Shown: piece after piece, positions 1 through 64,000 of the stretch | Layout of the letters: every line of letters begins with the position of its first letter | Position numbering within the stretch: the stretch's first letter is position 1 | Source: Verrucomicrobiota bacterium | Lineage (GTDB): Bacteria > Verrucomicrobiota > Verrucomicrobiia > Opitutales > Opitutaceae | Assembly: GCA_028293545.1 (NCBI GenBank) | Contig: JAQGOP010000053.1 | Location: 186,001-250,000 of the forward strand | Length of the DNA stretch: 64,000 nt | Direction of reading: 5' to 3' | Notes under the pieces: generated by a model | The model's input: the letters and a program-made list of their open reading frames with translations, nothing else | The model's database searches: none | What the model was told of the DNA's origin: nothing | Made by a program: the position numbers and the translations under genes

Positions 1-875
1 GCCTGTTCTTTGGGATATGTGCCTGCCAGTCGTAACGTCAGCGTTCCGTTTTCAACTTGCCGGCGCAGCCGTTCCAACTCGTCCAATTTGCCGTCATAAT
101 TCATCACGAAGGTCCTCGAAAATTTAATGCCTCTTTGCGGTTCACCTTGAAAACCGCGGACAGAGGTAAAAGCACCCCCATCGCGCACCGCAGGAATCAC
201 GAGTTCATTGAGCACGGCTCCGTCGGCCAATCCATCAACGCCGTCTGGAAAGAGAGCGCGAATGCGAGCGGCAACATCGTTCCCGCGACGAACCACCAGG
301 TCGGCGCCCAATGACTTTACCAATGCCTCATCTTTTTCGGAAGCATCTGCAATCACCCTCAATCCTTCAGCCTTCGCCAGCTGGATGACATAGCCACCAT
401 AGGCTCCTGCAGCGCCGGTAACGGCAATGGTTTGGCCAGGCGACAGGTTTAGGAGATCGAGCGACATACGCGCCGTCAGTCCGTTCATCGGAAGAGTGCA
501 GGCTTCAGCAAATGTTTTCCCCGCGGGCAGGCGAACGACGGAGTGCGCGTTGAGTACAATCTGTTCCCGGTAAGCGCCGTGCGTCCCTCGTGGGATCACT
601 AATCCTAGGACTGAGTCACCCACGTGCACGCCGGTCGTCACGCCTTCTCCGACCTCATCGACCACCCCTGCGGCTTCCATCCCGGGGACAAAAGGCGGTG
701 GGGTGCCTTTTTGCTGGTCCGACAACATTCCGCTTCGACTCATGATGTCCGTAGGATTCACGGTCGCCGCGTGATTACGGATCCGGAGTTGTCCCGGGCC
801 GGCATGGATTTCAGGTAGGTCATAGATCGCCAGAACCTCCGGGCCACCGTATTTCATATATCCAACTGCACGCAT
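1..875 (-). CDS. NADPH:quinone oxidoreductase-like MDR protein (3' end beyond window)
   Basis: Reading leftwards from the ATG at 873-875, the protein opens [20 protein letters not shown] and stays open to the window edge (about 291 residues), so the C-terminus is missing. The N-terminal GroES-like part has the usual '[16 protein letters not shown]' stretch. The Rossmann part has a glycine-rich turn (TGAAGAYGG, near residue 155) and later 'SLGADLVV'. These are hallmarks of the zinc-independent quinone oxidoreductase branch of medium-chain dehydrogenases. No structural-zinc cysteine cluster is visible. Expected role: cytosolic NAD(P)H-dependent reduction of quinones or enones; the substrate cannot be told from sequence. 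It lies just downstream of a decayed dehydrogenase gene on the same strand, so the two may once have formed an operon. Confidence 0.85.
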
Positions 876-899
876 TGTAGGTTCTCCGGGTTGAGTGGG

Positions 900-1311
900 C
901 AGATTCCTTGGCATAGTCCAGCGCGGCACCTCGGATCAGACCGATAACCCCGTGCTTGGAAGATTCGATCCTTCGTCCCCCGTAAAGTCGGCCGCGGCGA
1001 TGGTGGGGGTGTTCAATTCCTGCATTGTTAAAAGCGAAATCGATTCCCCCAAAACGGTCAATGGCCTGATCTCATGCGGCCTTCACCTCTCAGTGCGCGT
1101 GACGTCACCGCGGATCGCGAGCACCTTGCCACCCTGCGCTTCAATCAGCGCTTGGATCTCGCGAAGGCTCGACTCCGTGCGATCAACGGCGACAACGCCG
1201 GCACCCGCCTGAGCAAAGGCTGTGACCGCCGCGCGGCCGATTCCCGCCCCGGCGCCGGTGACGAAGGCGACTTTATCCGAATAGGTAGACTTACGTTCTT
1301 GATCTGGATTT
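900..1311 (-). pseudogene. Decayed short-chain dehydrogenase (SDR) gene
   Basis: Reading leftwards, a CTG at about 1309 (where an ATG would be expected after a Shine-Dalgarno-like CCTCCTTACGC context) leads into SDR sequence. It contains 'DKVAFVTGAGAGIGRAAV' (the TGxxxGIG cofactor motif) and 'AVDRTESSLREIQALIEAQG'. The frame then shifts near 'GDVTR' and hits an in-frame stop (VKAA-stop-DQAID). It resumes as 'FGGIDFAFNNAGIE' (the NNAG motif), and jumps to 'SKHGVIGLIRGAALDYAKE' without the catalytic Ser and Tyr segments. So it has a frameshift, a stop, an internal deletion and a missing C-terminus. The reading is clear enough to call an SDR pseudogene; the original substrate is unknown. Confidence 0.7.
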
Positions 1312-1621
1312 GTCAGGGGATGCGTAAGGAGGTTCGTGCCCGAGGGCGAAAACCTTGAGTGCTGGCCGGTGCAATGCGACCAAGCGTCGCGGACATGGTG
1401 TTCCCAACCTTGGGAAAGCTTGGTTCACAAAGGGATTCATCCGCTGATTGTATCGCCGTACGAGGGTCCACCCGCTCGTCGGGTCAGCGATTCCGGGCCG
1501 GCGCGCCCGCGAATCGAGCGGGGAACGGTATTACTCCCCATAAATCACCTCGGGTTTCACCTGATGGCGGCGGGGAATCGATTCGTTCAGGATGGGTCGC
1601 ACCGCCGAAGAAGGAGAAGCT
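1312..1621. other. Intergenic region upstream of the aldehyde oxidoreductase operon
   Basis: About 310 bases separate the SDR remnant (minus) from the oxidoreductase operon (plus) and should carry the operon's promoter. I see no convincing protein, no clear -35/-10 pair and no hairpin followed by a T-run. A short inverted repeat (TTCCCAACCTTGGGAA, about 1401-1416) is the only local symmetry and could be an operator. The last bases supply an AAGGAG ribosome binding site for the gene at 1622. Confidence 0.4.
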
Positions 1622-2281
1622 ATGGATGAATCCGAAGATTTGGAAATGGACCGTGGCGAATTCGAGCTGACGCGCCGCGATTTCGTGATTGCGACGACGG
1701 CGGCCGTTGCCATCGCGATGCTCCCGCGCGCCTATGGCGCACTGCCGTCACCGGATACCCTCTCGCCGACGCTGATGAAAGTCGCATTTAAAGTAAACGG
1801 GCAGCCCCGCGAACTCGAGTTGGATACGCGGACCACATTGCTGGATGCGCTTCGCGAGCATCTGAAGCTAACCGGGACCAAGAAAGGCTGCGATCACGGC
1901 CAGTGTGGCGCGTGCACCGTGCTCGTTAACGGGCGGCGGATGAACTCCTGCCTTACTCTCGCGGCGATGCAGCAAGGGGCCGACATCACCACGATCGAAG
2001 GGCTGGGAACGCCCGAACATCTGCATCCTTTGCAGGCCGCCTTTGTGAAGTGCGACGGCTTTCAGTGCGGTTATTGCACCTCGGGCCAAATTTGCTCGGC
2101 CGTCGCAATGATGCGGGAGATCGAGGCCGGGATCCCAAGTCATGCCACCGCTGTCCTCACTTCGCGCCCGGAATTGAACGAGGCGGAAATTCGCGAACGC
2201 ATGAGCGGTAACATCTGTCGCTGCGGCGCCTATTCCAATATCCACGAGGCGATCCACGAAGTCGCGGGAAGGCAGGTATGA
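1622..2281 (+). CDS. paoA: Aldehyde oxidoreductase iron-sulfur subunit (PaoA-like), Tat-exported
   Basis: The 219-residue small subunit of a xanthine-oxidase-family enzyme passes electrons from the molybdenum site to FAD. The N-terminus carries a twin-arginine signal ([17 protein letters not shown]), so the complex is probably periplasmic. A plant-type [2Fe-2S] domain follows ([15 protein letters not shown] and a later Cys). The C-terminal helical domain binds the second [2Fe-2S] cluster (CGYCTSGQ and CRCGAY). I chose the ATG at 1622 because a GAAGGAG sequence sits just upstream; an in-frame ATG at 1592 has no such site. The stop overlaps the next start (ATGA at 2278), so paoA, paoB and paoC are translationally coupled. 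No XdhC/PaoD-type cofactor-insertion gene is in the window. Confidence 0.92.
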
Positions 2282-3237
2282 AACCGTTTACGTTCGAACG
2301 GGCGCGTACGCCCACCGAGGCGGCGAGCGCGGCTGCGCGCCACCCTGGGGCGAAGTTCATCGCGGGTGGCACCAATCTGCTCGACCTCATGAAGCTCGAG
2401 ATTGAAACGCCGATGCATTTGATCGACGTGAACGGACTTGGGCTCGACAAAATCGAGGCGACTCCCGACGGGGGACTGCGGATCGGAGCACTGGTGCGCA
2501 ATACCGACCTCGCGGCGGACGCGCGCGTGCGGCAGGACTACGCCGTCCTCTCGCGCGCATTGCTGGCCGGCGCCTCCGGCCAGCTCCGCAACATGGCCAC
2601 CACCGCGGGCAATCTGCTGCAGCGGACGCGTTGTCCTTATTTCTACGACACGAATATGCCCTGCAACAAACGCGCACCCGGCAGCGGCTGCAGTGCGATC
2701 GGCGGGTTCAGCCGGCAGCACGCGGTAATCGGCGTCAGTGATGCCTGCATTGCCACGCACCCGAGCGACATGGCCGTGGCGTTGCGGGTGCTCGACGCCG
2801 TCGTGGAAACGATCCGGCCCGACGGTTCGGGCCGCAGTATTCCCATTGCGGAACTTCACCGGTTGCCTGGCGACCAGCCTCACATCGATACCGTTTTAAG
2901 GGCGGGCGAAATCATTACTGCGGTGACTCTGCCCAAACCAGTGGGCGGCTCGCAGCTGTACTACAAGGTGCGCGACCGGGCGTCCTTCGCGTTCGCCTTG
3001 GTCGCGGTCGCAGCCATCATCCAGCAGGACGGTACGGGCCGGGTGGCCTTGGGCGGTGTGGCCCACAAGCCATGGCGCGTGGAAGCGGCGGAAGCGGAAA
3101 TGCCCAAAGGTGCGCAGGCCGTCGTCGCGCGACTGCTCGCTGGTGCGAAGCCCACCGAAGAAAACGCTTTCAAACTCAAGTTGGTCGAACGCGTGCTGAC
3201 CGCGATGTTGGCCGATGTGAGAGGAGGACGCGTATGA
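2278..3237 (+). CDS. paoB: Aldehyde oxidoreductase FAD-binding subunit (PaoB-like)
   Basis: This is the 319-residue medium subunit of the molybdenum hydroxylase. The FAD-binding PCMH fold is marked by '[11 protein letters not shown]' (residues about 31-41) and '[20 protein letters not shown]'. The cysteines in CPYF, the following MPCNKR and GSGCSA match the extra [4Fe-4S] cluster insertion typical of the PaoB branch, which distinguishes it from plain xanthine dehydrogenase FAD subunits. It hands electrons from the [2Fe-2S] subunit to FAD and on to an acceptor. It overlaps paoA and paoC by four bases at each end. Confidence 0.92.
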
Positions 3238-5495
3238 AATTCGATATCCCTGCCACCACCAATCCCATCGATCAATTGAAGGTCGTGGGTCAGCCGGTCG
3301 ACCGGATTGAGGGTCCGCTTAAGACCACGGGAACGGCACCCTACGCGTACGAGCACAACGTCGGGCCGGACACCGCTTACGGCTACGTGGTCGGGGCGGC
3401 AATCGCCAAGGGCCGCATTGCGTCCATCGATCAGAGTGCAGCCAAGGCGGCTCCGGGCGTGCTCGGAATCGTGACTGCGGAAAACGCGGGAAAATTGGAA
3501 AAGGGGAATTTCAATACGGTAAAGTTGCTCGGCGGACCCAACGTCGATCACTACCATCAAGCCATCGCCGTCGTCGTTGCAGGCACGTTTGAACAGGCAC
3601 GCGCGGCTGCGCAGTTGCTCCGCGTGAACTACGAGCGCAGCCCTGGCAGGTTCGATCTCGCCGCCGAAAAGGACACGGCCATCAAGCCGAAGCCGGGATT
3701 TGGCGGTCCGTCCGATTCTTCGGTCGGCGATTTCGCCGGCGCCTTCGCCGCCGCACCCGTGCAGTTCGAGGCGACTTATACGACTCCGGATCAGTCGCAC
3801 GCGATGATGGAACCGCACGCATCGATTGCGAAATGGGAAGGCGACAAACTGACGGTGTGGACCTCGAACCAGATGATCGCCTGGGGCGTCGGCGATTTGT
3901 CGAAAACCCTGGGTATCCCGAAAGAGAACGTGCGACTCATCTCGCCCTACATCGGTGGCGGGTTTGGCGGGAAGTTGTTCCTGCGAGCGGACGCCCTCCT
4001 CGCGGCGCTGGCCGCGCGCGAGGTTCGGCGGCCGGTAAAGGTGGCTCTGCAGCGGCCGCTGATCATGAATAACACCACGCACCGGCCCGCGACGATCCAG
4101 CGCATCCGCCTCGGCGCGACCACGGACGGCAAGCTGACCGCCATCGCGCACGAGAGCTGGTCGGGCGATCAGCCCGGCGGACAACCGGAAACCGCTGTCA
4201 GCCAAACGCGCTTACTCTACGCGGGCGAGCACCGCATGACCGCGATGCGCCTCGCGGTATTGGACTTGCCGGAAGGCAATGCCATGCGTGCGCCGGGAGA
4301 GGCTCCTGGCATGATGGCGCTCGAAATTGCGATAGACGAAATGGCGGAGAAACTAGGCTTGGACCCGGTCGAATTTCGCATCCGCAACGACACGCAGGTC
4401 GCACCGGACAATCCGGCCAAACCTGCCGCGAGCGATCCCCAGTCCAAAGCCCTGCCGGAGAAACACCCGTCCCATCCGCCCTTTTCCCAACGCCAGTTTG
4501 TCGAGTGCCTCCGCCTCGGTGCCGAGCGCTTTGGATGGAACCAGCGCGACCCGAAACCTGCGCAAGCGCGCGAAGGGTCCTGGCTGCGCGGCATCGGAGT
4601 GGCGTCGGCCTTCCGCAATAATATTCTCATGAAATCCGCCGCGCGCGTTCGCTTGGATCATCGCGGCACGGTCACAATCGAAACCGACATGACGGATATC
4701 GGCACCGGCAGCTACACGATCATTGCCCAAACGGCCGCGGAAATGATGGGTGTGCCGTTGAAGAACGTGGTCGTGAAGCTCGGTGATTCACAGTTTCCCG
4801 TCTCGTGCGGCTCGGGTGGACAGTTTGGTGGCAACAACTCGACCTCCGGTGTCTACGCGGCGTGTGCGAAGCTGCGCGAGGCAGTCGCGCAGAAACTCGG
4901 TTTCGACGCCCAGACTGCCGTTTTTGCCAACGGAACCGTCACGGCCAACGGGCGCAGTGTACCGCTCGCCCAGGCCGCCGACCCAAGCGAGCTCGTGGCC
5001 GAAGACGGGATCGAATACGGTGACCTCGACAAGAAATACCAGCAGTCGACCTTCGGCGCGCATTTCGTCGAAGTCGCCGTGAATGCTGTGACGGGCGAAA
5101 CGCGCGTGAGGCGCATGCTCGCGGTGTGCGCCGCCGGGCGCATCCTGAATCCGAAGACAGCGCGCAGCCAAGTGATCGGTGCCATGACGATGGGCGTCGG
5201 TGCCGCGCTCATGGAAGACCTCGTTGTCGACAAACGGCTGGGCTTCTTCGTCAATCACGATTTGGCGGGTTACGAGGTGCCGGTGCACGCCGATATCCCG
5301 CATCAAGACGTGATTTTTATCGATGAAACCGATCCGATCTCGTCGCCCATGAAGGCCAAGGGCGTCGGTGAACTCGGCATCTGCGGAGTGGCCGCGGCCC
5401 TCGCTAACGCGGTCTATAACGCCACGGGCATTCGCGTCCGCGACTATCCCATCACGTTGGACAAGTTGATCGATCGGTTACCGCCCGTGGCGTGA
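3234..5495 (+). CDS. paoC: Aldehyde oxidoreductase molybdenum-binding subunit (PaoC-like)
   Basis: This is the 753-residue catalytic subunit; it binds the molybdenum cofactor and oxidises aldehydes to carboxylic acids. The ATG at 3234 lies in an ATGA overlap with paoB and has GAGGAGG upstream; an open frame extends further back but is only shadow. Family landmarks are 'GGGFGGKL' near residue 241, 'RAPGEAPG' and the C-terminal '[10 protein letters not shown]', whose Glu is the usual catalytic base. Length fits the PaoC/YagR branch (about 730). PaoABC enzymes favour bulky aromatic aldehydes, which is notable beside the hydroxynitrile-lyase-like cupin downstream. The exact substrate here is inference. 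Confidence 0.92.
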
Positions 5496-5746
5496 CGGTG
5501 ACGGTCGCACGCAGCGAATACTGCGCGCCTGGAGCAACCGCGCTACAGTTCGAGCAAGCAGTCCGGCGACAGCGTGAACGAAAAGCAGGTAAGCTACGGC
5601 CACTTTTCAAGTGTGAATCGATATATTCATCGGCCACTCTTCACCGGCATTCTGTCTTGAAGGTCGCGAGCGCCGCGGTAATCGCACTGCCGAGAGTCCT
5701 TCGGGCCCAGTCGACGATAAATTCAAACTCAATCAAGGTGTCTACC

Positions 5747-6175
5747 ATGGAAATTGAAATTACCCGCAATGGTTCGCAGCCGTCCGGCAAGGGACCGGCT
5801 GACTGGTTTACTGGGACCACCCGCATCGATCCGCTTTTTGCCGCAAAAGAGTCCGCCCGCGCGGCGGCCGCCACGGTTACCTTCGAACCGGGTGCGCGCA
5901 CGGCATGGCATACTCATCCCCTCGGACAAACGCTGGTCGTAACCGCTGGTCTGGGCTGGGTGCAACGCGAGGGCGGACCGGTGCAGGAAATTCGTCCCGG
6001 CGATGTGGTGTGGTTTCCGCCCGGGCTTAAGCACTGGCACGGCGCGACGCCCACGACTGCGATGACGCACATCGCCATTCAAGAGCACTTGAACGGCAAA
6101 GTCGTCGACTGGATGGAGCATGTGAACGACGAACAATATCAGGCACGCGCCGACGCCGTCCCAAGCCGAGTTTGA
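5747..6175 (+). CDS. Cupin protein, (R)-hydroxynitrile lyase-like
   Basis: This is a 142-residue single-domain cupin. The metal-binding first motif is visible as '[17 protein letters not shown]' and the second as '[17 protein letters not shown]'. The sequence, including '[18 protein letters not shown]', '[13 protein letters not shown]' and 'MTHIAIQE', strongly resembles the acidobacterial cupin hydroxynitrile lyases (Granulicella type). Those use a metal to split or form cyanohydrins such as mandelonitrile. The ATG at 5747 matches the family N-terminus. An open frame reaches back to 5492 and contains a stretch resembling a signal peptide ([17 protein letters not shown]), so an exported longer form is possible. 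It follows the aldehyde oxidoreductase genes by 251 bases and may share their function. Confidence 0.8.
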
Positions 6176-6350
6176 CTTCAGAAAAGTGGCCGGCGCCGAG
6201 TGCCTTTGCCATCTTGATTTCACGTTCCCCGAGTTTTTTCTCCGCGGGGATGTTGATCGACGAGGCGGGGACAAGCTCGTCGGCAAAGCGCATGAGTTCG
6301 AGGACCAGCAGGTCTCCATTCGCCTTGACCGCCGCCAAGTGTTGCGTGGT
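6171..6350 (-). pseudogene. Remnant of a Ku DNA end-binding protein gene
   Basis: The minus strand reads T-T-Q-H-LAAVKANGDLLVLELMR, then FADELVPASSINIPAEKK, then 'GEREIKMAKAL'. This matches the conserved part of bacterial Ku after the DNA-ring domain, where homologs read roughly '(R)EHLAAVR...LVLE.MRYADEV...EL..P....EREI.MAKQL'. Nothing Ku-like precedes or follows it: the frame runs antisense into the cupin, with a shift upstream. I read it as a 60-residue fossil of a non-homologous end-joining gene. No LigD is present in the window. A shadow-ORF coincidence is less likely given the length of the match, but homology was judged by eye. Confidence 0.5.
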
Positions 6351-6509
6351 TGGAAACCCGGAGCCTGTTGAACGGGTTCGGCTCCGTTTACGTTTCGACG
6401 TGGTCTGACTCGCTCAGCGCGTTAGGGACAACGCGCTCCACCTACAGGCGTGGGCGTGAAGTTTCATTCTTGCGACGGTTGGCCGTGCTTCCAGCTTTCG
6501 AAACCCTTC

Positions 6510-8585
6510 ATGCTTGACGATTCCAGCCGGCGTTTGAAATGGCAGATGTTCGCGCTGTCTTTCACGGCGCTGTTTCTCGAGATGATGGTGATCCGATGGG
6601 TTCCCTCCGTCGTGAAGCTCATCGCGTTCTACGCAAACCTCATGCTCCTCAGCTCGTTCCTGGGCCTCGGCGCCGGGGCGATGATGGCCCGACGGAAGAA
6701 CTGGCGCCTCTTTGAATATTTTCCGCTCTTCCTCGCCCTCGAAATCGGAACGCTCCTCCTGTGCCGCGATGTCGTGTTCAGCACGTCGTCGAGCGAAATC
6801 CGCATGTCCGACTTCCACGCGACTTTTGGCAATAACTTCATTCTCATCGCCATCTTCGCCGTCAACGCCGCCCTCTTCGTGCCGCTCGGCCAGAAGATGG
6901 GAATACTCTTCGATTCGCTGCCACGCCTGACCGCCTATGGCTGGGACCTCGGCGGCAGTCTCTGCGGCACCGTCGCCTTCGCACTGTTCTCCCTGCTTCA
7001 TTTCTCTCCCTTGATCGGTTTGGCGGTCGTGATGGCCGTTTACCTCGTGATTTCGACGACGCGCCGATGGTTGTTCCACGGGGCGACGTTCGCAGCCGTG
7101 CTCGTCGCGGTTTATATCTCGAGCGACCCCAACGCCATCTGGTCGCCCTATCAGTTTGTGACGGTATCAAAACCGGACGCGCCGAATGTCACCGTATCGG
7201 CGCCGCCGCCCGACTTGCGAACCATGCAGGACCCGCCGATCTACTCGGTGAACGTCAATTATTTCTACTATCACTATAATCTCACGCTCGACCCGGGCCG
7301 CTACACCCCGGGCACAAAGACGGCCAAGGAGGTCGCGGCGTTCTCGAAATATTTCCGGTTTCCCTACCAGCTCGCCCACGGTCGCGACCGCGCACTGGTC
7401 CTGGGCGGCGGTGGCGGGGGCGATGTGCTAGGCGCCCTCGCTTCCGGGATGCGCCACGTCGATGTCGTGGAAATCGACCCGGTGGTTGCCGCGATTTCCA
7501 GGCGGTTCAACGCGGCCAACCCCTACGGTGATCCGCGCGTGACGCTCCACATCGACGATGCCCGCTCGTACGTGGCAAAGGCGAAAAAAGGCTACGATGT
7601 GGTGGTCTACGGGCTCCTCGATTCACACGCGCTCTTCAGCAGCATGCACAATGTGCGGCTGGATGGATATGTCTACACCGTCGAAGGGATCCGCACGGCG
7701 TACGGGCTCGTGAACGACGAAGGCATGCTCGCGCTGGCATTCTATATACAGAAGGACTGGCTCCTCCCGAAGATCTACCAGATGGTCGCCGAAGCGACGG
7801 GGCGGGAACCGGTCTTCTACATGCTCAACCGCACGGTTTTTTTCTGCGTCTCGAAATCGCGCACGCTCAGGTATCCGGCCCAGGTATTCCAGTTGCGGCG
7901 CGCCACGCTCATGGAATCGCCAGCCAGGGTCGAGGTGCCCCGCGACGACTGGCCGTTTCTTTACCTGGAGCGCAGGACCATTCCCTTCGACTATCTCCTC
8001 GCGATCGGAAGCTTGCTCGCGCTGTCGGTGGGCACGCTCGTGGGATTGAGGCGCGGGACGTTTGGTTGGGGCGACCTGCACTTCGCGCTGCTCGGCATGG
8101 GCTTCCTGTTGCTCGAGACGAAGAGCATCACGGACTGCTCGCTGTATTTTGGCGCGACATGGCTGGTGACGGTTGTCGTAGTCACGGGAGTGCTGCTCAT
8201 GGTGATGGCGGCGAACCTGGTGGCGGGCCGCCTCAAGGGATTTTCGCCATGGATGTATCTGCCGTTGCTGCTATCGCTCGCGTTGCTCCTCGTGGTGCCG
8301 CGCGACCAGGTGGTGGCGTTCGATTATGGCGCGAGGATGGCGTGGGCGCTGTTGGTGGTGCCGCTGCCGGTGTTTTTCGCCGGCCTGATTTTTTCCACGA
8401 CGTTTCGCCAAGTGACGGTGCCGTCGGCGGCGTTTGGCTCGAACCTGATCGGCGCGATGGTGGGAGGATTTTGTGAGTACCTCGCGATGGCGATTGGCAG
8501 CGTGAGCCTTTCCTTGCTGGTGGCTGTCGCCTATCTGCTGAGCCTGTGGGTTCTCATGATCATGCGTCGCCGCAGCTTAATTTGA
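6510..8585 (+). CDS. Membrane protein with embedded spermidine-synthase-like domain
   Basis: About seven hydrophobic segments occupy the first 200 residues of this 691-residue protein (for example WQMFALSFTALFLEMMVIRW and VVMAVYLVISTTRRW). A soluble Rossmann domain follows and about five more membrane segments occupy the last 180 residues. The soluble part has the SAM-binding signature of polyamine aminopropyltransferases: 'ALVLGGGGGGDVLGAL', then 'VDVVEIDPVVAAISRRF' and 'IDDARSYVAKAKKGYDVVVYGLLD'. Proteins with this architecture are often annotated spermidine synthase, but their substrate is not established. The ATG at 6510 is preferred over a GTG at 6450 because the membrane domain begins right after it. 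It stands alone, with the accessory island starting downstream. Confidence 0.75.
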   Translation: MLDDSSRRLKWQMFALSFTALFLEMMVIRWVPSVVKLIAFYANLMLLSSFLGLGAGAMMARRKNWRLFEYFPLFLALEIGTLLLCRDVVFSTSSSEIRMSDFHATFGNNFILIAIFAVNAALFVPLGQKMGILFDSLPRLTAYGWDLGGSLCGTVAFALFSLLHFSPLIGLAVVMAVYLVISTTRRWLFHGATFAAVLVAVYISSDPNAIWSPYQFVTVSKPDAPNVTVSAPPPDLRTMQDPPIYSVNVNYFYYHYNLTLDPGRYTPGTKTAKEVAAFSKYFRFPYQLAHGRDRALVLGGGGGGDVLGALASGMRHVDVVEIDPVVAAISRRFNAANPYGDPRVTLHIDDARSYVAKAKKGYDVVVYGLLDSHALFSSMHNVRLDGYVYTVEGIRTAYGLVNDEGMLALAFYIQKDWLLPKIYQMVAEATGREPVFYMLNRTVFFCVSKSRTLRYPAQVFQLRRATLMESPARVEVPRDDWPFLYLERRTIPFDYLLAIGSLLALSVGTLVGLRRGTFGWGDLHFALLGMGFLLLETKSITDCSLYFGATWLVTVVVVTGVLLMVMAANLVAGRLKGFSPWMYLPLLLSLALLLVVPRDQVVAFDYGARMAWALLVVPLPVFFAGLIFSTTFRQVTVPSAAFGSNLIGAMVGGFCEYLAMAIGSVSLSLLVAVAYLLSLWVLMIMRRRSLI

Positions 8586-8784
8586 ACGTAGGCAGATCGG
8601 GAGATGATATCGGCAACCGCACTCCTGAAACGGAGCAAACCTCGCCTACGCCTGCTGAGCAACTCAACGCCTGGCCCACCGCGTGGCACTTATCCCGGAC
8701 AGCCCACAGGATAGGAGTGTTGTGATTTTGGCGGCGATCACAGTTCTCTGTTTCCTTATTTTCTTTCGAAGTAAGGGAATTGAG

Positions 8785-8916
8785 CTTGGAGGCGCTGGCC
8801 GGACTCGGCTGTCTAGCGCTGTCCGCACACCAAAAATGGCCGATTCTCAGAGGCAACCAAGCGCAATTCGTCAGCGCTCCCGAACTGCTGCTTTTAACTT
8901 TTTGGTGTCCGTTTAG
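8785..8916. repeat. Direct repeat copy A with tRNA-Cys-3'-end-like segment (candidate att site)
   Basis: The copy begins CTTGGAGGCGCTGGCCGGA and includes TCAGAGGCAACCAAGC at 8847 and TTGGTGTCCG at 8902. The same three blocks recur at 11704, 11768 and 11822. Offsets from the first block are 62 and 119 bases here versus 64 and 120 there. On the minus strand the first block resembles the 3' end of tRNA-Cys (CGCGCCTCCA end), a common integration target. No tRNA body is present. The surrounding 392-base gap (8586-8977) holds no convincing gene. Confidence 0.65.
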
Positions 8917-8977
8917 CAGCGTCGGATGACCGAAGATCCCCATTGTTCCGAAATCCCGACTTGGGCACGATCTGCGC

Positions 8978-9544
8978 GTGAACATTGACCTCGAACTTTT
9001 CCTAAAGTCTGCTGGCGCTATTGCGTTGGTTTTGCTCGGTAAGTACAGCGACCGCTGGTTTGAAAAGAAGCCGAAGCTAATAATCTACCTTAGTCATTCT
9101 TCGGCTTTTGTGCTGCGCAACGTAAACCCTGCGAACGCTCAAATCCACACGCACGCAATCATCGTACGTAACACCGGTCGCCTAGCTGCAAAAAATATTC
9201 GTCTTGGTCACTATACTTTGCCGGAGAATTATCAGGTCTTTCCTGCGATAGAGCATAGAGTTGAACGGGTGGATGACAGGATACATGAGATAATTATCCC
9301 GGTTCTGGTACCGAACGAGCAAATCACCGTTACTTACCTGTATCCTAGCACACTGCTCTGGAGCCAAATTCACGCGTACAGCAAGTCCGATGATGGGTTT
9401 ATGCGAGAGATTAAGGTTCTTCCTACACCACAAGCTTCTCAATGGCTCGTGCGTTCGATCCAGTTTCTGACGTTTTTGGGCTCTGCACTATTGGTCTATT
9501 GGGCCTTCTCGTTCGGAATTTGGGCTATCGGCCGCATGGCTTAA
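8978..9544 (+). CDS. Uncharacterised two-span membrane protein, first gene of cassette
   Basis: This 188-residue protein starts at GTG 8978. A hydrophobic segment near the N-terminus (SAGAIALVLLGKY) is followed by a polar, beta-rich middle region with 'THAIIVRNTGRLAAKNIRLGHY'. That pattern resembles immunoglobulin-like extracellular or periplasmic domains. A second membrane segment lies near the C-terminus (FLTFLGSALLVYWAFSFGIW). I do not recognise a family. It is followed after 202 bases by a phosphorylase-like gene in the same direction. Base composition is visibly more AT-rich than the flanks, consistent with recent acquisition. A membrane effector or anchor for the downstream proteins is conceivable but is inference only. 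Confidence 0.65.
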   Translation: MNIDLELFLKSAGAIALVLLGKYSDRWFEKKPKLIIYLSHSSAFVLRNVNPANAQIHTHAIIVRNTGRLAAKNIRLGHYTLPENYQVFPAIEHRVERVDDRIHEIIIPVLVPNEQITVTYLYPSTLLWSQIHAYSKSDDGFMREIKVLPTPQASQWLVRSIQFLTFLGSALLVYWAFSFGIWAIGRMA

Positions 9545-9746
9545 TATGGAGTATGCTCGTGCTTCCATTTGCAGGGGTATTTTTAGTCGAGTACCGCGAC
9601 CAATTCGAATAACCTCGTATTATTCGGTGCGCGAATTGTCGGCTAGACACGCAGACAGGTTGTAGGCCTCTAGCCTCACGTGTAGCCGTTGACTTGGGAC
9701 GCCTCTGCCCATTGAACTTGGGCGCATCCGTCCGAGAGAAATACAA

Positions 9747-10883
9747 ATGTCCTCTGAGCTTCCAGCGTTATTGGCAGCGGTTAAGCCGAGTGAACGTACC
9801 GAAAAATACGCGGTTTTGGCGGCGTTGTTCGCACTGAATGCACATAAGGCTGCTGTGACAGCGAAACAGGTGCGCAAATCGCTAATACTCCAGCTTCGCG
9901 GGAAGACTCCGGCGAACATTCCGGATTGCTTGAGAAAATGTAACGGCTTGGTCGAAGCTAGCGACGAAGGGCCTCCAATTCAGTGGAAGCTAACTGAAAA
10001 GGGGATTGAGAGGCTGCGCGAGCTGAGCAGTTTACCACTGAAGAGCGAAGGTGCTACGTCCTACGAAAGTGACATTGGAATCGTATGTGCTCTTGAGGAC
10101 CCGGAGTTCATAGCGGTAATGGAAGCATTTGGCGGACGTGGGGCTTGGTCAGAGGCGGGATCAAATCGATACACTCACCTTTATCGCACGACCGAACTGG
10201 AAACTAAGAGCGGAAAGAAGCTCAAGGTTGTGGGGACTACGGCATCGTCAATGGGCCTTACTGCTGCGGCCATTGTCACCACTCAGCTTGTTCTGCAATT
10301 TCGTCCAAGAATGGTGGTAATGATCGGTATTGCAGCGGGCACACGAGCCGGTGGAAAACAATTCGGCGATGTTTTGGTAGCCGATCCCAGTGTGGACTAC
10401 AACTCCGGTAAAGTTGTGAGTTCCGAAGGTATCCGTGAATTTTTGCCGGACCCATATCCTCTCGGACTGAACCCGCGGCTTCGGAGCGTTCTCTTACGTT
10501 ATCATGCGAAGCATCCCGCATGGACCGCCATCCGGTCACGATGGAAAGGAGGAGTTCCCAATGGCAACAATCGCCTATTCATTGGTCCAGTCGGTGCTGC
10601 CGACCAAGTGATCGATGATGAATCACGGGTAACTGAAATTCGAAAAAATTGGCGCAAACTAATCGGTGTCGAAATGGAAACCTATGCGGTATACCGTGCA
10701 TGCCATGAAGCTCCGGAACCTAAGCCGCGCTACGTGTCGTTTAAGGCTGTTTGCGATTTCGCGGCCGAAAAAGGCGACTCATGGCAATTGTTCGCCGCCT
10801 TTATGGCGGCCGAATTCTCGGCGACGTTTTTGTCAACTGAATGGGATGCCTTGTGGCCGTCATCGGGAGAAGCAAGCTTATGA
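9747..10883 (+). CDS. Winged-helix-like plus nucleoside phosphorylase (PNP/MTAN)-like protein
   Basis: This is a 378-residue protein. Residues 1-105 look like a helical DNA-binding or winged-helix region (VTAKQVRKSLILQL, then a 'WKLTEKGIERL' wing-type end). Residues 110-365 are a PNP/MTAN-type nucleosidase fold: 'DIGIVCALEDPEF' opens it, 'GIAAGTRAGGKQFGDVLVAD' follows, then 'GVEMETYAVY' (Glu309, Glu311) and 'FKAVCDFAAEKGD' (Asp337), in the usual catalytic order. Fused phosphorylase-fold proteins of this kind are found among bacterial immunity effectors, where they attack nucleotides. They are also found in purine salvage. The regulatory-type N-terminus, the AT-rich context and an ATGA overlap with the next gene favour the immunity reading. 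Direct evidence for that is absent. Confidence 0.75.
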   Translation: MSSELPALLAAVKPSERTEKYAVLAALFALNAHKAAVTAKQVRKSLILQLRGKTPANIPDCLRKCNGLVEASDEGPPIQWKLTEKGIERLRELSSLPLKSEGATSYESDIGIVCALEDPEFIAVMEAFGGRGAWSEAGSNRYTHLYRTTELETKSGKKLKVVGTTASSMGLTAAAIVTTQLVLQFRPRMVVMIGIAAGTRAGGKQFGDVLVADPSVDYNSGKVVSSEGIREFLPDPYPLGLNPRLRSVLLRYHAKHPAWTAIRSRWKGGVPNGNNRLFIGPVGAADQVIDDESRVTEIRKNWRKLIGVEMETYAVYRACHEAPEPKPRYVSFKAVCDFAAEKGDSWQLFAAFMAAEFSATFLSTEWDALWPSSGEASL

Positions 10884-11533
10884 AAATCAAAAAACCGTTA
10901 GTGAACGATGCTGATACAGAGATTGCAGCGATCAGCACAGTGTACTCCGCGCTAAAGTTTCTCGCTAAGCCGGCGCAAATTCGCGTTCTGGAATACGTCC
11001 AGCAGAAGTTAGATCTCAAGGTCAGCATTTCGGGCTCAGCGCAGGACGGTGAGCGTCATGAGGAATCCCGAGAGCAAGAGAAACCAGCGCGCGAATTAGA
11101 TGCAGTAGACGAAACGCCAAGTGACACCGGCAGCGACGCCGATGACTGGAATAGTGTAAGCGCAGTTGCTCGAAGATGGGTGCAACGGAGTGGGCTTGAT
11201 CGACAATTCCTCTCGACGATATTCAGCATTGGGGGTGAAGAAATTGACCTGATTGCGAAGGCGATTCCAGGGACCTCGAAGCGCCAGAGAATGCGCGAGG
11301 TAATTCTCTTGAAAGGCATAGCCGCTTATTTGGCCAGTGGAGTTGCCCGGGTAAGCCACGAGGCGGCAAAAGAGGCATGTTCCCACTACAATGCCTTTGA
11401 TAGCGCAAACTTCGCTAGGCATTTGAAGGGGTTTGCATCCGAGATTGGGGGCGCAAAGGAATCAGGCTACACGCTGACTCCGCGAGGGCTCGCTAGTGGC
11501 GTGGAGGTTATTACTGCAATGAAGGGGAAGTGA
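10880..11533 (+). CDS. Uncharacterised partner protein of the PNP-like gene
   Basis: This 217-residue protein is translationally coupled to the gene before it (ATGA at 10880). It has two conserved-looking parts joined by an acidic, low-complexity linker (residues about 55-95, rich in Glu, Asp and Ser). The N-terminal helix pair reads 'ISTVYSALKFLAKPAQIRVLEYVQQKL', a pattern I have seen only in short uncharacterised island proteins. The C-terminal 120 residues are helical, with 'RQRMREVILLKGIAAYLASG' and 'NFARHLKGFASEIGG' ending in a winged-helix-like 'YTLTPRGLASG'. It could be a sensor or adaptor for the phosphorylase-like protein. No enzyme motif is visible. Confidence 0.6.
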   Translation: MKIKKPLVNDADTEIAAISTVYSALKFLAKPAQIRVLEYVQQKLDLKVSISGSAQDGERHEESREQEKPARELDAVDETPSDTGSDADDWNSVSAVARRWVQRSGLDRQFLSTIFSIGGEEIDLIAKAIPGTSKRQRMREVILLKGIAAYLASGVARVSHEAAKEACSHYNAFDSANFARHLKGFASEIGGAKESGYTLTPRGLASGVEVITAMKGK

Positions 11534-11703
11534 CCTGTTGTTGACCTGAGCCGTTTTCAGCTAGTGCCTGGAAAGACCAGTCGCAGTGAGTTAGGGAGTA
11601 GCAGGAGGATTACGCCTTTTAGCCCAAGCTCTAACGGAGCGATGATTTTGGCGTCCTGTTTCGGATCCAAAGACTCCAGTCTCCATGCCGTAGAGCAGAA
11701 AAA

Positions 11704-11845
11704 CTTGGAGGCGCGGGCCGGAATCGACCGCCTATCATCGAGTTACGTAAGAAAACGTAGCATCATTTCAGAGGTATCCAAGCTAAAACTGTATAACCCG
11801 GCGTAATCTTTTCTAACCCGGTTGGTGTCCGTTTTGGTGTCCACA
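11704..11845. repeat. Direct repeat copy B with tRNA-Cys-3'-end-like segment (candidate att site)
   Basis: CTTGGAGGCGCGGGCCGGAAT at 11704 differs from copy A by one base in its first 18; over 23 bases two differ. TCAGAGGTATCCAAGC (11768) and TTGGTGTCCG (11822) follow at nearly the same spacing, plus one extra TTTTGGTGTCC. The minus-strand reading TCGATTCCGGCCCGCGCC plus TCCA is a near-exact tRNA-Cys T-arm and acceptor end with a damaged 5' T-stem. The gap 11534-11857 holds no gene that I can support. Together with copy A it brackets the three-gene cassette. Confidence 0.65.
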
Positions 11846-11857
11846 ATCGAGCTGTGT

Positions 11858-12578
11858 TTAAGCGAGATTTGTCCACCAAACGAGGCTCTCGTTTGGTTGT
11901 ACAAAAACGACCGCTTTAAGGCTCACAAAAGCGCGCGTTTGGACGATATATTCGATCACGTCTGCCGCTGGAAAACGAAACGCGACGGGACCGTGCAGCA
12001 GGAGTACCTCGCTCTTCCGGACTTCGTCGTTTTTTCGCAATCGCTGTGATCGCGGCGTCATAGAGAGCCGTAATTTCCAACGTGACGTCTCCTCCGATCG
12101 GCTCGACGTGGCTGGGCACGTTTCGCATGAACCGTTCGATTAGGTCCGGGCTACAGTATCCTTCATGAAACGTTGGCAACGGCGCCGGTCCTCGGACCTT
12201 TGACATCGCTATTATCATCGCGGCTTGGTCCGGCGGAAAATCTGTCACCTCGATCGCCAGGCGATCATCTTCGATTGCGAGGAGAATATCAGGCGGGTCC
12301 TCGCCTTCAGCCAGCATCTCAATCGAAAGCCTATCGCCAATTTTCCTACCAGTCAGGCGCTCCACGGCTGGCTTGAACGAAGCCCGCTGGGCGAACGCAC
12401 GAAACGCATTCAGTTCCTTCTGCTGTTTATTGGAAAGTCTAGCCGCGTCGTCGGTCACCTCAACGGACTCAAAGGTTGCGTCTCCGACGAGCTGCCTAAA
12501 CGCATCGGCATCGTCCTTCTTGAGGCCGGCCGCACCTATGATTTTCCGCTGGATTGTTAAGGTGACTGAAGTGGACAT
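11858..12578 (-). pseudogene. PD-(D/E)XK-like hypothetical gene, frameshifted in an A6 tract
   Basis: Reading leftwards from the ATG at 12578 (MSTSVTLTIQRKIIGAAGLK), the first frame gives about 180 residues. It includes 'DPPDILLAIEDDRLAIEVTDF', which resembles a PD-(D/E)XK nuclease core with Thr in place of the usual Lys. After 'AAITAIAKK' that frame turns into low-quality Arg/Ser-rich sequence. The next frame instead gives sensible sequence to a stop at 11858 (HGPVAFRFPAADVIEYIVQT, ending QPNESLVWWTNLA). Removing one A from the six-A run (T's at 12030-12035) joins them as A-K-N-D-E-V. This could be a sequencing error, a true mutation or phase variation. Function is unknown. Confidence 0.55.
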
Positions 12579-12751
12579 GAAGCGGGCTGAGCATGGGGGG
12601 ACCCGCCACGACACTGTTTCGTTTTCTTATCCGGTGCGATCAGGAAGGTTTGGCGCCTTGGATTAGACTCAGTTCCACGTCGAAGGGAGCGCAACAAACG
12701 CCGAAGCAAGGTCGACTCCGGCGGGACGACACCGCATACGAAATCGAACCC

Positions 12752-14560
12752 GTGAAGACGCCGAACCCCAGTCAGACCCGCATCGCTGAAGCGATGCGCG
12801 AAAGCGTCGTCAGTGTGCTACGCACGGAGGGGATTTACGGCCGCGGTTACCGTTTTCGGGACGCACGAGAGTATCTGTCGCAGACCAATTTGTTCACCGC
12901 GGTCCAGAGTATGGCGTTGATCAACGCCGTGGCGTCGCGACTGCAGCGAATCGGCGACTATTCGAAGAAGGAGAATCTCGCGCACCTGGGCCGGCTGTAT
13001 CGATTTCTCTTTCACGTCACGAAGCGACCCACGGTCGTGAATTTCACGGTGAAGGAACTGCTTCAGAAATTCGGGCCGTTCATCCCGCTCTCGCCTTGGG
13101 CGTGTGCCGCGATGACCGATGCCTGCCTCCGGTTCTGTCACCTGACGTCGGGACGGCATTTTTTCCCGCCGAGCGAGGTGAGGTATTTTTCGAAGATCTT
13201 GGTGTCGTTCCAAACGGACCTGGCGCCGGATCACTCCGGGTTGCCAGATTTCGAAAATATGCCCGATGCGCTTTTCTCCGAATTCGTGCGCAACCAGCTG
13301 CGCGCGAATTCCCAGCGGCTCACGAAGGAAGATCACAGCCGGCTCTACGCCTTGTTTTCGGTGCCGGAGGTGGGTGAGGTCCTTCAACTGCGGGCGAAGA
13401 CCAGCGCGGCCGAGTGGTTCAAAACGCAGACGGGAATGAACGCCGCCGACTATCGCACCATCCTGTTTGCGCTCATGGCGACGACGATGGAATTCACTCT
13501 CGACCAGCCCAACTTCGACAAACTGACCTTCGATTTGACCGCGTTCCTGGGGGGCGTGCTTCCGGAGGCTCAGGGCCACTTCATCCGATTGATCGAACTC
13601 GCGTTGATCGATATTCCGGCGGTGAGGGCGGAGCGCCCGCCGGCGAATTGGAAGGAAGCGGTGTACGGCGCCAATTCCCTGGTCAGGCGTCAGCTCGTGC
13701 GCCTCGGCGAAACGCGGTTTGTGATTTTGCACGAGGATCTTTTCGTCGAGCGATATTTCCGCGGTATGGTGCACGTCCTGGACGACCTCGCCCGGCAGCC
13801 GGGATCGGGCCGCGATTGGCAAACGACCCGATCCGAATTCGGCTACCTGTTCGAGGGGTATGTGCGCTGGTGGCTCCGCGGCCTCCTTGGCGAAAAGTCC
13901 ATCACGGTTTTCGGCGTCGAGTTGCAGAAGGGCAAGGGCGAGACGGATGCGATCGTGATCGTGGGTCGGACGGCGTTGGTCTTCGAGTTCAACCACCATC
14001 CCCTCAGCCGCGTGGAGGCGTTTGAAGCGACGCCAGCGAAGCTGGCCGCGATCGTCTCTTCCGATCTCAAAAAAGCCTTCCGTGCGGCCCGCATAGTCGC
14101 CGCCGAGGGCCTGGTCGTCGGAGGAAAACGCCATGACGTGGATCGGATTCTTCCCGTGGTGGTCCTGCCTGATGCTCTCCCAATCAGTGACCTCACGGCC
14201 ATCCGGTTTCGGCAGGAGTTGTTGAAGACCGTTCCGGACCTGCAGGGAGACGGGACAAAAATATGCGCCGCTCAAATTATGAGCCAGACACACCTCGAAC
14301 TCTACGACAAGGTGTGGAATCTGCCGGCGGAATGCGCTGAGCTGGTCGAGTACCTCGCCAAACGCGCATCCCTTGAACCTGCTCGCTTCGGGCCGGTCGT
14401 GTTCGACCGCCAACAGCTCAGCTTGAAATACATCGGAAATACCTGGTCGAAATTGCACGAAGCCTGCGACCGCGAGTTCGCCACTATCGGCCCCACGTGG
14501 TTCAAGGCGTTGAGTCCCTCCGGGCCCGAGGAAGCGCTCCGCCCCGCGTCGAGGGGGTAG
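12752..14560 (+). CDS. Large protein with C-terminal PD-(D/E)XK nuclease-like domain
   Basis: About 602 residues are read from GTG 12752. The frame opens at 12593, but residues before 'MKTPNPSQTRIAEAMRE' do not look like protein, so the start is uncertain. The first two thirds are mostly helical with no recognised motif. The last third holds a restriction-endonuclease-like signature: 'FGYLFEGYVRWWLRGLL' followed by 'KGKGETDAIVIVGRTALVFEFNHH'. This has the Glu-Asp...Glu pattern of PD-(D/E)XK enzymes with Asn where Lys is common. It is divergent to the frameshifted gene. Its final codons lie within the 14534 repeat. A nuclease role in defence is inferred from fold and context only. Confidence 0.65.
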   Translation: MKTPNPSQTRIAEAMRESVVSVLRTEGIYGRGYRFRDAREYLSQTNLFTAVQSMALINAVASRLQRIGDYSKKENLAHLGRLYRFLFHVTKRPTVVNFTVKELLQKFGPFIPLSPWACAAMTDACLRFCHLTSGRHFFPPSEVRYFSKILVSFQTDLAPDHSGLPDFENMPDALFSEFVRNQLRANSQRLTKEDHSRLYALFSVPEVGEVLQLRAKTSAAEWFKTQTGMNAADYRTILFALMATTMEFTLDQPNFDKLTFDLTAFLGGVLPEAQGHFIRLIELALIDIPAVRAERPPANWKEAVYGANSLVRRQLVRLGETRFVILHEDLFVERYFRGMVHVLDDLARQPGSGRDWQTTRSEFGYLFEGYVRWWLRGLLGEKSITVFGVELQKGKGETDAIVIVGRTALVFEFNHHPLSRVEAFEATPAKLAAIVSSDLKKAFRAARIVAAEGLVVGGKRHDVDRILPVVVLPDALPISDLTAIRFRQELLKTVPDLQGDGTKICAAQIMSQTHLELYDKVWNLPAECAELVEYLAKRASLEPARFGPVVFDRQQLSLKYIGNTWSKLHEACDREFATIGPTWFKALSPSGPEEALRPASRG

Positions 14561-14639
14561 GGTTCGCTTGCGCTGTGCAGTGCAACGCCCGTGGTTTCGC
14601 ACCCGGTCGTCGAAGCCCCGACCTCACCCGAGCAAGGAC
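14534..14639. repeat. ~106 bp direct repeat, copy 1
   Basis: The segment from GCTCCGCCCCGCGTCGAGGG to CGAGCAAGGAC is repeated in the same orientation at 18538-18643. Shared blocks include GTCGAGGGGGTA, CGCCCGTGGTTTCGCACCC and AAGGAC. By eye roughly three quarters of positions agree. It overlaps the last codons of the upstream nuclease-like gene and then fills the intergenic space. With copy 2 it brackets four genes (14757-18505), suggesting a cassette boundary or a spread intergenic repeat. Confidence 0.6.
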
Positions 14640-14756
14640 CTGAAACGCCGACGGACGATATCCAACCCCGCTCGAGGCGACCACGGCCGGTTCGGGATGC
14701 CAAGAGAAAGGACACCGTGCCGCGTCAGGATACTTGAGGACGAAGGTGGATCTGGC

Positions 14757-15938
14757 ATGGTCGGTCGCATGTCGCTGCAACGCATTCCGCTCACGAGCCT
14801 GACCGAAGCTCATCTCCAGGCTCTGGTCAGTGACGGCGCGCGGGAGAGTCGTGATCTTGAATTCAAACGCGAGTGGCGCTTGGCGGATGATCCCGACAAA
14901 CGGGAGTTTCTGTTCGACGTGTCTTCCTTCGCGAACGCGGGCGGGGGCGACGTCGTATACGGAATCGACGAGGAAGCAGGTGCCGCTTCGAGCGTCCCTG
15001 GACTGGCCGGGCTGGATTTCGACGGCGAGCAGCGTCGGGCTGACGCCTTGGTGATGAATTGGATCGAACCCCGTCCGCGCGGGCTCGCTTACCAGACGGT
15101 GCCTCTCGCCTCCGGCCGAACGGCGCTCGTCGTCCGAATCTCCCGCAGCTGGTCAGGACCGCATCGGGTCACGTACGGGGGAGCCAATCGGTTTTACTCG
15201 CGCAATTCCGCCAACAAATACCAGTTGGATGTGAACGAGCTCCGCCAAGCCTTCGGTGCGGCGTCGAGCGCGCGCGATCGGCTTCGTGATTTTCGCTTGG
15301 AGCGCATCGACCGGATCGGGCGAGGTGAGGTAGAGACGCCGCTTCAGGGCCGCAACGCCGTTGTCATTCACCTGATGCCGCTCGCTCCTCCGTCATCGTA
15401 TGATCCAAAAGCTTTGTTGCGCCTCGGCGCCGAGACCTTTCCGCCGATGGGGGAACTGCACAGCGTGGGCCCGCAAATCAACTTCGAGAGCTGCATGTTC
15501 AAGAGCACCTCCAACACGGGAGAGTCGTATACCTACTCGCAGGTTTTCCGAAACGGCGCGGTCGAAGCGGTTCGCATGGGAGGAAGATCCGACGAGACGC
15601 AGATGATCTATCCCCGCTACGAGCACGATGTGCGGCCTGCCCTCCATCGCTATGCCACCGGCCTTTCGCTGATAGGTGTGCTGGCCCCGTGGCTCTTGGC
15701 TCTGAGCCATGTGAACGTGCGAGGGTTTCAGATGTGGGAGGCGCAGTCCGTGGACGCCTTCCGTCGCAGCGTGCCGATCGCGCGCGAGCATCTTCTGGTT
15801 CCGGAGGTGCTGATCGAACAAACGGATTTGGGCTCACTCGACCAGGCGTTGAAACAGGTGTTCGATCCCGTGTGGAACGCCTGCGGACGCCTCGGTTCGC
15901 CCCATTTCGCGGCTGACGGTTCGTGGAAGGAACAATAG
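14757..15938 (+). CDS. AlbA_2/Schlafen-type putative DNA/RNA-binding protein
   Basis: This is a 393-residue protein. Residues 10-150 match the AlbA_2 (Schlafen-related) domain: 'ESRDLEFKREWRLAD', 'FLFDVSSFANAGGGDVVYGI' and later 'RFYSRNSANKYQLDVNELRQAF'. This domain occurs in transcription factors and in nuclease-like defence proteins. In Schlafens the acidic pair at the start (E..LEFK) contributes to RNase activity, and both Glu residues are present here. The C-terminal 230 residues have no recognised motif. I take the ATG at 14757 because GAAGGTGG sits 7 bases upstream; ATG 14769 is an alternative. A defence role is inferred from neighbourhood. Confidence 0.75.
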   Translation: MVGRMSLQRIPLTSLTEAHLQALVSDGARESRDLEFKREWRLADDPDKREFLFDVSSFANAGGGDVVYGIDEEAGAASSVPGLAGLDFDGEQRRADALVMNWIEPRPRGLAYQTVPLASGRTALVVRISRSWSGPHRVTYGGANRFYSRNSANKYQLDVNELRQAFGAASSARDRLRDFRLERIDRIGRGEVETPLQGRNAVVIHLMPLAPPSSYDPKALLRLGAETFPPMGELHSVGPQINFESCMFKSTSNTGESYTYSQVFRNGAVEAVRMGGRSDETQMIYPRYEHDVRPALHRYATGLSLIGVLAPWLLALSHVNVRGFQMWEAQSVDAFRRSVPIAREHLLVPEVLIEQTDLGSLDQALKQVFDPVWNACGRLGSPHFAADGSWKEQ

Positions 15939-16218
15939 ATTTCGCGGTTGCCTGAAGTCTCCGAAGGTGAGCGACGGTGCATTTCTACGCGGCGCAACAA
16001 TCCCATGGGTCTTTGGTCCCAACCTAGCATGGCAGACTCCAAGGAAATTGCCCCGGTCGAAGTCACCGCCCTCCTTGACCACTTCGGCCGCGAGTACGTT
16101 TGCAAGTGCCCCGACCTAAAGGACCTCGTGGTTTGGAATATCGGCAGAAGCCCGAGGGATCTTGCGTCGTCCGGCGGGCAGGTCGTGACTTTTCCGCGAG
16201 GTAGAGTAGGATCGGCAA

Positions 16219-17037
16219 ATGGGAACAAGCCTACCACGCGACCTCGGCGGCCACTGGGTCGGAACCATGGCGGGAACCAACCAGGGCGGCATTTCGCTCG
16301 AACTGGTCCAGTCCGGAAATCAAATCGCGGGAACGGCATCGATGAACGAACCGCAGATTGGAACGTACGAATATGTCGTGAAAGGCGCAATCAGTCCTCT
16401 TTTGCCGGATGGGACCATCAACTTTTTGATGACGCTTGATCCAAGCGAGAGCCGCGGCATCGCCCTCGGAGTAGTACGCGCGGAAGGAAAAGTACTGTCG
16501 GACCGCCAACTCGAAGGACGCTGGCGCTCGAAGATCGGGACGAAGGGCATATTTTCACTCAGACGGGAGCTGTCCACGGCCCTGAAGTCCCCTTCGGAAA
16601 TATTCGTCGTCCACGGCCACGACGAAGCCGCGAAGATGAAAGTCGCCCGCTGCCTCGAACGGCTGGGTCTGAAACCGATTCTCCTCAGCGAGCAGCCGGA
16701 TCAAGGTCGGACGATCATTGAAAAGTTTGAACAGCACGCCGGCACTGCCGGATTCGCCGTCATCCTTTTCACCGCGGATGATACGGGCGGATCGGCGCGA
16801 CCAGGCGCCAAGGTAAGCCCGCGGGCGCGCCAGAATGTGATCCTCGAAATGGGCTATTTTATTGGGAAACTGGGCCGCTCAAAAGTATGTACATTATATT
16901 CGCCCGGCGTCGAATTGCCTTCGGACCTCTTCGGGGTCGTCTACACGCCGCTGGACGCGCATGGTGGATGGGAGGCCCGCTTGGGGCGCGAATTGCGCGC
17001 AGCGGGCTACGAGGTGGACATGAACAAGCTTTTCTGA
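16219..17037 (+). CDS. TIR-like (PF10137-type) protein with N-terminal beta domain
   Basis: Residues 126-272 match the predicted nucleotide-binding TIR-like family used as a CBASS/STING-type effector. Landmarks are 'IFVVHGHDEAAKMKVARCLERL', 'EQPDQGRTIIEKFE', 'RARQNVILEMGYFIGKLGR' and 'LPSDLFGVVYTPLD'. In related TIRs such domains cleave NAD+; Glu168 in 'IIEKF' is the likely catalytic residue. Residues 8-118 form a separate beta-rich domain (HWVGTMAGTNQGGISLELVQ, GNQIAGTAS, ending EGRWRSKIGTKG), reminiscent of small beta-barrel ligand binders. It is not STING or SAVED that I can recognise. No cyclase gene is adjacent. A ParB-like gene starts 17 bases after the stop. Confidence 0.8.
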   Translation: MGTSLPRDLGGHWVGTMAGTNQGGISLELVQSGNQIAGTASMNEPQIGTYEYVVKGAISPLLPDGTINFLMTLDPSESRGIALGVVRAEGKVLSDRQLEGRWRSKIGTKGIFSLRRELSTALKSPSEIFVVHGHDEAAKMKVARCLERLGLKPILLSEQPDQGRTIIEKFEQHAGTAGFAVILFTADDTGGSARPGAKVSPRARQNVILEMGYFIGKLGRSKVCTLYSPGVELPSDLFGVVYTPLDAHGGWEARLGRELRAAGYEVDMNKLF

Positions 17038-17054
17038 GCGGTTGAAAATCCGGG

Positions 17055-17459
17055 ATGAAGTCGATATCGATCGATCAACTTAGCCCGGGCGAAAACGTTC
17101 TCTCTGCGGAGAAAGTACAAAAGTATCGCGCGGCTTTGGCTGCAGGTCGAGATATCGACCCCATCACAGTTATTGAGCTGGACGGCTGTTTGATCGTGCG
17201 AGACGGCAATAACCGCGTGCGGGCGTTCATTGAACATTTTCGAGCGGCAAACCGGCCTTGGCCGGAGATCCCGGCAGTTCTCAGCGATCGACCGTTGGGC
17301 GGTACTGCCTCGTCCATGCTTCCCCTAACCGCGCGTTACTATGGAAACGGCGTCCCTGCGTTTCTAAGCCTGCCGTGTGTGTCCGCCGCAGAGTATGTAG
17401 TGCGGCAGGCAGTGATCGGTCGTAAAATCTTCCTGGGAGACGGAACCGAAATACCTTGA
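17055..17459 (+). CDS. Small ParB-like nuclease/NTPase-fold protein
   Basis: This 134-residue protein has a ParB N-terminal-domain pattern: 'ISIDQLSPGENVLSAEKVQKYRAAL', then 'IDPITVIELDGCLIVRDGNNRVRAF'. The 'RDGNNRVRA' box corresponds to the conserved GxxR-type box that binds CTP in ParB proteins and ATP or phosphate in sulfiredoxin-like relatives. There is no DNA-binding helix-turn-helix or dimerisation domain, so it is not a partition protein. It lies 17 bases behind the TIR gene and is probably co-transcribed with it. A nucleotide-binding helper role is possible. The last 40 residues are unremarkable. Confidence 0.65.
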   Translation: MKSISIDQLSPGENVLSAEKVQKYRAALAAGRDIDPITVIELDGCLIVRDGNNRVRAFIEHFRAANRPWPEIPAVLSDRPLGGTASSMLPLTARYYGNGVPAFLSLPCVSAAEYVVRQAVIGRKIFLGDGTEIP

Positions 17460-17611
17460 GGCCCCCTTTCGGAATGACGGCGAACCGTAGGCGTGCCGCG
17501 GTTCTCGCCCGCATCGTCACTCGATGGCCCACCCAAGGGCAGAGGACTCATGTTGCGTGAGATTCGCCCAATTGCGCTTGGTGCGTCGGCAAATCCGACG
17601 TAGCACAGATC

Positions 17612-18505
17612 ATGGGCTTCTTAGGATATAGCCGAGAGAGCGGTGCCATCTATGTCGGAGAAAGCACCTCTTTCGGCTATCGGACGCCGCAGGATCCCTT
17701 CCTGACGCCCTTCCGTTTGAGCCGCAACGGGGAGATCCGGGCGGACGAAGCCAATGATATGACGTTTCATTTAGCGAAACGGGTATTCCGGGAAATTTAT
17801 TTCGACCCCGTGACCCGGGTGCGGCGGGGCGACGTCTTCCTGATGGAAGGCAATCAGCCGGGGCGTTGGCTCGCGCAAGATCCCTATCGGAAGGATTTGG
17901 GCAACGCGTTCAAGGCGGAGGGGAGTCGCTATCACCTCGAGTTGATCACTTATCAGCACGATCGCCTCGCGGAGCTTGCGCATCAGCTGGGTAAGCCTGC
18001 GTGTCCGCGCGTGATCCTCGGCCGAGCGGACTATTCGACGTTCTGGAAAATCATCAGCGTGGAGGCATCGGTGAGCAATGCGCCGGTGCTTACGTTGAAA
18101 GCCGAGCAATACTTTGGGGACATGCCGGAAATTATTTCCCGAAATGTCCCCGAGCGCATTCGACCGAACCTGGAAACGTTGCTCGATGACATTGGCTCCA
18201 GCATCCATCGCCTGAGTCCCGTGGCCGTCATTGACCGCTGTCGCGACTGCCTGTCCTTAATCTTTGGTGAGATGGTCCAGCAGCCCGGCGCCGATTTGGG
18301 CGCGGCGATCGCCGCCTGGGTCAAGCTCAAGGAAGGCAAGGAGGACGTACGCAGCCGTTGTGGTTGGATCGTCGCTCGATTCCATTCGCGAGGAAAACCG
18401 AACGAACAATTGGTGAAGAAGCTGCGGCCCCTGACGGAAAGCGACGCGCAAATGGCGGTGCGGTGCCTATGGACCGTGCTCGTGGAGTTCGGCTGGGCTC
18501 GCTGA
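17612..18505 (+). CDS. Uncharacterised 297-residue island protein
   Basis: I do not recognise the family. The N-terminal third is mixed ('GAIYVGESTSFGYRTPQDPF', 'FHLAKRVFREIYFDPVTRVRRGDVFLMEGNQPGRWLAQDPYR'). The middle contains 'PRVILGRADYSTFWKIISVEASV', and the C-terminal 100 residues are helical. No membrane segment, signal peptide or catalytic motif is evident. It is 152 bases downstream of the ParB-like gene and ends at the second copy of the 106 bp repeat, so it is the last gene of that bracketed group. Codon use looks like its neighbours. Confidence 0.55.
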   Translation: MGFLGYSRESGAIYVGESTSFGYRTPQDPFLTPFRLSRNGEIRADEANDMTFHLAKRVFREIYFDPVTRVRRGDVFLMEGNQPGRWLAQDPYRKDLGNAFKAEGSRYHLELITYQHDRLAELAHQLGKPACPRVILGRADYSTFWKIISVEASVSNAPVLTLKAEQYFGDMPEIISRNVPERIRPNLETLLDDIGSSIHRLSPVAVIDRCRDCLSLIFGEMVQQPGADLGAAIAAWVKLKEGKEDVRSRCGWIVARFHSRGKPNEQLVKKLRPLTESDAQMAVRCLWTVLVEFGWAR

Positions 18506-18537
18506 TCAACGTCATCTCCGCTGCAAGGGGTTCGAAA

Positions 18538-18643
18538 CCGTTCCGCTCCGTGTCGAGGGGGTATGGGTCGCCTCCGCAGGAAGTGCAGCGCCCGTGGTTT
18601 CGCACCCGCCGTTCGGAGCCTGGCGCTCCCCCGAAGCAAGGAC
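18538..18643. repeat. ~106 bp direct repeat, copy 2
   Basis: This is the second, same-orientation copy of the 14534 repeat, from TTCCGCTCCGTGTCGAGGGG to CCGAAGCAAGGAC. It fills part of the 304-base gap 18506-18809. The rest of that gap is GC-rich and carries no gene that I can support. It sits 33 bases after the stop of the preceding gene, a location much like that of copy 1. Confidence 0.6.
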
Positions 18644-18809
18644 GCGAGGCTCGGCCCCGAGCCTCGACCCCTCCTCAAAGCCGCCGCAGCCGAGAGAGTC
18701 CTAGAGGGAAGGGGGCGGCAACTAGCTCCCGTGGAGACCCGGGATGCGGCCTCCTACGGTGCTGCTCGACGGTTGACCGCTACTCCCTTACTTGAGTCCA
18801 TAGCTATCG

Positions 18810-19610
18810 ATGGATTCGCCAGCAGCGATTTTCTTTTCTTGGCAATCGGACACCGCGAAAGAGACGAATCATCGCGCCTTCATTCGCCGGTGCTTGGAGT
18901 TGGCCACCAAGGAATTGAATGCCTCCGTCGAGATCGACGATGCCCTGCGGGTCGACGCAGGGATGGAAGGGATTCCTGGCACGCCAGAAGTCGCCGCCGC
19001 CATCTTCGAGAAGATTGCAGCCGCTTCCTTCTTTGTCGCGGACGTCACGCTGGTCGCCACGGGTAATTTTTCTCCGGAACGCCGCCAGCCAAATTCGAAC
19101 GTGTCCATCGAAATGGGTTTTGCCGCTGGGGTACTGGGATGGGACCGGGTCATCTGCATTATGGACGCGGCCTACGGGAAGCCGGAGCATCTCCCGTTCG
19201 ACCACCGCAATCGTCGTTTTCCTATTACGTACTCGAGTCGGGACGAGCCCGCCCCGGCCAAGCTTAAACTCACTAAAGCCCTCACCTCCGCGCTCGCCTT
19301 GGCCGAAACGCACGAGCTCAACAAGGTGGGTCGCGCAATTCGTCGGCTGGACGTGAATGCGCTTCGCTTGATCGCCGACTTTGGCCGCGAGGAATACTTT
19401 TCCGATCCGACCGGTTCAGGCAATCAAGTGGACTTGTACTATCAAAAAATCTTTCCCGTCGGCATCCCGCGTCTCCTCGACCTCGGCCTAATTTACGCCG
19501 ACGCGCAGCCCGCGACTAAGCTCTACGCCTACCATTGGACCTATCTCGGGAAGAAGGTCGTCCAGAAGTTGGATTTTCCGATTCAAGAGCCTGGTATCCT
19601 CTTCCTCTGA
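18810..19610 (+). CDS. TIR-like / nucleotide-hydrolase-fold protein
   Basis: This is a 266-residue protein. The first 160 residues follow a widespread defence-island pattern: 'AAIFFSWQSDTAKETNHRAFIRRCLE', 'DAGMEGIPGTPEVAAAIFEKIAAASFFVADVTLV', 'RQPNSNVSIEMGFAAGVLGWDRVICIMDAAYG' and 'LPFDHRNRRFPITY'. This is the flavodoxin-like TIR / deoxyribosyltransferase-like arrangement, with a conserved Glu in 'NVSIEMG'. Such proteins are predicted NAD+- or nucleotide-degrading effectors. The C-terminal 100 residues contain a helix-rich region that may be the sensor. It is convergent with the next gene, 9 bases apart. Confidence 0.7.
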   Translation: MDSPAAIFFSWQSDTAKETNHRAFIRRCLELATKELNASVEIDDALRVDAGMEGIPGTPEVAAAIFEKIAAASFFVADVTLVATGNFSPERRQPNSNVSIEMGFAAGVLGWDRVICIMDAAYGKPEHLPFDHRNRRFPITYSSRDEPAPAKLKLTKALTSALALAETHELNKVGRAIRRLDVNALRLIADFGREEYFSDPTGSGNQVDLYYQKIFPVGIPRLLDLGLIYADAQPATKLYAYHWTYLGKKVVQKLDFPIQEPGILFL

Positions 19611-19619
19611 GCGATCCAC

Positions 19620-21779
19620 TCACGTTCGCTTTTCGTCTTCGGGGTTCTCGCTCTGAGCTTCCAATAAATCCATCATCGCTTGGAAATCCTGAAAGCCTTT
19701 GACGACCGATTGGGCCTCCTCAGCGGCCAGCCCGATCGTCTCCAGGATTTGAGCAGCCGTCACCGGCTCCGATTCCCACTCGGGAATGACTAGACCTGAC
19801 CGATAACTGGTCTCACGAAAGTTCGCGCCCACGACCCGTCCGACCCGCGCTATTCTCGTTGCCGTGGGGCTCGTCAACTCGCGCAAAAAATCTTGCACGG
19901 TCGGTTGGCTTCCCGCCCACAATTTTATGCGATGGCGCCGAGTGACAGTTCGACCGTTTTTCAAAGTTCGGGGAGCCTCAATCGAGATGTGCCCGTCGAT
20001 AAAAAAGCGGGCAAGCGACGACGCGTCGTACGAGTAAACATCGTAGCCCGGCAACATGCGTCCCAGCGCCCATGGCGTCGCATACAGAACGCACCCGATT
20101 ACCCGATCCCATACCACTGTCTCGCCAAACGCCCGCCGCACAATTTCTGGATCGGCTAAAAAATGAGTAATATTGCGAACGACCTGGAGGCTCGCTCCCA
20201 AAAAATCCTCGCAGAAGTGCGACAGAGTCGGGAGGTACCCGAAGGGCAGCCCTCGATTCTTGCATTCAACGAGGATCAGCGTGCGCTCCCAGATGACCGC
20301 CGCGTCGCAGTCGTACGACGTCCCGTCCACCTTGTAGGCGATGGATTTGACGGGGAGATCCAGCCGTTGAAAAAGGCCCCGCACCGCGTCTTCGAATCTC
20401 TCGCCGCGTTTCGAAAGAGCGGCCTTAAACCGGGACACCCGCGACATCACAATCGTCGAGAGCACGGGACTGCGGTAACCGGGTGCAAAGAAGAGGAGTT
20501 CGTCGCCCTTCATTCGGACAAACGGCTCGTCCATCAGATCACGAGAACCCTTGGCGAAGGTCGTATGCTTTAAGAAGCGCTCCGCCCATTCCCGTTTCAT
20601 TCCCACCGACTGGAGGCCTTCGAAAACTTGGGTCCGTGACAAAATCACAGTCTCAAGGATCGGCGTTCCGTCCCGAGTCTGCGCGCAATACCGGCTCACA
20701 TACGCATAACCCCGGAGCCACGCCTTGACCGGCAAGTCACCAACGTGCTCGGCCTCTTCCGCCATGGGTAAGAACAGCGTGTCGCTCAAGTACTCGTACG
20801 CGACTGCTTCCTCCGCCGAGATGAAATTGTCCGGACCCGGCAGCCCCAGGGTGGGATCATTCGGGAGCTTGTACGCATCTGCAGCCTTCGGTTCGAGCAG
20901 CCTCAGCCGCTGCAGGTTCGCTACAAATCTCTGCTCCATTCGGAGAACGGCTAAAAAATCGCTCAGCTCCCAGTGGGTGGGCGGACCAAATTCTAGGACG
21001 TCAAAGAGAATAGGTTCAGGATGATTCGCAAACTTCAGATCCTGCTGCTTGCGCTCGACCGTCGCGCCGAAGTACCGAACCCGTTGCCATCCTTTCTCCA
21101 AATCCTGCCAGGCCAGGCTAAGATCGTGGAGTCGACTCGCCTCATTCATGATGGCCAGGTCCACCGCCACGCGCTGCGGGATGACAAGCTCGCCCGTCGC
21201 GGCCTCAAACCAACGATGCTCGTAACCCAGCATCGCTAAAATCGAACCCACGACCTCGGTCGCTCCCCAGACCACGCCGTCGACGCTCACGTTCGGCCCG
21301 GTCTCATTTTCAATTGTCGGACGCCTAAATCCTAGGGTCGAGCCCGTCGCCGGCCGCTGCTCCTCCATTTGCCGGAGCGCCTGCCGGATTGCCGCCGAGC
21401 CAAATTCCACGGCGGCCCACACCTGCACTTCCACGGGTGATTGAGAGATGGGGAGCCCTTTCAACGAATGAAGGATTTCGTGGTAGGAAGATTGGACTAA
21501 CGTCGCCTGTTTCAGATGGTCGACCAACGCCGCAATCGCTTCCGGAAAACCTTTGATGTAGTCGTGGACCACGTCGGCCACGCGCGCTCTTCGCTTGTAA
21601 GCCGACGCGTCGGGATGACGGACGACGGCGCAGCCGCAACGGGCCAATTCGGCGACGCAGGAATTCGCATCGAGCGCGTCGGGAGCCTGTTCCCGCCCCA
21701 GGATTTTTTGAACCCGGTCGGCGTCTAATTTGAGCAGCGCCTGTTTCAGCTGCTCTCGATTGAAGCCAGGTTTGTCCAC
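19620..21779 (-). CDS. Large protein with C-terminal PD-(D/E)XK nuclease-like domain
   Basis: This is a 719-residue protein. The N-terminal 450 residues are mainly helical and unrecognised. A nuclease core follows: 'RGERFEDAVRGLFQRL', then 'YKVDGTSYDCDAAVIWERTLILVECKNRGLPFG', which gives Asp and Glu-x-Lys (ECKN) in the canonical PD-(D/E)XK spacing. The overall plan resembles the protein at 12752-14560 (long helical part, late nuclease core), but the sequences are not obviously related. It is the second gene of a minus-strand pair with a GIY-YIG gene, 15 bases apart. A restriction-type defence role is plausible; what triggers it is unknown. Confidence 0.7.
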   Translation of the reverse strand: MDKPGFNREQLKQALLKLDADRVQKILGREQAPDALDANSCVAELARCGCAVVRHPDASAYKRRARVADVVHDYIKGFPEAIAALVDHLKQATLVQSSYHEILHSLKGLPISQSPVEVQVWAAVEFGSAAIRQALRQMEEQRPATGSTLGFRRPTIENETGPNVSVDGVVWGATEVVGSILAMLGYEHRWFEAATGELVIPQRVAVDLAIMNEASRLHDLSLAWQDLEKGWQRVRYFGATVERKQQDLKFANHPEPILFDVLEFGPPTHWELSDFLAVLRMEQRFVANLQRLRLLEPKAADAYKLPNDPTLGLPGPDNFISAEEAVAYEYLSDTLFLPMAEEAEHVGDLPVKAWLRGYAYVSRYCAQTRDGTPILETVILSRTQVFEGLQSVGMKREWAERFLKHTTFAKGSRDLMDEPFVRMKGDELLFFAPGYRSPVLSTIVMSRVSRFKAALSKRGERFEDAVRGLFQRLDLPVKSIAYKVDGTSYDCDAAVIWERTLILVECKNRGLPFGYLPTLSHFCEDFLGASLQVVRNITHFLADPEIVRRAFGETVVWDRVIGCVLYATPWALGRMLPGYDVYSYDASSLARFFIDGHISIEAPRTLKNGRTVTRRHRIKLWAGSQPTVQDFLRELTSPTATRIARVGRVVGANFRETSYRSGLVIPEWESEPVTAAQILETIGLAAEEAQSVVKGFQDFQAMMDLLEAQSENPEDEKRT

Positions 21780-21794
21780 GGAGCACGCCTTTGC

Positions 21795-22610
21795 TCAATT
21801 GGAGTTGTAGCCGAACCCCCGCGACTTGAGCGCATTTTTCCAATGCGATTCACGCGTCAGCACTTTTTCCTTCGGCTCCATCACGTCGCAGATTTCCAAA
21901 ATCGAAAATTGAAAATGCGTGACCCGCTCCAGACCCACCTCTGCGACCAGAGCCTTGAGCTCCACATTGCCCCCGTGCTGGGAAGCGACATAGCCCGCCC
22001 AACGTCCCCAGATGCCTTCGATGCCGTAGGCACTCCCCACGTAATGTTTGCCGTTCAACGTGTCGGTCAAGAGATACACCCCCGCGACGCTTTTTAAGGC
22101 CCCGCGCCACGACGCCGTGCCCTGAGTCACGATCCGCTTCAGTTGTGCGAACGACAGCAGGACCGACGAAAACCCGGGGAATTCGGCCAAGGTCATCTTC
22201 TCCGGCAATATTTCCGCGATCGTCAATTGGTCGCCAAATTTCTTGCCTAGAAGATAAGGCGCCCGAAACAACTTTCCGTAGCGGACGATCACTCGGCCAG
22301 CCAGGTGCTCGAGGCCCGTCACCTCGGTCGTCGAATACCCCCACCACGACTTCGTCCCGTCGGTTTTCCGTTCGGCGCCTTCAATCTTCCACACACCTGC
22401 AAACAGCCATCGCGGCGCATCGAGCGCGATCAGCGAGACGACATGATCGCAGGGAAAATTCTTCCGGGTCTGGTACTCCTGCCATTCCTTAAAGGTGCCG
22501 TCGAGATACGCCGCGAGCGGCGGAAACTTCGGATGCTTGGCGAAGTGAATCTTGAAATTCCCCAGCTCCACGTGAGCAAGGCGGATCAGGTCACAGAGGC
22601 GTAGGTCCAT
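21795..22610 (-). CDS. GIY-YIG nuclease-domain protein with N-terminal extension
   Basis: This is a 271-residue protein. The GIY-YIG core is in the C-terminal third: 'VAGVYLLTDTLNGKHYVGSAYGIEGIWGRWAGYV', with Tyr in both signature strands and an Arg in 'GRWAGY'; a Glu occurs further on. The N-terminal 170 residues form an unrecognised domain ('RWLFAGVWKIEG', 'GRVIVRYGKLFRAPYLLG'), possibly for target recognition. It leads the minus-strand pair with the PD-(D/E)XK gene; two different nuclease folds in one operon would be unusual for simple restriction. The start is the ATG at 22610, divergent from the type I operon. Confidence 0.78.
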   Translation of the reverse strand: MDLRLCDLIRLAHVELGNFKIHFAKHPKFPPLAAYLDGTFKEWQEYQTRKNFPCDHVVSLIALDAPRWLFAGVWKIEGAERKTDGTKSWWGYSTTEVTGLEHLAGRVIVRYGKLFRAPYLLGKKFGDQLTIAEILPEKMTLAEFPGFSSVLLSFAQLKRIVTQGTASWRGALKSVAGVYLLTDTLNGKHYVGSAYGIEGIWGRWAGYVASQHGGNVELKALVAEVGLERVTHFQFSILEICDVMEPKEKVLTRESHWKNALKSRGFGYNSN

Positions 22611-22847
22611 GGGGCGGGGTGGGGCGAACTTGGCAAAAGCCGTGATTCCCGCGAGGGCACAAGCGCGAGAGACGCTTTAGCAAAGTCAGGTCCTACACTC
22701 CTGCCTAGGATAATCCGAGCGACAGTCGCCAAGGTCTTGCGATTTTGTCCCGGCGACCCAAAAAAAGGAGCAGGTCAGCGCCCTTTTTCGAACGTTCGCT
22801 TCGGCAAGTGTCGCCAACTCTGATTCGATTCCTCACCGTCCATTCGA
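22611..22847. promoter_or_regulatory. Divergent promoter region between GIY-YIG pair and type I operon
   Basis: These 237 bases separate two divergent operons and must contain both promoters. I cannot assign -35/-10 boxes with confidence. CCAAAAAAAGGAGCAGG at about 22759 looks like a ribosome binding site but is too far upstream of the hsdM ATG (22848) to serve it. That ATG itself has no strong Shine-Dalgarno sequence. Confidence 0.35.
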
Positions 22848-24839
22848 ATGGCTGCTCCACAAGATCACTCCAACCTCATTTGGCAGATCGCCGACCTTCT
22901 GCGCGGCCCTTATCGGCCGCCCCAATACGAGCGAGTGATGCTCCCCCTGACGGTGCTGCGGCGGTTCGACTGTGTGCTTGCCTCCACGAAGGAGAAAGTC
23001 CTCGCGGACTACGCCAAGCGCAAAGGCGGCAAGCTCAATGACGATGCACTCGATCGGTATCTGAACAAGGCGGCCGGGCAGCGCTTCCATAATCACTCCC
23101 CTCTGAATTTTGCGAAGTTGAGAGACGATCCCGACCACATCGAAAAGCACCTAGTCAGTTACATCAAAGGATTCTCATCCAATGTCCGGACGATTTTCGA
23201 ATACTTCGAATTCGAGAGCGAGATCGAGAAGATGCGCGAGGCGGATATTCTCTACCTCGTCGTGTCGAAATTTGCCGAGGTCGATCTGCACCCGGACAGG
23301 GTGCCGAATCCGCAAATGGGTTTGATTTTCGAGAACCTGATTCGCCGATTCAATGAATTGGCGAATGAAACCGCGGGCGACCACTTCACGCCTCGAGAGG
23401 TCATCCGACTGATGGTCCATATCCTGTTTTCGCATGATGACCACCTTTTGGCGACGCGTGATACGGTGCGAAAGTTGCTCGATCCCGCTTGCGGTACGGG
23501 AGGGATGTTAGCGGAGGCACAGACCTATTTGCGAGAGCATCACCAAGGGGCCAGGCTCTTCACTTACGGTCAGGACTATAACAAGCGAGCCTTTGCCACA
23601 GCCGCGTCCGACATGCTGATGAAGGAAGTCGATCAAAACGCTGCGTTAGATACTGTGCGCTTTGGCGACATTTTCACGGAAGACCGGTTTCCCAATGATA
23701 AATTCGATTATCTCTTGGCGAACCCTCCGTTCGGCGTGGACTGGAAAAAGCAGTTTCGGGTGGTTGACGACGAACACCGGCGCTTAGGGTTTCAGGGCCG
23801 GTTTGGAGCGGGCCTACCGCGAGTCAATGATGGCTCGTTCTTATTCCTGCAGCACATGGTGTCGAAATTCGAGCCCGTGAGCCCCACGGAGCACAAGATC
23901 GGATCGCGTCTTGCGCTCGTTTTTAGCGGTTCCCCTCTCTTTTCTGGCGGAGCCGGCAGCGGTGAAAGCGAAATCAGGCGTTGGATCATCGAGCAGGATT
24001 GGCTGGAAGCGATCGTGGCGCTCCCCGAACAAATGTTCTATAATACCGGCATCGGGACCTACATTTGGATCGTCACGAACCGCAAGGAGAGGCGCCGCAA
24101 AGGCAAGGTTCAGTTGGTGGATGCCCGCGATTATTTCATTCCAATGGAGCGTAGTCTGGGAGACAAGCGGCGCAAAATCGGAGAAGGACGAGATGGAGAG
24201 CCGGACCAGATCAGCGAAATCGTAAGACTCTACCACAGCCCCCAGTCGACCAAGTTGACCAAGCTCCTGGACAACGCCGACTTTGGTTATACCCGGGTGG
24301 TGATCGAGCGCCCGTTGCGGCTCAGTTACCAAATGACGGTCGAGCGGAAAACGCGTTTTCTGGATGCCTGCCCGCACCTTTTAGAAGACGTTCAAGCGGT
24401 TGACGCCGAAATTGGTCGCGAGCTCCTCTCTGACTGGAATGTAATTAAGGACCGGTTCGAGCAAACCTTGGAACGGCGCAAATCTAAATGGAAAACGAGT
24501 GAGATTCAGCTGTTCAGGAACGTATTCACCCAGCCAGATCCTGCGGCCGCAGCTGTGAACGAAGACGTTGGCCCGACGAAATTCGAAGCTGATCCAGCGT
24601 TGCGCGATTATGAAAACGTTCCGCTTACCGAGAAGATCGAAAACTACTTCACGCGAGAGGTCGCTCCTAATCTCCCAGACGCGTGGATGAACCGCGCGAA
24701 AGATACCGTCGGTTACGAAATCAGTTTTAATCGATATTTCTACAATCCTCCTTCGACGCGTCCCTTGGCCAAAATAGATGAAGATCTAAAAAAGGCCCAG
24801 GAAGAGTTCATGCGCCATTTGAAGGAGATCATTTCGTGA
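22848..24839 (+). CDS. hsdM: Type I restriction-modification methyltransferase subunit
   Basis: This is a 663-residue N6-adenine methyltransferase subunit. An N-terminal HsdM-specific helical domain ('LIWQIADLLRGPYRPPQYERVMLPLTVLRR') is followed by the SAM-binding motif 'LDPACGTGGML' near residue 211. The catalytic 'NPPFGVDW' lies near residue 290. It works with HsdS to methylate and with HsdR to cleave unmethylated invading DNA. The stop overlaps the hsdS start (GTGA at 24836). The C-terminal 150 residues are longer than in the classic E. coli subunit, as is common in this branch. It is the first gene of a six-gene operon. Confidence 0.95.
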   Translation: MAAPQDHSNLIWQIADLLRGPYRPPQYERVMLPLTVLRRFDCVLASTKEKVLADYAKRKGGKLNDDALDRYLNKAAGQRFHNHSPLNFAKLRDDPDHIEKHLVSYIKGFSSNVRTIFEYFEFESEIEKMREADILYLVVSKFAEVDLHPDRVPNPQMGLIFENLIRRFNELANETAGDHFTPREVIRLMVHILFSHDDHLLATRDTVRKLLDPACGTGGMLAEAQTYLREHHQGARLFTYGQDYNKRAFATAASDMLMKEVDQNAALDTVRFGDIFTEDRFPNDKFDYLLANPPFGVDWKKQFRVVDDEHRRLGFQGRFGAGLPRVNDGSFLFLQHMVSKFEPVSPTEHKIGSRLALVFSGSPLFSGGAGSGESEIRRWIIEQDWLEAIVALPEQMFYNTGIGTYIWIVTNRKERRRKGKVQLVDARDYFIPMERSLGDKRRKIGEGRDGEPDQISEIVRLYHSPQSTKLTKLLDNADFGYTRVVIERPLRLSYQMTVERKTRFLDACPHLLEDVQAVDAEIGRELLSDWNVIKDRFEQTLERRKSKWKTSEIQLFRNVFTQPDPAAAAVNEDVGPTKFEADPALRDYENVPLTEKIENYFTREVAPNLPDAWMNRAKDTVGYEISFNRYFYNPPSTRPLAKIDEDLKKAQEEFMRHLKEIIS

Positions 24840-26083
24840 AGCGTCCCACGCACAGAGCTTGGCCCACGGTGCGGCTAAAATATGTGGCGAGTATGAACGA
24901 CGAGGCCTTGGGCGAGGACACCCCGCCTGGTTTCGAGCTGGAGTACGTCGATATCGGAAATGTTGATTCTGAGGGACGGATTGGTACGGTCGCCAAATAT
25001 CGTTTTGAGGACGCTCCGAGTCGGGCACGACGAAAAGTGAGAAATGGCGACGTCATCATTTCAACCGTAAGAACCTACCTTCAGGCCATCGCGACCATTA
25101 AAGAGCCGACGGAGAATCTTATCGTCTCTACGGGCTTCGCTGTAGTTCGCCCGAAATCGGGTGCGCTTCTCTCAAGCTATTGCCAATTTGCCCTCCGGGA
25201 GCAGAGCTTTTTGGTTGAGATGATCAAACGCTCGGTGGGCATCAGTTATCCCACCATAAATATCTCGGATTTGGGCGATATTCGAATTGCTCTCCCGCCG
25301 CTCGAGGATCAGCGCAGTATCGCCCGTTTTCTCACGCGTGAAATCGCTGCGATCGATCGCTTGATCGCTGAAAAAGGAGCATTGAAGGACCTCCTTACGG
25401 AAAAACGAAAAGCGTTCGCAATGCACGCGGTGCAGGGCGGGGTTTGCTGCGGGCCGGCTCAAAAGGAGACTTGGTTTGGCATGGTCCCTAACCACTGGAA
25501 ATTGCGGCGCGCCGCTTACCTTTTCACCGAGCGCGACGAACGCAACGAACCGACGCTGCCGTTAATGGAGGTTTCAATCAACCACGGGGTGGTGGTGCGT
25601 CAGTATTCCGAAGACAAAATTGAGGGCACGGCTGCCGATTTCAATTCGTACAAGGTCGCGCGCCAGGGCGATATTGTGTTCAACAAAATGCGGATGTGGC
25701 AGGGGGCTGTCGGAGTTGCCCCGGTCGACGGGCTCACAAGCCCGGACTATGTGGTGGCCGTGCCTTCAGACGAGATCTTGCCCGAATTCGCCGGTCAGCT
25801 TTTTCGCACCGAACGGTTTAGCGCCGAATGTGCCCGTCGATCCAACGGAATTACTTGGGATCGTCTTCGACTCTACTGGGAAGGTTTTCGGGAGATTTTA
25901 ATCCCGGTGCCAACCATTGCGGAACAGCGTGCGATTGTCCGTCAAATCAACGTCGAAGCCAATAAGATCGATAAATTGTGGCAGTCGTCGAACGACACGG
26001 TCGTGCTGCTCCGCGAACGCCGGCGAGCGCTGATTTCGGAAGCCGTGAACGGAAAACTCGACGTGTCGCTGCATGAAAATTAA
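24836..26083 (+). CDS. hsdS: Type I restriction-modification specificity subunit
   Basis: This 415-residue protein starts at GTG 24836. It has two target-recognition domains, each ending in a conserved coiled-coil segment: 'LPPLEDQRSIARFLTREIAAIDRLIAEK' near residue 155 and 'PVPTIAEQRAIVRQINVEANKIDKLWQ' near residue 360. The two domains define the two halves of the bipartite recognition site. The start overlaps hsdM and the last 11 bases overlap the ATPase gene, so it is tightly coupled on both sides. Which sequence it recognises cannot be told here. Confidence 0.93.
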   Translation: MKRPTHRAWPTVRLKYVASMNDEALGEDTPPGFELEYVDIGNVDSEGRIGTVAKYRFEDAPSRARRKVRNGDVIISTVRTYLQAIATIKEPTENLIVSTGFAVVRPKSGALLSSYCQFALREQSFLVEMIKRSVGISYPTINISDLGDIRIALPPLEDQRSIARFLTREIAAIDRLIAEKGALKDLLTEKRKAFAMHAVQGGVCCGPAQKETWFGMVPNHWKLRRAAYLFTERDERNEPTLPLMEVSINHGVVVRQYSEDKIEGTAADFNSYKVARQGDIVFNKMRMWQGAVGVAPVDGLTSPDYVVAVPSDEILPEFAGQLFRTERFSAECARRSNGITWDRLRLYWEGFREILIPVPTIAEQRAIVRQINVEANKIDKLWQSSNDTVVLLRERRRALISEAVNGKLDVSLHEN

Positions 26084-27341
26084 AACTCTTTCGGCGACGA
26101 ATCTGCGGGCCCTTAAAAACGCGGAATTGAAGTTCAATCCCCGAATGACCCTACTCGTCGGCGTAAATGGATTGGGCAAGACGACCATTCTCGATGCGAT
26201 CCGGATTGTGTTGGCGCAGGTGCTGCCGCATGTGAACGGGGTGCGCGGCGACCATCTAGCATTCAGCGTGAGCGATATCCGGATCAGCAACAAGAAAGAG
26301 ACTGGCTCCGATGCGCTTTCTGTTGAACTCAACTGCGTCGTGCCCGGCGCAAAGATGAAATACACTTGGCATAAGCCGAGGACGGACCATGCGGTGATCG
26401 CCGCGGGAAGTGTCAGAAATCCGATCAGAGAGAAGCCCGAGCAACAGCGGCTGGAAGCGACCGCGATCGATGGTTCGAAGGTGGTCGGCATTGGACGGGA
26501 AACCCAACTCGCGGTATACTTTTCAACCCGACGATCGCTTGCGAGCGACCGGCGCGCATCCAAGGGCCGGACGGCCAGTGATCGTTCCGCCGCGCTCTCG
26601 GAGGCGCTTTCGTCCCGAGAGTTACGGCTGGCCGAACTGGCATACTGGATGAAGGCGCAAGAGGAGCTGGGGCGGGAAGAACCGAAGCGGCAGCGCCACC
26701 TTGCAGCAATGTGTCGAGCGGCCCGGAAGTTCCTCCCGGCATGCAAGAGGATTTGGGCCGAAACATCTCCTTCCGCCCGACTCTTCATCTTGAAGGGAAA
26801 GACGAAGCTCGATGTTCGGCAATTGTCCGATGGTGAGCGCGGCATGCTCGCGTTGGTTCTTGATCTGGCGCGGCGGATGTCGCAAGCCCGACCGGATGCT
26901 CGCGATCCAGTGTCGGAGGTGGAAGCCGTCGTGTTGATTGATGAACTTGATCTTCATCTGCACCCTCAATGGCAGCGGACGATTGTCCCTCGACTGACGC
27001 GCACGTTCCCGCGCTGCCAGTTCATTGCCACCACACATTCCCCGCAAATCATCGCGGCGGTAAAGCCAGAGCAGATCGTACTGTTGACCCCGACGGGGTT
27101 GATTGAACCGGATCGTTCACTCGGGATGGATTCTAATTGGATTCTAAAACATGTGATGGGGACCGACGAACGACCGGCCCGAACCGCCCAAACGATTCGT
27201 GGCATCGAAGCGCAGATTGACTCTGGGTCGTTTAGATCGGCCCGGGCGGCAATTGCGAAAGCGCGAAAGATTTGGTCGGACCTGCCCGATTGGCCGATCT
27301 TGGAAATGCGCATGAAACGGATGGAAGATGCCGCAGGATGA
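26073..27341 (+). CDS. ptuA: ABC-type AAA ATPase, Septu PtuA-like
   Basis: This 422-residue RecF/SMC-type ATPase has Walker A 'GVNGLGKTT' (residues 30-38), ABC signature 'LSDGERGML' (251-259), Walker B 'AVVLIDELDLHLHP' (285-298) and the late 'IATTHSPQII' His switch. It is immediately followed, with an ATGA overlap, by an HNH protein of the PtuB family. ATPase plus HNH is the Septu defence pair, in which PtuA complexes gate PtuB's nuclease. Here the pair sits between hsdS and hsdR, so it may act with the type I enzyme. An OLD-type or other RM-associated ATPase is the alternative. Confidence 0.85.
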   Translation: MKIKTLSATNLRALKNAELKFNPRMTLLVGVNGLGKTTILDAIRIVLAQVLPHVNGVRGDHLAFSVSDIRISNKKETGSDALSVELNCVVPGAKMKYTWHKPRTDHAVIAAGSVRNPIREKPEQQRLEATAIDGSKVVGIGRETQLAVYFSTRRSLASDRRASKGRTASDRSAALSEALSSRELRLAELAYWMKAQEELGREEPKRQRHLAAMCRAARKFLPACKRIWAETSPSARLFILKGKTKLDVRQLSDGERGMLALVLDLARRMSQARPDARDPVSEVEAVVLIDELDLHLHPQWQRTIVPRLTRTFPRCQFIATTHSPQIIAAVKPEQIVLLTPTGLIEPDRSLGMDSNWILKHVMGTDERPARTAQTIRGIEAQIDSGSFRSARAAIAKARKIWSDLPDWPILEMRMKRMEDAAG

Positions 27342-28060
27342 AGTACGTACGGAAAGCCGGCGAACCACACGAGTATCGCCTGTGGCGTCAGAGCGTAAGC
27401 GGAACGACGGAAGAGAATTTTAGAACGGGATTGAAGAACCCGGTGAAGCGACTCTTGCACGTTGCTTTGGTCGGGGAGCAGGGTGCGCTCTGTGCCTACA
27501 CGATGAAACGGATCGATTCCGGTCGGTCCCATATCGAGCACATTAAGCCCGAGTCGGTCTGCCGGGCAGAAGGAGCGGGTTTGGATTTGGAGTATCGCAA
27601 TCTGCTCGCCTGCTTCCCGCTCCACGGCATGGACGGCAAATACCGTTATGGGGCGCAAGAGCGTGGCAATTGGTGGGAAGACAATGGACGGAACTTTGTC
27701 ATTCCCCTCCAACCCAACTGCGAGCACCGCTTCCGGTTTGATCTTCGGGGCCGGATCCATCCGGTTGGCTCCGATGCCGCCGCAACGGCGACGATCAAGC
27801 ATCTGGGCCTCGATCACCCGACCTTGGCGGAAGATCGCCGGGGCGTCATTCGCGAACTGATTTATGGGGGCTCCGGGGATCGACCGCTGACGGCTCCTGA
27901 GGTTGTCCGCTATGTAGACACAATCTGCCACCCTGACGGCGACGGCCATTTTAACGAGTTTTGTGTAGCGATTAGGGATGCCCTCCGTGAATATCTCATC
28001 ACTCTGCGCAAGCTCAGCCAGCGCCGAAAGTTCGCGCGCCGAAAGCAATGCCCCCGCTAA
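27338..28060 (+). CDS. ptuB: HNH endonuclease, Septu PtuB-like
   Basis: This is a 240-residue protein. The HNH centre is 'LCAYTMKRIDSGRSHIEHIKPES' (residues 51-73, His65/His68) with 'LDLEYRNLLACFP' (Asn88). This spacing is typical of the HNH proteins paired with PtuA or with retron ATPases. The Cys usually found before the HNH (CxYC) is reduced to CAYT here. The ATG at 27338 overlaps the ATPase stop; an upstream frame from 27272 is antisense-like shadow. The 3' end overlaps hsdR by 13 bases. Expected role: degradation of nucleic acid when the ATPase senses phage infection. Confidence 0.82.
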   Translation: MKYVRKAGEPHEYRLWRQSVSGTTEENFRTGLKNPVKRLLHVALVGEQGALCAYTMKRIDSGRSHIEHIKPESVCRAEGAGLDLEYRNLLACFPLHGMDGKYRYGAQERGNWWEDNGRNFVIPLQPNCEHRFRFDLRGRIHPVGSDAAATATIKHLGLDHPTLAEDRRGVIRELIYGGSGDRPLTAPEVVRYVDTICHPDGDGHFNEFCVAIRDALREYLITLRKLSQRRKFARRKQCPR

Positions 28061-31000
28061 GCTCCAATCGATCTGAGACAGCGTTCGAGACTGTCATCGA
28101 GGCGCATTTGCTCGCGCACGGTTACGCCACCGAATCGCGCGTTGGATTTGATCAGACTCGCGCTCTCTTTCCCGAATCGGTCCTCGCCTTCATTCGCGAA
28201 ACCCAACCGCAGGAATGGGCGAAGCTGGAAGCCTTGCACGGGATTAGGACGGGCGAGCAAGTCCTCCTCGACCTGGGCAAATGGATGGACGCGCACGGCT
28301 GCCTGGCGACCCTCCGCCACGGCTTCAAGTGTTACGGTCGGAGTCTGCGCGTGGCGTTTTTTCGCGCGGCCCATGGTCTCAATCCCGAGTTGGAAAAACG
28401 CTACGCTGCCAATCGCCTCGGGTTGACGCGGCAGCTCCGGTATTCCAAGCGATCCGCGCATTCGCTCGATGTCGCGCTGAGCCTAAACGGAATTCCGCTT
28501 GCGACGCTTGAGCTCAAGAACGCTTTGACCGGGCAGACGGTCGAGGATGCCCTCACCCAGTATCGGCATGACCGCGACCCCCGCGAACAGATCTTCGAAT
28601 TCAAGCGCCGCACGCTCGTCCATTTTGCCGTCGATACGGAGACAGTCTACATGACGACTCGGCTGGCCGGTCTGGCGACGCACTTTCTGCCGTTCAACAA
28701 AGGCAACGCAGGCGGCGCCGGTAATCCCCTCGATCCCGCGGGCCGAACCTATCGCACGGCTTATCTTTGGGAAGAGATCCTGGAGCGGCACAGCTTTCTC
28801 GACCTGCTGGGACGCTTCCTGCACCTCCAATCCGATGAGCGGCGCGGGGAAGATGGTCGAAAAGTCCACAAGGAGACGATGATTTTTCCCCGGTACCATC
28901 AGCTCGATTGCATCCGCCTCCTCGTGGCGAACGCCCAGCAAGAGGGCGCGGGCCACAACTCGCTCATCGAGCACTCCGCTGGCAGCGGCAAGAGCAACAC
29001 GATTGCCTGGCTCGCTCATCGACTTGCTTCCCTGCACACGACGGCAAACCAAAAGATCTTCGATTCCGTGATCGTCGTCACGGATCGGGTCATCCTCGAC
29101 CAGCAGCTACAGGACACGATCTATCAATTCGAGCATAAGCGCGGCGTGGTTCAGCGAATCGATGAAAACTCCGAGCAATTGGCGCAGGCTCTCGCCAATG
29201 CGGTTCCGATCATCATTACCACGCTCCAAAAATTTCCGTTCGTCACCCGCCAACTTGTAAAGTTGGAAGCCAAGAAAGGAACGCAGAGTTCAGGATTGCT
29301 CAAAACTCGACGCTCCGCGGTCATTGTCGACGAAGCGCATAATTCGCAAGGTGGGGAAGCGGCCACGGACCTTAAGGAGGTCTTGGGCGGCGAAGAGCTC
29401 CATCAGAGCGCTGCCGAGAAAGCGGCGGAAGACGGGCAGCCCAACCTGGCGGAAGTTTTCCGCAGCATGGCTAAACGAGGGGCCCAGAAGAATCTAAGCT
29501 TCTTTGCGTTCACTGCCACGCCTAAGCACGAAACGTTGGCGGTCTTCGGGCGCGATAAACTCCCGACCCATCGCTACACGATGCGGCAGGCGATCGAGGA
29601 AGGCTTCATCCTCGACGTCCTCAAGGCGTACACGACCTACGAGACCTATTTCCGTCTGCTCAAAGCCACCGGCGAAGACCCTCACGTGGAGCGGAAAACC
29701 GCCGCGAAAGCGCTCGCCCGTTTCCTCCAACTGCATCCGCATAATATTGCCCAAAAGACCGAAGTGATGGTGGAGCATTTTCACGCTGTGACACGGCATA
29801 AGATCGGCGGTCGAGCCAAAGCGATGGTTGTAACCGGATCGCGTCTCGAAGCGGTCCGCTACAAGAAAAGCTTCGATCGCTATATTGGAATCAAGGGCTA
29901 TCCGATCAAATCCCTGGTGGCCTTCTCCGGCATCGTCCAAGATCCGAAGATTCGCGGGGCCCAGTATTCCGAAGAGGAGATGAATGGCGGAATCAAGCCG
30001 AAGGAGCTGCCCGAACGATTCGCGGGGACCGATTTCCAGGTACTCTTGGTCGCGGAAAAATATCAAACGGGCTTCGACCAGCCCCTGCTGCACACCCTTT
30101 ACGTGGACAAGCGGCTCGCGGGAATCCAAGCGGTACAAACTCTCTCGCGAATCAACCGGATTCATCCCCTGAAGGAGGACACCTTCATCCTCGACTTCGT
30201 AAACAAGCGGGAGGAAATCCGGGAGGCTTTCAAAACCTACTACGACGGCGCCTTGATGGGCGAAATGGCTGACTCCTCTCAGTTGTATCGCTTGAAGGCC
30301 GAGGTGGAGGCACCTGGGATCTACCACGACGAAGAATTACGGGCCTTTGGGGCGGTCTATTTTAAGCCCAAACAGCATCAAAGCGCGGCCGACCACCAAG
30401 CCATGAACGTGACCTTGGACCCTGCGGTCGCCCGCTTTGGCGAATGGCAGCGGAAGGAGGCAGAAGACGCCGAACTTTGGCGCGGCAAAATCCAGTCGTT
30501 CGTTTCGCTCTACAATTTCCTAAGTCAGATCATTCCTTACCAGGATTCGGATCTCGAGATGGCCCACGTGTTCCTCCGGCATTTGGCGCTTAAACTGCCC
30601 CGCCGTCCGGCCGAATCGACCTATCAGTTCGACGAGGATTTACGCCTGGAATATTATCGCCTGCAGAAAATCAGCGAAGGCTCAATCAGTCTCAGCGACG
30701 GCGCCGGCCGCCGGATCGACGGGCCCACGGAAGTCGGCACCGGGACGGCACGCGGGGAGAATGTCCCCTTGTCCCGCATCATCGCCCTCGTGAACGAGCG
30801 TTTCGGCACTGACTGGAAAAGCCCTGACCAACTCTTTTTCGATCAGATCGTCGAAGCCGCCGCCTTGGACGAAAACCTGCAGCGAGCCGCCGCCGTGAAT
30901 CCTGAAGAAAAATTCGAGCTAGTGTTCACGAATCTCCTAGAGACCCTTTTCATGGAGCGAATGGATCAGAACGAGGAGATCGTGGCCCGCTTCATGAACG

Positions 31001-31137
31001 ATCCTGCGCTCCGGACGATGTTGACGGGCCTCTTGTCGACGGAAACGTATCGCAAGCTCGGCGGCAAACCGACTCCGACGGTCGCGCCCAAGCCGAAGCC
31101 GCGAACCAAGCCGCAACCCGCGAAGGCGCGCCGCTGA
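28048..31137 (+). CDS. hsdR: Type I restriction endonuclease subunit
   Basis: This is a 1029-residue motor and nuclease subunit. The N-terminal PD-(D/E)XK part shows 'NGIPLATLELKNALTG' (Glu-x-Lys, near residue 150). The SF2 translocase has Walker A 'SAGSGKSNTIAW' near residue 310 and DEAH as 'VIVDEAHNSQGG' near 427, followed by 'FFAFTATPKHETLAVFG'. The C-terminal part contains 'AEKYQTGFDQPLLHTLYVDKRL' and 'QTLSRINRIHP' (motifs V and VI). All motifs look intact, so the enzyme should be active. It overlaps ptuB and is followed two bases later by a GIY-YIG gene. Confidence 0.95.
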   Translation: MPPLSSNRSETAFETVIEAHLLAHGYATESRVGFDQTRALFPESVLAFIRETQPQEWAKLEALHGIRTGEQVLLDLGKWMDAHGCLATLRHGFKCYGRSLRVAFFRAAHGLNPELEKRYAANRLGLTRQLRYSKRSAHSLDVALSLNGIPLATLELKNALTGQTVEDALTQYRHDRDPREQIFEFKRRTLVHFAVDTETVYMTTRLAGLATHFLPFNKGNAGGAGNPLDPAGRTYRTAYLWEEILERHSFLDLLGRFLHLQSDERRGEDGRKVHKETMIFPRYHQLDCIRLLVANAQQEGAGHNSLIEHSAGSGKSNTIAWLAHRLASLHTTANQKIFDSVIVVTDRVILDQQLQDTIYQFEHKRGVVQRIDENSEQLAQALANAVPIIITTLQKFPFVTRQLVKLEAKKGTQSSGLLKTRRSAVIVDEAHNSQGGEAATDLKEVLGGEELHQSAAEKAAEDGQPNLAEVFRSMAKRGAQKNLSFFAFTATPKHETLAVFGRDKLPTHRYTMRQAIEEGFILDVLKAYTTYETYFRLLKATGEDPHVERKTAAKALARFLQLHPHNIAQKTEVMVEHFHAVTRHKIGGRAKAMVVTGSRLEAVRYKKSFDRYIGIKGYPIKSLVAFSGIVQDPKIRGAQYSEEEMNGGIKPKELPERFAGTDFQVLLVAEKYQTGFDQPLLHTLYVDKRLAGIQAVQTLSRINRIHPLKEDTFILDFVNKREEIREAFKTYYDGALMGEMADSSQLYRLKAEVEAPGIYHDEELRAFGAVYFKPKQHQSAADHQAMNVTLDPAVARFGEWQRKEAEDAELWRGKIQSFVSLYNFLSQIIPYQDSDLEMAHVFLRHLALKLPRRPAESTYQFDEDLRLEYYRLQKISEGSISLSDGAGRRIDGPTEVGTGTARGENVPLSRIIALVNERFGTDWKSPDQLFFDQIVEAAALDENLQRAAAVNPEEKFELVFTNLLETLFMERMDQNEEIVARFMNDPALRTMLTGLLSTETYRKLGGKPTPTVAPKPKPRTKPQPAKARR

Positions 31138-31139
31138 AC

Positions 31140-31991
31140 ATGGCTCTTCTCCCGAAAACGATTCAGATTTTTCTTCCCGAAGGGAGCCCGCACGGCGTCA
31201 AAATCGCCGAGTTTACGAATCGCAACGTCCAGGTCGTGGTGATCCCTCGGGCCAATCTCGAGTTTGCCTGCAGTCGGCCCGAACTTGCGCGCACTGGCAT
31301 CTATTTCCTCCTGAGCGAACCGACCTCTGCTGGGCTGCCGCGCCTTTACGTGGGGGAGGCCGAACCCTGCGCCCCGCGCCTCAAGACCCATAATAAAGAG
31401 AAGGAATGGTGGACGACTGCCCTGGTCTGTGTCGTCAAGACTGCGGATTTCACTAAGGCCCATGTCAAATACCTGGAATGGTTCTCCCACCAGGAAGCGA
31501 TTTCGGCCGGACGTTCCCTTGTGGATAATTCCAATGTGCCGACGAAATCGTTCGTGAGTGAATCGGTGGAAGCTGACCTGCGTGAACATTTTGACACCCT
31601 CCGGGTGCTCCTGAGCACCCTAGGTTATCCCATTTTTGATCGCATCGTGCAGCTCGCCAAGCGCGACCTTCTGCTCTGCAAAGGCAAGAAAGCCTTCGCT
31701 CGCGGCGAGTACACCGAGAATGGTCTCACGGTCTTTGAAAACTCGACCGCCAACCGGCAATTCTCGGGTTCGTCCGACGCCTACTTGACCACCGTCCAAC
31801 AGGAACTGATCGCAGCCGGTACCTTGGTGAGCACGGCCGACCCCGATGTGTTGAAGTTCTCCCGCAACCACATCTTTCCTTCTCCCACTCAAGCCTCGGC
31901 CATCGTCCTCGCCCGGAACAGCAACGGCTGGATCGAATGGAAATACGAGGATGGACGGACACTCGACGCGGTGAAACGCGGCGCCCTTTGA
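31140..31991 (+). CDS. GIY-YIG nuclease-family protein with DUF4357-like C-terminus
   Basis: This 283-residue protein begins two bases after hsdR. Residues 55-85 hold a GIY-YIG start ('ARTGIYFLLSEPTSAGLPRLYVGEAE') followed by 'RLKTHNKEKEWWTTALVCVV'. The C-terminal 110 residues ('AFARGEYTENGLTVFENSTANRQF' onward) match the DUF4357 pattern that commonly follows GIY-YIG in restriction loci. Position at the end of the type I operon is recurrent for this family; the role is unknown. It may process DNA ends or modulate the type I enzyme. It is convergent with the mobility module. Confidence 0.82.
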   Translation: MALLPKTIQIFLPEGSPHGVKIAEFTNRNVQVVVIPRANLEFACSRPELARTGIYFLLSEPTSAGLPRLYVGEAEPCAPRLKTHNKEKEWWTTALVCVVKTADFTKAHVKYLEWFSHQEAISAGRSLVDNSNVPTKSFVSESVEADLREHFDTLRVLLSTLGYPIFDRIVQLAKRDLLLCKGKKAFARGEYTENGLTVFENSTANRQFSGSSDAYLTTVQQELIAAGTLVSTADPDVLKFSRNHIFPSPTQASAIVLARNSNGWIEWKYEDGRTLDAVKRGAL

Positions 31992-32013
31992 ATGGTCCGA
32001 GGCCTGAATCGGC

Positions 32014-32889
32014 TCACAACGTTTCCATCTGCGCGACCACGGTCAGCTCTTCGAGAATCTCCGGGAAGCGCTTGTTCAGATACCGCTTCACCGCCACATT
32101 CTCCAATAGTCGCTGCACGAATCGCTGAACGACATTCAGCGACAGGGCGTTTTCGCCATAGCGATCCTGATAAACGCGGAAATCGCGCTCGAGCATTTCC
32201 ATCTCCTTTTCCATCTGCGCGATTTCCTCGGGCTTCAGCTGCTTGATCTTTGGCGTCGCCGGGTCCTCCAGCATGTCCGGCGGCGTCGCGAGTAGAAGGG
32301 CCTTCGCATACGCCACCGTGTAATCGCCCATCGCGGCCATTAGATCCGCAAATTCCAATTGCCGAAACGCCTTCACCTTTCGAAATAAGCGCAGCGCGCC
32401 CGGCGTGATCGGTTTGTCCTTCAATCGCTCCACGGCGTCCGGATGGATCCCCCGCAGCATATCCATGCTCGCCTTGATCCGCTCCACATTGACCGCCAAC
32501 GTCCGTGCCACGTCTTCCGCACTGACACCTTGCGCGATCGTCTTCATGATCATCCGATGCTCGCCGATCGCGTTGATTCGGCTGATCTTGTCGTTGTACG
32601 TGAACGAATCGTCCTCCGTCGCGATCATGCAGTTCGCTTCCCTCTCGCCCAATTCCCTCAACGCCTTGAGCCGCATGTGGCCGTCGAGCAGGACATAATA
32701 GCCCGCTTTTCCCCTGCAGGGATGGACGGCCAGCGGCTCGATTAGGCCCATGATGGGAATGCTCGCGAGAATGGCCTTATATTTTCCGAAGGCGGAGTCG
32801 GTGCTCTTGACTTCCCGCGTCGGCATCAGCCGCTCCAGGGGCAGCTGTATTACCTTCCGCTCGAAGATTCCTTTTACCTCCGCACTCAT
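32014..32889 (-). CDS. RepB/ParB-like protein of recombinase module
   Basis: This is a 291-residue protein. A ParB-type core is visible as 'LIEPLAVHPCRGKAGYYVLLDGHMRLKALRELGE', followed by a helix-turn-helix-like 'AEDVARTLAVNVERIKASMDML'. A C-terminal helical region has 'RLFRKVKAFRQLEFADLMAAMGDYTVAYAKALL', a RepB-C-terminal-like pattern. It is the last gene of a minus-strand set headed by a serine recombinase and begins three bases after the preceding ParB-like gene ends. No ParA ATPase is present, so classical plasmid partition is unlikely. DNA-binding accessory factors for recombination are the better guess. Confidence 0.8.
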   Translation of the reverse strand: MSAEVKGIFERKVIQLPLERLMPTREVKSTDSAFGKYKAILASIPIMGLIEPLAVHPCRGKAGYYVLLDGHMRLKALRELGEREANCMIATEDDSFTYNDKISRINAIGEHRMIMKTIAQGVSAEDVARTLAVNVERIKASMDMLRGIHPDAVERLKDKPITPGALRLFRKVKAFRQLEFADLMAAMGDYTVAYAKALLLATPPDMLEDPATPKIKQLKPEEIAQMEKEMEMLERDFRVYQDRYGENALSLNVVQRFVQRLLENVAVKRYLNKRFPEILEELTVVAQMETL

Positions 32890-32892
32890 GGA

Positions 32893-33774
32893 TCAATTCC
32901 CTTCCCGGATCCGTTCCGCGAGAAACTTGGGCATTGTGCCAATTTTTTCCGCCCGCAGAAGATTCACAAAACCCTCATCGTCGGTCAGTGTCCGAAACGC
33001 CGCGGTTAAGGCGAGGAGTCGGGCCTCACAGGTCCGGGCTTTTTTGATCATTAGTTTCTGCCGTCCGGCGAGTTGCCGATAGCTTGACCGAAATTGCTCG
33101 GTCGAGGGTTTACGGACCCGCTCCCTGCTCGGTCGATCGTCGCAACCCTTGCCGAAAAACTTTCGACGCTCCACGAGTTTCTTAAACACCGAGAGCGTCT
33201 TCTGCTTTATCTCCCCCGCGTCATACGCGCTCATGAGTATCCGCTGCGATTCGTCGTCGTTTAACGTGGCAATATTGGTGGCAATCGTGATAGGGATTCG
33301 GCCATGCAGCGCTGCGTCCAGCAGCCGGGTTTCGCCGTTTTCTAACAGCCGAAGGATGGACTGGACATAGGGTTTCCCCAGGCCCGTTTTGCGCGCGATT
33401 TCATCGTGATCACTGCCGTTCTCCTTCATCCACCGGATGGATTTGATCTGTTCGATGGCGCGGACCGGCCGTCTGGCGATATTTTCGACCAAGCTCGCGA
33501 GCATCGCATCCTTCCGATCGTATTCCGAAACAATCGCGGGGATATGCGACTGGCCAAGGGCCATGAACGCTTCCAAACGTCCCTGTCCGCAGACTACTTC
33601 GTAGTGCGCATCGGCATCTTTGCCATGTCGGCGCAGGGTGATGGGCCGCTTGAGTCCAATCGCGGCGATGTTCTGCACGATCGCATCGAAGCGCCTCTTG
33701 TCCCGCGCGCGTGGATTCATCACACGGATCCGGCTGATCGGGATCAGCTCAATCGTCGGAGCCGGCTCTTTCAT
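32893..33774 (-). CDS. ParB N-terminal-domain protein of recombinase module
   Basis: This is a 293-residue protein. The ParB nuclease/CTPase domain is clear: 'ISRIRVMNPRARDKRRFDAIVQNIAAIGLKRPITL', 'YEVVCGQGRLEAFMALGQ' and 'ASLVENIARRPV'. It is followed by the DNA-binding helix-turn-helix 'HDEIARKTGLGKPYVQSILRLLENGE'. The stop side is three bases from the RepB-like gene. The start overlaps the recombinase stop (ATGA at 33771-33774), so all three proteins are made together. The tandem of two related ParB-like proteins under a serine recombinase is a recurrent mobile-element module, as far as I recall. Confidence 0.85.
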   Translation of the reverse strand: MKEPAPTIELIPISRIRVMNPRARDKRRFDAIVQNIAAIGLKRPITLRRHGKDADAHYEVVCGQGRLEAFMALGQSHIPAIVSEYDRKDAMLASLVENIARRPVRAIEQIKSIRWMKENGSDHDEIARKTGLGKPYVQSILRLLENGETRLLDAALHGRIPITIATNIATLNDDESQRILMSAYDAGEIKQKTLSVFKKLVERRKFFGKGCDDRPSRERVRKPSTEQFRSSYRQLAGRQKLMIKKARTCEARLLALTAAFRTLTDDEGFVNLLRAEKIGTMPKFLAERIREGN

Positions 33775-35312
33775 GCGACGGACTCCACCCGCACCCGTTC
33801 GGCCAAGGAGAAAAACGCGTTGAGATCGTCAAACCGATACGCGTCCAACATAATGCCATTGTCCTCCGACAACCGAATGCGCGGAGAGATGATGTCAATC
33901 ACCGGCAGGAGATAGAAATCCCGAATGGACTGGTGATCTTCATTCATGCGCGCCGCGATCGTGATATCCACGTGATGTCCGTGCTCGAATCGCACGCACC
34001 ACCGTTTGGCACCGGCTTCCGTCTGCAGGCAGCGCGACAGGACGATGGCGGCGCGATATTCGCCATTTACCAGGAGGACGTCCGTATCCGGATCCGTCGT
34101 GACCGAAGCTCCGATCGCTTCCAAGCCACGAACGGTTTGCTGGATCAATTCGGGGTGCTTCTTACGCAGGAGCCGATTGATCTCGATGTAGGCCAGATCC
34201 ACCTCCGGGCAATAGCCGATCATTTGGTACGCCCGGGGTAAGCTACCGAACCGCGTCCGGTAAGCCGAACTCGACGGCATATCGTCATGTTCATCGATCA
34301 GCATGCCGGAAATGCGCCCGTGCTTTTCCAAGAGCGATTTCAATTTCGTGAGCATATCCTCATCCGAATAGCGGCGCGACCGCGCTTCGATGATGCCTTG
34401 TGCGCGCCAGAAGAGCTCCGTGGGCACAATCGCCTCGAACGCCTTTTCGTTGCGGATCCACATGTCGGGCGGATTTACGGTATGAAGCCGCTTCAGTTTG
34501 AAGGAAGTCCGGTGATAAACATTGTGCCCAAGGTATTTTTCGTTCGTCAGGACCTCGTGGACGGTGCCGCGCGTCCAAGCCCGTCCGAAGTCCGTTCGGA
34601 CACCCTCGGCATTGAGTCGATCCCCGATGGCCCGTTCCGATTTCCCTTCTTCCACGAAGGATCGATACATCCCAAGCACGATTGCCTGCTCCTCGGGCGG
34701 TCCCGGCACGAGCACCACGCGATCGGTCTGCAAACTCTTGTGCTCTCCAATCGCGAGGACCTGTTTGTGATTGCGGTGCTCGTCAACCAGCATCCGACGA
34801 AGGCCGAAGCCGGCGGCGCCCCCCTGCCGAAAGCCCAGCTGTACGAGGCGGCATGCGCCCTGAAACACCTTGGTGGATAATTCGCGGCTGTACTCGCCGG
34901 CCATCGATCGCTTCACACTTTTAATGATGTTCGATGCCGGGCTGCCGTCGTTTTCGAACTGCTCCGCGCAATAATGGACACCAATGCCGGCCCGCTTGCA
35001 GATGTACTCGTAGTAGCCGCTTTCGTCCGCGTCCTGGAAGCGGCCCCACCGGCTGATATCGTACGCGAGGATCGCCTTAAATTCCGCGCGACCCTCGGTC
35101 ACATCCTCGATCATGCGTTGTAGGCTCTCGCGGCCTTTGACATTTAAACCGCTCTTTCCTTCGTCCGCGTAGATCTTGAGAATGTGCATTCCGCGTCTCG
35201 CCGCGTATTCCTTGATTCGGTCCAACTGGTTGGAGGTCGAATACTGCTGATGCTCGGTGGACATGCGGACGTACGCCACGGCCGGAATGGTTTCGAGGGG
35301 AAGGGACGACAT
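33771..35312 (-). CDS. Large-type serine recombinase
   Basis: This is a 513-residue site-specific recombinase. The resolvase catalytic domain opens 'AYVRMSTEHQQYSTSNQLDRI' with the nucleophile Ser18. It continues with 'YADEGKSGLNVKGRESLQRMI' and 'ILAYDISRWGRFQDADESGYYE', which carries the catalytic Arg. A recombinase domain follows, including 'GKSERAIGDRLNAEGVRTDFG' and 'WTRGTVHEVLTNEKYLGHNVY'. No classic zinc-ribbon Cys cluster is visible inside this protein, but a separate zinc-binding gene lies upstream. It is probably the mobility enzyme that brought in part of the island. Its attachment sites are not identified. Confidence 0.92.
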   Translation of the reverse strand: MSSLPLETIPAVAYVRMSTEHQQYSTSNQLDRIKEYAARRGMHILKIYADEGKSGLNVKGRESLQRMIEDVTEGRAEFKAILAYDISRWGRFQDADESGYYEYICKRAGIGVHYCAEQFENDGSPASNIIKSVKRSMAGEYSRELSTKVFQGACRLVQLGFRQGGAAGFGLRRMLVDEHRNHKQVLAIGEHKSLQTDRVVLVPGPPEEQAIVLGMYRSFVEEGKSERAIGDRLNAEGVRTDFGRAWTRGTVHEVLTNEKYLGHNVYHRTSFKLKRLHTVNPPDMWIRNEKAFEAIVPTELFWRAQGIIEARSRRYSDEDMLTKLKSLLEKHGRISGMLIDEHDDMPSSSAYRTRFGSLPRAYQMIGYCPEVDLAYIEINRLLRKKHPELIQQTVRGLEAIGASVTTDPDTDVLLVNGEYRAAIVLSRCLQTEAGAKRWCVRFEHGHHVDITIAARMNEDHQSIRDFYLLPVIDIISPRIRLSEDNGIMLDAYRFDDLNAFFSLAERVRVESVA

Positions 35313-35320
35313 GGGAGGAA

Positions 35321-35803
35321 TTAAATCGGTTCAGGCCCGCGCAGGACCTTGTATCCGTCGAACATGATTCGCCGCAGAGTCGCGGCCATCTGATCTTGTA
35401 GCCCATCGCCGCAGACCCGCCCGACCAGGCCTAGCATGAGAGCAAGTTGGCGGTCGTTCAAATCTTGTAGCCCGCAGGAGATCAGTGTTGCGCTCAGTTC
35501 TGGCGAGAGGACCTCGCGCAGGTGGCGGCGTTGCCGCTGCCGGACCCTTTGCTGGGCGCGATAAGCGGGATGGGCCCGGCGCCAAGCGCGGTTCCGCTCC
35601 ACTTGCTCCGGCCCTCGGTGGTAGTGAGCATTTTCCGGCTTTCCGCTCCACCGTGCCTGACTCATTCGCCGGCTGATCCGACGGCATTCGGGCCGGTGGC
35701 AATAGCGATGCTTGGCACCGATCCGGGCATCGATGCGAAAGGATCGCGAACAGTGGGCGCAGGCTCGCAGGGGCTGAACTTTTTTTTCATCAACTGGTTC
35801 CAA
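35321..35803 (-). CDS. Small zinc-ribbon protein preceding the recombinase
   Basis: This 160-residue protein has an N-terminal metal site 'CAHCSRSFRIDARIGAKHRYC' plus 'HRPECRRISRR', so four cysteines. It is followed by a very basic stretch ('WRRAHPAYRAQQRVRQRQRRH') and a helical C-terminus. Zinc-ribbon proteins of this kind often accompany serine recombinases. The only in-frame start I find is TTG 35803. An ATG at 35790 directly before a run of eight A's would be in frame if the run had nine, so a one-base length error or a real slip is possible. It ends 8 bases before the recombinase start. Confidence 0.7.
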   Translation of the reverse strand: MEPVDEKKVQPLRACAHCSRSFRIDARIGAKHRYCHRPECRRISRRMSQARWSGKPENAHYHRGPEQVERNRAWRRAHPAYRAQQRVRQRQRRHLREVLSPELSATLISCGLQDLNDRQLALMLGLVGRVCGDGLQDQMAATLRRIMFDGYKVLRGPEPI

Positions 35804-35988
35804 CGCCCGAGCCCGTCAGATTCCGCGCTTTATGCCGCACGCGCGAAGTGGCTATTTCGGTTGTTTTATCTCGTTCGAATCGAATCTACTAAATTTGGAC
35901 CGGCGTCACAAAGCGTCCGCATCGCTTGGGCGCGCTAGCCGCAGCTGGACGTCGCACGCCTTAGCCGCCAGCGTCTCCATTTCCGTCC

Positions 35989-36864
35989 ATGAGCGAAGAC
36001 ATCATCGAAGTGAAACCGGGATTGGGTTGGTTCAAATTGAACGTGAACGCACTTGTGCGAAAGTGGGGCGGAAAGTCCACAAGCGCGTCCAGTTCCACCG
36101 AGATCGTGGCGCGAAGGTTTGTTCAGATCTTCGAGGTGCATGGCGTCACTGTTCCGCAAATCCCTCGTTTCTTGTCGGACGTGACGCTAGCGTCTTTGCA
36201 GTCCACAGAGAAACTGCTCGCGGTCCTGACGCCTTCCCTCTTGGAGGAGACCGCGAAACTTTTCGGGATTCAGCGCGTTTGGCTCGAAGGCGCGAGCGAC
36301 CGCATCTACGATACGCACACCTGCTACAAGCAGTCGGAGCGATTATTCGAACAATTGCGGAGACTGCCCTTCCAACGCGGCGAGTACCAATTACGAGTGC
36401 TCACGTCTGTGCGAGAGCTGGATTTCCAGTCCTCCCTCCACCAGCCCCTCGCATTGGTGCTCGTGGAAAAGCTGCGGGAAGTCGACGACAGGGAAGCGCT
36501 CTGGCCGATTGAACGCTATCACATCTACGGCGACAGCTGGGATTGGTCTCATCCGCCCGCCCGCATCCAATTGAAGGCGATGGCCCGCATCTTGGACCAA
36601 CTGGAGAGACAACCCATTCCCATGTATCAAATCTCCCATCGGGAGTTGATGAATGTCTTGGACGGGAAGTGCGTGCCTCGAGCTTTCGTCGACCGCTGTC
36701 TCACGACGTCACCCTCGCTCGAGGACTACGGGAATTCTGCTGCCGAGCATGGGCCGGCGAAGGAGACGGAGGAAATGCCTGTGGTCTTAGATTACATCGA
36801 GCGACACGATCTAGTTCGGAGATGGCGTGATCTCTCGCGGACGGCGGCCACGCAGCCGGGTTAA
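35989..36864 (+). CDS. Uncharacterised regulator-like island protein
   Basis: This is a 291-residue protein. The N-terminus reads 'VKPGLGWFKLNVNALVRKWG' and 'EIVARRFVQIFEVHGVTVPQIPRFLSDVTLASLQST'. A bridge follows with 'LLEETAKLFGIQRVWLEGASDRIYDTHTCYK'. This looks like an XRE/phage-regulator-type helical module in which 'FGI.R.WLEG' ends a DNA-binding unit, joined to an unknown C-terminal domain. I have seen this pattern only as a hypothetical gene in integrative elements. It is divergent to the recombinase module. No membrane or signal segment is present. Confidence 0.55.
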   Translation: MSEDIIEVKPGLGWFKLNVNALVRKWGGKSTSASSSTEIVARRFVQIFEVHGVTVPQIPRFLSDVTLASLQSTEKLLAVLTPSLLEETAKLFGIQRVWLEGASDRIYDTHTCYKQSERLFEQLRRLPFQRGEYQLRVLTSVRELDFQSSLHQPLALVLVEKLREVDDREALWPIERYHIYGDSWDWSHPPARIQLKAMARILDQLERQPIPMYQISHRELMNVLDGKCVPRAFVDRCLTTSPSLEDYGNSAAEHGPAKETEEMPVVLDYIERHDLVRRWRDLSRTAATQPG

Positions 36865-36965
36865 CCGCTTCACCGCCAGCGTAAGGCGATTTTTTCCAGC
36901 GGCCATCGATCCAGATATTCAATCGCGGGGCGTTGTAGACACTCCCAGAAATCCGCCACCGCCAA

Positions 36966-37363
36966 CTATTCCTCCTCGACCGTGATGGGTGAATGCCGCC
37001 GCAGCATCTTCAGAACGCGCGGGGCGAAGTCGGCCTGCTTCGTTTTAAATCTCCCATAGGCCTCGTACTCCAGGGTCTCCGCCCGCGACAGGATTTCGTA
37101 CTGGCGGTCGTGGAGCTGTGCCTTTCGGCATCGCGCTTCGTGCGTCCGATTTGATTTAAGCTGCTGCAGCTCGCAATCGATCGGCGCGAGCCGTTCCTTC
37201 GCGGCCGCTTGCTCCGCGGTAAAGCTCGAAACCATCTCGTCCCACCAGGCGATGATCTCGGCGGGTGTACTTTTTCCGACAGCTCGTAGTCCGGCAGCTC
37301 AGGCAGCGGCTCGGACTCGGGTTCGGCAAACTCAACCAGTTCCAATTCCAGTTGGGCGTTCAT
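36966..37363 (-). pseudogene. Small coiled-coil gene, frameshifted at an A5 tract
   Basis: Reading leftwards from ATG 37363, the first frame gives MNAQLELELVEFAEPESEPL and then PELPDYELSEK. It then degenerates into Arg/Ser-rich sequence. The next frame continues naturally: 'STPAEIIAWWDEMVSSFTAE', then a charged helical stretch (KERLAPIDCELQQLKSNR) to a stop at 36966. Adding one A to the five-A run (T's at 37271-37275) fuses them into a roughly 132-residue helical protein. Cause unknown: sequencing length error, mutation or frameshifting. It is downstream of, and probably co-transcribed with, the gene at 37379. Confidence 0.55.
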
Positions 37364-37378
37364 GGGTCGTGGCGGCGA

Positions 37379-38248
37379 TTACTCGGCGAGGGTGAGCTGG
37401 TCCTCGCGCCATTCGTTCGCGTCCTCGTCCAGGTAGGTCATCCGTCCGTTGACTTGCTCGGTGTACTGGCCGTCCCAGCAGACCTTCGTCTCGCCCGCCC
37501 ATTCGATTTCCAAGCTCCCGTCCGCCGCGCGCGTCGCTCCTTGGATGAGCGCGTTCCCGGGAATCCAGTCCTTCGTCGCGATGATCTGCTTTCCGTTGGG
37601 TGCGTAGAGCTGGCCCGGCTCGCGCACGGCCGCGGCCGGCTCGGTCGGAATCTCTTCCATCGCGCTTGAGAGTGGTGCCGGTTGGTCCGGCACAGACTCA
37701 TCATCCCAACTCGCTTGATCGTTGTCCAAGCGGTACGCGAAGTCATACGCTTCCTTTTCGGTCGCGAACTCTCTCGAGTGGTTGATGTGATAGTCGACCG
37801 GATAGTTGCCTTCGATCTCTTCCACGGTGGCGGCGCCGTCGCCGTCGGCCACCACGATCAGATCCTTGTCGTCCGTCACCCAGTATTTGGCGATGATGTC
37901 GCCGGGCGGACGGATGCCGAGTTTCGCGCGCAGGGTGCTGGAGCGATCCTCATGGAAGCGGAGTTGGTTGAGCGAACTGCATTGCGTGTCGACAATCCTC
38001 GCCGGCTGGCGCGTGGGGTGAGGTTCGTTCACGGGGGCGTGGATCGTCTGCCACAGGATGGCTCCCGGTCCATAGATCGCTTGCTCCTCGGCGAATTTCG
38101 CCGCGTTGAAGTGCTTGTAGTTGTTCGGAAACATCCGCGTGAGCCCGCGCTCGATAATCTGGCGGACCTTCGGTGCATCGTGTTTCGTGGACAGCGTGAG
38201 CGAGACATCGATCACGACCCGGACTTCCTGTTGGATATCTTCTTTCAT
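37379..38248 (-). CDS. Uncharacterised 289-residue protein behind leader repeat 1
   Basis: The family is not recognised. The N-terminal half reads 'VRVVIDVSLTLSTKHDAPKVRQIIERGL'; the middle has 'IVVADGDGAATVEEIEGNYPVDYHINHSREFATEKEAYDFAYRLD'. The C-terminal third has beta-strand-rich lines such as 'DGSLEIEWAGETKVCWDGQYTEQVNG'. It is acidic, with no membrane segment. The ATG at 38248 lies five bases from a 214 bp repeat that also stands before the gene at 39484-40035. There is no A/G-rich ribosome binding site between them, so the repeat is its leader. It leads a pair with the frameshifted gene downstream. Confidence 0.6.
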   Translation of the reverse strand: MKEDIQQEVRVVIDVSLTLSTKHDAPKVRQIIERGLTRMFPNNYKHFNAAKFAEEQAIYGPGAILWQTIHAPVNEPHPTRQPARIVDTQCSSLNQLRFHEDRSSTLRAKLGIRPPGDIIAKYWVTDDKDLIVVADGDGAATVEEIEGNYPVDYHINHSREFATEKEAYDFAYRLDNDQASWDDESVPDQPAPLSSAMEEIPTEPAAAVREPGQLYAPNGKQIIATKDWIPGNALIQGATRAADGSLEIEWAGETKVCWDGQYTEQVNGRMTYLDEDANEWREDQLTLAE

Positions 38249-38252
38249 GTGC

Positions 38253-38466
38253 GTTGGCGCCGGTGCGCCCCGGCCGGGTGACGTTACCCGGTTCTCGTGG
38301 CGCGCTCCGCGCGCTGGCCTCTGAGGGCATGCCCAGTCACGCCCGGAGGCCGCCGAGCGGGTAGCGAGGGGGAAGGCCGCAGGGCGGGAAGGCTCGCCGA
38401 GCGCTTAGCGAGGACGACGCCTTGACGGGCATGGCAGAATGAGGCCATTGCGTGCGGAGGTAGGGA
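38253..38466 (-). promoter_or_regulatory. 214 bp leader repeat, copy 1
   Basis: The segment is nearly identical to 40042-40255. Each copy ends 5-7 bases before the ATG of a minus-strand gene, in the same orientation to that gene. Read on the minus strand it contains hairpins: CCGGGT-AACGTC-ACCCGG (stem 6, loop 6), GCGC-GCGGA-GCGC, and a closing GGCGC/GCGCC near the start codon. Upstream are two related ~45 bp blocks, each with CCTCGCTA..CGCTCGGCG. An internal ATG would encode a 25-residue peptide beginning MPSEASARSAP. Structured leader RNA or duplicated promoter are the candidate explanations. Confidence 0.6.
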
Positions 38467-38500
38467 AAAATTCATCGGGATCTGCTGGCTCCGCCTTCCG

Positions 38501-39487
38501 TCAGGCGGCGAAGTAGCGGCGGATCTCCCGTCCGGCCCATTCACCAACCGGCACTGCGACTCCATTTCCGATCTGCCGATATTGCTGCGCGGTCGTTCCG
38601 GAAAATTCGAAGTCAACCGGCACGCCCTGCAGGCGGGCGTATTCGCGAACGGTGTAGGGCCGCACTCCTTCGGGAAAGCGAACGTCGCGCACCAGTCGCG
38701 TGCTCATGTCCTGTCCGTAGTGGGCGACACAGGTGGGTGCCAGGTCGCCGGACAAGGGATCACTGATGATCGGCCGATCGCGGTACTGTCCCCGCAGCCG
38801 GTGGTAGACATAATCGGGGATCTGCACGTCGGGTGACTCGTCCAGAATTTCCTGGAGCGTGACCGCGCGCGATTGCTCGGGCGGCCGCCAGGCGAACGGT
38901 CGACGGCTCCCGAAGGCAATCAACCGGTCGCGCTTCTGCGGCAGCCACGTGCACGCCTGCACCGGACAGAACACGGTCACATAGTAGTCGGGCAGCTCGG
39001 TGATCGCCTCCATCACCACGGCGAATTTTTTCATCCCCGGCACATTCTCGTGGACGTACACCTCGGGCCGCTTGAGGACGGTCTGGCGCAGCGCGTGCAG
39101 GTACAGGTCATCTCCGGTCCGGGTCTGGTGCAGGTTGGCGACCGGGGAATACTTCGTGCAAGGGTGGGTGAACGCCATGAAGTCACACTCGCGGGAATGC
39201 TTTGCGAGCGCGTGCGAGAGATCCGTCTGCACCACGTCATGGGTGAAGTTGCGCCGCAGCGTCGCGCAGCAGGTCTCATCCAGTTCGAAGCTCTGTTGGA
39301 TGCGAACTCCGCCCCGCCGAAGCCCCAGGTCGAAAAGACCGGCCCCGGAGAAATAGCTGTTGCCCACGGGCTCGGTGGTGCGGCGCCGCCGAAATGCGTT
39401 TCGCCGTTGGCGGCATTCGATGGTTTCGGGAAAGAGGAAGGTCGCCTGCCGTGCGGGCTCGCGCGATGATTTCGTCAGGGCGATCAT
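38501..39487 (-). CDS. Solitary C5 cytosine DNA methyltransferase
   Basis: This is a 328-residue protein. Conserved motifs in order: SAM-binding 'YFSGAGLFDLGL' (residues 45-56), catalytic Cys110 in 'FTHPCTKYSP' (Thr follows instead of the usual Gln or Asn), 'HENVPG' (147-149), 'QKRDRLIAFG' (motif VIII), 'YTVREYARLQGVP' (IX) and 'YRQIGNGVAVPVG' (X). The region between VIII and IX that reads DNA is short. All catalytic residues are present, so it should be active. No cognate restriction gene is adjacent, so it is probably a self-protection or regulatory methylase of the mobile element. It overlaps the upstream gene (ATGA at 39484-39487). Confidence 0.9.
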   Translation of the reverse strand: MIALTKSSREPARQATFLFPETIECRQRRNAFRRRRTTEPVGNSYFSGAGLFDLGLRRGGVRIQQSFELDETCCATLRRNFTHDVVQTDLSHALAKHSRECDFMAFTHPCTKYSPVANLHQTRTGDDLYLHALRQTVLKRPEVYVHENVPGMKKFAVVMEAITELPDYYVTVFCPVQACTWLPQKRDRLIAFGSRRPFAWRPPEQSRAVTLQEILDESPDVQIPDYVYHRLRGQYRDRPIISDPLSGDLAPTCVAHYGQDMSTRLVRDVRFPEGVRPYTVREYARLQGVPVDFEFSGTTAQQYRQIGNGVAVPVGEWAGREIRRYFAA

Positions 39488-40035
39488 GACGCCATTTCCT
39501 CCGCATCGACGGCTTGGCGGAGCGCGAACCAGTCATCGTAGTCCTTGCCTGTGTCGCGGTCGCTCGTTTCTCCCCGGTCATCGGCATTTTCCAAGAGGAC
39601 TTTGGCGGCCACTAAGAGGGGCGACCGATCGATGCACTCCCCACCGCTCCTGACGAGTCGGCGAACTAGCAGGCGCAACCGGCGCATTCGTTTTTCACCG
39701 ATCGCATACGACGCGATGCCGCACGGCGCCGGAATCTTGCAGCTGCGTGAAACTTCGTTCAACAGCACGACCACATATCTCGGGATCGAGCGCAGTGGTT
39801 CCGGTCCCGAATCGGTTGCGCCGGATGCAGCGGAGTTCAGTCGCTCGCAAAGACGGTCGATCCCGAGATGATCTAGGCTCGTCGCAAAGGCGCGACCGTC
39901 GCCCATGGCAATGTCGTGAATCGGATCGGGTCGCGGCGTGGGATACCGATCCAGTCCGTTCAGTTGATAATATCGCAGGGCCGCGAGCACGGTGGCATGC
40001 TCCTGGTCAGTCAGGATATGAGTGGAGGTTTTCAT
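39484..40035 (-). CDS. Uncharacterised 183-residue protein behind leader repeat 2
   Basis: Start ATG 40035 gives 'MKTSTHILTDQEHATVLAAL' and 'RYYQLNGLDRYPTPRPDPIHDIAM', then 'LDHLGIDRLCERLN'. The first 70 residues resemble small uncharacterised proteins of conjugative elements. The remainder is basic and helical with 'MRRLRLLVRRLVRSGG'. A longer frame starts at 40119 inside the leader repeat, but those residues come from the repeat and recur in another frame at the other copy, so I exclude them. It is coupled to the methyltransferase gene. Confidence 0.6.
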   Translation of the reverse strand: MKTSTHILTDQEHATVLAALRYYQLNGLDRYPTPRPDPIHDIAMGDGRAFATSLDHLGIDRLCERLNSAASGATDSGPEPLRSIPRYVVVLLNEVSRSCKIPAPCGIASYAIGEKRMRRLRLLVRRLVRSGGECIDRSPLLVAAKVLLENADDRGETSDRDTGKDYDDWFALRQAVDAEEMAS

Positions 40036-40041
40036 TGGCGG

Positions 40042-40255
40042 GTTGGCGCCGGTGCGCCCCGGCCGGGTGACGTTACCCGGTTCTCGTGGCGCGCTCCGCG
40101 CGCTGGCCTCTGAGGGCATGCCCAGTCACGCCCGGAGGCCGCCGAGCGGATAGCGAGGGGGAAGGCCGCAGGGCGGGAAGGCTCGCCGAGCGGATAGCGA
40201 GGACGACGCCTTGACGGGCATGGCAGAAGGGGGCCACTGCGTGCGGAGGTAGGGG
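40042..40255 (-). promoter_or_regulatory. 214 bp leader repeat, copy 2
   Basis: This is the second copy of the leader described at 38253-38466, with only scattered mismatches, mostly in the distal half. It occupies nearly all of the space between the genes at 39484-40035 and 40286-40576. The near identity of a non-coding sequence 1.8 kb apart, next to genes that are not alike, points to selection on the leader or to recent duplication. Confidence 0.6.
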
Positions 40256-40285
40256 AAATTTTCCCCATCCGATTCTCCGGTCGCC

Positions 40286-40576
40286 TTACAGCGCGAAGTA
40301 TTCCTTCGCGCTCGCGCGGAGGATCGCCGCCTGCACGCGAAAGAGATCGCGCTCGTCCGCCGAGAGCGGTTCCGGCACCGCCGCCAGCAAAGCTTCGAGC
40401 GTTTCGAGGTCGGGCGGTGGAGGAACCATCTGCTCATAGAGCCGCAGAATCGGTTGCGAACGTTGCGCGCGGTTCGCGGTTGACGCACGGAACCGGAATC
40501 CGCCGCGGCGCCAGATGATCGCAGCGCCGCTGAGCCGAGCGTCGTCGCGGGCGATGGGTAATCGGCGTGAGTGCAT
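40286..40576 (-). CDS. Small uncharacterised basic protein
   Basis: ATG 40576 gives 96 residues: a basic N-terminal half ('ARLSGAAIIWRRGGFRFRASTANR') and a helical C-terminal half ('PPDLETLEALLAAVPEPLSADERDLFRVQAAILRASAKEYF'). The open frame extends further upstream to 40696, but that part lies antisense to other sequence and looks non-coding. No family is recognised. It is probably co-transcribed with the two genes downstream (39484 and 38501), separated from them by leader repeat 2. Confidence 0.5.
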   Translation of the reverse strand: MHSRRLPIARDDARLSGAAIIWRRGGFRFRASTANRAQRSQPILRLYEQMVPPPPDLETLEALLAAVPEPLSADERDLFRVQAAILRASAKEYFAL

Positions 40577-40667
40577 GATGGGTTCAGTACGGACGGAGGA
40601 AGTGATGCATCCGGGCCCACGCCTTGTGCGTTTCGACCCGGCGATGTTCGCCGATGCGGAAGAAATT

Positions 40668-40875
40668 CCCTGCATGCATTTTCTCCTCAACGACAAGAAC
40701 GAGTTGATGCACGATAATCAGCTGGTGATGATTGCCCGGTTGGTGAAGGCGCGGAACATCCAGTTCGTCGCCTCCCATTTTGGAGGACAAGCTGCCGAAG
40801 GAACTTCGGGCCGACGACAATATCGTACTACGGCTTTCGCCGACGGACAAATTGTTCCGGATTGAGCATGCGTGA
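40668..40875 (+). pseudogene. C-terminal remnant of a DUF2326-like ATPase gene, frameshifted
   Basis: The plus strand reads 'MHFLLNDKNELMHDNQLVMI' then 'ARLVKARNIQFVAS' in one frame. After removal of one C near 40781 it continues 'ILEDKLPKELRADDNIVLRL' then 'SPTDKLFRIEHA' to a stop at 40873-40875. The pattern (hydrophobic strand then D, 'NIQ.I.SI..D.LP', 'LRLSP.DKLF') resembles the end of DUF2326/RecF-like ATPases found in three-component defence systems. No upstream part survives. Judged by eye, so only moderately supported. The rest of the gap 40577-40956 shows nothing else. Confidence 0.35.
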
Positions 40876-40956
40876 GGGCAGTAGGACGTTGTAGGATACG
40901 CCGCCCGCTCTGCCGGGAGCGAACGCCACGTGCGAGCGACGAGACTCGAGGGCGGC

Positions 40957-41760
40957 CTAGATAAACGTCCTTATGGCCGAGACGAGACCGGGCGGCCATG
41001 TTACCTTGAACTGTAGCGGCTGATCGAGCGGCGCAACGTCGTAGACGGCCAGCCGTACTTCACGTTGATGCCAGAACCAGAGGCTTTTTTGAAAAACAAG
41101 ATCATCGACGGTGACCATCTGGGGGATGGAGTCGTCGTCGTAATACCTCACGTCGCGCAGGACCGGATCCGCGTTCAGTTGCGTCCTGATTTCGGCACGG
41201 ATCGTTTCGAAGAAAACACGCCAATCGGCAACCACCACATAGCAATCCGCGCCAAACATCCTTTGGAGCTTGGGGGATTCCTCGTATGAGAAGCAAAGAA
41301 GGTGGTAACCCTCCGTTCCGGTCTTTCCGTAATCCCGCCCCTGCCGGATACTCGAGGCGGCAAACGTATGTTCGCCAATCGTGAGGTCCGCATTGGCGAG
41401 ACTCCATTCCCGGCGAAGCTCGTTGTCGCACTGGGCCTCGTTCTCCAACTGACGAAAGCACTGCGCCGAGCTCATATAAATGAGGCCATCGATAAAGTCC
41501 TGGAGGTGGCCCGTCTTCCCATATCGGACCAAGGGGCCCTTATGAAAGGTCGGCGCGCAATCCGTTGCTTGGATGTAGCGTTCGACAAGGAGCGAATCGG
41601 AGAGCTTACGCCGGATCAGCTCGGCATGGACGAGACGGAAAGTCGCCGAGGCGTCCTGCGGAATCCGAAGCCGACCTTCCTCGAAAAACAGCAATCGCCC
41701 GAGGCCCTGATAGCGATGGATGAGGTCCGGGTCAGAGTAGTCCGAGAGAGGCTTTTTCAC
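40957..41760 (-). CDS. Uncharacterised protein, DUF2971-like
   Basis: This 267-residue protein contains 'VRYGKTGHLQDFIDGLIYMSSAQCFRQLEN', then 'GYHLLCFSYEESPKLQRMFGADCYVVVADWRVFFETIRAEI'. This order (lead-in 'Y', 'G.IY.SS...', 'LCFS', late 'V.D...F') recalls the DUF2971 family, whose members appear in abortive-infection-type and defence contexts. The N-terminal 60 residues are a separate helical lead. No catalytic motif can be named. It stands alone between the decayed ATPase remnant and the SRAP gene. Confidence 0.55.
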   Translation of the reverse strand: MKKPLSDYSDPDLIHRYQGLGRLLFFEEGRLRIPQDASATFRLVHAELIRRKLSDSLLVERYIQATDCAPTFHKGPLVRYGKTGHLQDFIDGLIYMSSAQCFRQLENEAQCDNELRREWSLANADLTIGEHTFAASSIRQGRDYGKTGTEGYHLLCFSYEESPKLQRMFGADCYVVVADWRVFFETIRAEIRTQLNADPVLRDVRYYDDDSIPQMVTVDDLVFQKSLWFWHQREVRLAVYDVAPLDQPLQFKVTWPPGLVSAIRTFI

Positions 41761-41809
41761 AGGTGTGGCCCGAAGTCATCCCAGGCTTCAAAGGATAGAC
41801 CGGGATTCG

Positions 41810-42541
41810 CTAGAATAATTCGCCCTGTGCCGGCGGCTGTTCCGCTGACGCGACCGGATCGTCGGTGTTCGCCGGTGCCGCCGCTTCGGCAGTATCGGCC
41901 CGCACCGAATTGATCGCCGGATTCACGCGGTGACAGTGCATCTTCTCCGCCGGAAACGGCCGCACGAAAGGTGCCAGCGTCTCTTTCGTCATCGGTCCTG
42001 CCGCAACCCAGCGGTGCGCGTTCTCATCCGACAGGATGACGGGCATCCGGTCGTGGATCTTCGCAACCAATTCATTCGGACTCGTTGTCAGGATCGTGAA
42101 GCTCGGCGGCCGAGTTTCGTTCCCGCGCTCCCAAAGTCCCGCGAACGTGAACGGCCGTGTCGGATTCAATTCAAAGGCGTAAGGCAGTTTCACCCGCCCA
42201 TCGTGCAGATGCTCCCATTCGTAGAACGCATCCGCCGGGACAAGGCAGCGCCGCTTCTGGATCGGTTCACGATAACTCGGTTTTCCCAGCACTTCCTCCG
42301 ATCGAGCATTCGTCCGCAGAAAACTGGTCCCGGCTTTTTCACCTTTCTCAAAGAACGGAATCAAATTCCACCGCGCCTGCGTCGCGACGAGCTTGTCCTC
42401 GTCGTCCTTCACGAAAATTGCCTGAATCGTATTCGGCGCGATGTTGTACCTCGGTCGTTCCGGATCCCAGTCGATGCCGAAGGCTTCTCGCGCATAGCGA
42501 ATCAACTCCTCTCGGCCGACGGCTCGAAATCGATTGCACAT
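41810..42541 (-). CDS. yedK: SOS response-associated peptidase (SRAP/YedK/HMCES-like)
   Basis: ATG 42541 gives 243 residues starting MCNRF; the Met is removed to expose catalytic Cys2, which forms a covalent thiazolidine link to abasic sites in single-stranded DNA. Other SRAP landmarks are 'RYNIAPNT', 'ARWNLIPFF', 'NARSEEVLGKPSYREPIQKRRCLVPADAFYEWEH' (active-site Asn, Arg and Glu) and 'IHDRMPVIL' with the catalytic His. The C-terminal 30 residues are a disordered tail rich in Ala, Pro and Glu. It protects abasic sites, and its place near the lexA operon suits DNA-damage functions. The seven codons before Met-Cys are excluded because Cys2 must be N-terminal. Confidence 0.92.
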   Translation of the reverse strand: MCNRFRAVGREELIRYAREAFGIDWDPERPRYNIAPNTIQAIFVKDDEDKLVATQARWNLIPFFEKGEKAGTSFLRTNARSEEVLGKPSYREPIQKRRCLVPADAFYEWEHLHDGRVKLPYAFELNPTRPFTFAGLWERGNETRPPSFTILTTSPNELVAKIHDRMPVILSDENAHRWVAAGPMTKETLAPFVRPFPAEKMHCHRVNPAINSVRADTAEAAAPANTDDPVASAEQPPAQGELF

Positions 42542-42671
42542 GGGATGGCCGGACGCTCGCACAATTTACGTAACGGGACAATTCGAACCGACGGAGCAGC
42601 AATTGGCCGGCGAACCCGCATTCGGTAGCAGATTGCCACATTCAGGGAAGGGCACAAAAGAATCGGGACAA

Positions 42672-44258
42672 ATGAATCAACCGGCACCGGCGCCCCTAGC
42701 ACAGCCTTCCAAGGGCACCGTCTACGGCGCTTGGACGCTATTAAAGTCGATCGGCAGGGGCGGAAACGGTGAGGTATGGATGACTTCCCGCGACGGAAAT
42801 TTCTTTGCGATCAAGCTGCTCACCAAAACTAAGCCGATCGCGTATGGCCGATTCAAGGACGAGGTCACGGTCATGGCAGGCTGTGGTGTTTCCGGAGTCG
42901 TTCCTATCATCGACCAGAACCTCCCCGCAAATTGTGCGACGGAACGAGCGTGGTATGTCATGCCCTTGGGCACGCCGGCAGTGCAGTTTCTCCGCGAAGC
43001 CCGGTTCCGAGCGATCGTGGAGCAGGTCGCGGCGGTCGCCGAAGTACTGAGGCAATTACACGCGAAGGAGATTTTTCACCGCGACATCAAACCAGAAAAC
43101 CTGATCACGATCGATGGCCAGACGGCGATAGGCGACTTTGGCCTCGTCGATTATCCCGCGAAGGCCAGCTACACGGGCGTGAAGGAACGGCTTGGACCCA
43201 AGTGGACCATGGCTCCCGAAGTTTCCCGCAGCGGGACCAAGGCTCAACCGGGGCCGGCCGATGTATTCGCGTTGGCGAAAACGCTTTGGATTCTTCTCAC
43301 CAAAATCCCGCAGGGGTTCGACGGCCCGTACAGTTCGGTCGAGGGAGTCTCCCTGGAGAAATACGCCGACGGCGCATTCATCGCGCCACTGGAAAAGTTA
43401 CTCGCGGCCGCGACCGCTTTGGATCCTGCGATGCGCCCTTCCATGGAGGATTTTACAGCCGGCTTACTGGATTGGCTTAAAATGGAAGAGAATTTCCATT
43501 CCCGGAATCCGCTGGAGTGGGCGGACGTGCAGGCCCGCATCTTCCCCAAGTTCGTTCCCAGCCGCGCTATCTGGTCCGAGATGGGGGACATCGTGGCCGT
43601 GCTGAACGAGCTGGGTGCCCGTTCGGACATGAATCACATGTTTCTTGCGAGCGGGGGCGGGCTCGATCTTACAGGCGCACAGCTGGCCCGGCGGGAGACA
43701 GGGTGCATCGAACTCTTGTTTGGTGGCTTGGTTAGCCTCCTTAAACCCCAACGTCTCCTATTCGAGAGCTTCGGCAGCGATCTCCAGTGGAACTACTTTC
43801 GACTCGAGGCCGACACCCTCGCACCGAGTGACGTCTACGAGGGCGCGGAGAAGGTTGGTTACGAAGAACTGACCGAGATTGGGGGCGAGTTTTATGCCGA
43901 CCGCGGATACTGGGACGAAGGGTACTACCGAGACGAGAAGCTCCCCGAGAATTCTCGGGTGGTGATGCGCTATTTCAGGGGGTCGTTCGTCATTTTTCAA
44001 AAGTCGTCGATTTACAACAAAATCGGCGCCACCTACGACCGCCGCCACGATAAAATGACCGCGGATGAATTCCGAAAATACATCTCCGACACCGTCCAAC
44101 AGCTGGCGGCGCGTCAGGCGGCAGCGAGCGCTGTAGCCGCTCCCACGTCGACGCCGTCTCCCGCGGCGCGTCCACCCGGCTCGGCGGCCAAACGACTGTC
44201 CAGCATTAGCGCGATGCTACGAGAACTGCATGAGGCCGAAGGCGCTGATGATCGTTAA
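42672..44258 (+). CDS. Ser/Thr protein kinase with unknown C-terminal domain
   Basis: This is a 528-residue soluble kinase. The Hanks-type domain includes the glycine loop 'GRGGNGEVW', Lys48 in 'FAIKLL', catalytic 'HRDIKPENL' near 136, 'GDFGLVD' near 155 and 'MAPEV'. The kinase part ends near residue 275 ('MRPSMEDFTAGLLDWL'). About 200 residues of unrecognised domain follow ('NPLEWADVQARIFPKF', 'GCIELLFGGLVSLLKPQRLLFESFG') and an Ala/Pro-rich tail. No transmembrane or PASTA region is present, unlike housekeeping kinases. The frame opens at 42534, but the ATG at 42672 begins a sensible N-terminus. Solitary kinases on islands can be phage-responsive (Stk2-like); here that is only a possibility. 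Confidence 0.85.
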   Translation: MNQPAPAPLAQPSKGTVYGAWTLLKSIGRGGNGEVWMTSRDGNFFAIKLLTKTKPIAYGRFKDEVTVMAGCGVSGVVPIIDQNLPANCATERAWYVMPLGTPAVQFLREARFRAIVEQVAAVAEVLRQLHAKEIFHRDIKPENLITIDGQTAIGDFGLVDYPAKASYTGVKERLGPKWTMAPEVSRSGTKAQPGPADVFALAKTLWILLTKIPQGFDGPYSSVEGVSLEKYADGAFIAPLEKLLAAATALDPAMRPSMEDFTAGLLDWLKMEENFHSRNPLEWADVQARIFPKFVPSRAIWSEMGDIVAVLNELGARSDMNHMFLASGGGLDLTGAQLARRETGCIELLFGGLVSLLKPQRLLFESFGSDLQWNYFRLEADTLAPSDVYEGAEKVGYEELTEIGGEFYADRGYWDEGYYRDEKLPENSRVVMRYFRGSFVIFQKSSIYNKIGATYDRRHDKMTADEFRKYISDTVQQLAARQAAASAVAAPTSTPSPAARPPGSAAKRLSSISAMLRELHEAEGADDR

Positions 44259-44309
44259 TCGCGTCCTTCTTCAGGTTATGAGCGCTTAAAGACGCCCGCA
44301 GAAGATTTC

Positions 44310-44339
44310 ACGCTGCAAGCGCTTGGCAGATTGCAGCGT
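44310..44339. terminator. Inverted repeat after the kinase gene
   Basis: ACGCTGCAA and TTGCAGCGT form a perfect 9 bp stem around a 12-base loop, 51 bases after the kinase stop. It lacks a following T-run, so it is a weak candidate terminator. It could equally be an operator upstream of lexA. Confidence 0.35.
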
Positions 44340-44403
44340 TAGGAGTCTTACATCATTTAGGCGAAATCCTGCGCTTGCCTTACATCCTTTGGACTATCAC
44401 CTG

Positions 44404-44425
44404 ATGCCTATCAACTGATAGGCAT
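44404..44425. promoter_or_regulatory. Palindromic operator overlapping lexA start (LexA box)
   Basis: A-TGCCTATC-AACT-GATAGGCA-T is a perfect inverted repeat with 9 bp arms and a four-base centre. Its last two bases are the A and T of the lexA ATG (44424). Position at an autoregulated repressor gene, length and symmetry fit a LexA operator, which would repress the whole lexA-imuA-imuB-dnaE2 operon. The sequence differs from both the E. coli (CTGT-N8-ACAG) and Gram-positive (GAAC-N4-GTTC) boxes. Because the box occupies the ribosome-binding region, the transcript may be leaderless. Confidence 0.7.
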
Positions 44426-45035
44426 GACCGACCGCCAAGAAGAGATTCTTAATTTCGTCCGCGACTACCAGTCGAAGCAGGGCATCGCGGCCTCCACCCG
44501 TGAAATCGCCCGCTCCTTTGGCGTGAGCCAGCCCACGATCCTCCAGCACCTGCAGGCCCTCGCGCGCCACGGCGCATTGGCCAAACTCGCCGACGGCAAG
44601 TGGGGCCTCAAACCCTCCGCCGCGCAAAGCCAGCTCTTCGAAGCTCCCGTTTATGGCGCGATCCCGGCCGGACTCCCCGCCATGTCGGAGCAGGAGCCCG
44701 AGGACACGATTTCAATCGATCCCGCCGTCTTCGGTCTCCGCAAGCCGCGTCCCGGCAACTTCTGGTTTCTCCGCGTCACCGGCGACTCGATGATCGGTGC
44801 CAAAATCTTCGACGGCGACCTCGTGGCGCTCGTCCGTCGGGACGCGAAGCCCGGCGACATCATCGCCGCCCTGGTCGATGACACCACGACGACGTTAAAA
44901 CACGTCGTGAAGGAGCGAGGGCGAACGCTCCTCCGGGCCGCGAATCCGCGGTTCGCCGACATCACGCCAACGCGACTCGAGTCGCAGGGCGTGGTGGTCG
45001 GAGTGATCCGCCGTGGTTTCGGTGCAACTGCATGA
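44424..45035 (+). CDS. lexA: LexA SOS repressor
   Basis: This is a 203-residue protein. An N-terminal winged helix 'TDRQEEILNFVRDYQSKQGIAASTREIARSFGVSQPTILQHL' is followed by the auto-cleavage site Ala82-Gly83 in 'YGAIPAGLPA'. The catalytic dyad is Ser122 ('GDSMIG') and Lys159 ('TTTTLKHV'). All residues needed for RecA-stimulated self-cleavage are present. It is the first gene of the mutagenesis operon; imuA starts immediately after its stop. The palindrome over its start codon implies autoregulation. The N-terminus matches other LexA proteins, supporting this start. Confidence 0.95.
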   Translation: MTDRQEEILNFVRDYQSKQGIAASTREIARSFGVSQPTILQHLQALARHGALAKLADGKWGLKPSAAQSQLFEAPVYGAIPAGLPAMSEQEPEDTISIDPAVFGLRKPRPGNFWFLRVTGDSMIGAKIFDGDLVALVRRDAKPGDIIAALVDDTTTTLKHVVKERGRTLLRAANPRFADITPTRLESQGVVVGVIRRGFGATA

Positions 45036-45695
45036 GTGCCTGTGCCGAAATCCAAATCCATCGCCGAACTGCGGACCCTCGTCGCCGCTTGGACTCCTGC
45101 GCCCGTCGCGCGCAGCGGGGACGGAATCGCCACCGGCGTCGCCTCGATTGACGAGGCCCTCGGCGGCGGTCTTCCGCGCGGCCGGGTCACGGAGTTAGTC
45201 TCCGCGCTGCCGAGCTCGGGCGGCGAACTGGTCTTCGCGAGTATCTTGAAAGCGACGCGGGCCTCGCGGCTGCGTGTCGCCTTGATCGATGCGGCGGATG
45301 GCTTCGCCCCGCGCACCTTTGCACCGGACCTCCTGCGGCACCTCGTGTGGGTGCGCGCGAAGTCCGTCACGGAAGCGGTCGCCTGCTTCGACGTCCTCGT
45401 CCGCGACGGCAACTACGCCGTGATCGTCTTCGATGTGCGGAACGTCGCGCCGCGCGCCTTGAAGCAGCAGCCCGCCAGCGCCTGGCATCGGCTGCGCCTC
45501 GCCTCCGAACAAAACGCCGGTGCCGTCCTCATCCAGACGCGCGTGGGATTTTTCCCGGCCGTACCATGGCGTCTCATCCTCTCCCAACCGGTCAAGCTGG
45601 CGGAGTTGCGGACCGCGCGCGTGCGACGCATGGCGCACCTCGACGTCCAGATTGCGCGTGGCCACGGTGCCCTCGAGGAGGAGAAGACCGGATGA
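45036..45695 (+). CDS. imuA: ImuA, RecA-like mutasome protein
   Basis: This 219-residue protein starts at GTG 45036, directly after the lexA stop. A RecA-like core is seen as 'IATGVASIDEALGGGLPRGRVTELVSALPSSGGELVFASI'; the P-loop lacks the usual GKT and so may not bind ATP normally. It continues 'RVALIDAADGFAP' and 'LVWVRAKSVTEAVACFDVLVRDGNYAVIVFDVRNV', the ATPase-core-like strands. ImuA works with ImuB and DnaE2 in error-prone repair synthesis after DNA damage. The stop overlaps the imuB start (ATGA at 45692). Confidence 0.9.
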   Translation: MPVPKSKSIAELRTLVAAWTPAPVARSGDGIATGVASIDEALGGGLPRGRVTELVSALPSSGGELVFASILKATRASRLRVALIDAADGFAPRTFAPDLLRHLVWVRAKSVTEAVACFDVLVRDGNYAVIVFDVRNVAPRALKQQPASAWHRLRLASEQNAGAVLIQTRVGFFPAVPWRLILSQPVKLAELRTARVRRMAHLDVQIARGHGALEEEKTG

Positions 45696-47140
45696 ATTTT
45701 GCCGTCATCTGGATTCCAAATTTCTCGCTGCTCGCCGTGCAGCGCAGTGAGCCATCGCTCTCCGGTCGGCCGGTGGCGCTTCTTGCCGGGGAAGGCCGGA
45801 AGGCGGTCGTCGTGGAATTTTCCCCCGAGGCGGCGAACGTCACCGCCGGTCTCGCCGGTCCGCTCGCGAGTGCCCGCTGTCCGGGCCTGCAGCTGCGCGA
45901 GCGTGACCTCGCCGCCGAGGACGAAGCGCAGCGCCTGCTCGTCGCCGCTGCCTTCGCCCTTTCCCCCCGCGTTGAATCCACCGCGCCCGGTAGCTGCACG
46001 GTGGATCTCCAGGGTGCGGATCCCGTCAATACAGAAGCGGCGATGCAAGCGCTCGTACTCACGCTGCACTCGCTTTCGCTGCCAGCCCGCATCGGGGCCG
46101 GCGAAACTCCTCTGCTTGCCCGGTACGCGGCGCGGCGGGCCGAGCCCGTCCTCGTCATCCGGTCGCGCGCGGCCTTCTTAAGTTCGCTGCCGCTCGACTT
46201 CGCCGCGCCGATGCCGGCGCAAGCCGCGATCCTGCGCGGGTGGGGCATTGCCACCTTGGGCCAGCTCACGGCACTCGCCAAAGGCCAGGTTGGCGAGCGT
46301 CTCGGGCCCGAAGGCGTGCAGTTGTGGGAACGTGCGAACGGCGATTCGCCCAGCGTGCTCTGTCTCGCCGAACCCGCCCGCTCCTTTTTCGCTTCCTGGA
46401 ATTACGAGCCGCCGGTCGAGTCGATCGAGCCCCTGATGTTCAAACTGCGGCGCTACGCCGAGCGTGTCGCTGCCGAGTTGCGCGGCGCGGGGCTCGTCGC
46501 CGAGAAACTCACTCTCGCTCTTACCCTCGAGGACGAAACTGACTTTTGCCGCGACTACCGCCTGCCCGAACCCGGCGCGGACGTGGATTCGTGGCTCCGG
46601 GTCCTGCAGACGCATCTCGACACGGTCCGCCTGGAGGAACGCGTCGCCTCCGTTCGCCTCGTCGCGACCCCCGCTCGCCCGCAAGCCCGGCAGGACGGAC
46701 TCTTCGACACCGGCCTCACCGATCCGCATTCCTTTTGGGAAAATCTCGCGCGTCTCGCGGCCCTCGTGGGTGACGACCGCGTGGGAACGCCCGTGCATGT
46801 GGACAGTCACGCGCCGGATGCCTTTCGGCTCGAGCGCCCAGCCGTCACGGTGCTGCCTCCGGAACCAGACCCGGTGCATCCCCCGCGCGGCGGCGTCCTG
46901 CACCGTTTCTGTCCCGCGTGGCCGGTCCAGGTTTTCTGCACCGACCAGACTCCCGCCGCGATCAGCGGCGCCTTGCAAGGCGAAGTCTGCGCTAAGATCG
47001 GGCCGCATTACTTCAAAGGCGACTGGTGGAAACCCGGTGCGTGGGCCGTTGAGACGTGGCAGGTCGAGTTGACCGACGGCGGCGTCTACCAGCTGAGCAA
47101 AATCGAAAATGCGTGGTGGATCGAAGGGACGTTCGACTGA
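45692..47140 (+). CDS. imuB: ImuB, catalytically dead Y-family polymerase
   Basis: This is a 482-residue protein. The Y-family fold is recognisable ('GRPVALLAGEGRKAVVVEFSPEA' finger region, 'LPARIGAGETPLLARYAAR', 'WGIATLGQLTALAKGQVGERLG'). However, the N-terminal active-site Asp motif is replaced ('VIWIPNFSLLAVQR'), so it should not polymerise. A beta-clamp binding motif Gln-Asp-Gly-Leu-Phe is present near residue 334. ImuB is the hub that links DnaE2 to the sliding clamp. The start overlaps imuA and the stop is two bases before dnaE2. The frame before 45692 is a shadow of imuA. Confidence 0.92.
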   Translation: MNFAVIWIPNFSLLAVQRSEPSLSGRPVALLAGEGRKAVVVEFSPEAANVTAGLAGPLASARCPGLQLRERDLAAEDEAQRLLVAAAFALSPRVESTAPGSCTVDLQGADPVNTEAAMQALVLTLHSLSLPARIGAGETPLLARYAARRAEPVLVIRSRAAFLSSLPLDFAAPMPAQAAILRGWGIATLGQLTALAKGQVGERLGPEGVQLWERANGDSPSVLCLAEPARSFFASWNYEPPVESIEPLMFKLRRYAERVAAELRGAGLVAEKLTLALTLEDETDFCRDYRLPEPGADVDSWLRVLQTHLDTVRLEERVASVRLVATPARPQARQDGLFDTGLTDPHSFWENLARLAALVGDDRVGTPVHVDSHAPDAFRLERPAVTVLPPEPDPVHPPRGGVLHRFCPAWPVQVFCTDQTPAAISGALQGEVCAKIGPHYFKGDWWKPGAWAVETWQVELTDGGVYQLSKIENAWWIEGTFD

Positions 47141-47142
47141 CC

Positions 47143-50100
47143 ATGGCGTATGTCGAACTCCACGCGCGGAGCGCCTTCTCTTTCCTGCGCGGCGGTTCCT
47201 CCGCCGAGTCGCTTGCCCAGACCGCGGCGAAACTCGGACTTCTCGCGATGGCCCTCTGCGACCGCAACGGCGTGTATGGTGCCGTGCGCTTCCACGTCAC
47301 CGCGAAGGAGGTTGGCCTTCGCGCGCTCGTCGGCTGCGAACTCATCATGGAGGACGATTCAATCGTCCCGATCCTCATCACGTCGCAAGCGGGCTATCGG
47401 CAGCTCTGCGCCTTACTGACAACCGCGAATCTCCGCGCGGCGAAAGGCGAGGGGAGAATCGCGTGGCGCGAATTGGCCCAAGGTAACGACGGGATGCTCG
47501 CCCTCACCGGTGATGAGGAGGGACCCGTGCGTCGCGCGTGGCGCGAACGCGGGGTCGAAGCCGCCGCACTCGCCGCACAGCGGCTGCTAGGCATTTTCGG
47601 GCCCGACCGTCTTTACGCCGAACTGCAGCGGCACCATTTGCCCGACGAGGACGACGAGAATGATTTTTTAATCCAATGGGCCCGTGCTCACGGCGTCTCG
47701 CTCCTCGCAACCAACGGCGTTCGCTACGCGGCGCCCGACGACGCGCAGGTCCTCGATGTTTTCACTTGCCTGCGGCATCACGTGACCCTCGACCAAGCGG
47801 GGCGGCTCCTCGGCGCGAACCAGGAGGCGCACGTGAAACCGCCTGCGCAAATGTCCGCCCTCTTCGCGGATTTGCCCGAGGCGATCGCCAACACGGCCCG
47901 CGTCGCGGAGCGGATGGAGTTCACGCTCGCGAATCTCGGCTACCGCTTCCCCGACTATCCGACGCCCGACGGCCAGGACCAGGACACCTTCCTGCGCAAG
48001 GTGACGTACTTCGGCGCGCACCAGCGCTACGGCTCCGCGACCGGTCAGGTCCGCACGCAGCTCGACCGCGAGCTGGCGCTTATCTCCAAGCTCCAGTTTC
48101 CGGGATATTTTTTGATGGTCTGGGATCTTTGCGCCTTCGCGCGCGAACGCGGCATCTTGGTCCAGGGCCGCGGCTCCGCCGCCAATTCCGCCGTCTGCTA
48201 CGCCCTCGGCATCACCGCCGTCGATCCCATCGCGTCCAAACTCCTCTTCGAGCGCTTCCTCTCCGAAGGCCGCTCCGATTGGCCCGACATCGATTTGGAC
48301 TTCCCCTCCGGCGACCGCCGCGAGGACGTGATCCAGGAAGTCTACCGCCGCTACGGCCGCACGGGCACCGCGATGACGGCGAATGTCATCACCTACCAGT
48401 CCCGCATCACCATGCGCGAAGTGGGGAAGGTGTTCGGTTTTTCCGAGGATGTCCTGGACCGCTTCAGCTCTCTCTTCGCCCACGGCGATCTCCCGGAAAC
48501 ACTGGACTTGAAAACTCAGCTCCAAGCCGCCGGCGTCGCGGGCGACAACCCCCGCGCGCGCCAGCTCCTCGAAACCTGCGCCCGCGTGCACGGCCTCCCG
48601 CGCCACTTGGGGCAGCATTCCGGCGGGATGGTCCTCTCTCACGGGAATCTCTCGCAATTCGTCCCGCTCGAGAATGCCTCCATGCCCGGCCGCTCCGTCA
48701 TTCAATGGGACAAGACCGACTGCGAGGAAATGGGTATCGTGAAAGTCGATCTCCTCGGCCTCGGGATGATGGCCGTTCTCCAGGACTCGCTCGAAATTTG
48801 CGCGGCGCGCGGCCGGCCCGTCGACCTGGCCGGGCTGCCGAAGGACGACCCCGCGACCTTCAAGGCGATCCAGGAAGCGGACACGGTCGGCATGTTCCAG
48901 ATCGAGAGCCGTGCCCAGATGGCGACGCTCCCGCGCATGAAGCCGGAGACCTTCTACGATTTGGCGATCGAGGTTGCGATCATCCGGCCCGGACCGATTC
49001 AGGGCGAAGCGACCAATCCCTACCTGAACCGCCGCCAGGGCAAGGAACCGGTCACCTACATGGACGAGCGTCTGAAACCCATCCTCGAGCGCACCCTCGG
49101 AATCGTGATCTTCCAGGAGCAGATCCTCCGGATCGCGATGGAGCTCGCGAACTTCACCGCGAGCGAAGCCGACGAACTGCGCCGCGCGATCGGCTTCACC
49201 CGCTCGCGCGAGCGCCTGAACCGGATGGAGGAAAAACTGCACGCTGGTCTCAAAGCCAATGGAGTCTCCGAGGCCGCCTCCGACTCCATCCGCAAATCGC
49301 TTTCGTCCTTCGCGCTCTATGGTTTCCCTGAAAGCCATGCGATTTCCTTCGCCCTGATCGCCTATGCGAGCGCGTGGCTTCGCACGCATCGCGCCACCGC
49401 GTTCTACGCCGGACTCCTCAACAACCAGCCGATGGGTTTTTATTCCGTCGCGACCTTGGTCCAGGATGCACGGCGGCATCACGTGAAGGTGCTCCCGGTC
49501 TGTATCCGCGAGTCGCAGGAGAAGTGCCAGGCGATCGACGACACCACGATGCGACTGGGCTTCCTGTCGGTGCGCGGACTGCGCGCGGCGTCGATTGCAC
49601 GAATTCTCACGGCGCGCTCGGAACGCGTGTTCACATCGGTGCCGGATTTTATGCGGCGCACGGATTTGTCGGCGAAGGATCGCCGCGCGCTCGCCCTCGC
49701 TGGCGCCCTCAACGATTTCGCCGAGCATCGCCGCGCGGCTTTGTGGGAAGTGGAAACGACGGACAGCGGCGATGAACTCTTTCGTTCTGCGCCCGCTGCA
49801 ACGAATGAGACCGAGCTTTCCCCGCTCGAACGCATGACGCACCTCGAGCGTCTGCAAGCGGACTACGCGACCCTTGGACTCACCACGGGCCGCCATCCGA
49901 TGGCGCTCCTTCGGCCCCAACTTCCCAACACCGTGCCCGCCGCGGAACTGAAAAATCTCGCCCACGGCACGCGCGTCCAAGTGGCCGGCTCTGCCATCAC
50001 CCGCCAGCGCCCCGGCACCGCGAAAGGCTTCTGCTTCATCACGCTCGAGGACGAAACCGGCCACACAAACGCCATCGTCCGACCCCAGATGTTCGAGGAC

Positions 50101-50247
50101 TACCGTTTGGTCATCAACCTCGAGTCCTCGCTCCTCATCACCGGCCGCGTGCAAAACGAGAGCGGGGTGATCCACGTTATGGCGGAGAAGATCGAGGCGA
50201 TGCCCGCCCTCGGGCTGCCGGAGCAGGCGTCGCACGATTATCACTGA
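47143..50247 (+). CDS. dnaE2: Error-prone DNA polymerase DnaE2
   Basis: This 1034-residue C-family polymerase is the size of DnaE2 (shorter than the ~1160-residue replicative DnaE). The N-terminal PHP domain starts 'YVELHARSAFSFLRGGSS'. The palm has catalytic aspartates in 'WPDIDLDFPSGDRRED' near residue 383. The family also shows 'HLGQHSGGMVLS' and 'IRPGPIQGEATNPYL'. An OB-fold near the C-terminus ('TRVQVAGSAITRQRPGTAKGFCFITLEDETG') completes it. Start ATG 47143 is two bases after imuB; the frame reaching back to 47056 is shadow. It performs mutagenic lesion bypass with ImuA and ImuB under LexA control. Confidence 0.95.
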   Translation: MAYVELHARSAFSFLRGGSSAESLAQTAAKLGLLAMALCDRNGVYGAVRFHVTAKEVGLRALVGCELIMEDDSIVPILITSQAGYRQLCALLTTANLRAAKGEGRIAWRELAQGNDGMLALTGDEEGPVRRAWRERGVEAAALAAQRLLGIFGPDRLYAELQRHHLPDEDDENDFLIQWARAHGVSLLATNGVRYAAPDDAQVLDVFTCLRHHVTLDQAGRLLGANQEAHVKPPAQMSALFADLPEAIANTARVAERMEFTLANLGYRFPDYPTPDGQDQDTFLRKVTYFGAHQRYGSATGQVRTQLDRELALISKLQFPGYFLMVWDLCAFARERGILVQGRGSAANSAVCYALGITAVDPIASKLLFERFLSEGRSDWPDIDLDFPSGDRREDVIQEVYRRYGRTGTAMTANVITYQSRITMREVGKVFGFSEDVLDRFSSLFAHGDLPETLDLKTQLQAAGVAGDNPRARQLLETCARVHGLPRHLGQHSGGMVLSHGNLSQFVPLENASMPGRSVIQWDKTDCEEMGIVKVDLLGLGMMAVLQDSLEICAARGRPVDLAGLPKDDPATFKAIQEADTVGMFQIESRAQMATLPRMKPETFYDLAIEVAIIRPGPIQGEATNPYLNRRQGKEPVTYMDERLKPILERTLGIVIFQEQILRIAMELANFTASEADELRRAIGFTRSRERLNRMEEKLHAGLKANGVSEAASDSIRKSLSSFALYGFPESHAISFALIAYASAWLRTHRATAFYAGLLNNQPMGFYSVATLVQDARRHHVKVLPVCIRESQEKCQAIDDTTMRLGFLSVRGLRAASIARILTARSERVFTSVPDFMRRTDLSAKDRRALALAGALNDFAEHRRAALWEVETTDSGDELFRSAPAATNETELSPLERMTHLERLQADYATLGLTTGRHPMALLRPQLPNTVPAAELKNLAHGTRVQVAGSAITRQRPGTAKGFCFITLEDETGHTNAIVRPQMFEDYRLVINLESSLLITGRVQNESGVIHVMAEKIEAMPALGLPEQASHDYH

Positions 50248-50294
50248 CACAACGTCCCGCGTAAAGCGCGGTGGTCCCGGTCCCGCGACGCCAG

Positions 50295-53200
50295 TCAGTA
50301 AATGCCGGCGCGCTGCTCTGCGTCCTCCTTCTCCTGGCCCACGAGGTCCGACTCGAAATGCGTGATCCACGACAAAGCGAAGGCGCTCAGCGCGGGATTT
50401 TTTTCCTGCTCGAGTTTCTTTAAGACTGCGATCCGGCGCCGGGTGTAGGGGACGCGTGAACCGTTCGAGGAGAACGACCAGAGGTTGGCGCCGATTTCGC
50501 CGACATGCTCCTCCCGGGCCAGCTCGCGCATGAGGGTCAGGATCAGCGGATGCCATTCGAACTCGCCCTGGTCGGTTGTTGTCACGAGCGCTGTATTCCG
50601 GAACAGCGTGGATAGGGCGTCCGGATGCGCCCGAAACCATGCGAGCGCCGTGGCTTCCGGCACGTTCCAGAACGGGCTGTAAAACCGCTCCAAGTTCCGG
50701 CCGGTGGCATCGAAGCCCGAGTCGGCGGCCAGCAAGAGCGCCACCCGGAAAGAATGCTGGCCCAAAAGACCCGATCCCACGACCGGCCACACCTTGTCGC
50801 CATGCGTGCCCAAGAGCACCGCGAGGATCCTCTTCCGCGTGTTGTCGAACGAGATCCCGGTGTCTTCGTTCTCCTCCGCCGCCACGATTTGACGGGCGAG
50901 CGAGACCGCAAGCGCCTCGTCCTTCTTTCCGTTCCCGAAAAGACGGTTCACCTGCTTCTCCCAAAACAGGCCCTCCTGGTCGTGTGCGTTCGCCACGAAC
51001 GCAGGATCCATCATTAGCTCCCGGATGGCTGCGCGGGTCGCCTTCCATTTCGTCGGGTCCTTTTCCGCGAAGCGGGACAGGACGAGGTAAACCGGGGCGA
51101 CCGCCGCGGAATTTTTGCGGGCAATGGGCATGAGCAAATCGATCAGCGCACTGGCAGCCATGATGCCGTCGATGGGAGCGTAACTGAGTTCCGCCAGCGT
51201 CTGCGGCGGAAGTCGTCCTTCGCCAACCAGCTGAGCCACCGTGTTAATGTCGCCTCCAGTCAGGGGGCGCGAACGCGCGAGCTGCAGGTACAGCGTGTTC
51301 AAGGCGTCGTCCTTTGCGACGGCGTCCAAGGTGTGCGCGATTACCTTGGGATCGGACTGGGAGAGAAAGCCCATCAGGAGAGTCGCGTTCCGCTTTTCCG
51401 CTGTGACCACTCTCAATTCCTTCAGCGCCCAGTCAGCAAAATCGAGTCCATTGGGGACGGTCTTCGCGAGACCCGCCCCGAATTCATATGCCTTGTCCTG
51501 GTTGCCGGTCAGCAGCTCGCCTGCATTGGGCATCTGCTGCCACGACGCGCCGAGTTCTTCGCCGAGTGTTCTCGCCTCGATCCCTGCCGTGTCGATGAAG
51601 TCCCCTTGCTCGTTTTTCCGGTGCCGAAACCCGGCGACCGTCACGGTCTGTTTCAGCTGGAGCGCCAAGTCCTGCGGCACCAGTAGCTGACGAAGCGCTT
51701 CGAGCTTCCCGCGCACCTCGGACGATTGCTTTGGCGCGTCGTGCTCCAGCGCGATCTCGATCGCGGTTCGTGCTTCGGGCCAAAAATTTCCCCGCACCTT
51801 AGCGAACCCAACGACCAGCGGCGTGATCCGGTCCAAAGTCGGCGCGTGCAGCAGGGTGCGCAGGCGCTGGCCTGCCGTTTTGCGCGCCGTGGAGCCCACT
51901 GTGCCGTCCTCTTCCGCGACTTTCATCAGCCGCTCGAAGACCGCCACTTGGAAGTCCCACAGGTCCTGCCATGTCTTCGGTTCCCAGTCCTTCTCTGGCA
52001 ATTGTGTCCCCCGGATTTCCACCCCGCCTCCGCGCGTGAACGAACCGCCCTGCAGCGCCGTCCCCATTGCCGAAACCGCAATCAGCCGCACCGCTTCCTC
52101 GGAACTGCCCAAGGCCGCTTCGAGGACGTTCAAGCGTTCCAGCGCCGGTCGCTGCGTCCCGCTCAAGAACGGCTGGTACAGTTGGATGAACTGCCCCGTC
52201 GCATTGTTGGACCATGTTTCGTTTTCCGCCGCCGCGAACTTGAGAAGCAGAGTCGCCGCCCGTTCGAAAAGATGCGCGGGCCAGCACAGTTTCTCCAGGG
52301 CCGTCACCAAGTTGCGCCGGGTTTTCCCGGCGATCTCGTTGAGCGATGGCATCGAACGGGGCGATACGAGGCGGTGCAACGCGCCAAGGGCGGATTCTGG
52401 GTTGATTTCAGAAAGGGCGCGGAAGAGCTGCGAACCCGCCGGGGTGAACATCAATTCCGCTTGCATAAAAGGGCCGTTGGGCCCGCACAATTCGGTGGTC
52501 AATTTGTTGAGCCGGTTCGAAAAGCTGAGGAGCCTCAGCCGGTCGCACAACGCCCCAACGAGCTTCTGCCGTTCCAAGTCCGGCAGGAGGGTCGTCATCA
52601 ATTCCTGCGTTGCCGCCTCCCACCAGTTGGCCGCCAGGGCCACGGCGATGGGCCGCGGGGCGACGATCCAGTAGTTGCCGACCGGCTGGATGATCCTGCG
52701 GCGCACGAGCTCCACCACGCGCTGGCGCAAGACCGCGTCACTCGGAAGTTCGCAGATTTTCTCCCGGACGAAGGAAACTTGGCCCGCCACGTCGCCGGCG
52801 ACCCCGACATGCGAGAAGACAGCGAGTGCCTCCAGGATCGCGAGCGCGGGCTTGTCGGGCGGCTTTCGCCCCCAGAGCAGCTTTTCCACGAATTTCCCCT
52901 CGTTCAACTGATCCAAGCTCGGCGCTGCCTTCTGCTGGGCCATCCAGACGGCGATGATGGGAAAGCCCTCGCTGAACGCCGCAATCGCCCGCACCTCCGC
53001 ATCGGTGAGCGTCTGGAATGCCGTCACTCCGCGCAGAATCTTTTCGACGATGTCGACCGACGACTCGGGTTTCAGTTCGATCGCAAAATTATCGCTCGGC
53101 AACTTTTGCTCCTCAAAATCGATCGTGATCAGGCTCACCCTCGACTGCACCGCCTCCGTGCTGCGCTTGAGGAGCGCATGGTGGGCCGGCGAACAATTGT

Positions 53201-54110
53201 CCGCCACGACTATCCCCGAGAGCCCTAAGTCCGCGATCTGCCGAATCGCCTCCATTTTTTCCCCTGCCTGCTCCTCGAGATCGAAGTAAACCACAAGGTC
53301 GCTAAGGGAGTGGCCAGTGGTCCTCTGGTCGGGCTTGAGCGCCTCCAACACGAGCCGGGTCTTTCCCAATCCTGACGGTCCGAACACGCGGACGGTCTGC
53401 CGTGGTTTCTGGAGGACGTCGCGCAGTGTGTCCCGGTGCTGCTCCAACACAGGGTTCGTCGCGTACGGATAATCCGCGAACGCCTTGTCCGTGGACCACT
53501 GCGGCCAGGTGCGCATCGCGGTGTCCGGCGCGAGCTTGAGGGTCGCCGTCACATAGGCCCGGGCGGAACTGTGGCGATTAGCCCACGCGGAAATTTTGTC
53601 ACCGTCGAGAAAGGCCAGTTGCGCATTTTTATAGCCCGCGGCGACGAGCGCCGCGCGGGCGGCCGCCAAGCGCTCTTCAATTTTCTGTGCGCCGTAACAA
53701 TGTGAGCAGAAAAAACAGTAGCACCCATTGGCATCCAGCACTTCCTTAACCATGGCCTTTACGCGCGGCGCCGCGGACTTTAGTTTTTTCGCCTTCTTCC
53801 CCGTCGTTTTCTTTCCCTTCTTTTCGACCATCACCACCTCCGCGGCGCACTCCGCCTTCCCGAGTTCCTGCGCCTTCACTTGGTACACCGTGAATTCGTT
53901 CGGAATGTAGTCCGAAGTCATGAGCGGGGTCTTCCACCTTCCGTCCTCGCCACCATCGGCCACTGTAATCACACTGGGAACATGAATGCCGCTCGCGGCG
54001 ACGTCTCGGACCTGGGCCTCGGCGTAGAGGAGGATGCGCAGAAGCTTCGCAAGATCCACTGGGGTCAGCCGCGCCAGGTCTTTCCCCTCAATCTCGTTCA
54101 GTTGATGCAT
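50295..54110 (-). CDS. STAND NTPase with N-terminal nuclease-like domain (Avs-like)
   Basis: This is a 1271-residue protein. Residues 15-80 contain a restriction-endonuclease-like core: Asp52-Gly-Gly-Glu55-Asp56, then 'TVYQVKAQ' (Gln77-x-Lys79). A Lys-rich linker (94-118) follows, then a Cys cluster 'GCYCFFCSHCYG' (129-140). The NTPase has Walker A 'GPSGLGKTR' (244-252) and Walker-B-like 'GIVVADNC'. The remaining 800 residues look like a helical repeat solenoid. This effector-NTPase-sensor plan is that of antiviral STAND (Avs) proteins, which oligomerise on binding a phage protein and then cut DNA. The assignment is by architecture; the sensor target is unknown. It is convergent with dnaE2 (47 bases apart). 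Confidence 0.75.
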   Translation of the reverse strand: MHQLNEIEGKDLARLTPVDLAKLLRILLYAEAQVRDVAASGIHVPSVITVADGGEDGRWKTPLMTSDYIPNEFTVYQVKAQELGKAECAAEVVMVEKKGKKTTGKKAKKLKSAAPRVKAMVKEVLDANGCYCFFCSHCYGAQKIEERLAAARAALVAAGYKNAQLAFLDGDKISAWANRHSSARAYVTATLKLAPDTAMRTWPQWSTDKAFADYPYATNPVLEQHRDTLRDVLQKPRQTVRVFGPSGLGKTRLVLEALKPDQRTTGHSLSDLVVYFDLEEQAGEKMEAIRQIADLGLSGIVVADNCSPAHHALLKRSTEAVQSRVSLITIDFEEQKLPSDNFAIELKPESSVDIVEKILRGVTAFQTLTDAEVRAIAAFSEGFPIIAVWMAQQKAAPSLDQLNEGKFVEKLLWGRKPPDKPALAILEALAVFSHVGVAGDVAGQVSFVREKICELPSDAVLRQRVVELVRRRIIQPVGNYWIVAPRPIAVALAANWWEAATQELMTTLLPDLERQKLVGALCDRLRLLSFSNRLNKLTTELCGPNGPFMQAELMFTPAGSQLFRALSEINPESALGALHRLVSPRSMPSLNEIAGKTRRNLVTALEKLCWPAHLFERAATLLLKFAAAENETWSNNATGQFIQLYQPFLSGTQRPALERLNVLEAALGSSEEAVRLIAVSAMGTALQGGSFTRGGGVEIRGTQLPEKDWEPKTWQDLWDFQVAVFERLMKVAEEDGTVGSTARKTAGQRLRTLLHAPTLDRITPLVVGFAKVRGNFWPEARTAIEIALEHDAPKQSSEVRGKLEALRQLLVPQDLALQLKQTVTVAGFRHRKNEQGDFIDTAGIEARTLGEELGASWQQMPNAGELLTGNQDKAYEFGAGLAKTVPNGLDFADWALKELRVVTAEKRNATLLMGFLSQSDPKVIAHTLDAVAKDDALNTLYLQLARSRPLTGGDINTVAQLVGEGRLPPQTLAELSYAPIDGIMAASALIDLLMPIARKNSAAVAPVYLVLSRFAEKDPTKWKATRAAIRELMMDPAFVANAHDQEGLFWEKQVNRLFGNGKKDEALAVSLARQIVAAEENEDTGISFDNTRKRILAVLLGTHGDKVWPVVGSGLLGQHSFRVALLLAADSGFDATGRNLERFYSPFWNVPEATALAWFRAHPDALSTLFRNTALVTTTDQGEFEWHPLILTLMRELAREEHVGEIGANLWSFSSNGSRVPYTRRRIAVLKKLEQEKNPALSAFALSWITHFESDLVGQEKEDAEQRAGIY

Positions 54111-54402
54111 GATAAAGGGAAGAGTGCGGAAGCCGCCGTCCCGTTCAAAGGAAATGCAGGTCGCCGTCTCGTTTCGCGCCCCCGAAGGCGCGGAGTCGTC
54201 TCACTCGGCTAAAGCAGATGCGGGCCGTTTCGGTGGCTTCTTCTGCGTCAGCGGTTCCCCCGGGCATGCCGGATAGCTGGGTGCGCGCAAAAAATCGGCG
54301 ACCTGAGCAGTTCGCCCAGAGCCCACCGGATCGAGTAGTCCGCATACAGCTCCGTTGCGTTGTCGAGCCAGAGAGGTGTTTGCGCGGGGTCCAGAATGAG
54401 CG

Positions 54403-54825
54403 TCAGCTCCGACTACGCGAGGAGGACCCGGCTCGCCCCGGGTCGGTGCGGCGACTGCGCGATCCGCAACAGGTCCTTTCCCGACTCGCGTGAAACAGCG
54501 CAGGAAACTTTTCCCGACTCGTCGCGATCACATCGACCACGATCGCTTCGGCGTATTCCAATCCCATTGGCGTCGTCCGCTGGAGGATCCCGCGCCGCGC
54601 GGGCGGTGCGCCGACCCTCAAGTCCGGGAGCATGCCTATTGATTGGAGCCGCAGGAAAATTTCCTTCCGTCGCTGCCGGGCAAGCACGATCGATTCCGTC
54701 CGCAGCTTGTCTTTTGTCTTCATCGTGGGATGCACCGCGCAGTAGAGCCACCAGGTCCGGCCATGCAGGCAGAGGTGATGGTTCGCGTTTTCGGTCGCAC
54801 GTGGTTTGGGCAGTCGGGTAGGCAT
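54403..54825 (-). CDS. Short integrase-arm-like protein
   Basis: The first ~60 residues, 'MPTRLPKPRATENANHHLCL' then 'HGRTWWLYCAVHP' and 'KLRTESIVLARQRRKEIFLRLQ', resemble the N-terminal arm of tyrosine recombinases. That arm carries a three-stranded sheet reading H.L...G.WW.. and a helix of the 'EAR.RR...L' kind. No catalytic domain follows. The remaining 80 residues are less protein-like near the end (SRSRRTDPGRAGSSSRSRS), and other frames look more natural there, so the 3' part may be frameshifted or decayed. The 292 bases downstream (54111-54402) contain no gene I can support. Confidence 0.5.
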   Translation of the reverse strand: MPTRLPKPRATENANHHLCLHGRTWWLYCAVHPTMKTKDKLRTESIVLARQRRKEIFLRLQSIGMLPDLRVGAPPARRGILQRTTPMGLEYAEAIVVDVIATSREKFPALFHASRERTCCGSRSRRTDPGRAGSSSRSRS

Positions 54826-54835
54826 GGCATCAAAG

Positions 54836-54991
54836 CTACTCGGCGTGGGCGGCGGCCGGCGGGGGCGGAGCGGGTTCGAACGCGTGGAGCACGTGCGTCA
54901 GCGAGGCGAACCACAGGGCCGCGAGGACTATCATAAAGAGCGTGACCGCGACGGTGGCGATCGTCTCGGCCGCGTGGTCCGATGTTTTCAT
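54836..54991 (-). CDS. Small single-span membrane protein (51 residues)
   Basis: ATG 54991 to TAG 54836 encodes MKTSDHAAETIATVAVTLFM and then 'IVLAALWFASLTHVLHAFEP' plus a Pro/Ala tail. It has one clear hydrophobic span with a short polar N-terminus. The ribosome binding site is weak. It lies 10 bases upstream of the integrase-arm-like gene on the same strand, so the two could be co-transcribed. No family is recognised; a real product is plausible because the hydrophobic pattern is clean, but the size makes this uncertain. Confidence 0.45.
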   Translation of the reverse strand: MKTSDHAAETIATVAVTLFMIVLAALWFASLTHVLHAFEPAPPPPAAAHAE

Positions 54992-55311
54992 GAGAAAGAA
55001 ATGACCGCCGGCGGGAGGTCAGGCCCGGCGGCGGTGAACACAACACAACTTCTGACGGAGCGCCGCCGGATACCAGCCGGTGGCGGAAGGGAAAGGGGTG
55101 GGGCCATGCACAGGTGACGCCCTCCGTGTTCGAACCATCGATTGTCCAAAGGGTCGAGGGCGTCAGAGTTATAACGCCCGATCGCGCATTTTCCGGGCTC
55201 GGCCGAACCCCATTACAGCGTTTGGCGTAAGCGCCGAGCGCACCTTGGAAATGAAGTGGACACTCGATTCCAAACGGCGCAGATGCTGCTCCGGTTCTCT
55301 CGCCCCCTCGA
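54992..55311. promoter_or_regulatory. Upstream region of the ECF sigma-FecR locus
   Basis: These 320 bases lie between the small membrane gene (minus) and the ECF sigma gene (plus). They should hold the sigma gene's promoter. I found no confident -35/-10 pair and no coding sequence. An inverted motif, CGCCGCCGG..CCAGCCGG near 55061, is GC-rich and of unclear meaning. Confidence 0.3.
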
Positions 55312-55902
55312 ATGAATCCGTCCGCCTTGACCACCGCCGCGACCTTGCCAGCACCCCCCTGCGTGGCGCTGTCGCCATTGTCGGATCAATCGGGTTGGTT
55401 CGAGGCGGAAGTCCTGCCGCTCGACGGGATGCTGCGCACCTACCTCCGGGGCAAATTCCCGAACTTGGGCGACATCGATGACGTGCTCCAAGAGACCTAC
55501 ACGCGAACCCTCCGGGCGCGCCAAGCCAAAGGCGAAATCGCGGACATCCGCCCCTATCTCTTCGTCACCGCGCGCAATGCCGCCATCGACTACTTCCGCC
55601 GCGCCCACGGAAATATGATGCAGCCTCTGACGGAATTGGAGTCCTTGTCCGTGGTAGAGGAGGCACCCGATGCCGCCGAACGAACCGCCCATGACCAGGA
55701 ACTCTCCCTTTTGCACCAGGCGATCGATGCCCTCCCGCTCAAGCGCCGAGAAGTGTTCATTCTCTGCAAACTCCAGAAGCTGTCGCACCGCGAGGCCGCG
55801 GAAAAACTCGGGGTCTCCGAAAACACCGTCGAGGGTTACCTTGCCCGGGGCATGATCCAGTGCCGGGCGTTTTTGAAACTGCACGGCCTTCCCGCCAAAT
55901 AG
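55312..55902 (+). CDS. ECF-type sigma factor (FecI-like)
   Basis: This is a 196-residue sigma-70-family protein. Region 2 is seen as 'LRTYLRGKFPNLGDIDDVLQETYTRTLRA' and 'DIRPYLFVTARNAAIDYFRR'. Region 4 is 'ALPLKRREVFILCKLQKLSHREAAEKLGVSENTVEGYLARGM'. It should direct transcription of the TonB receptor and peptidase genes when released or activated by FecR. The stop is four bases before the fecR-like gene, so the pair is co-transcribed. The 30-residue N-terminal extension is low complexity; a later start is possible. Confidence 0.9.
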   Translation: MNPSALTTAATLPAPPCVALSPLSDQSGWFEAEVLPLDGMLRTYLRGKFPNLGDIDDVLQETYTRTLRARQAKGEIADIRPYLFVTARNAAIDYFRRAHGNMMQPLTELESLSVVEEAPDAAERTAHDQELSLLHQAIDALPLKRREVFILCKLQKLSHREAAEKLGVSENTVEGYLARGMIQCRAFLKLHGLPAK

Positions 55903-55906
55903 CCCG

Positions 55907-56956
55907 ATGTCCTCCGACCCCCAAGCACTCGACGAACCCTCCGATGCCGAAGTGACGGCCGGCATCTGGGTCGCACGCTGCGAGCAGGGGCTCTCGGCCA
56001 AGCAGGAGCGTGAATTCCAAGCCTGGCTCGCCGAGGATCCGTCCCATTCGACGTACTTCGATCAATTGAGCGAAACTTACCGCCGGTTCGACCAGGTCGA
56101 GTCGACGCCTGCGGACGCTGCCGCCACGTCCGGGCCCGGGCGTGATCCTTATGGTTTCAACGGGAAGGGAAAGGCCTCCCGTCGCAGCTTCTGGTGGGCG
56201 CTGCCGCTCGCCGCGGCGGCGGCGATCACCTTGGGTTACGTGAACTGGTGGCGGCCGATGCATTTCACGGAAGCGGCTGCGACCGAGATCGGCCACCTAC
56301 GCACGATGAAGCTGCCGGACGGTTCGTTCATCCAACTGAACACGGACACGGTCGTGAAGGTGGCGTATTCTCCCAGCGAGCGAAGGATCAAATTGGATCA
56401 GGGCGAAGCCCACTTCACCGTCGCGAAGAATCCGGACCGCCCCTTTATCGTCGAGGCGAACGGCGTCGCCGTCCGCGCAGTAGGAACTGCCTTTAACATT
56501 CGTCTCCGGCAGGGCTCTGCGGTCGAAGTGCTGGTTACCGAGGGCAAAGTTCAGGTCAACGATTTGGCCCAAGGCGGTTCGCTTCTGCCCAAGTCGCCGA
56601 CCCTCGAGGTTCCGGTTTTGTCCGCGGGCGAACGCGTGACCGTCACCGCCCACGTTGTTCCGGAGAATACAGCGCCTGCCGTCGTCGCGGTGCCTAAAGA
56701 CGAGGTCACGCGTGAACTCGCCTGGGAGTCGAAGCAGCTCCGCTTCCAACTCGCTCCGCTCTCCGAGATCGTCGCCGAGTTCAACCGCTACAACCGACAC
56801 AAGCTCGTCATCGACGACCCCGTGCTCGCGGCCAAGACCTACGGCGGCGCCTTCCAAGCCGACGACCCGGAGCGCTTCGTCCGGATGCTGAACGAAAATT
56901 TCCAAATCGAAGCGGTGGAGCGGGGGAACGAGACCGTACTGCGCCTCGCGCGCTAG
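55907..56956 (+). CDS. FecR-family anti-sigma / signal transducer
   Basis: This is a 349-residue inner-membrane protein. A cytoplasmic sigma-binding part ('AGIWVARCEQGLSAKQEREFQAWLAEDPSHSTYFDQL') is followed by one membrane span (FWWALPLAAAAAITLGYVNW, about 96-115). A periplasmic FecR domain comes next ('TMKLPDGSFIQLNTDTVVKVAYSPSERRIKLDQGEAHFTVAKN', 'VGTAFNIRL'). The C-terminus ('LSEIVAEFNRYNRHKLVIDDPVL') is an STN-like piece that contacts the receptor. It relays ligand occupancy of the outer-membrane receptor to the sigma factor upstream. Confidence 0.92.
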   Translation: MSSDPQALDEPSDAEVTAGIWVARCEQGLSAKQEREFQAWLAEDPSHSTYFDQLSETYRRFDQVESTPADAAATSGPGRDPYGFNGKGKASRRSFWWALPLAAAAAITLGYVNWWRPMHFTEAAATEIGHLRTMKLPDGSFIQLNTDTVVKVAYSPSERRIKLDQGEAHFTVAKNPDRPFIVEANGVAVRAVGTAFNIRLRQGSAVEVLVTEGKVQVNDLAQGGSLLPKSPTLEVPVLSAGERVTVTAHVVPENTAPAVVAVPKDEVTRELAWESKQLRFQLAPLSEIVAEFNRYNRHKLVIDDPVLAAKTYGGAFQADDPERFVRMLNENFQIEAVERGNETVLRLAR

Positions 56957-57063
56957 TCGCCTTCTCCGGTCTTCGAAGGAAAATTACATTTTCGGGAAAT
57001 CGCGTGGATGGTTTTTGGCCCTCCCTGCGTGGTACGAGTGCCGGAAATTTTCTCCGGCCCAAT

Positions 57064-60000
57064 ATGACCCTCACCTCCCTCCGCTTCGGTAAGGCCTTCC
57101 GCGCGAGCTTTGCCGCGCTGCTCTGCGTCCTCCTCACTGCGCTCACTCTCCACGCTGCCACTACCGAGAAGAAGACATTTTCGGTTCCCAGCGGCACGGC
57201 TTTCGAGACCCTGAAAGATTTCACGGCTCAGTCCGGCGACCAGTTGCTTTATTCCGGTGACGACATTGCAGCGGTCCGCACGAACGCGGTGAACGGATCT
57301 TACACCGCTGCCGAAGCCCTGAGCCGCATGTTTGCGGGGACCGGTTTGACCGTCGTGCAGAATAAAAAAGACGGGAGCTTGAGCCTGAGGAAGGAATCAC
57401 CCGCGGAAGCAAAAAACGACTCAAGCCGTCCGGCAGGCAGTCGGACGGCGCGAAATGAAGATGGGGTCCTGAAGCTCGATACGTTCGAGGTGATGGATTC
57501 GAAGCTGCTGAATATGGACATTAAGCGCTCTGTCGACGACCCGCAGCCCTATGTAATTTTCGACCACGCAAAGATCGAGCGATCGGGCGCCATCAATATC
57601 GAAGACTTTCTTCGGCAACGTTTGGCGATGAACCTTCCCAACTCTTCGAACAGCCAGGCGGGCTTCTCTGGCGGAGATACGAGTGCGATCAATTTACGCG
57701 GCTTGGGAGCCAACCAAACCCTCATCTTGATTGATGGTCGCCGCACCGCCCGAACTTCAAGCGGTTTCAGCTTGGGTCAGGCAGATCTCAATGGAATCCC
57801 GCTTGCCGCGATCGAGCGAATTGAAGTGCTTCCGACAACGGCCTCCGCGATCTACGGGGGCGAGGCGACGGGGGGCGTGATTAATGTCATTCTCCGGCGC
57901 GATTATGCAGGAGCCGAACTTAAGCTTACCTACGACAATAGCTTCGATACCGATTCCGCCATTCGCCGGGCGGATTTTTCGGCCGGTTACACCACAGAGA
58001 ACGGGAAGACAAATTTGCTTTTAGCAGCGACCTACTCGTCGAGCAACGACCTCTTGACTAGGGACCGCGACTTCATGACGAAGGGGAGGAGTATTCTTTT
58101 GGCGAACAATCCTGCCGCGCTTCAGCCGGGCTCTTCCGTCCCGTTGGGTACGACTGCAAATATACGCAGCGCCAATGGTACGATCCTCGTCCTCAAGAAT
58201 GGTCAGTCGCTCAATTCCACATTTACCTCGAGTCCTGGTGGCTACCCGGGGGCCGCGACTGACCAAGGTGTCGCGCTCGTTGCCAATGCGGGCCGCTACA
58301 ATCTCGGCCTGAGCCCCGATGCTGCCGCCTTTGGCGGCGGCGGAAACACCCTGCTCAACAGTCCTGTGATCAAGTCGATTTCCGGATCCGCCCGCCATCG
58401 TCTTAACGATATCGTCCAAGTATTCGCCGAGGCATCGCATTCCGAGAATCTCGGTTACCAGCAGACCAATCAGTTCGCTAGCGCAGTGACCGTACCCATC
58501 AGCGCACCCACTAATCCCTTTCAGCAAGCAATCCAAGTTCGGGTGGCGAATTCGTCCTTAAATGGAACGGCTACCTCCAAGAGTGCCTACGATCGTGTCG
58601 CGGCTGGCGTGATCCTAAAGCTGCCCGCCGACTGGATGCTTGGGTCCGACTTCACTTGGACGCGCGCAGCCATCAGCTACCAACTGCCGCAAGCGGTCAA
58701 CGGCGCGTTCGTGAATGCCGTTGGCAATGGCACGGTCGACTTACTCCGCGACCCCGCGACGCAACCGCAGGATTTCACTTCTTACTACGCCGGGCCTGCC
58801 GCCGTGGTGCCGCCCTTGCGTTCTACGATGAAGGACTATGCGGTGAGGGCGAGCGGCCCTGTTGGAAAATTCGAGCGGTCACCGCGGCTTTCTTTTTTGC
58901 TGGAGCGCCGGGATGCGGATTTTGAGCAGGCGATCGAGACGCTGTATTCGTCGACCGGTGTGACCGGCATTCTTTTTCCGGACCGCACGCAAACCGTTCA
59001 GAGCGCCTATGCCGAGATGCGGGTGCCCGTGTTTTCGAAAGTAAACGCTCAACTCGGTGCCCAACGCCTAGACCTGCAGTTTGCTGTTCGCTGGGACGAC
59101 TACGCCAGCCACAACGCGACAAATGTCATTTATTCACCTCCAGCGGCGCCGGTTTTAGCCCCAGGCGCGCGAAACCAGAGTCAGTTTACCTCGGTGAATC
59201 CGTTGATTGCGCTGAGTTACGAACCGATTCGTGGCGTCACCTTGCGTGCGAGTTATGGCAAGGGTTTCCTGCCACCTGAACTGAATCAAGTGGGAGTGCC
59301 CAACGCCCCGACTGCGTCGACGAGCCCCTTTGTCGATCCCAAACGTGGCAACACGGGCCCGGTGGCGACGTATCAATTAACGACGGGTGGGAACGCTGCA
59401 TTGCAGCCCGAACACTCAACGAGCACATCGGCCGGAATTATTCTCCAGCCGGCCCTGGTGCCGACTCTGCGTCTATCCGTCGACTACACCCGCATCAAGA
59501 AGCACGACAATATCCAGACGCTTTCGCTCCAGCAAATCCTCGACAACGAAAGCTTGTTTGCTAGTCGCGTCACACGCGGCCCCAATCTCCCCGGCGACCA
59601 GCCGGGCTGGGCGGGGCCCATCACTGCGATTGACGACACGCTTTTGAACGTTGCGACCGCGGAGGTCGATGCGATCGACGTGCAAACCGACGCGACGATA
59701 TCGTTGCACGAGTACGGCACGCTCGAGTTTTTCGCCGCAGGGAGTTGGGAATTGCGGTACAAGACGCAATTGGTGCCCACGGTTGCTGCCGTCAATCTCC
59801 TTGGTATCAGAACCGCAGATTCGATCCCGCTCCGCTTTAAATCCAACGTGGGCGTTACTTGGACCCGAGGGCATTTGTCCTTCGGATGGACCGCACGCTA
59901 TTTCTCCAGCTTTTTCGTGGCCGACCCAACGCTCGCGAGCAGTGCCACGGCAATACTGAATCAAGGGAACGGAGGCCGTATTCCCGCCGAGATCTATCAT

Positions 60001-60210
60001 GACGTTTTCGCCCGATATGCTTTCAGTCGTTCAACCGACAGTCAGACAGCAACCTGGCTGCTCCTGCGGGACGTCGACGTTCAGTTAGGCGTACGCAACG
60101 TGTTCAACCGCGAACCGCCGTTTGATAGCCGAACATCGCTCACTTACTATGCGGCGTTGGGTGACGCGCGCCTTGCCAGCTATTATATTAGCGTTACGAA
60201 GCACTTCTAA
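57064..60210 (+). CDS. TonB-dependent outer-membrane receptor with STN domain
   Basis: This is a 1048-residue receptor. A signal peptide (FRASFAALLCVLLTALTLHA) is followed by the STN signalling domain ('FSVPSGTAFETLKDFTAQSGDQLLYSGDDIAAV', residues ~40-105) that contacts FecR. Next come a linker, the plug ('INLRGLGANQTLILIDGRRTART', 'ERIEVLPTTASAIYGGEATGGVINVILRRDY') and a long beta-barrel ending in Phe (YYISVTKHF). ATG 57064 is chosen because the signal peptide begins there. With the sigma factor and FecR it forms a cell-surface signalling system. The ligand is not evident; the peptidase next door suggests a peptide. Confidence 0.93.
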   Translation: MTLTSLRFGKAFRASFAALLCVLLTALTLHAATTEKKTFSVPSGTAFETLKDFTAQSGDQLLYSGDDIAAVRTNAVNGSYTAAEALSRMFAGTGLTVVQNKKDGSLSLRKESPAEAKNDSSRPAGSRTARNEDGVLKLDTFEVMDSKLLNMDIKRSVDDPQPYVIFDHAKIERSGAINIEDFLRQRLAMNLPNSSNSQAGFSGGDTSAINLRGLGANQTLILIDGRRTARTSSGFSLGQADLNGIPLAAIERIEVLPTTASAIYGGEATGGVINVILRRDYAGAELKLTYDNSFDTDSAIRRADFSAGYTTENGKTNLLLAATYSSSNDLLTRDRDFMTKGRSILLANNPAALQPGSSVPLGTTANIRSANGTILVLKNGQSLNSTFTSSPGGYPGAATDQGVALVANAGRYNLGLSPDAAAFGGGGNTLLNSPVIKSISGSARHRLNDIVQVFAEASHSENLGYQQTNQFASAVTVPISAPTNPFQQAIQVRVANSSLNGTATSKSAYDRVAAGVILKLPADWMLGSDFTWTRAAISYQLPQAVNGAFVNAVGNGTVDLLRDPATQPQDFTSYYAGPAAVVPPLRSTMKDYAVRASGPVGKFERSPRLSFLLERRDADFEQAIETLYSSTGVTGILFPDRTQTVQSAYAEMRVPVFSKVNAQLGAQRLDLQFAVRWDDYASHNATNVIYSPPAAPVLAPGARNQSQFTSVNPLIALSYEPIRGVTLRASYGKGFLPPELNQVGVPNAPTASTSPFVDPKRGNTGPVATYQLTTGGNAALQPEHSTSTSAGIILQPALVPTLRLSVDYTRIKKHDNIQTLSLQQILDNESLFASRVTRGPNLPGDQPGWAGPITAIDDTLLNVATAEVDAIDVQTDATISLHEYGTLEFFAAGSWELRYKTQLVPTVAAVNLLGIRTADSIPLRFKSNVGVTWTRGHLSFGWTARYFSSFFVADPTLASSATAILNQGNGGRIPAEIYHDVFARYAFSRSTDSQTATWLLLRDVDVQLGVRNVFNREPPFDSRTSLTYYAALGDARLASYYISVTKHF

Positions 60211-60321
60211 CGAGAAACGTCCGATTCCGCCGGTGCGACGAAGTGCCCTCATTTTTTTCCCAATACAAAAGGGCCCTTTCCGCACCGTGCGTTTTGGGAA
60301 CTGCGCTTCTTATCTAGTCAC

Positions 60322-62682
60322 ATGAAAGCTCGATGGATCGCCTATAGGCTCGTAGCCGCTCTCTTTTTAGCGGGACAGCTTTCGGCCCGGGCCGTCGCCC
60401 CGCTGTCCGTGGTCAGGGCGCTCGAGACGGTGCGGTTCATGCGTCTCACCGAATCACTGTCGCCGGAGACGGCGGGCGGGCGGGTTTCCGTTTCACCCCT
60501 CGGTACGAGCTTTGTCGTCGGCCTCCTCCATGGAAGCATAACGCAAAACGGTATCACTCTAGAGCTTCTTGTGGGCCATCCCGATTCGTTGGTCAACGCC
60601 ACCAAACTCAGAAGCGTCGCCCGTTTATTTACCACCGGATTGGGTTCGGGTTTTGCCGGCAACTTCGGACCGAACGACGACACGAAAGACTTCCAGCGGA
60701 GGTTGCAGTGGGTGGGAGAAGACAAAGTTTCATTGATTTGGAGCGACAGAAATGGGCGCCGACAAGTCTTCCTCATCACTCTTTCTACGCAGCAAATGGT
60801 CGCGCTTACCGACCACGATACAACGGTGGACTCGTTCGGGATTGGCCTCGACGACACTATTCTCTTCAACGCAGCGACCAGCATGTCTCGAACCTCATTC
60901 GCAGATTCCGTCCGCCAAGGGACGGTGGTTCCGGCGCATTCCGATATCTTCAGTTTATTACGCGACGACGGTAGTGGACGCAAAATTACAGAAAGTTATT
61001 TGAGAAGAAATTGGTACATTCAGGACAAGACGGGTTGCGTGGCGATGCATATAGGCGGCCGCGCGGAGGATCCGTCGCCTGTTCACGTACTCGTGGTATC
61101 TCCCGATGGCAAATGGGCCTTGATCAACAGCGCGCCGGAAAAAATTCCCGCGTCTTGGGAGCGGTATACCGCTTCTGAGGAGGTAGGATTTATCCGCGAT
61201 GCGCGACGAGGGGGGCCGGGTTCGTCTTATGCCTGGGCGATTCAGCAGTTTTACCTCGTGAATTTGAAAGAGCGTCGAGCATTTCCGCTGTGGGATGCGG
61301 TCGACGTGATGCTGCGTACCAGCGCGCGATGGTCCCCGGATAGTGCTGCGTTGCTGCTCGCGCCCGCTTTTCTCCCCGCTGAAACGGATGATCAGGCGGG
61401 GCTCCAGGGTGAAGCTGCGGCAGTCATCGACATCCGCACCGGGCAGTACGCAGTCCTTCCGTTTCGCACCGCCGCCGTGGCGGACTTGAAATGGCGGGAC
61501 CAGAACTCCGTGGCCATCGCTGTGGCAAGCGCGGGGAATATCACGTGGCACACGTTTTTCCGACAGAACAATGTCTGGAAGGAAATACATTCCGAGAGCC
61601 CATCAGGCGAAACTCGCGCACGGATCACCTTCGATCTCCGCCAAGGTCTCAATTTGCCGCCTTGTCTCTATGTCCTCGACAGCAAAACCGGTGAGGAAAG
61701 GAAGCTGATCGACCCGAATCCGACCTTGTTGCAGGATGCGGCCTTAGGGAAGGTGGAAAAACGCGAGGGCAAGACGAGCGACGGCGGCGAATGGCAGGGG
61801 CTCTTGTTTTATCCGCCCGGTTATACGCCGGGCCACGCTTATCCGTTGGTGCTGCAGAGTATCTACGGTGGAAAGGGTTTTTCGGATGAATTCACGCTGT
61901 ATGGTGGTCAGGACAACGGCGGAGTTGGCGTCCCCTACGTCGCTTCCTACCCGGGCCAAATCCTGGCCGGACGGGGCATAATGGTGCTGCAGATCAACGC
62001 GCCCACCCATGGGAAATCGAATTCACCGAGCGAGGCGGAGATAAAAATGCACGCCTTCGAGAGCGCCGTGGACCAACTCGTTGTCGATGGGCTCGCCGAT
62101 GCCCACAAAGTTGGCCTCGTTGGTTTCAGCCGCAATGGTTTCTACGTCGAATACACACTCACACATTCCCCATTTCCCTTCGCCGCAGCGATCGCGGCCG
62201 ACAACTGGAATCCCAGTTACTTTCAAACGATCCTCACTGGCAATTTTGATGCAGCTGTCCCGGTCATCGGAGCACAACCCTTCGGGGAGGGACTGGATTC
62301 CTGGCGCAAAAATGCAACGGGCTTTAATTATGAACGCTGCCGCACTCCCTTGCGTCTCGTTCAGCAGTCCAATGCGTTCGCGGGGATATTGGGTTCTTGG
62401 GAAACGTATTCGCTCCTCAAATATCTGCAAAGGCCGGTAGAAATGTACATCATGCCCGACGCGGAGGCACACGGGGCCCACAACTCTCAAAATCCGGTGC
62501 AAGTATTGGCGGTGATGCAAGGCACCGTGGACTGGTTCGATTTTTGGCTTAACGGGGTTGAAGATGCCGATCCCGCCAAAGCGGAGCAGTATTTAAGGTG
62601 GCGCGTACTGCGCCAGCTACAGATAGAGAACGCAAGGCAGGCGGATCGAAAAGCGGAGAATGATCCATCCCGCCGCAAGTAA
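60322..62682 (+). CDS. S9 prolyl-oligopeptidase-family peptidase, lasso-isopeptidase-like
   Basis: This 786-residue protein has an N-terminal signal peptide (AYRLVAALFLAGQLSARA). A beta-propeller-like region spans about 40-500. The alpha/beta-hydrolase domain has nucleophile Ser603 in 'VGLVGFSRNGFYVEY' and a late His (717 or 720) in 'PDAEAHGAHNSQNP'. The ending 'DWFDFWLNGVEDADPAKAEQYLRWRVLRQL' is typical of the Atxe2-type isopeptidases that open lasso peptides after import. Such enzymes are encoded beside FecI, FecR and TonB receptors, as here. Peptide degradation more generally is the safe call; the lasso link is inference. No lasso biosynthesis gene is in the window. Confidence 0.8.
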   Translation: MKARWIAYRLVAALFLAGQLSARAVAPLSVVRALETVRFMRLTESLSPETAGGRVSVSPLGTSFVVGLLHGSITQNGITLELLVGHPDSLVNATKLRSVARLFTTGLGSGFAGNFGPNDDTKDFQRRLQWVGEDKVSLIWSDRNGRRQVFLITLSTQQMVALTDHDTTVDSFGIGLDDTILFNAATSMSRTSFADSVRQGTVVPAHSDIFSLLRDDGSGRKITESYLRRNWYIQDKTGCVAMHIGGRAEDPSPVHVLVVSPDGKWALINSAPEKIPASWERYTASEEVGFIRDARRGGPGSSYAWAIQQFYLVNLKERRAFPLWDAVDVMLRTSARWSPDSAALLLAPAFLPAETDDQAGLQGEAAAVIDIRTGQYAVLPFRTAAVADLKWRDQNSVAIAVASAGNITWHTFFRQNNVWKEIHSESPSGETRARITFDLRQGLNLPPCLYVLDSKTGEERKLIDPNPTLLQDAALGKVEKREGKTSDGGEWQGLLFYPPGYTPGHAYPLVLQSIYGGKGFSDEFTLYGGQDNGGVGVPYVASYPGQILAGRGIMVLQINAPTHGKSNSPSEAEIKMHAFESAVDQLVVDGLADAHKVGLVGFSRNGFYVEYTLTHSPFPFAAAIAADNWNPSYFQTILTGNFDAAVPVIGAQPFGEGLDSWRKNATGFNYERCRTPLRLVQQSNAFAGILGSWETYSLLKYLQRPVEMYIMPDAEAHGAHNSQNPVQVLAVMQGTVDWFDFWLNGVEDADPAKAEQYLRWRVLRQLQIENARQADRKAENDPSRRK

Positions 62683-62821
62683 GCACCTTTCTGGATCGTG
62701 GCGCTCCTCGCAATTTTTCTTCAATCCGAATCGACGCTCCGTCCGAGAACGACCAGCGGGGTCATTCATCACGGTCAATCCAAGGGCATGAAACCGGTGA
62801 AGCCCGGATAGGGCAGTCGTT

Positions 62822-63013
62822 TCAAGAGCGGCTTAGTCGCTCTCCTTGGATGTTTGCCATGCGGTGCGCCGAGTCGTGATAGAGGCTGACCACGTCGGGC
62901 TGATCGCGGACCGGCAGGAGAATCTTGCCAAACGCGTGTGCGCAGTCGGCGAGCTTGTGTTTCTGCTGTGCGCTCAGGTGGGGGACGAGGTGAATCCGTC
63001 CAGACGAGTCCAT
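62822..63013 (-). CDS. Possible small protein
   Basis: From ATG 63013, 63 residues read 'MDSSGRIHLVPHLSAQQKHK', 'LADCAHAFGKILLPVRDQ' and 'DVVSLYHDSAHRMANIQGER'. The composition is protein-like and helical. The open frame continues upstream to 63127, but that part is poor. No family or ribosome binding site is recognised. A competing 41-residue frame lies on the plus strand at 63057-63182. The rest of the 500-base gap 62683-63182 is empty as far as I can see. Confidence 0.35.
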   Translation of the reverse strand: MDSSGRIHLVPHLSAQQKHKLADCAHAFGKILLPVRDQPDVVSLYHDSAHRMANIQGERLSRS

Positions 63014-63182
63014 TCTGCAATTTCTTCGTGGGTCCTCCGCGGCCGAGGTCGAGCACATGCTGGTCGTCACGATCGACGCCGTGCTAGCGGCCGACGATTC
63101 CGTTCGCTTCGCCGGCGTCGCCGTCAAGCGGGATTTCGGCGGTCTTTTCTCCGCCCTTATCCGGAAGCCGGAACACGGATAG

Positions 63183-63521
63183 TCAGGCGCGACCGCCTCG
63201 TCCGAATTGACTACTCTTTGTGGCGGGCCTGCCGGACTTGGGCCTGGCTTTGGAGGTCAACTCGGAAAGCTTGATCCCCGTCGCGTGAGCCACCACTTGC
63301 GGATCGTCGCAGAGCAGAACCCAGGCTTTGGTTTTTAGAACATCGGCGAGGCGCCGGACCAGGCTCAACGTAGAAACGTGTTTCAACCCTAGTTCGAGCA
63401 GTTGAAGATGCTTGTAATCCGCTTTCGCGATTTCGGCCAACTGCTCTTGGGTGAGGCTTCGCGCCAAGCGGAGCGCACGAAGATTGCGGCGGAAGTGAAG
63501 GTCGGGCGAAAGGCGAGGCAT
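63183..63521 (-). CDS. XRE-family helix-turn-helix regulator
   Basis: This is a 112-residue protein. The DNA-binding domain 'FRRNLRALRLARSLTQEQLAEIAKADYKHLQLLELGLKHVSTLSLVRRLADVL' (residues ~9-61) is a standard XRE (Cro/C1) fold. The C-terminal 50 residues are basic and possibly disordered ('KARPKSGRPATKSSQFGRGGRA'), with no ligand domain visible. Its target is unknown; it reads away from the small gene at 63594 and may control it or itself. Confidence 0.82.
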   Translation of the reverse strand: MPRLSPDLHFRRNLRALRLARSLTQEQLAEIAKADYKHLQLLELGLKHVSTLSLVRRLADVLKTKAWVLLCDDPQVVAHATGIKLSELTSKARPKSGRPATKSSQFGRGGRA

Positions 63522-63593
63522 CGCATAGCCTACGTTCGTTTGTGATTCCTAAACACCTTGCCAGAACAAGGTACGACCAAGGTAAACTGTCGC

Positions 63594-63881
63594 ATGCAAA
63601 CTCCCCGTTTCATCCTCGTCGGCGACCAGGGCCGCATGTTCTCCGCGCATGACGCCCTCACTAACGCCGACTTCGCCTACGCCTCTGTCGGCATGTTCCT
63701 CATCATCCGCACGGACGACTTTCATTTCTACGGACGGGACCGCCGGTGGAAACCGATCCCGAACCGACCGCTCCTGTCGCCCTCCGACTTTCAAGTGGAA
63801 AGTTTTGAGCGAGGAGAATCAGGCGGGTCTGCATTCCCGGAAATCGCATCAGCGCTCAGCACGTCAAGAAACCCCAGTTGA
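63594..63881 (+). CDS. Uncharacterised 95-residue protein
   Basis: ATG 63594 begins 'MQTPRFILVGDQGRMFSAHD' and continues 'VGMFLIIRTDDFHFYGRDRRWKPIPNRPLL'. It is a beta-rich small protein without a known motif. An earlier in-frame start at 63558 gives 12 extra residues of doubtful value. Its last 90 bases overlap a minus-strand open frame that enters from the right edge, so either the end of this gene or that frame is not real. Confidence 0.4.
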   Translation: MQTPRFILVGDQGRMFSAHDALTNADFAYASVGMFLIIRTDDFHFYGRDRRWKPIPNRPLLSPSDFQVESFERGESGGSAFPEIASALSTSRNPS

Positions 63882-64000
63882 ACCTCCACCGGACCGCTCG
63901 GCTTTTCTTCCGGTGCACTTCGGAGACGCACCGTTCGAACCGGCTTCAGGACGGTCACGGGAAGTTTCAATTTCATCTCCGGGACAAACCCACCGAGATC
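63791..64000 (-). CDS. Possible C-terminal end of a gene entering from the right
   Basis: The minus strand is open from the window edge: 'DLGGFVPEMKLKLPVTVLKP' then 'VRTVRLRSAPEEKPSGPVEVQLGFLDVL' to a stop at 63791. The first 50 residues are protein-like; the end is less so. It may be the tail of a gene lying beyond the window. It conflicts with the last 90 bases of the plus-strand gene at 63594. Confidence 0.3.
   Translation of the reverse strand, partial: DLGGFVPEMKLKLPVTVLKPVRTVRLRSAPEEKPSGPVEVQLGFLDVLSADAISGNADPPDSPRSKLST

Follow-up and report, generated by a model that had tools for sequence, protein, structure and literature searches.

Cis-mobilizable elements (CIMEs), in the definition given in PMC5704250, lack integration and transfer genes, keep both their att ends and sit in tandem beside an element equipped with those genes. 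In the account of PMC3146451, the ssrA islands of Dehalococcoides lie in tandem and are delimited by repeats of the end of the tmRNA gene, their integrase is a serine recombinase, and 15 islands are without an integration module; the authors suggest there that these might be cis-mobilizable elements. Here we describe an islet of 2.92 kb with three main genes (8787-11706) in a window of 64,000 nucleotides, the whole stretch analysed, from a member of the Opitutaceae (Verrucomicrobiota). Like a CIME, this cassette is without detectable integration and transfer genes and has both att ends, and it would stand in tandem with an ICE; it differs from a CIME in belonging to an Opitutaceae tRNA-Cys family, in its size of just 2.9 kb, and in a junction that keeps both arms. 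Unlike the Dehalococcoides ssrA islands, the system involves a tyrosine recombinase at tRNA-Cys.

We consider it likely that the islet is an integrase-less unit built on a tRNA-Cys attachment system, and that it forms with its neighbour a CIME-ICE tandem that arose by accretion. The first-pass annotation had proposed either a non-autonomous cassette or two stacked insertions, and both descriptions appear to apply together: the unit is flanked by att sites, and the second repeat would be the cassette/ICE junction. The islet most likely descends from a tRNA-Cys element that kept only three cargo genes between its arms, and a later element would have integrated at the tRNA-proximal att site of the islet to give the tandem. 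Core 2 would be shared, closing the islet on its right side and forming the left boundary of an ICE of some 90 kb, the integrase end of which would lie at the intact tRNA-Cys (Table 1). Since the cassette carries no integrase of its own, it most likely depends on that of this much larger adjoining element. The resident integrase could act in trans on core 1 and core 2, releasing a 2,919-bp circle, or alternatively on core 1 and the tRNA core, in which case the cassette would leave jointly with the ICE. Because core 1 carries three changes, excision of the cassette may be dead.

Table 1. Features of the cassette and of the adjoining element (window positions)
Feature	Position	Strand	Remarks
Core 1	8787..8808	-	Copy of the tRNA-Cys 3' end with 3/22 bases altered; marks the cassette's outer left end; core-P model without the window sites, E=1.5e-25
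P arm, cassette left end	8831..8916	+	Contains TTGGTGTCCG; arm-only model without the window sites, E=8.1e-18
Cassette gene 1	8978..9544	+	188 aa; looks hydrophobic by eye in stretches near each terminus; without a family match
Cassette gene 2	9747..10883	+	378 aa; PNP_UDP_1 nucleosidase domain at residues 110-345; PDC-M60C-like putative defence effector
Cassette gene 3	10880..11533	+	217 aa from an ATG overlapping the gene 2 stop; no family match above E=0.07
P' arm	11576..11703	+	Integrase-side end of a tRNA-Cys element, forming the cassette right end; no adjoining integrase
Core 2	11706..11727	-	22/22 identical to the 3' end of the genome's own tRNA-Cys; proposed cassette/ICE junction
P arm of next element (putative ICE far end)	11734..11844	+	TTGGTGTCC twice; arm-only model without the window sites, E=2e-16
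Left part of ~90-kb ICE, inferred	11706..64000		Predicted path: past C22:263266, then from C29:1 as far as the tRNA-Cys at C29:24300

The recurrence of three blocks at nearly equal spacing on both sides of the genes, noted at first pass, was borne out by pairwise alignment of the two regions. The first blocks (8785-8815 and 11704-11734) are 84% identical over 31 nt at a spacing of 2919, TTGGTGTCCGTTT recurs at 8902 and 11822 (spacing 2920), and a middle block, TCAGAGG.A.CCAAGC, is visible in the same alignment, which beyond the core shows many mismatches between the two core-P sites. With a score of 68, the local alignment lay far above shuffled sequence (2000 dinucleotide shuffles, maximum 52) and above segment pairs drawn at random from the window (2971 pairs, maximum 64). 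Moreover, TTGGTGTCC occurs four times in the window against 0.32 expected, three of the four within the two repeat sites. A core-P model built from other genomes only recovered both sites (E 2.6e-27 and 1.5e-25), and neither this model nor the P' model gave a match in 637,168 reversed bases. The first block had been likened to a tRNA-Cys 3' end; it is the reverse complement of one, exact in the second copy.

A second arm, P' (11576-11703), lies left of copy 2 and had been overlooked. It is homologous to the spacer between integrase and tRNA-Cys in relatives: a P' model without window sequences, which includes about 30 nt of core, recovered 11576-11727 at E=3e-26, and P' alone, as a single query without the core, matched G059 at 2e-15 and G141 at 5e-15. 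Against the resident arm on contig C29, it gave no single-query match at E<=0.01, and reached 7e-7 after one iteration. Since P' adjoins the left side of 11704, copy 2 represents the P'-core-P boundary at which two tandem elements meet. The cassette thereby appears to have kept both of its att ends, core-P at 8787-8916 and P'-core at 11576-11727.

Left of core 1 there is a faint P'-like score (E=0.011, core included), which might reflect a third, decayed element. The tRNA-Cys was found in 11 of 12 genomes of the genus, in one of them as a 38-base piece only, and none of the congener ORFs tested 3' of it matches the cassette or the DNA left of core 1; the search of congeners thus revealed no empty site, and the left-flank DNA may be another island. 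Searches of the genus with GspE and DnaE2 did not delimit the island. Three ORFs of congener G200 match the window at 55.3-58.1 kb with 30-43% identity, as a set of sigma factor-FecR-TonB type.

Core-P sites were found in 24 of the 252 genomes of the family Opitutaceae, a recurrence that supports the tRNA-Cys attachment reading, as do the other compact units without an integrase; the att pattern had no match in viral contigs, and no title among the literature matches listed concerns this tRNA-Cys element family. Ten of 15 delimited units are without an integrase remnant, and this share speaks for a different reading, that of a cassette system on double-stranded, tRNA-derived sites. Many minimal integrase-less cassettes, made up of core-P and one to a few genes and in some cases P', would move time and again by means of an integrase provided in trans, and would not be mere products of decay. 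Six integrase-less units, of 0.66-1.35 kb, have one main gene each, and compact examples include three consecutive units in G162 (0.66-0.76 kb, one main gene each), a 0.94-kb unit in G131, a 1.26-kb unit in G130 that carries a TauE gene and ends in the tRNA-Cys itself, and a 1.35-kb unit in G221 with an FRG gene. The variation of cargo from unit to unit also speaks for it. However, no cassette was seen at two places and no movement was observed; searches for P' in the units of G162 and in G131-1 found none, as decay predicts, and integrase pieces in G231, G125, G096 and G199 indicate that decay does happen. Integron cassettes are short units of about one gene, with one recombination site each, arranged in series. 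The G162 series of roughly one-gene units with one site each resembles such arrays, whereas the Opitutaceae sites are derived from a tRNA. An attC-like folded site was ruled out for core-P by RNAalifold on 18 sites, which returned five pairs, none of them changed on both sides. On balance, repeated movement of minimal cassettes appears unlikely.

The genome's own intact tRNA-Cys, for which a search had been proposed, was located by BLAST on another contig (C29:24300-24374), a pattern search having found nothing because the pattern was too strict. It adjoins a tyrosine integrase and conjugation genes. The integrase, a protein of 371 aa with its start codon 174 nt away from the core, matches a PHROG integrase at 5e-14 and Pfam PF00589 at E=9e-4, below the cut-off of that family; a TrwC relaxase (4e-67) and a TraG/TraC-like protein with weak matches (2e-6 and 3e-6) are also encoded. 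The P arm of a second element follows core 2, and the integrase of that element would be the one on the separate contig C29, joined by synteny alone. Contig C45 is collinear with the left end of C29 and then with the right end of C22, the contig of the window, so that C22 and C29 would be adjacent and the ICE would extend over about 90 kb. The link draws on a paralogous cluster, the genome assembly is a draft (84% complete), and the two contig ends share an exact match of 29 nt (about 40 nt by eye) followed by divergence, with no clean overlap. We had considered that C22 could not join C29, its right end looking chromosomal (T2SS-like genes), and dropped this objection on the collinearity of C45 with both contig ends. 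Composition gives a mixed picture: among 13 5-kb pieces, from 10,000 to 75,000 in window numbering, the pieces at 45-50 and 65-75 kb resemble the C29 element in score, the piece at 50-55 kb falls between that element and the chromosome, and the remainder (10-45 and 55-65 kb) resemble the chromosome.

An insertion at a secondary, tRNA-Cys-like site on C22, independent of the C29 tRNA-Cys, would agree with the separation of the two contigs and with the lack of any tRNA between the start of the window and the C22 right end (the window itself has no tRNA or known RNA family). Yet core 2 equals the tRNA at 22 of 22 positions, the C29 element needs a P arm while searches of the genome show none beyond the two in the window, and C45 joins the contigs by collinearity; we therefore hold this explanation to be very unlikely.

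As for the genes between the repeats, the stretch is AT-rich as first described (51.4% GC against 59.6% for the whole window). Likewise, no recombinase was found there: tblastn with three related integrases covered 0 of 371 integrase residues, Pfam returned none, and the three main genes had no relaxase or T4SS family match. Gene 3, for which 10841 offers another open start, finishes near the point at which an integrase would be expected to begin (in four elements, 174-177 nt from the core), allowing for differences in arm length. Detocs operons consist of DtcA, DtcB and DtcC. Gene 2 has the same PNP domain and conserved motifs as Detocs, PDC-M60 and other PNP (ATP nucleosidase) defence proteins, whereas its PADLOC match to PDC-M60C is confined to the PNP part (residues 102-363) and the three genes do not form a DtcA-DtcB-DtcC operon. 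As judged from the alignment, this domain shares the EME and VCDFA motifs with plasmid proteins, with which the N-terminal 100 residues align poorly. Genes 1 and 3 had no PADLOC match, gene 3 none among plasmids, and gene 2 none in phages or viral contigs. By homology, the gene 2 protein probably cleaves a nucleotide such as ATP, and the block is probably an anti-virus defence operon.

The divergence of core 1, together with the many differences between the two sites outside the core, might suggest that both repeats stem from older elements now decayed, with ordinary chromosomal genes trapped between them. Against this stand the low GC content, the defence-type cargo, the packing of the genes close to both arms, and the rarity of gene 2, which has a relative in just one of the 199 other family genomes searched, at 33% identity; the proposed refutation by relatives with the three genes but without the repeats accordingly failed. 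We regard trapped chromosomal genes as highly improbable. Finally, chance similarity between two unrelated stretches, conceivable for blocks this short, has a negligible probability, being ruled out by the shuffles and the leave-out model, along with the P' model and the family recurrence of core-P.

The most far-reaching interpretation would be an Opitutaceae gene-cassette system other than the integron. Its compact units of one to three genes, each bounded by a tRNA-Cys-derived core with an arm of roughly 110 bp, would be moved in trans by the tyrosine integrases of ICEs in the same genome and would accumulate in tandem at tRNA-Cys, defence genes being among the cargo; we find this rather improbable. 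In practice, the arm models provide a simple finder of Opitutaceae element ends and of their cargo, including PNP-domain proteins. As these sites are found again across a family of environmental bacteria, in some cases around a single gene, movement in trans becomes directly testable. Altogether, a small gene block without mobility genes may ride a mobile-element family by means of its landing sites alone.

The first-pass annotation had placed three genes between diverged direct repeats resembling a tRNA-Cys 3' end, and both parts of that proposal proved sound. The two copies align with a local score of 68, against at most 52 in 2000 dinucleotide-preserving shuffles and at most 64 in 2971 random pairs of window segments, and a repeat finder recovered 31-nt and 13-nt blocks at spacings of 2919 and 2920. 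With copy 2 as the pattern and up to three mismatches, a limit that copy 1 exceeds, no further occurrence was found in the window, which also gave no tRNA and no Rfam family match. The first block of copy 2 equals the genome's own tRNA-Cys at 22/22 bases, and the intact gene was located on another contig, C29.

Coordinates of the cassette and associated features (window coordinates unless a contig or locus is named)
Feature	Position	Remark
Repeat copy 1	8785-8923	core 1 at 8787-8808
Repeat copy 2	11704-11841	core 2 at 11706-11727
Core 2 with arm P'	11576-11727	
Second diverged direct-repeat pair	14532-14631 / 18536-18634	79-81% alike, spacing 4003-4004; 4-kb block between with Schlafen AlbA_2 and CAP12-type TIR proteins
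Type I restriction-modification operon	22848-31137	PtuA/PtuB (Septu-like) pair between specificity and restriction genes
Large serine recombinase (513 aa) beside RepB/ParB-type protein	32014-35312	both by Pfam; second, similar-looking ORF by the recombinase at 32014-32889
LexA-ImuA-ImuB-DnaE2-like cluster	44424-50244	gene names by look; second cluster on contig C39, 58-81%
1271-aa protein	50295-54110	PADLOC PD-Lambda-4_A, E=1e-67
tRNA-Cys	C29:24300-24374	minus strand
Contig C45 against C29	C45 2899-10478	C29 7230 down to 487
Contig C45 against window contig	C45 11032-21303	window coordinates 77077 down to 67059
Four core-P sites within 2.3 kb (G162, CAIOZY010000025.1)	L189 8424-10717	one small gene per interval, in both orientations; by eye, site 1 closer to 3 and 2 to 4
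2.3-kb element (G228)	L117 6461-8373	open integrase gene and second integrase fragment

The 3' side of this tRNA-Cys holds two TTGGTGTCC motifs, a tyrosine integrase of 371 aa (Pfam E=9e-4, under the cut-off; PHROG integrase family, 5e-14) and a TrwC-type relaxase (E=4e-67), with a TraG/TraC-like protein farther out (weak matches, 2e-6 and 3e-6). Together, these genes mark an integrated conjugative element (ICE).

Each core, the copy of the tRNA-Cys 3' end, has the far-end arm P on its right. A model of the integrase-side arm P' was built from the integrase-to-tRNA-Cys stretch of C29 and of the family genomes G059, G141 and G156 only, with about 30 nt of core included, and it found the stretch ending in core 2 at E=3e-26. 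As a single query without the core, P' matched G059 at 2e-15 and G141 at 5e-15, and one iteration was needed to reach the resident C29 arm (7e-7); in BLAST, with no query other than the window, G141 and G059 were 79-80% identical over a match that includes the core. Core 2 therefore has P' on its left and P on its right, the arrangement expected of a junction between two tandem elements. Left of core 1 the P' model gave no match, the model that includes the core reaching E=0.011.

The window's contig, C22, carries pilus or T2SS-like genes at its right end (263266). Contig C45 of this genome has related genes in one run and is collinear with both contigs, so that this end can be placed beside the left end of C29; the element from core 2 to tRNA-Cys would then span about 89.9 kb. 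Against a clean join, however, the contig ends agree exactly over 29 nt, or about 40 nt by eye, before they diverge, and composition is like that of the C29 element at 45-50 kb and 65-75 kb of the window, with 50-55 kb in between, but chromosome-like at 10-45 kb and 55-65 kb. Composition scores of C29's own element pieces vary (25, 19, -2, 17, -7), and one chromosome piece out of 56 exceeds 10. The conjugation cluster on C45 shares 33-72% protein identity with that of the window contig and C29; together with the cluster on C39, it hints at a second related element in the genome. The serine recombinase region may possibly be another element nested in the ICE.

A core-P model from 16 sites of other genomes recovered both window sites (E=2.6e-27 and 1.5e-25), as did an arm-only model (2e-16 and 8.1e-18), and in a control of 637,168 reversed bases the full core-P and P' models gave no match at E<=0.05. 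Across the family, 24 of 252 genomes have core-P sites at E<=1e-3, under stricter filters that lose weak matches. In the loci examined we counted 36 core-P sites (E<=1e-3, more than 50 model positions), spread over 24 genomes, and 12 P' arms (E<=1e-2), spread over 10, excluding L131, L132 and L137, which repeat other loci; some of these sites had served to train the models, and the E-values are therefore not independent. P' lies directly left of the core at 4/36 sites (window, G142, G231 and a diverged subtype in G131). An exact-pattern scan of named genomes returned 10 loci, with the titles Opitutaceae, Opitutae, Opitutus or Verrucomicrobia; a scan of viral contigs returned none.

Many sites lie close to contig ends, and their units could not be delimited. 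Among the 15 that could, the integrase is intact in three (G131-2, G131-3, G228), a remnant in two (G125, G096) and undetected in ten, of 658 to 7142 bp (window, G130, G131-1, three in G162, G142, G221, G200, G199); as first annotated, no recombinase was found between the window repeats. The window's own ICE, with its integrase intact, would make a sixteenth unit if the contig link holds. Several ends have flaws: G142 has a partial left site that lacks the core; in G221 the left core is diverged and no tRNA or P arm follows the right one; and the right core of G131-1 is truncated. The six smallest units carry TauE (G130), FRG (G221), DUF1801, PNPOx_N and a weak cupin match (the three of G162), or no family (G131-1). 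Outside the 15, integrase residues 36-62 adjoin 298-346 in G231, an internal deletion. From integrase start to core we counted 174 nt in C29, 177 in G156, 176 in G228 and G131-2 and, from coordinates, 182 in the diverged G131-3. A distance of 174 nt in the window leads to 11533, the final base of gene 3; since the window's arm is one TTGGTGTCCG copy short of those of C29 and G156, the true point may sit about 12 nt farther to the right.

Gene 2 has a PNP_UDP_1 domain (E=5e-14), matches PADLOC PDC-M60C over residues 102-363 (2e-61) and, in the PDB, MTA/SAH nucleosidases (best 2e-7). Its relatives occur on 32 plasmids, directly downstream of a PDC-M60B protein in 3/3 examined, pairs that we take to be Detocs. 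The EME and VCDFA motifs are kept in alignment with the plasmid proteins, and the first 100 residues align poorly. Genes 1 and 3 gave no family match except one PHROG at E=0.07. Two papers connect PNP domains and Detocs with the degradation of ATP (PMC10952713, PMC9966839), and we infer the function of the cargo from these resemblances. Searches of own-genome pieces totalling 459,783 bases, in part overlapping, and of 1,215,283 bases from other loci gave no further copy of the second repeat pair at E<=1e-3.

Eleven of the 12 genomes of the genus yielded a tRNA-Cys, the window's own genome among them. All 10 congener loci examined have an oxidoreductase homologous to that beside the C29 gene, and three (G141, G059, G156) have integrase homologues, two of them broken. 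ORFs of these loci, searched from at least 90 aa at E<=1e-25 and from at least 150 aa at E<=1e-15, did not match the cassette or its left flank, and consequently we could not demonstrate an empty site. Three ORFs of G200 match 55.3-58.1 kb of the window (30-43%), and gene 2 relatives occur in 2 of 200 family genomes, our own being one.

Among the papers listed by our literature searches, we found no account in Opitutaceae of a cis-mobilizable element (CIME)-like islet at a tRNA-Cys ICE. A system of cassettes mobilised in trans would be the more surprising reading, which can be tested and which we regard as improbable. Altogether, the cassette is probably a small CIME-like islet accreted to the tRNA-Cys ICE.
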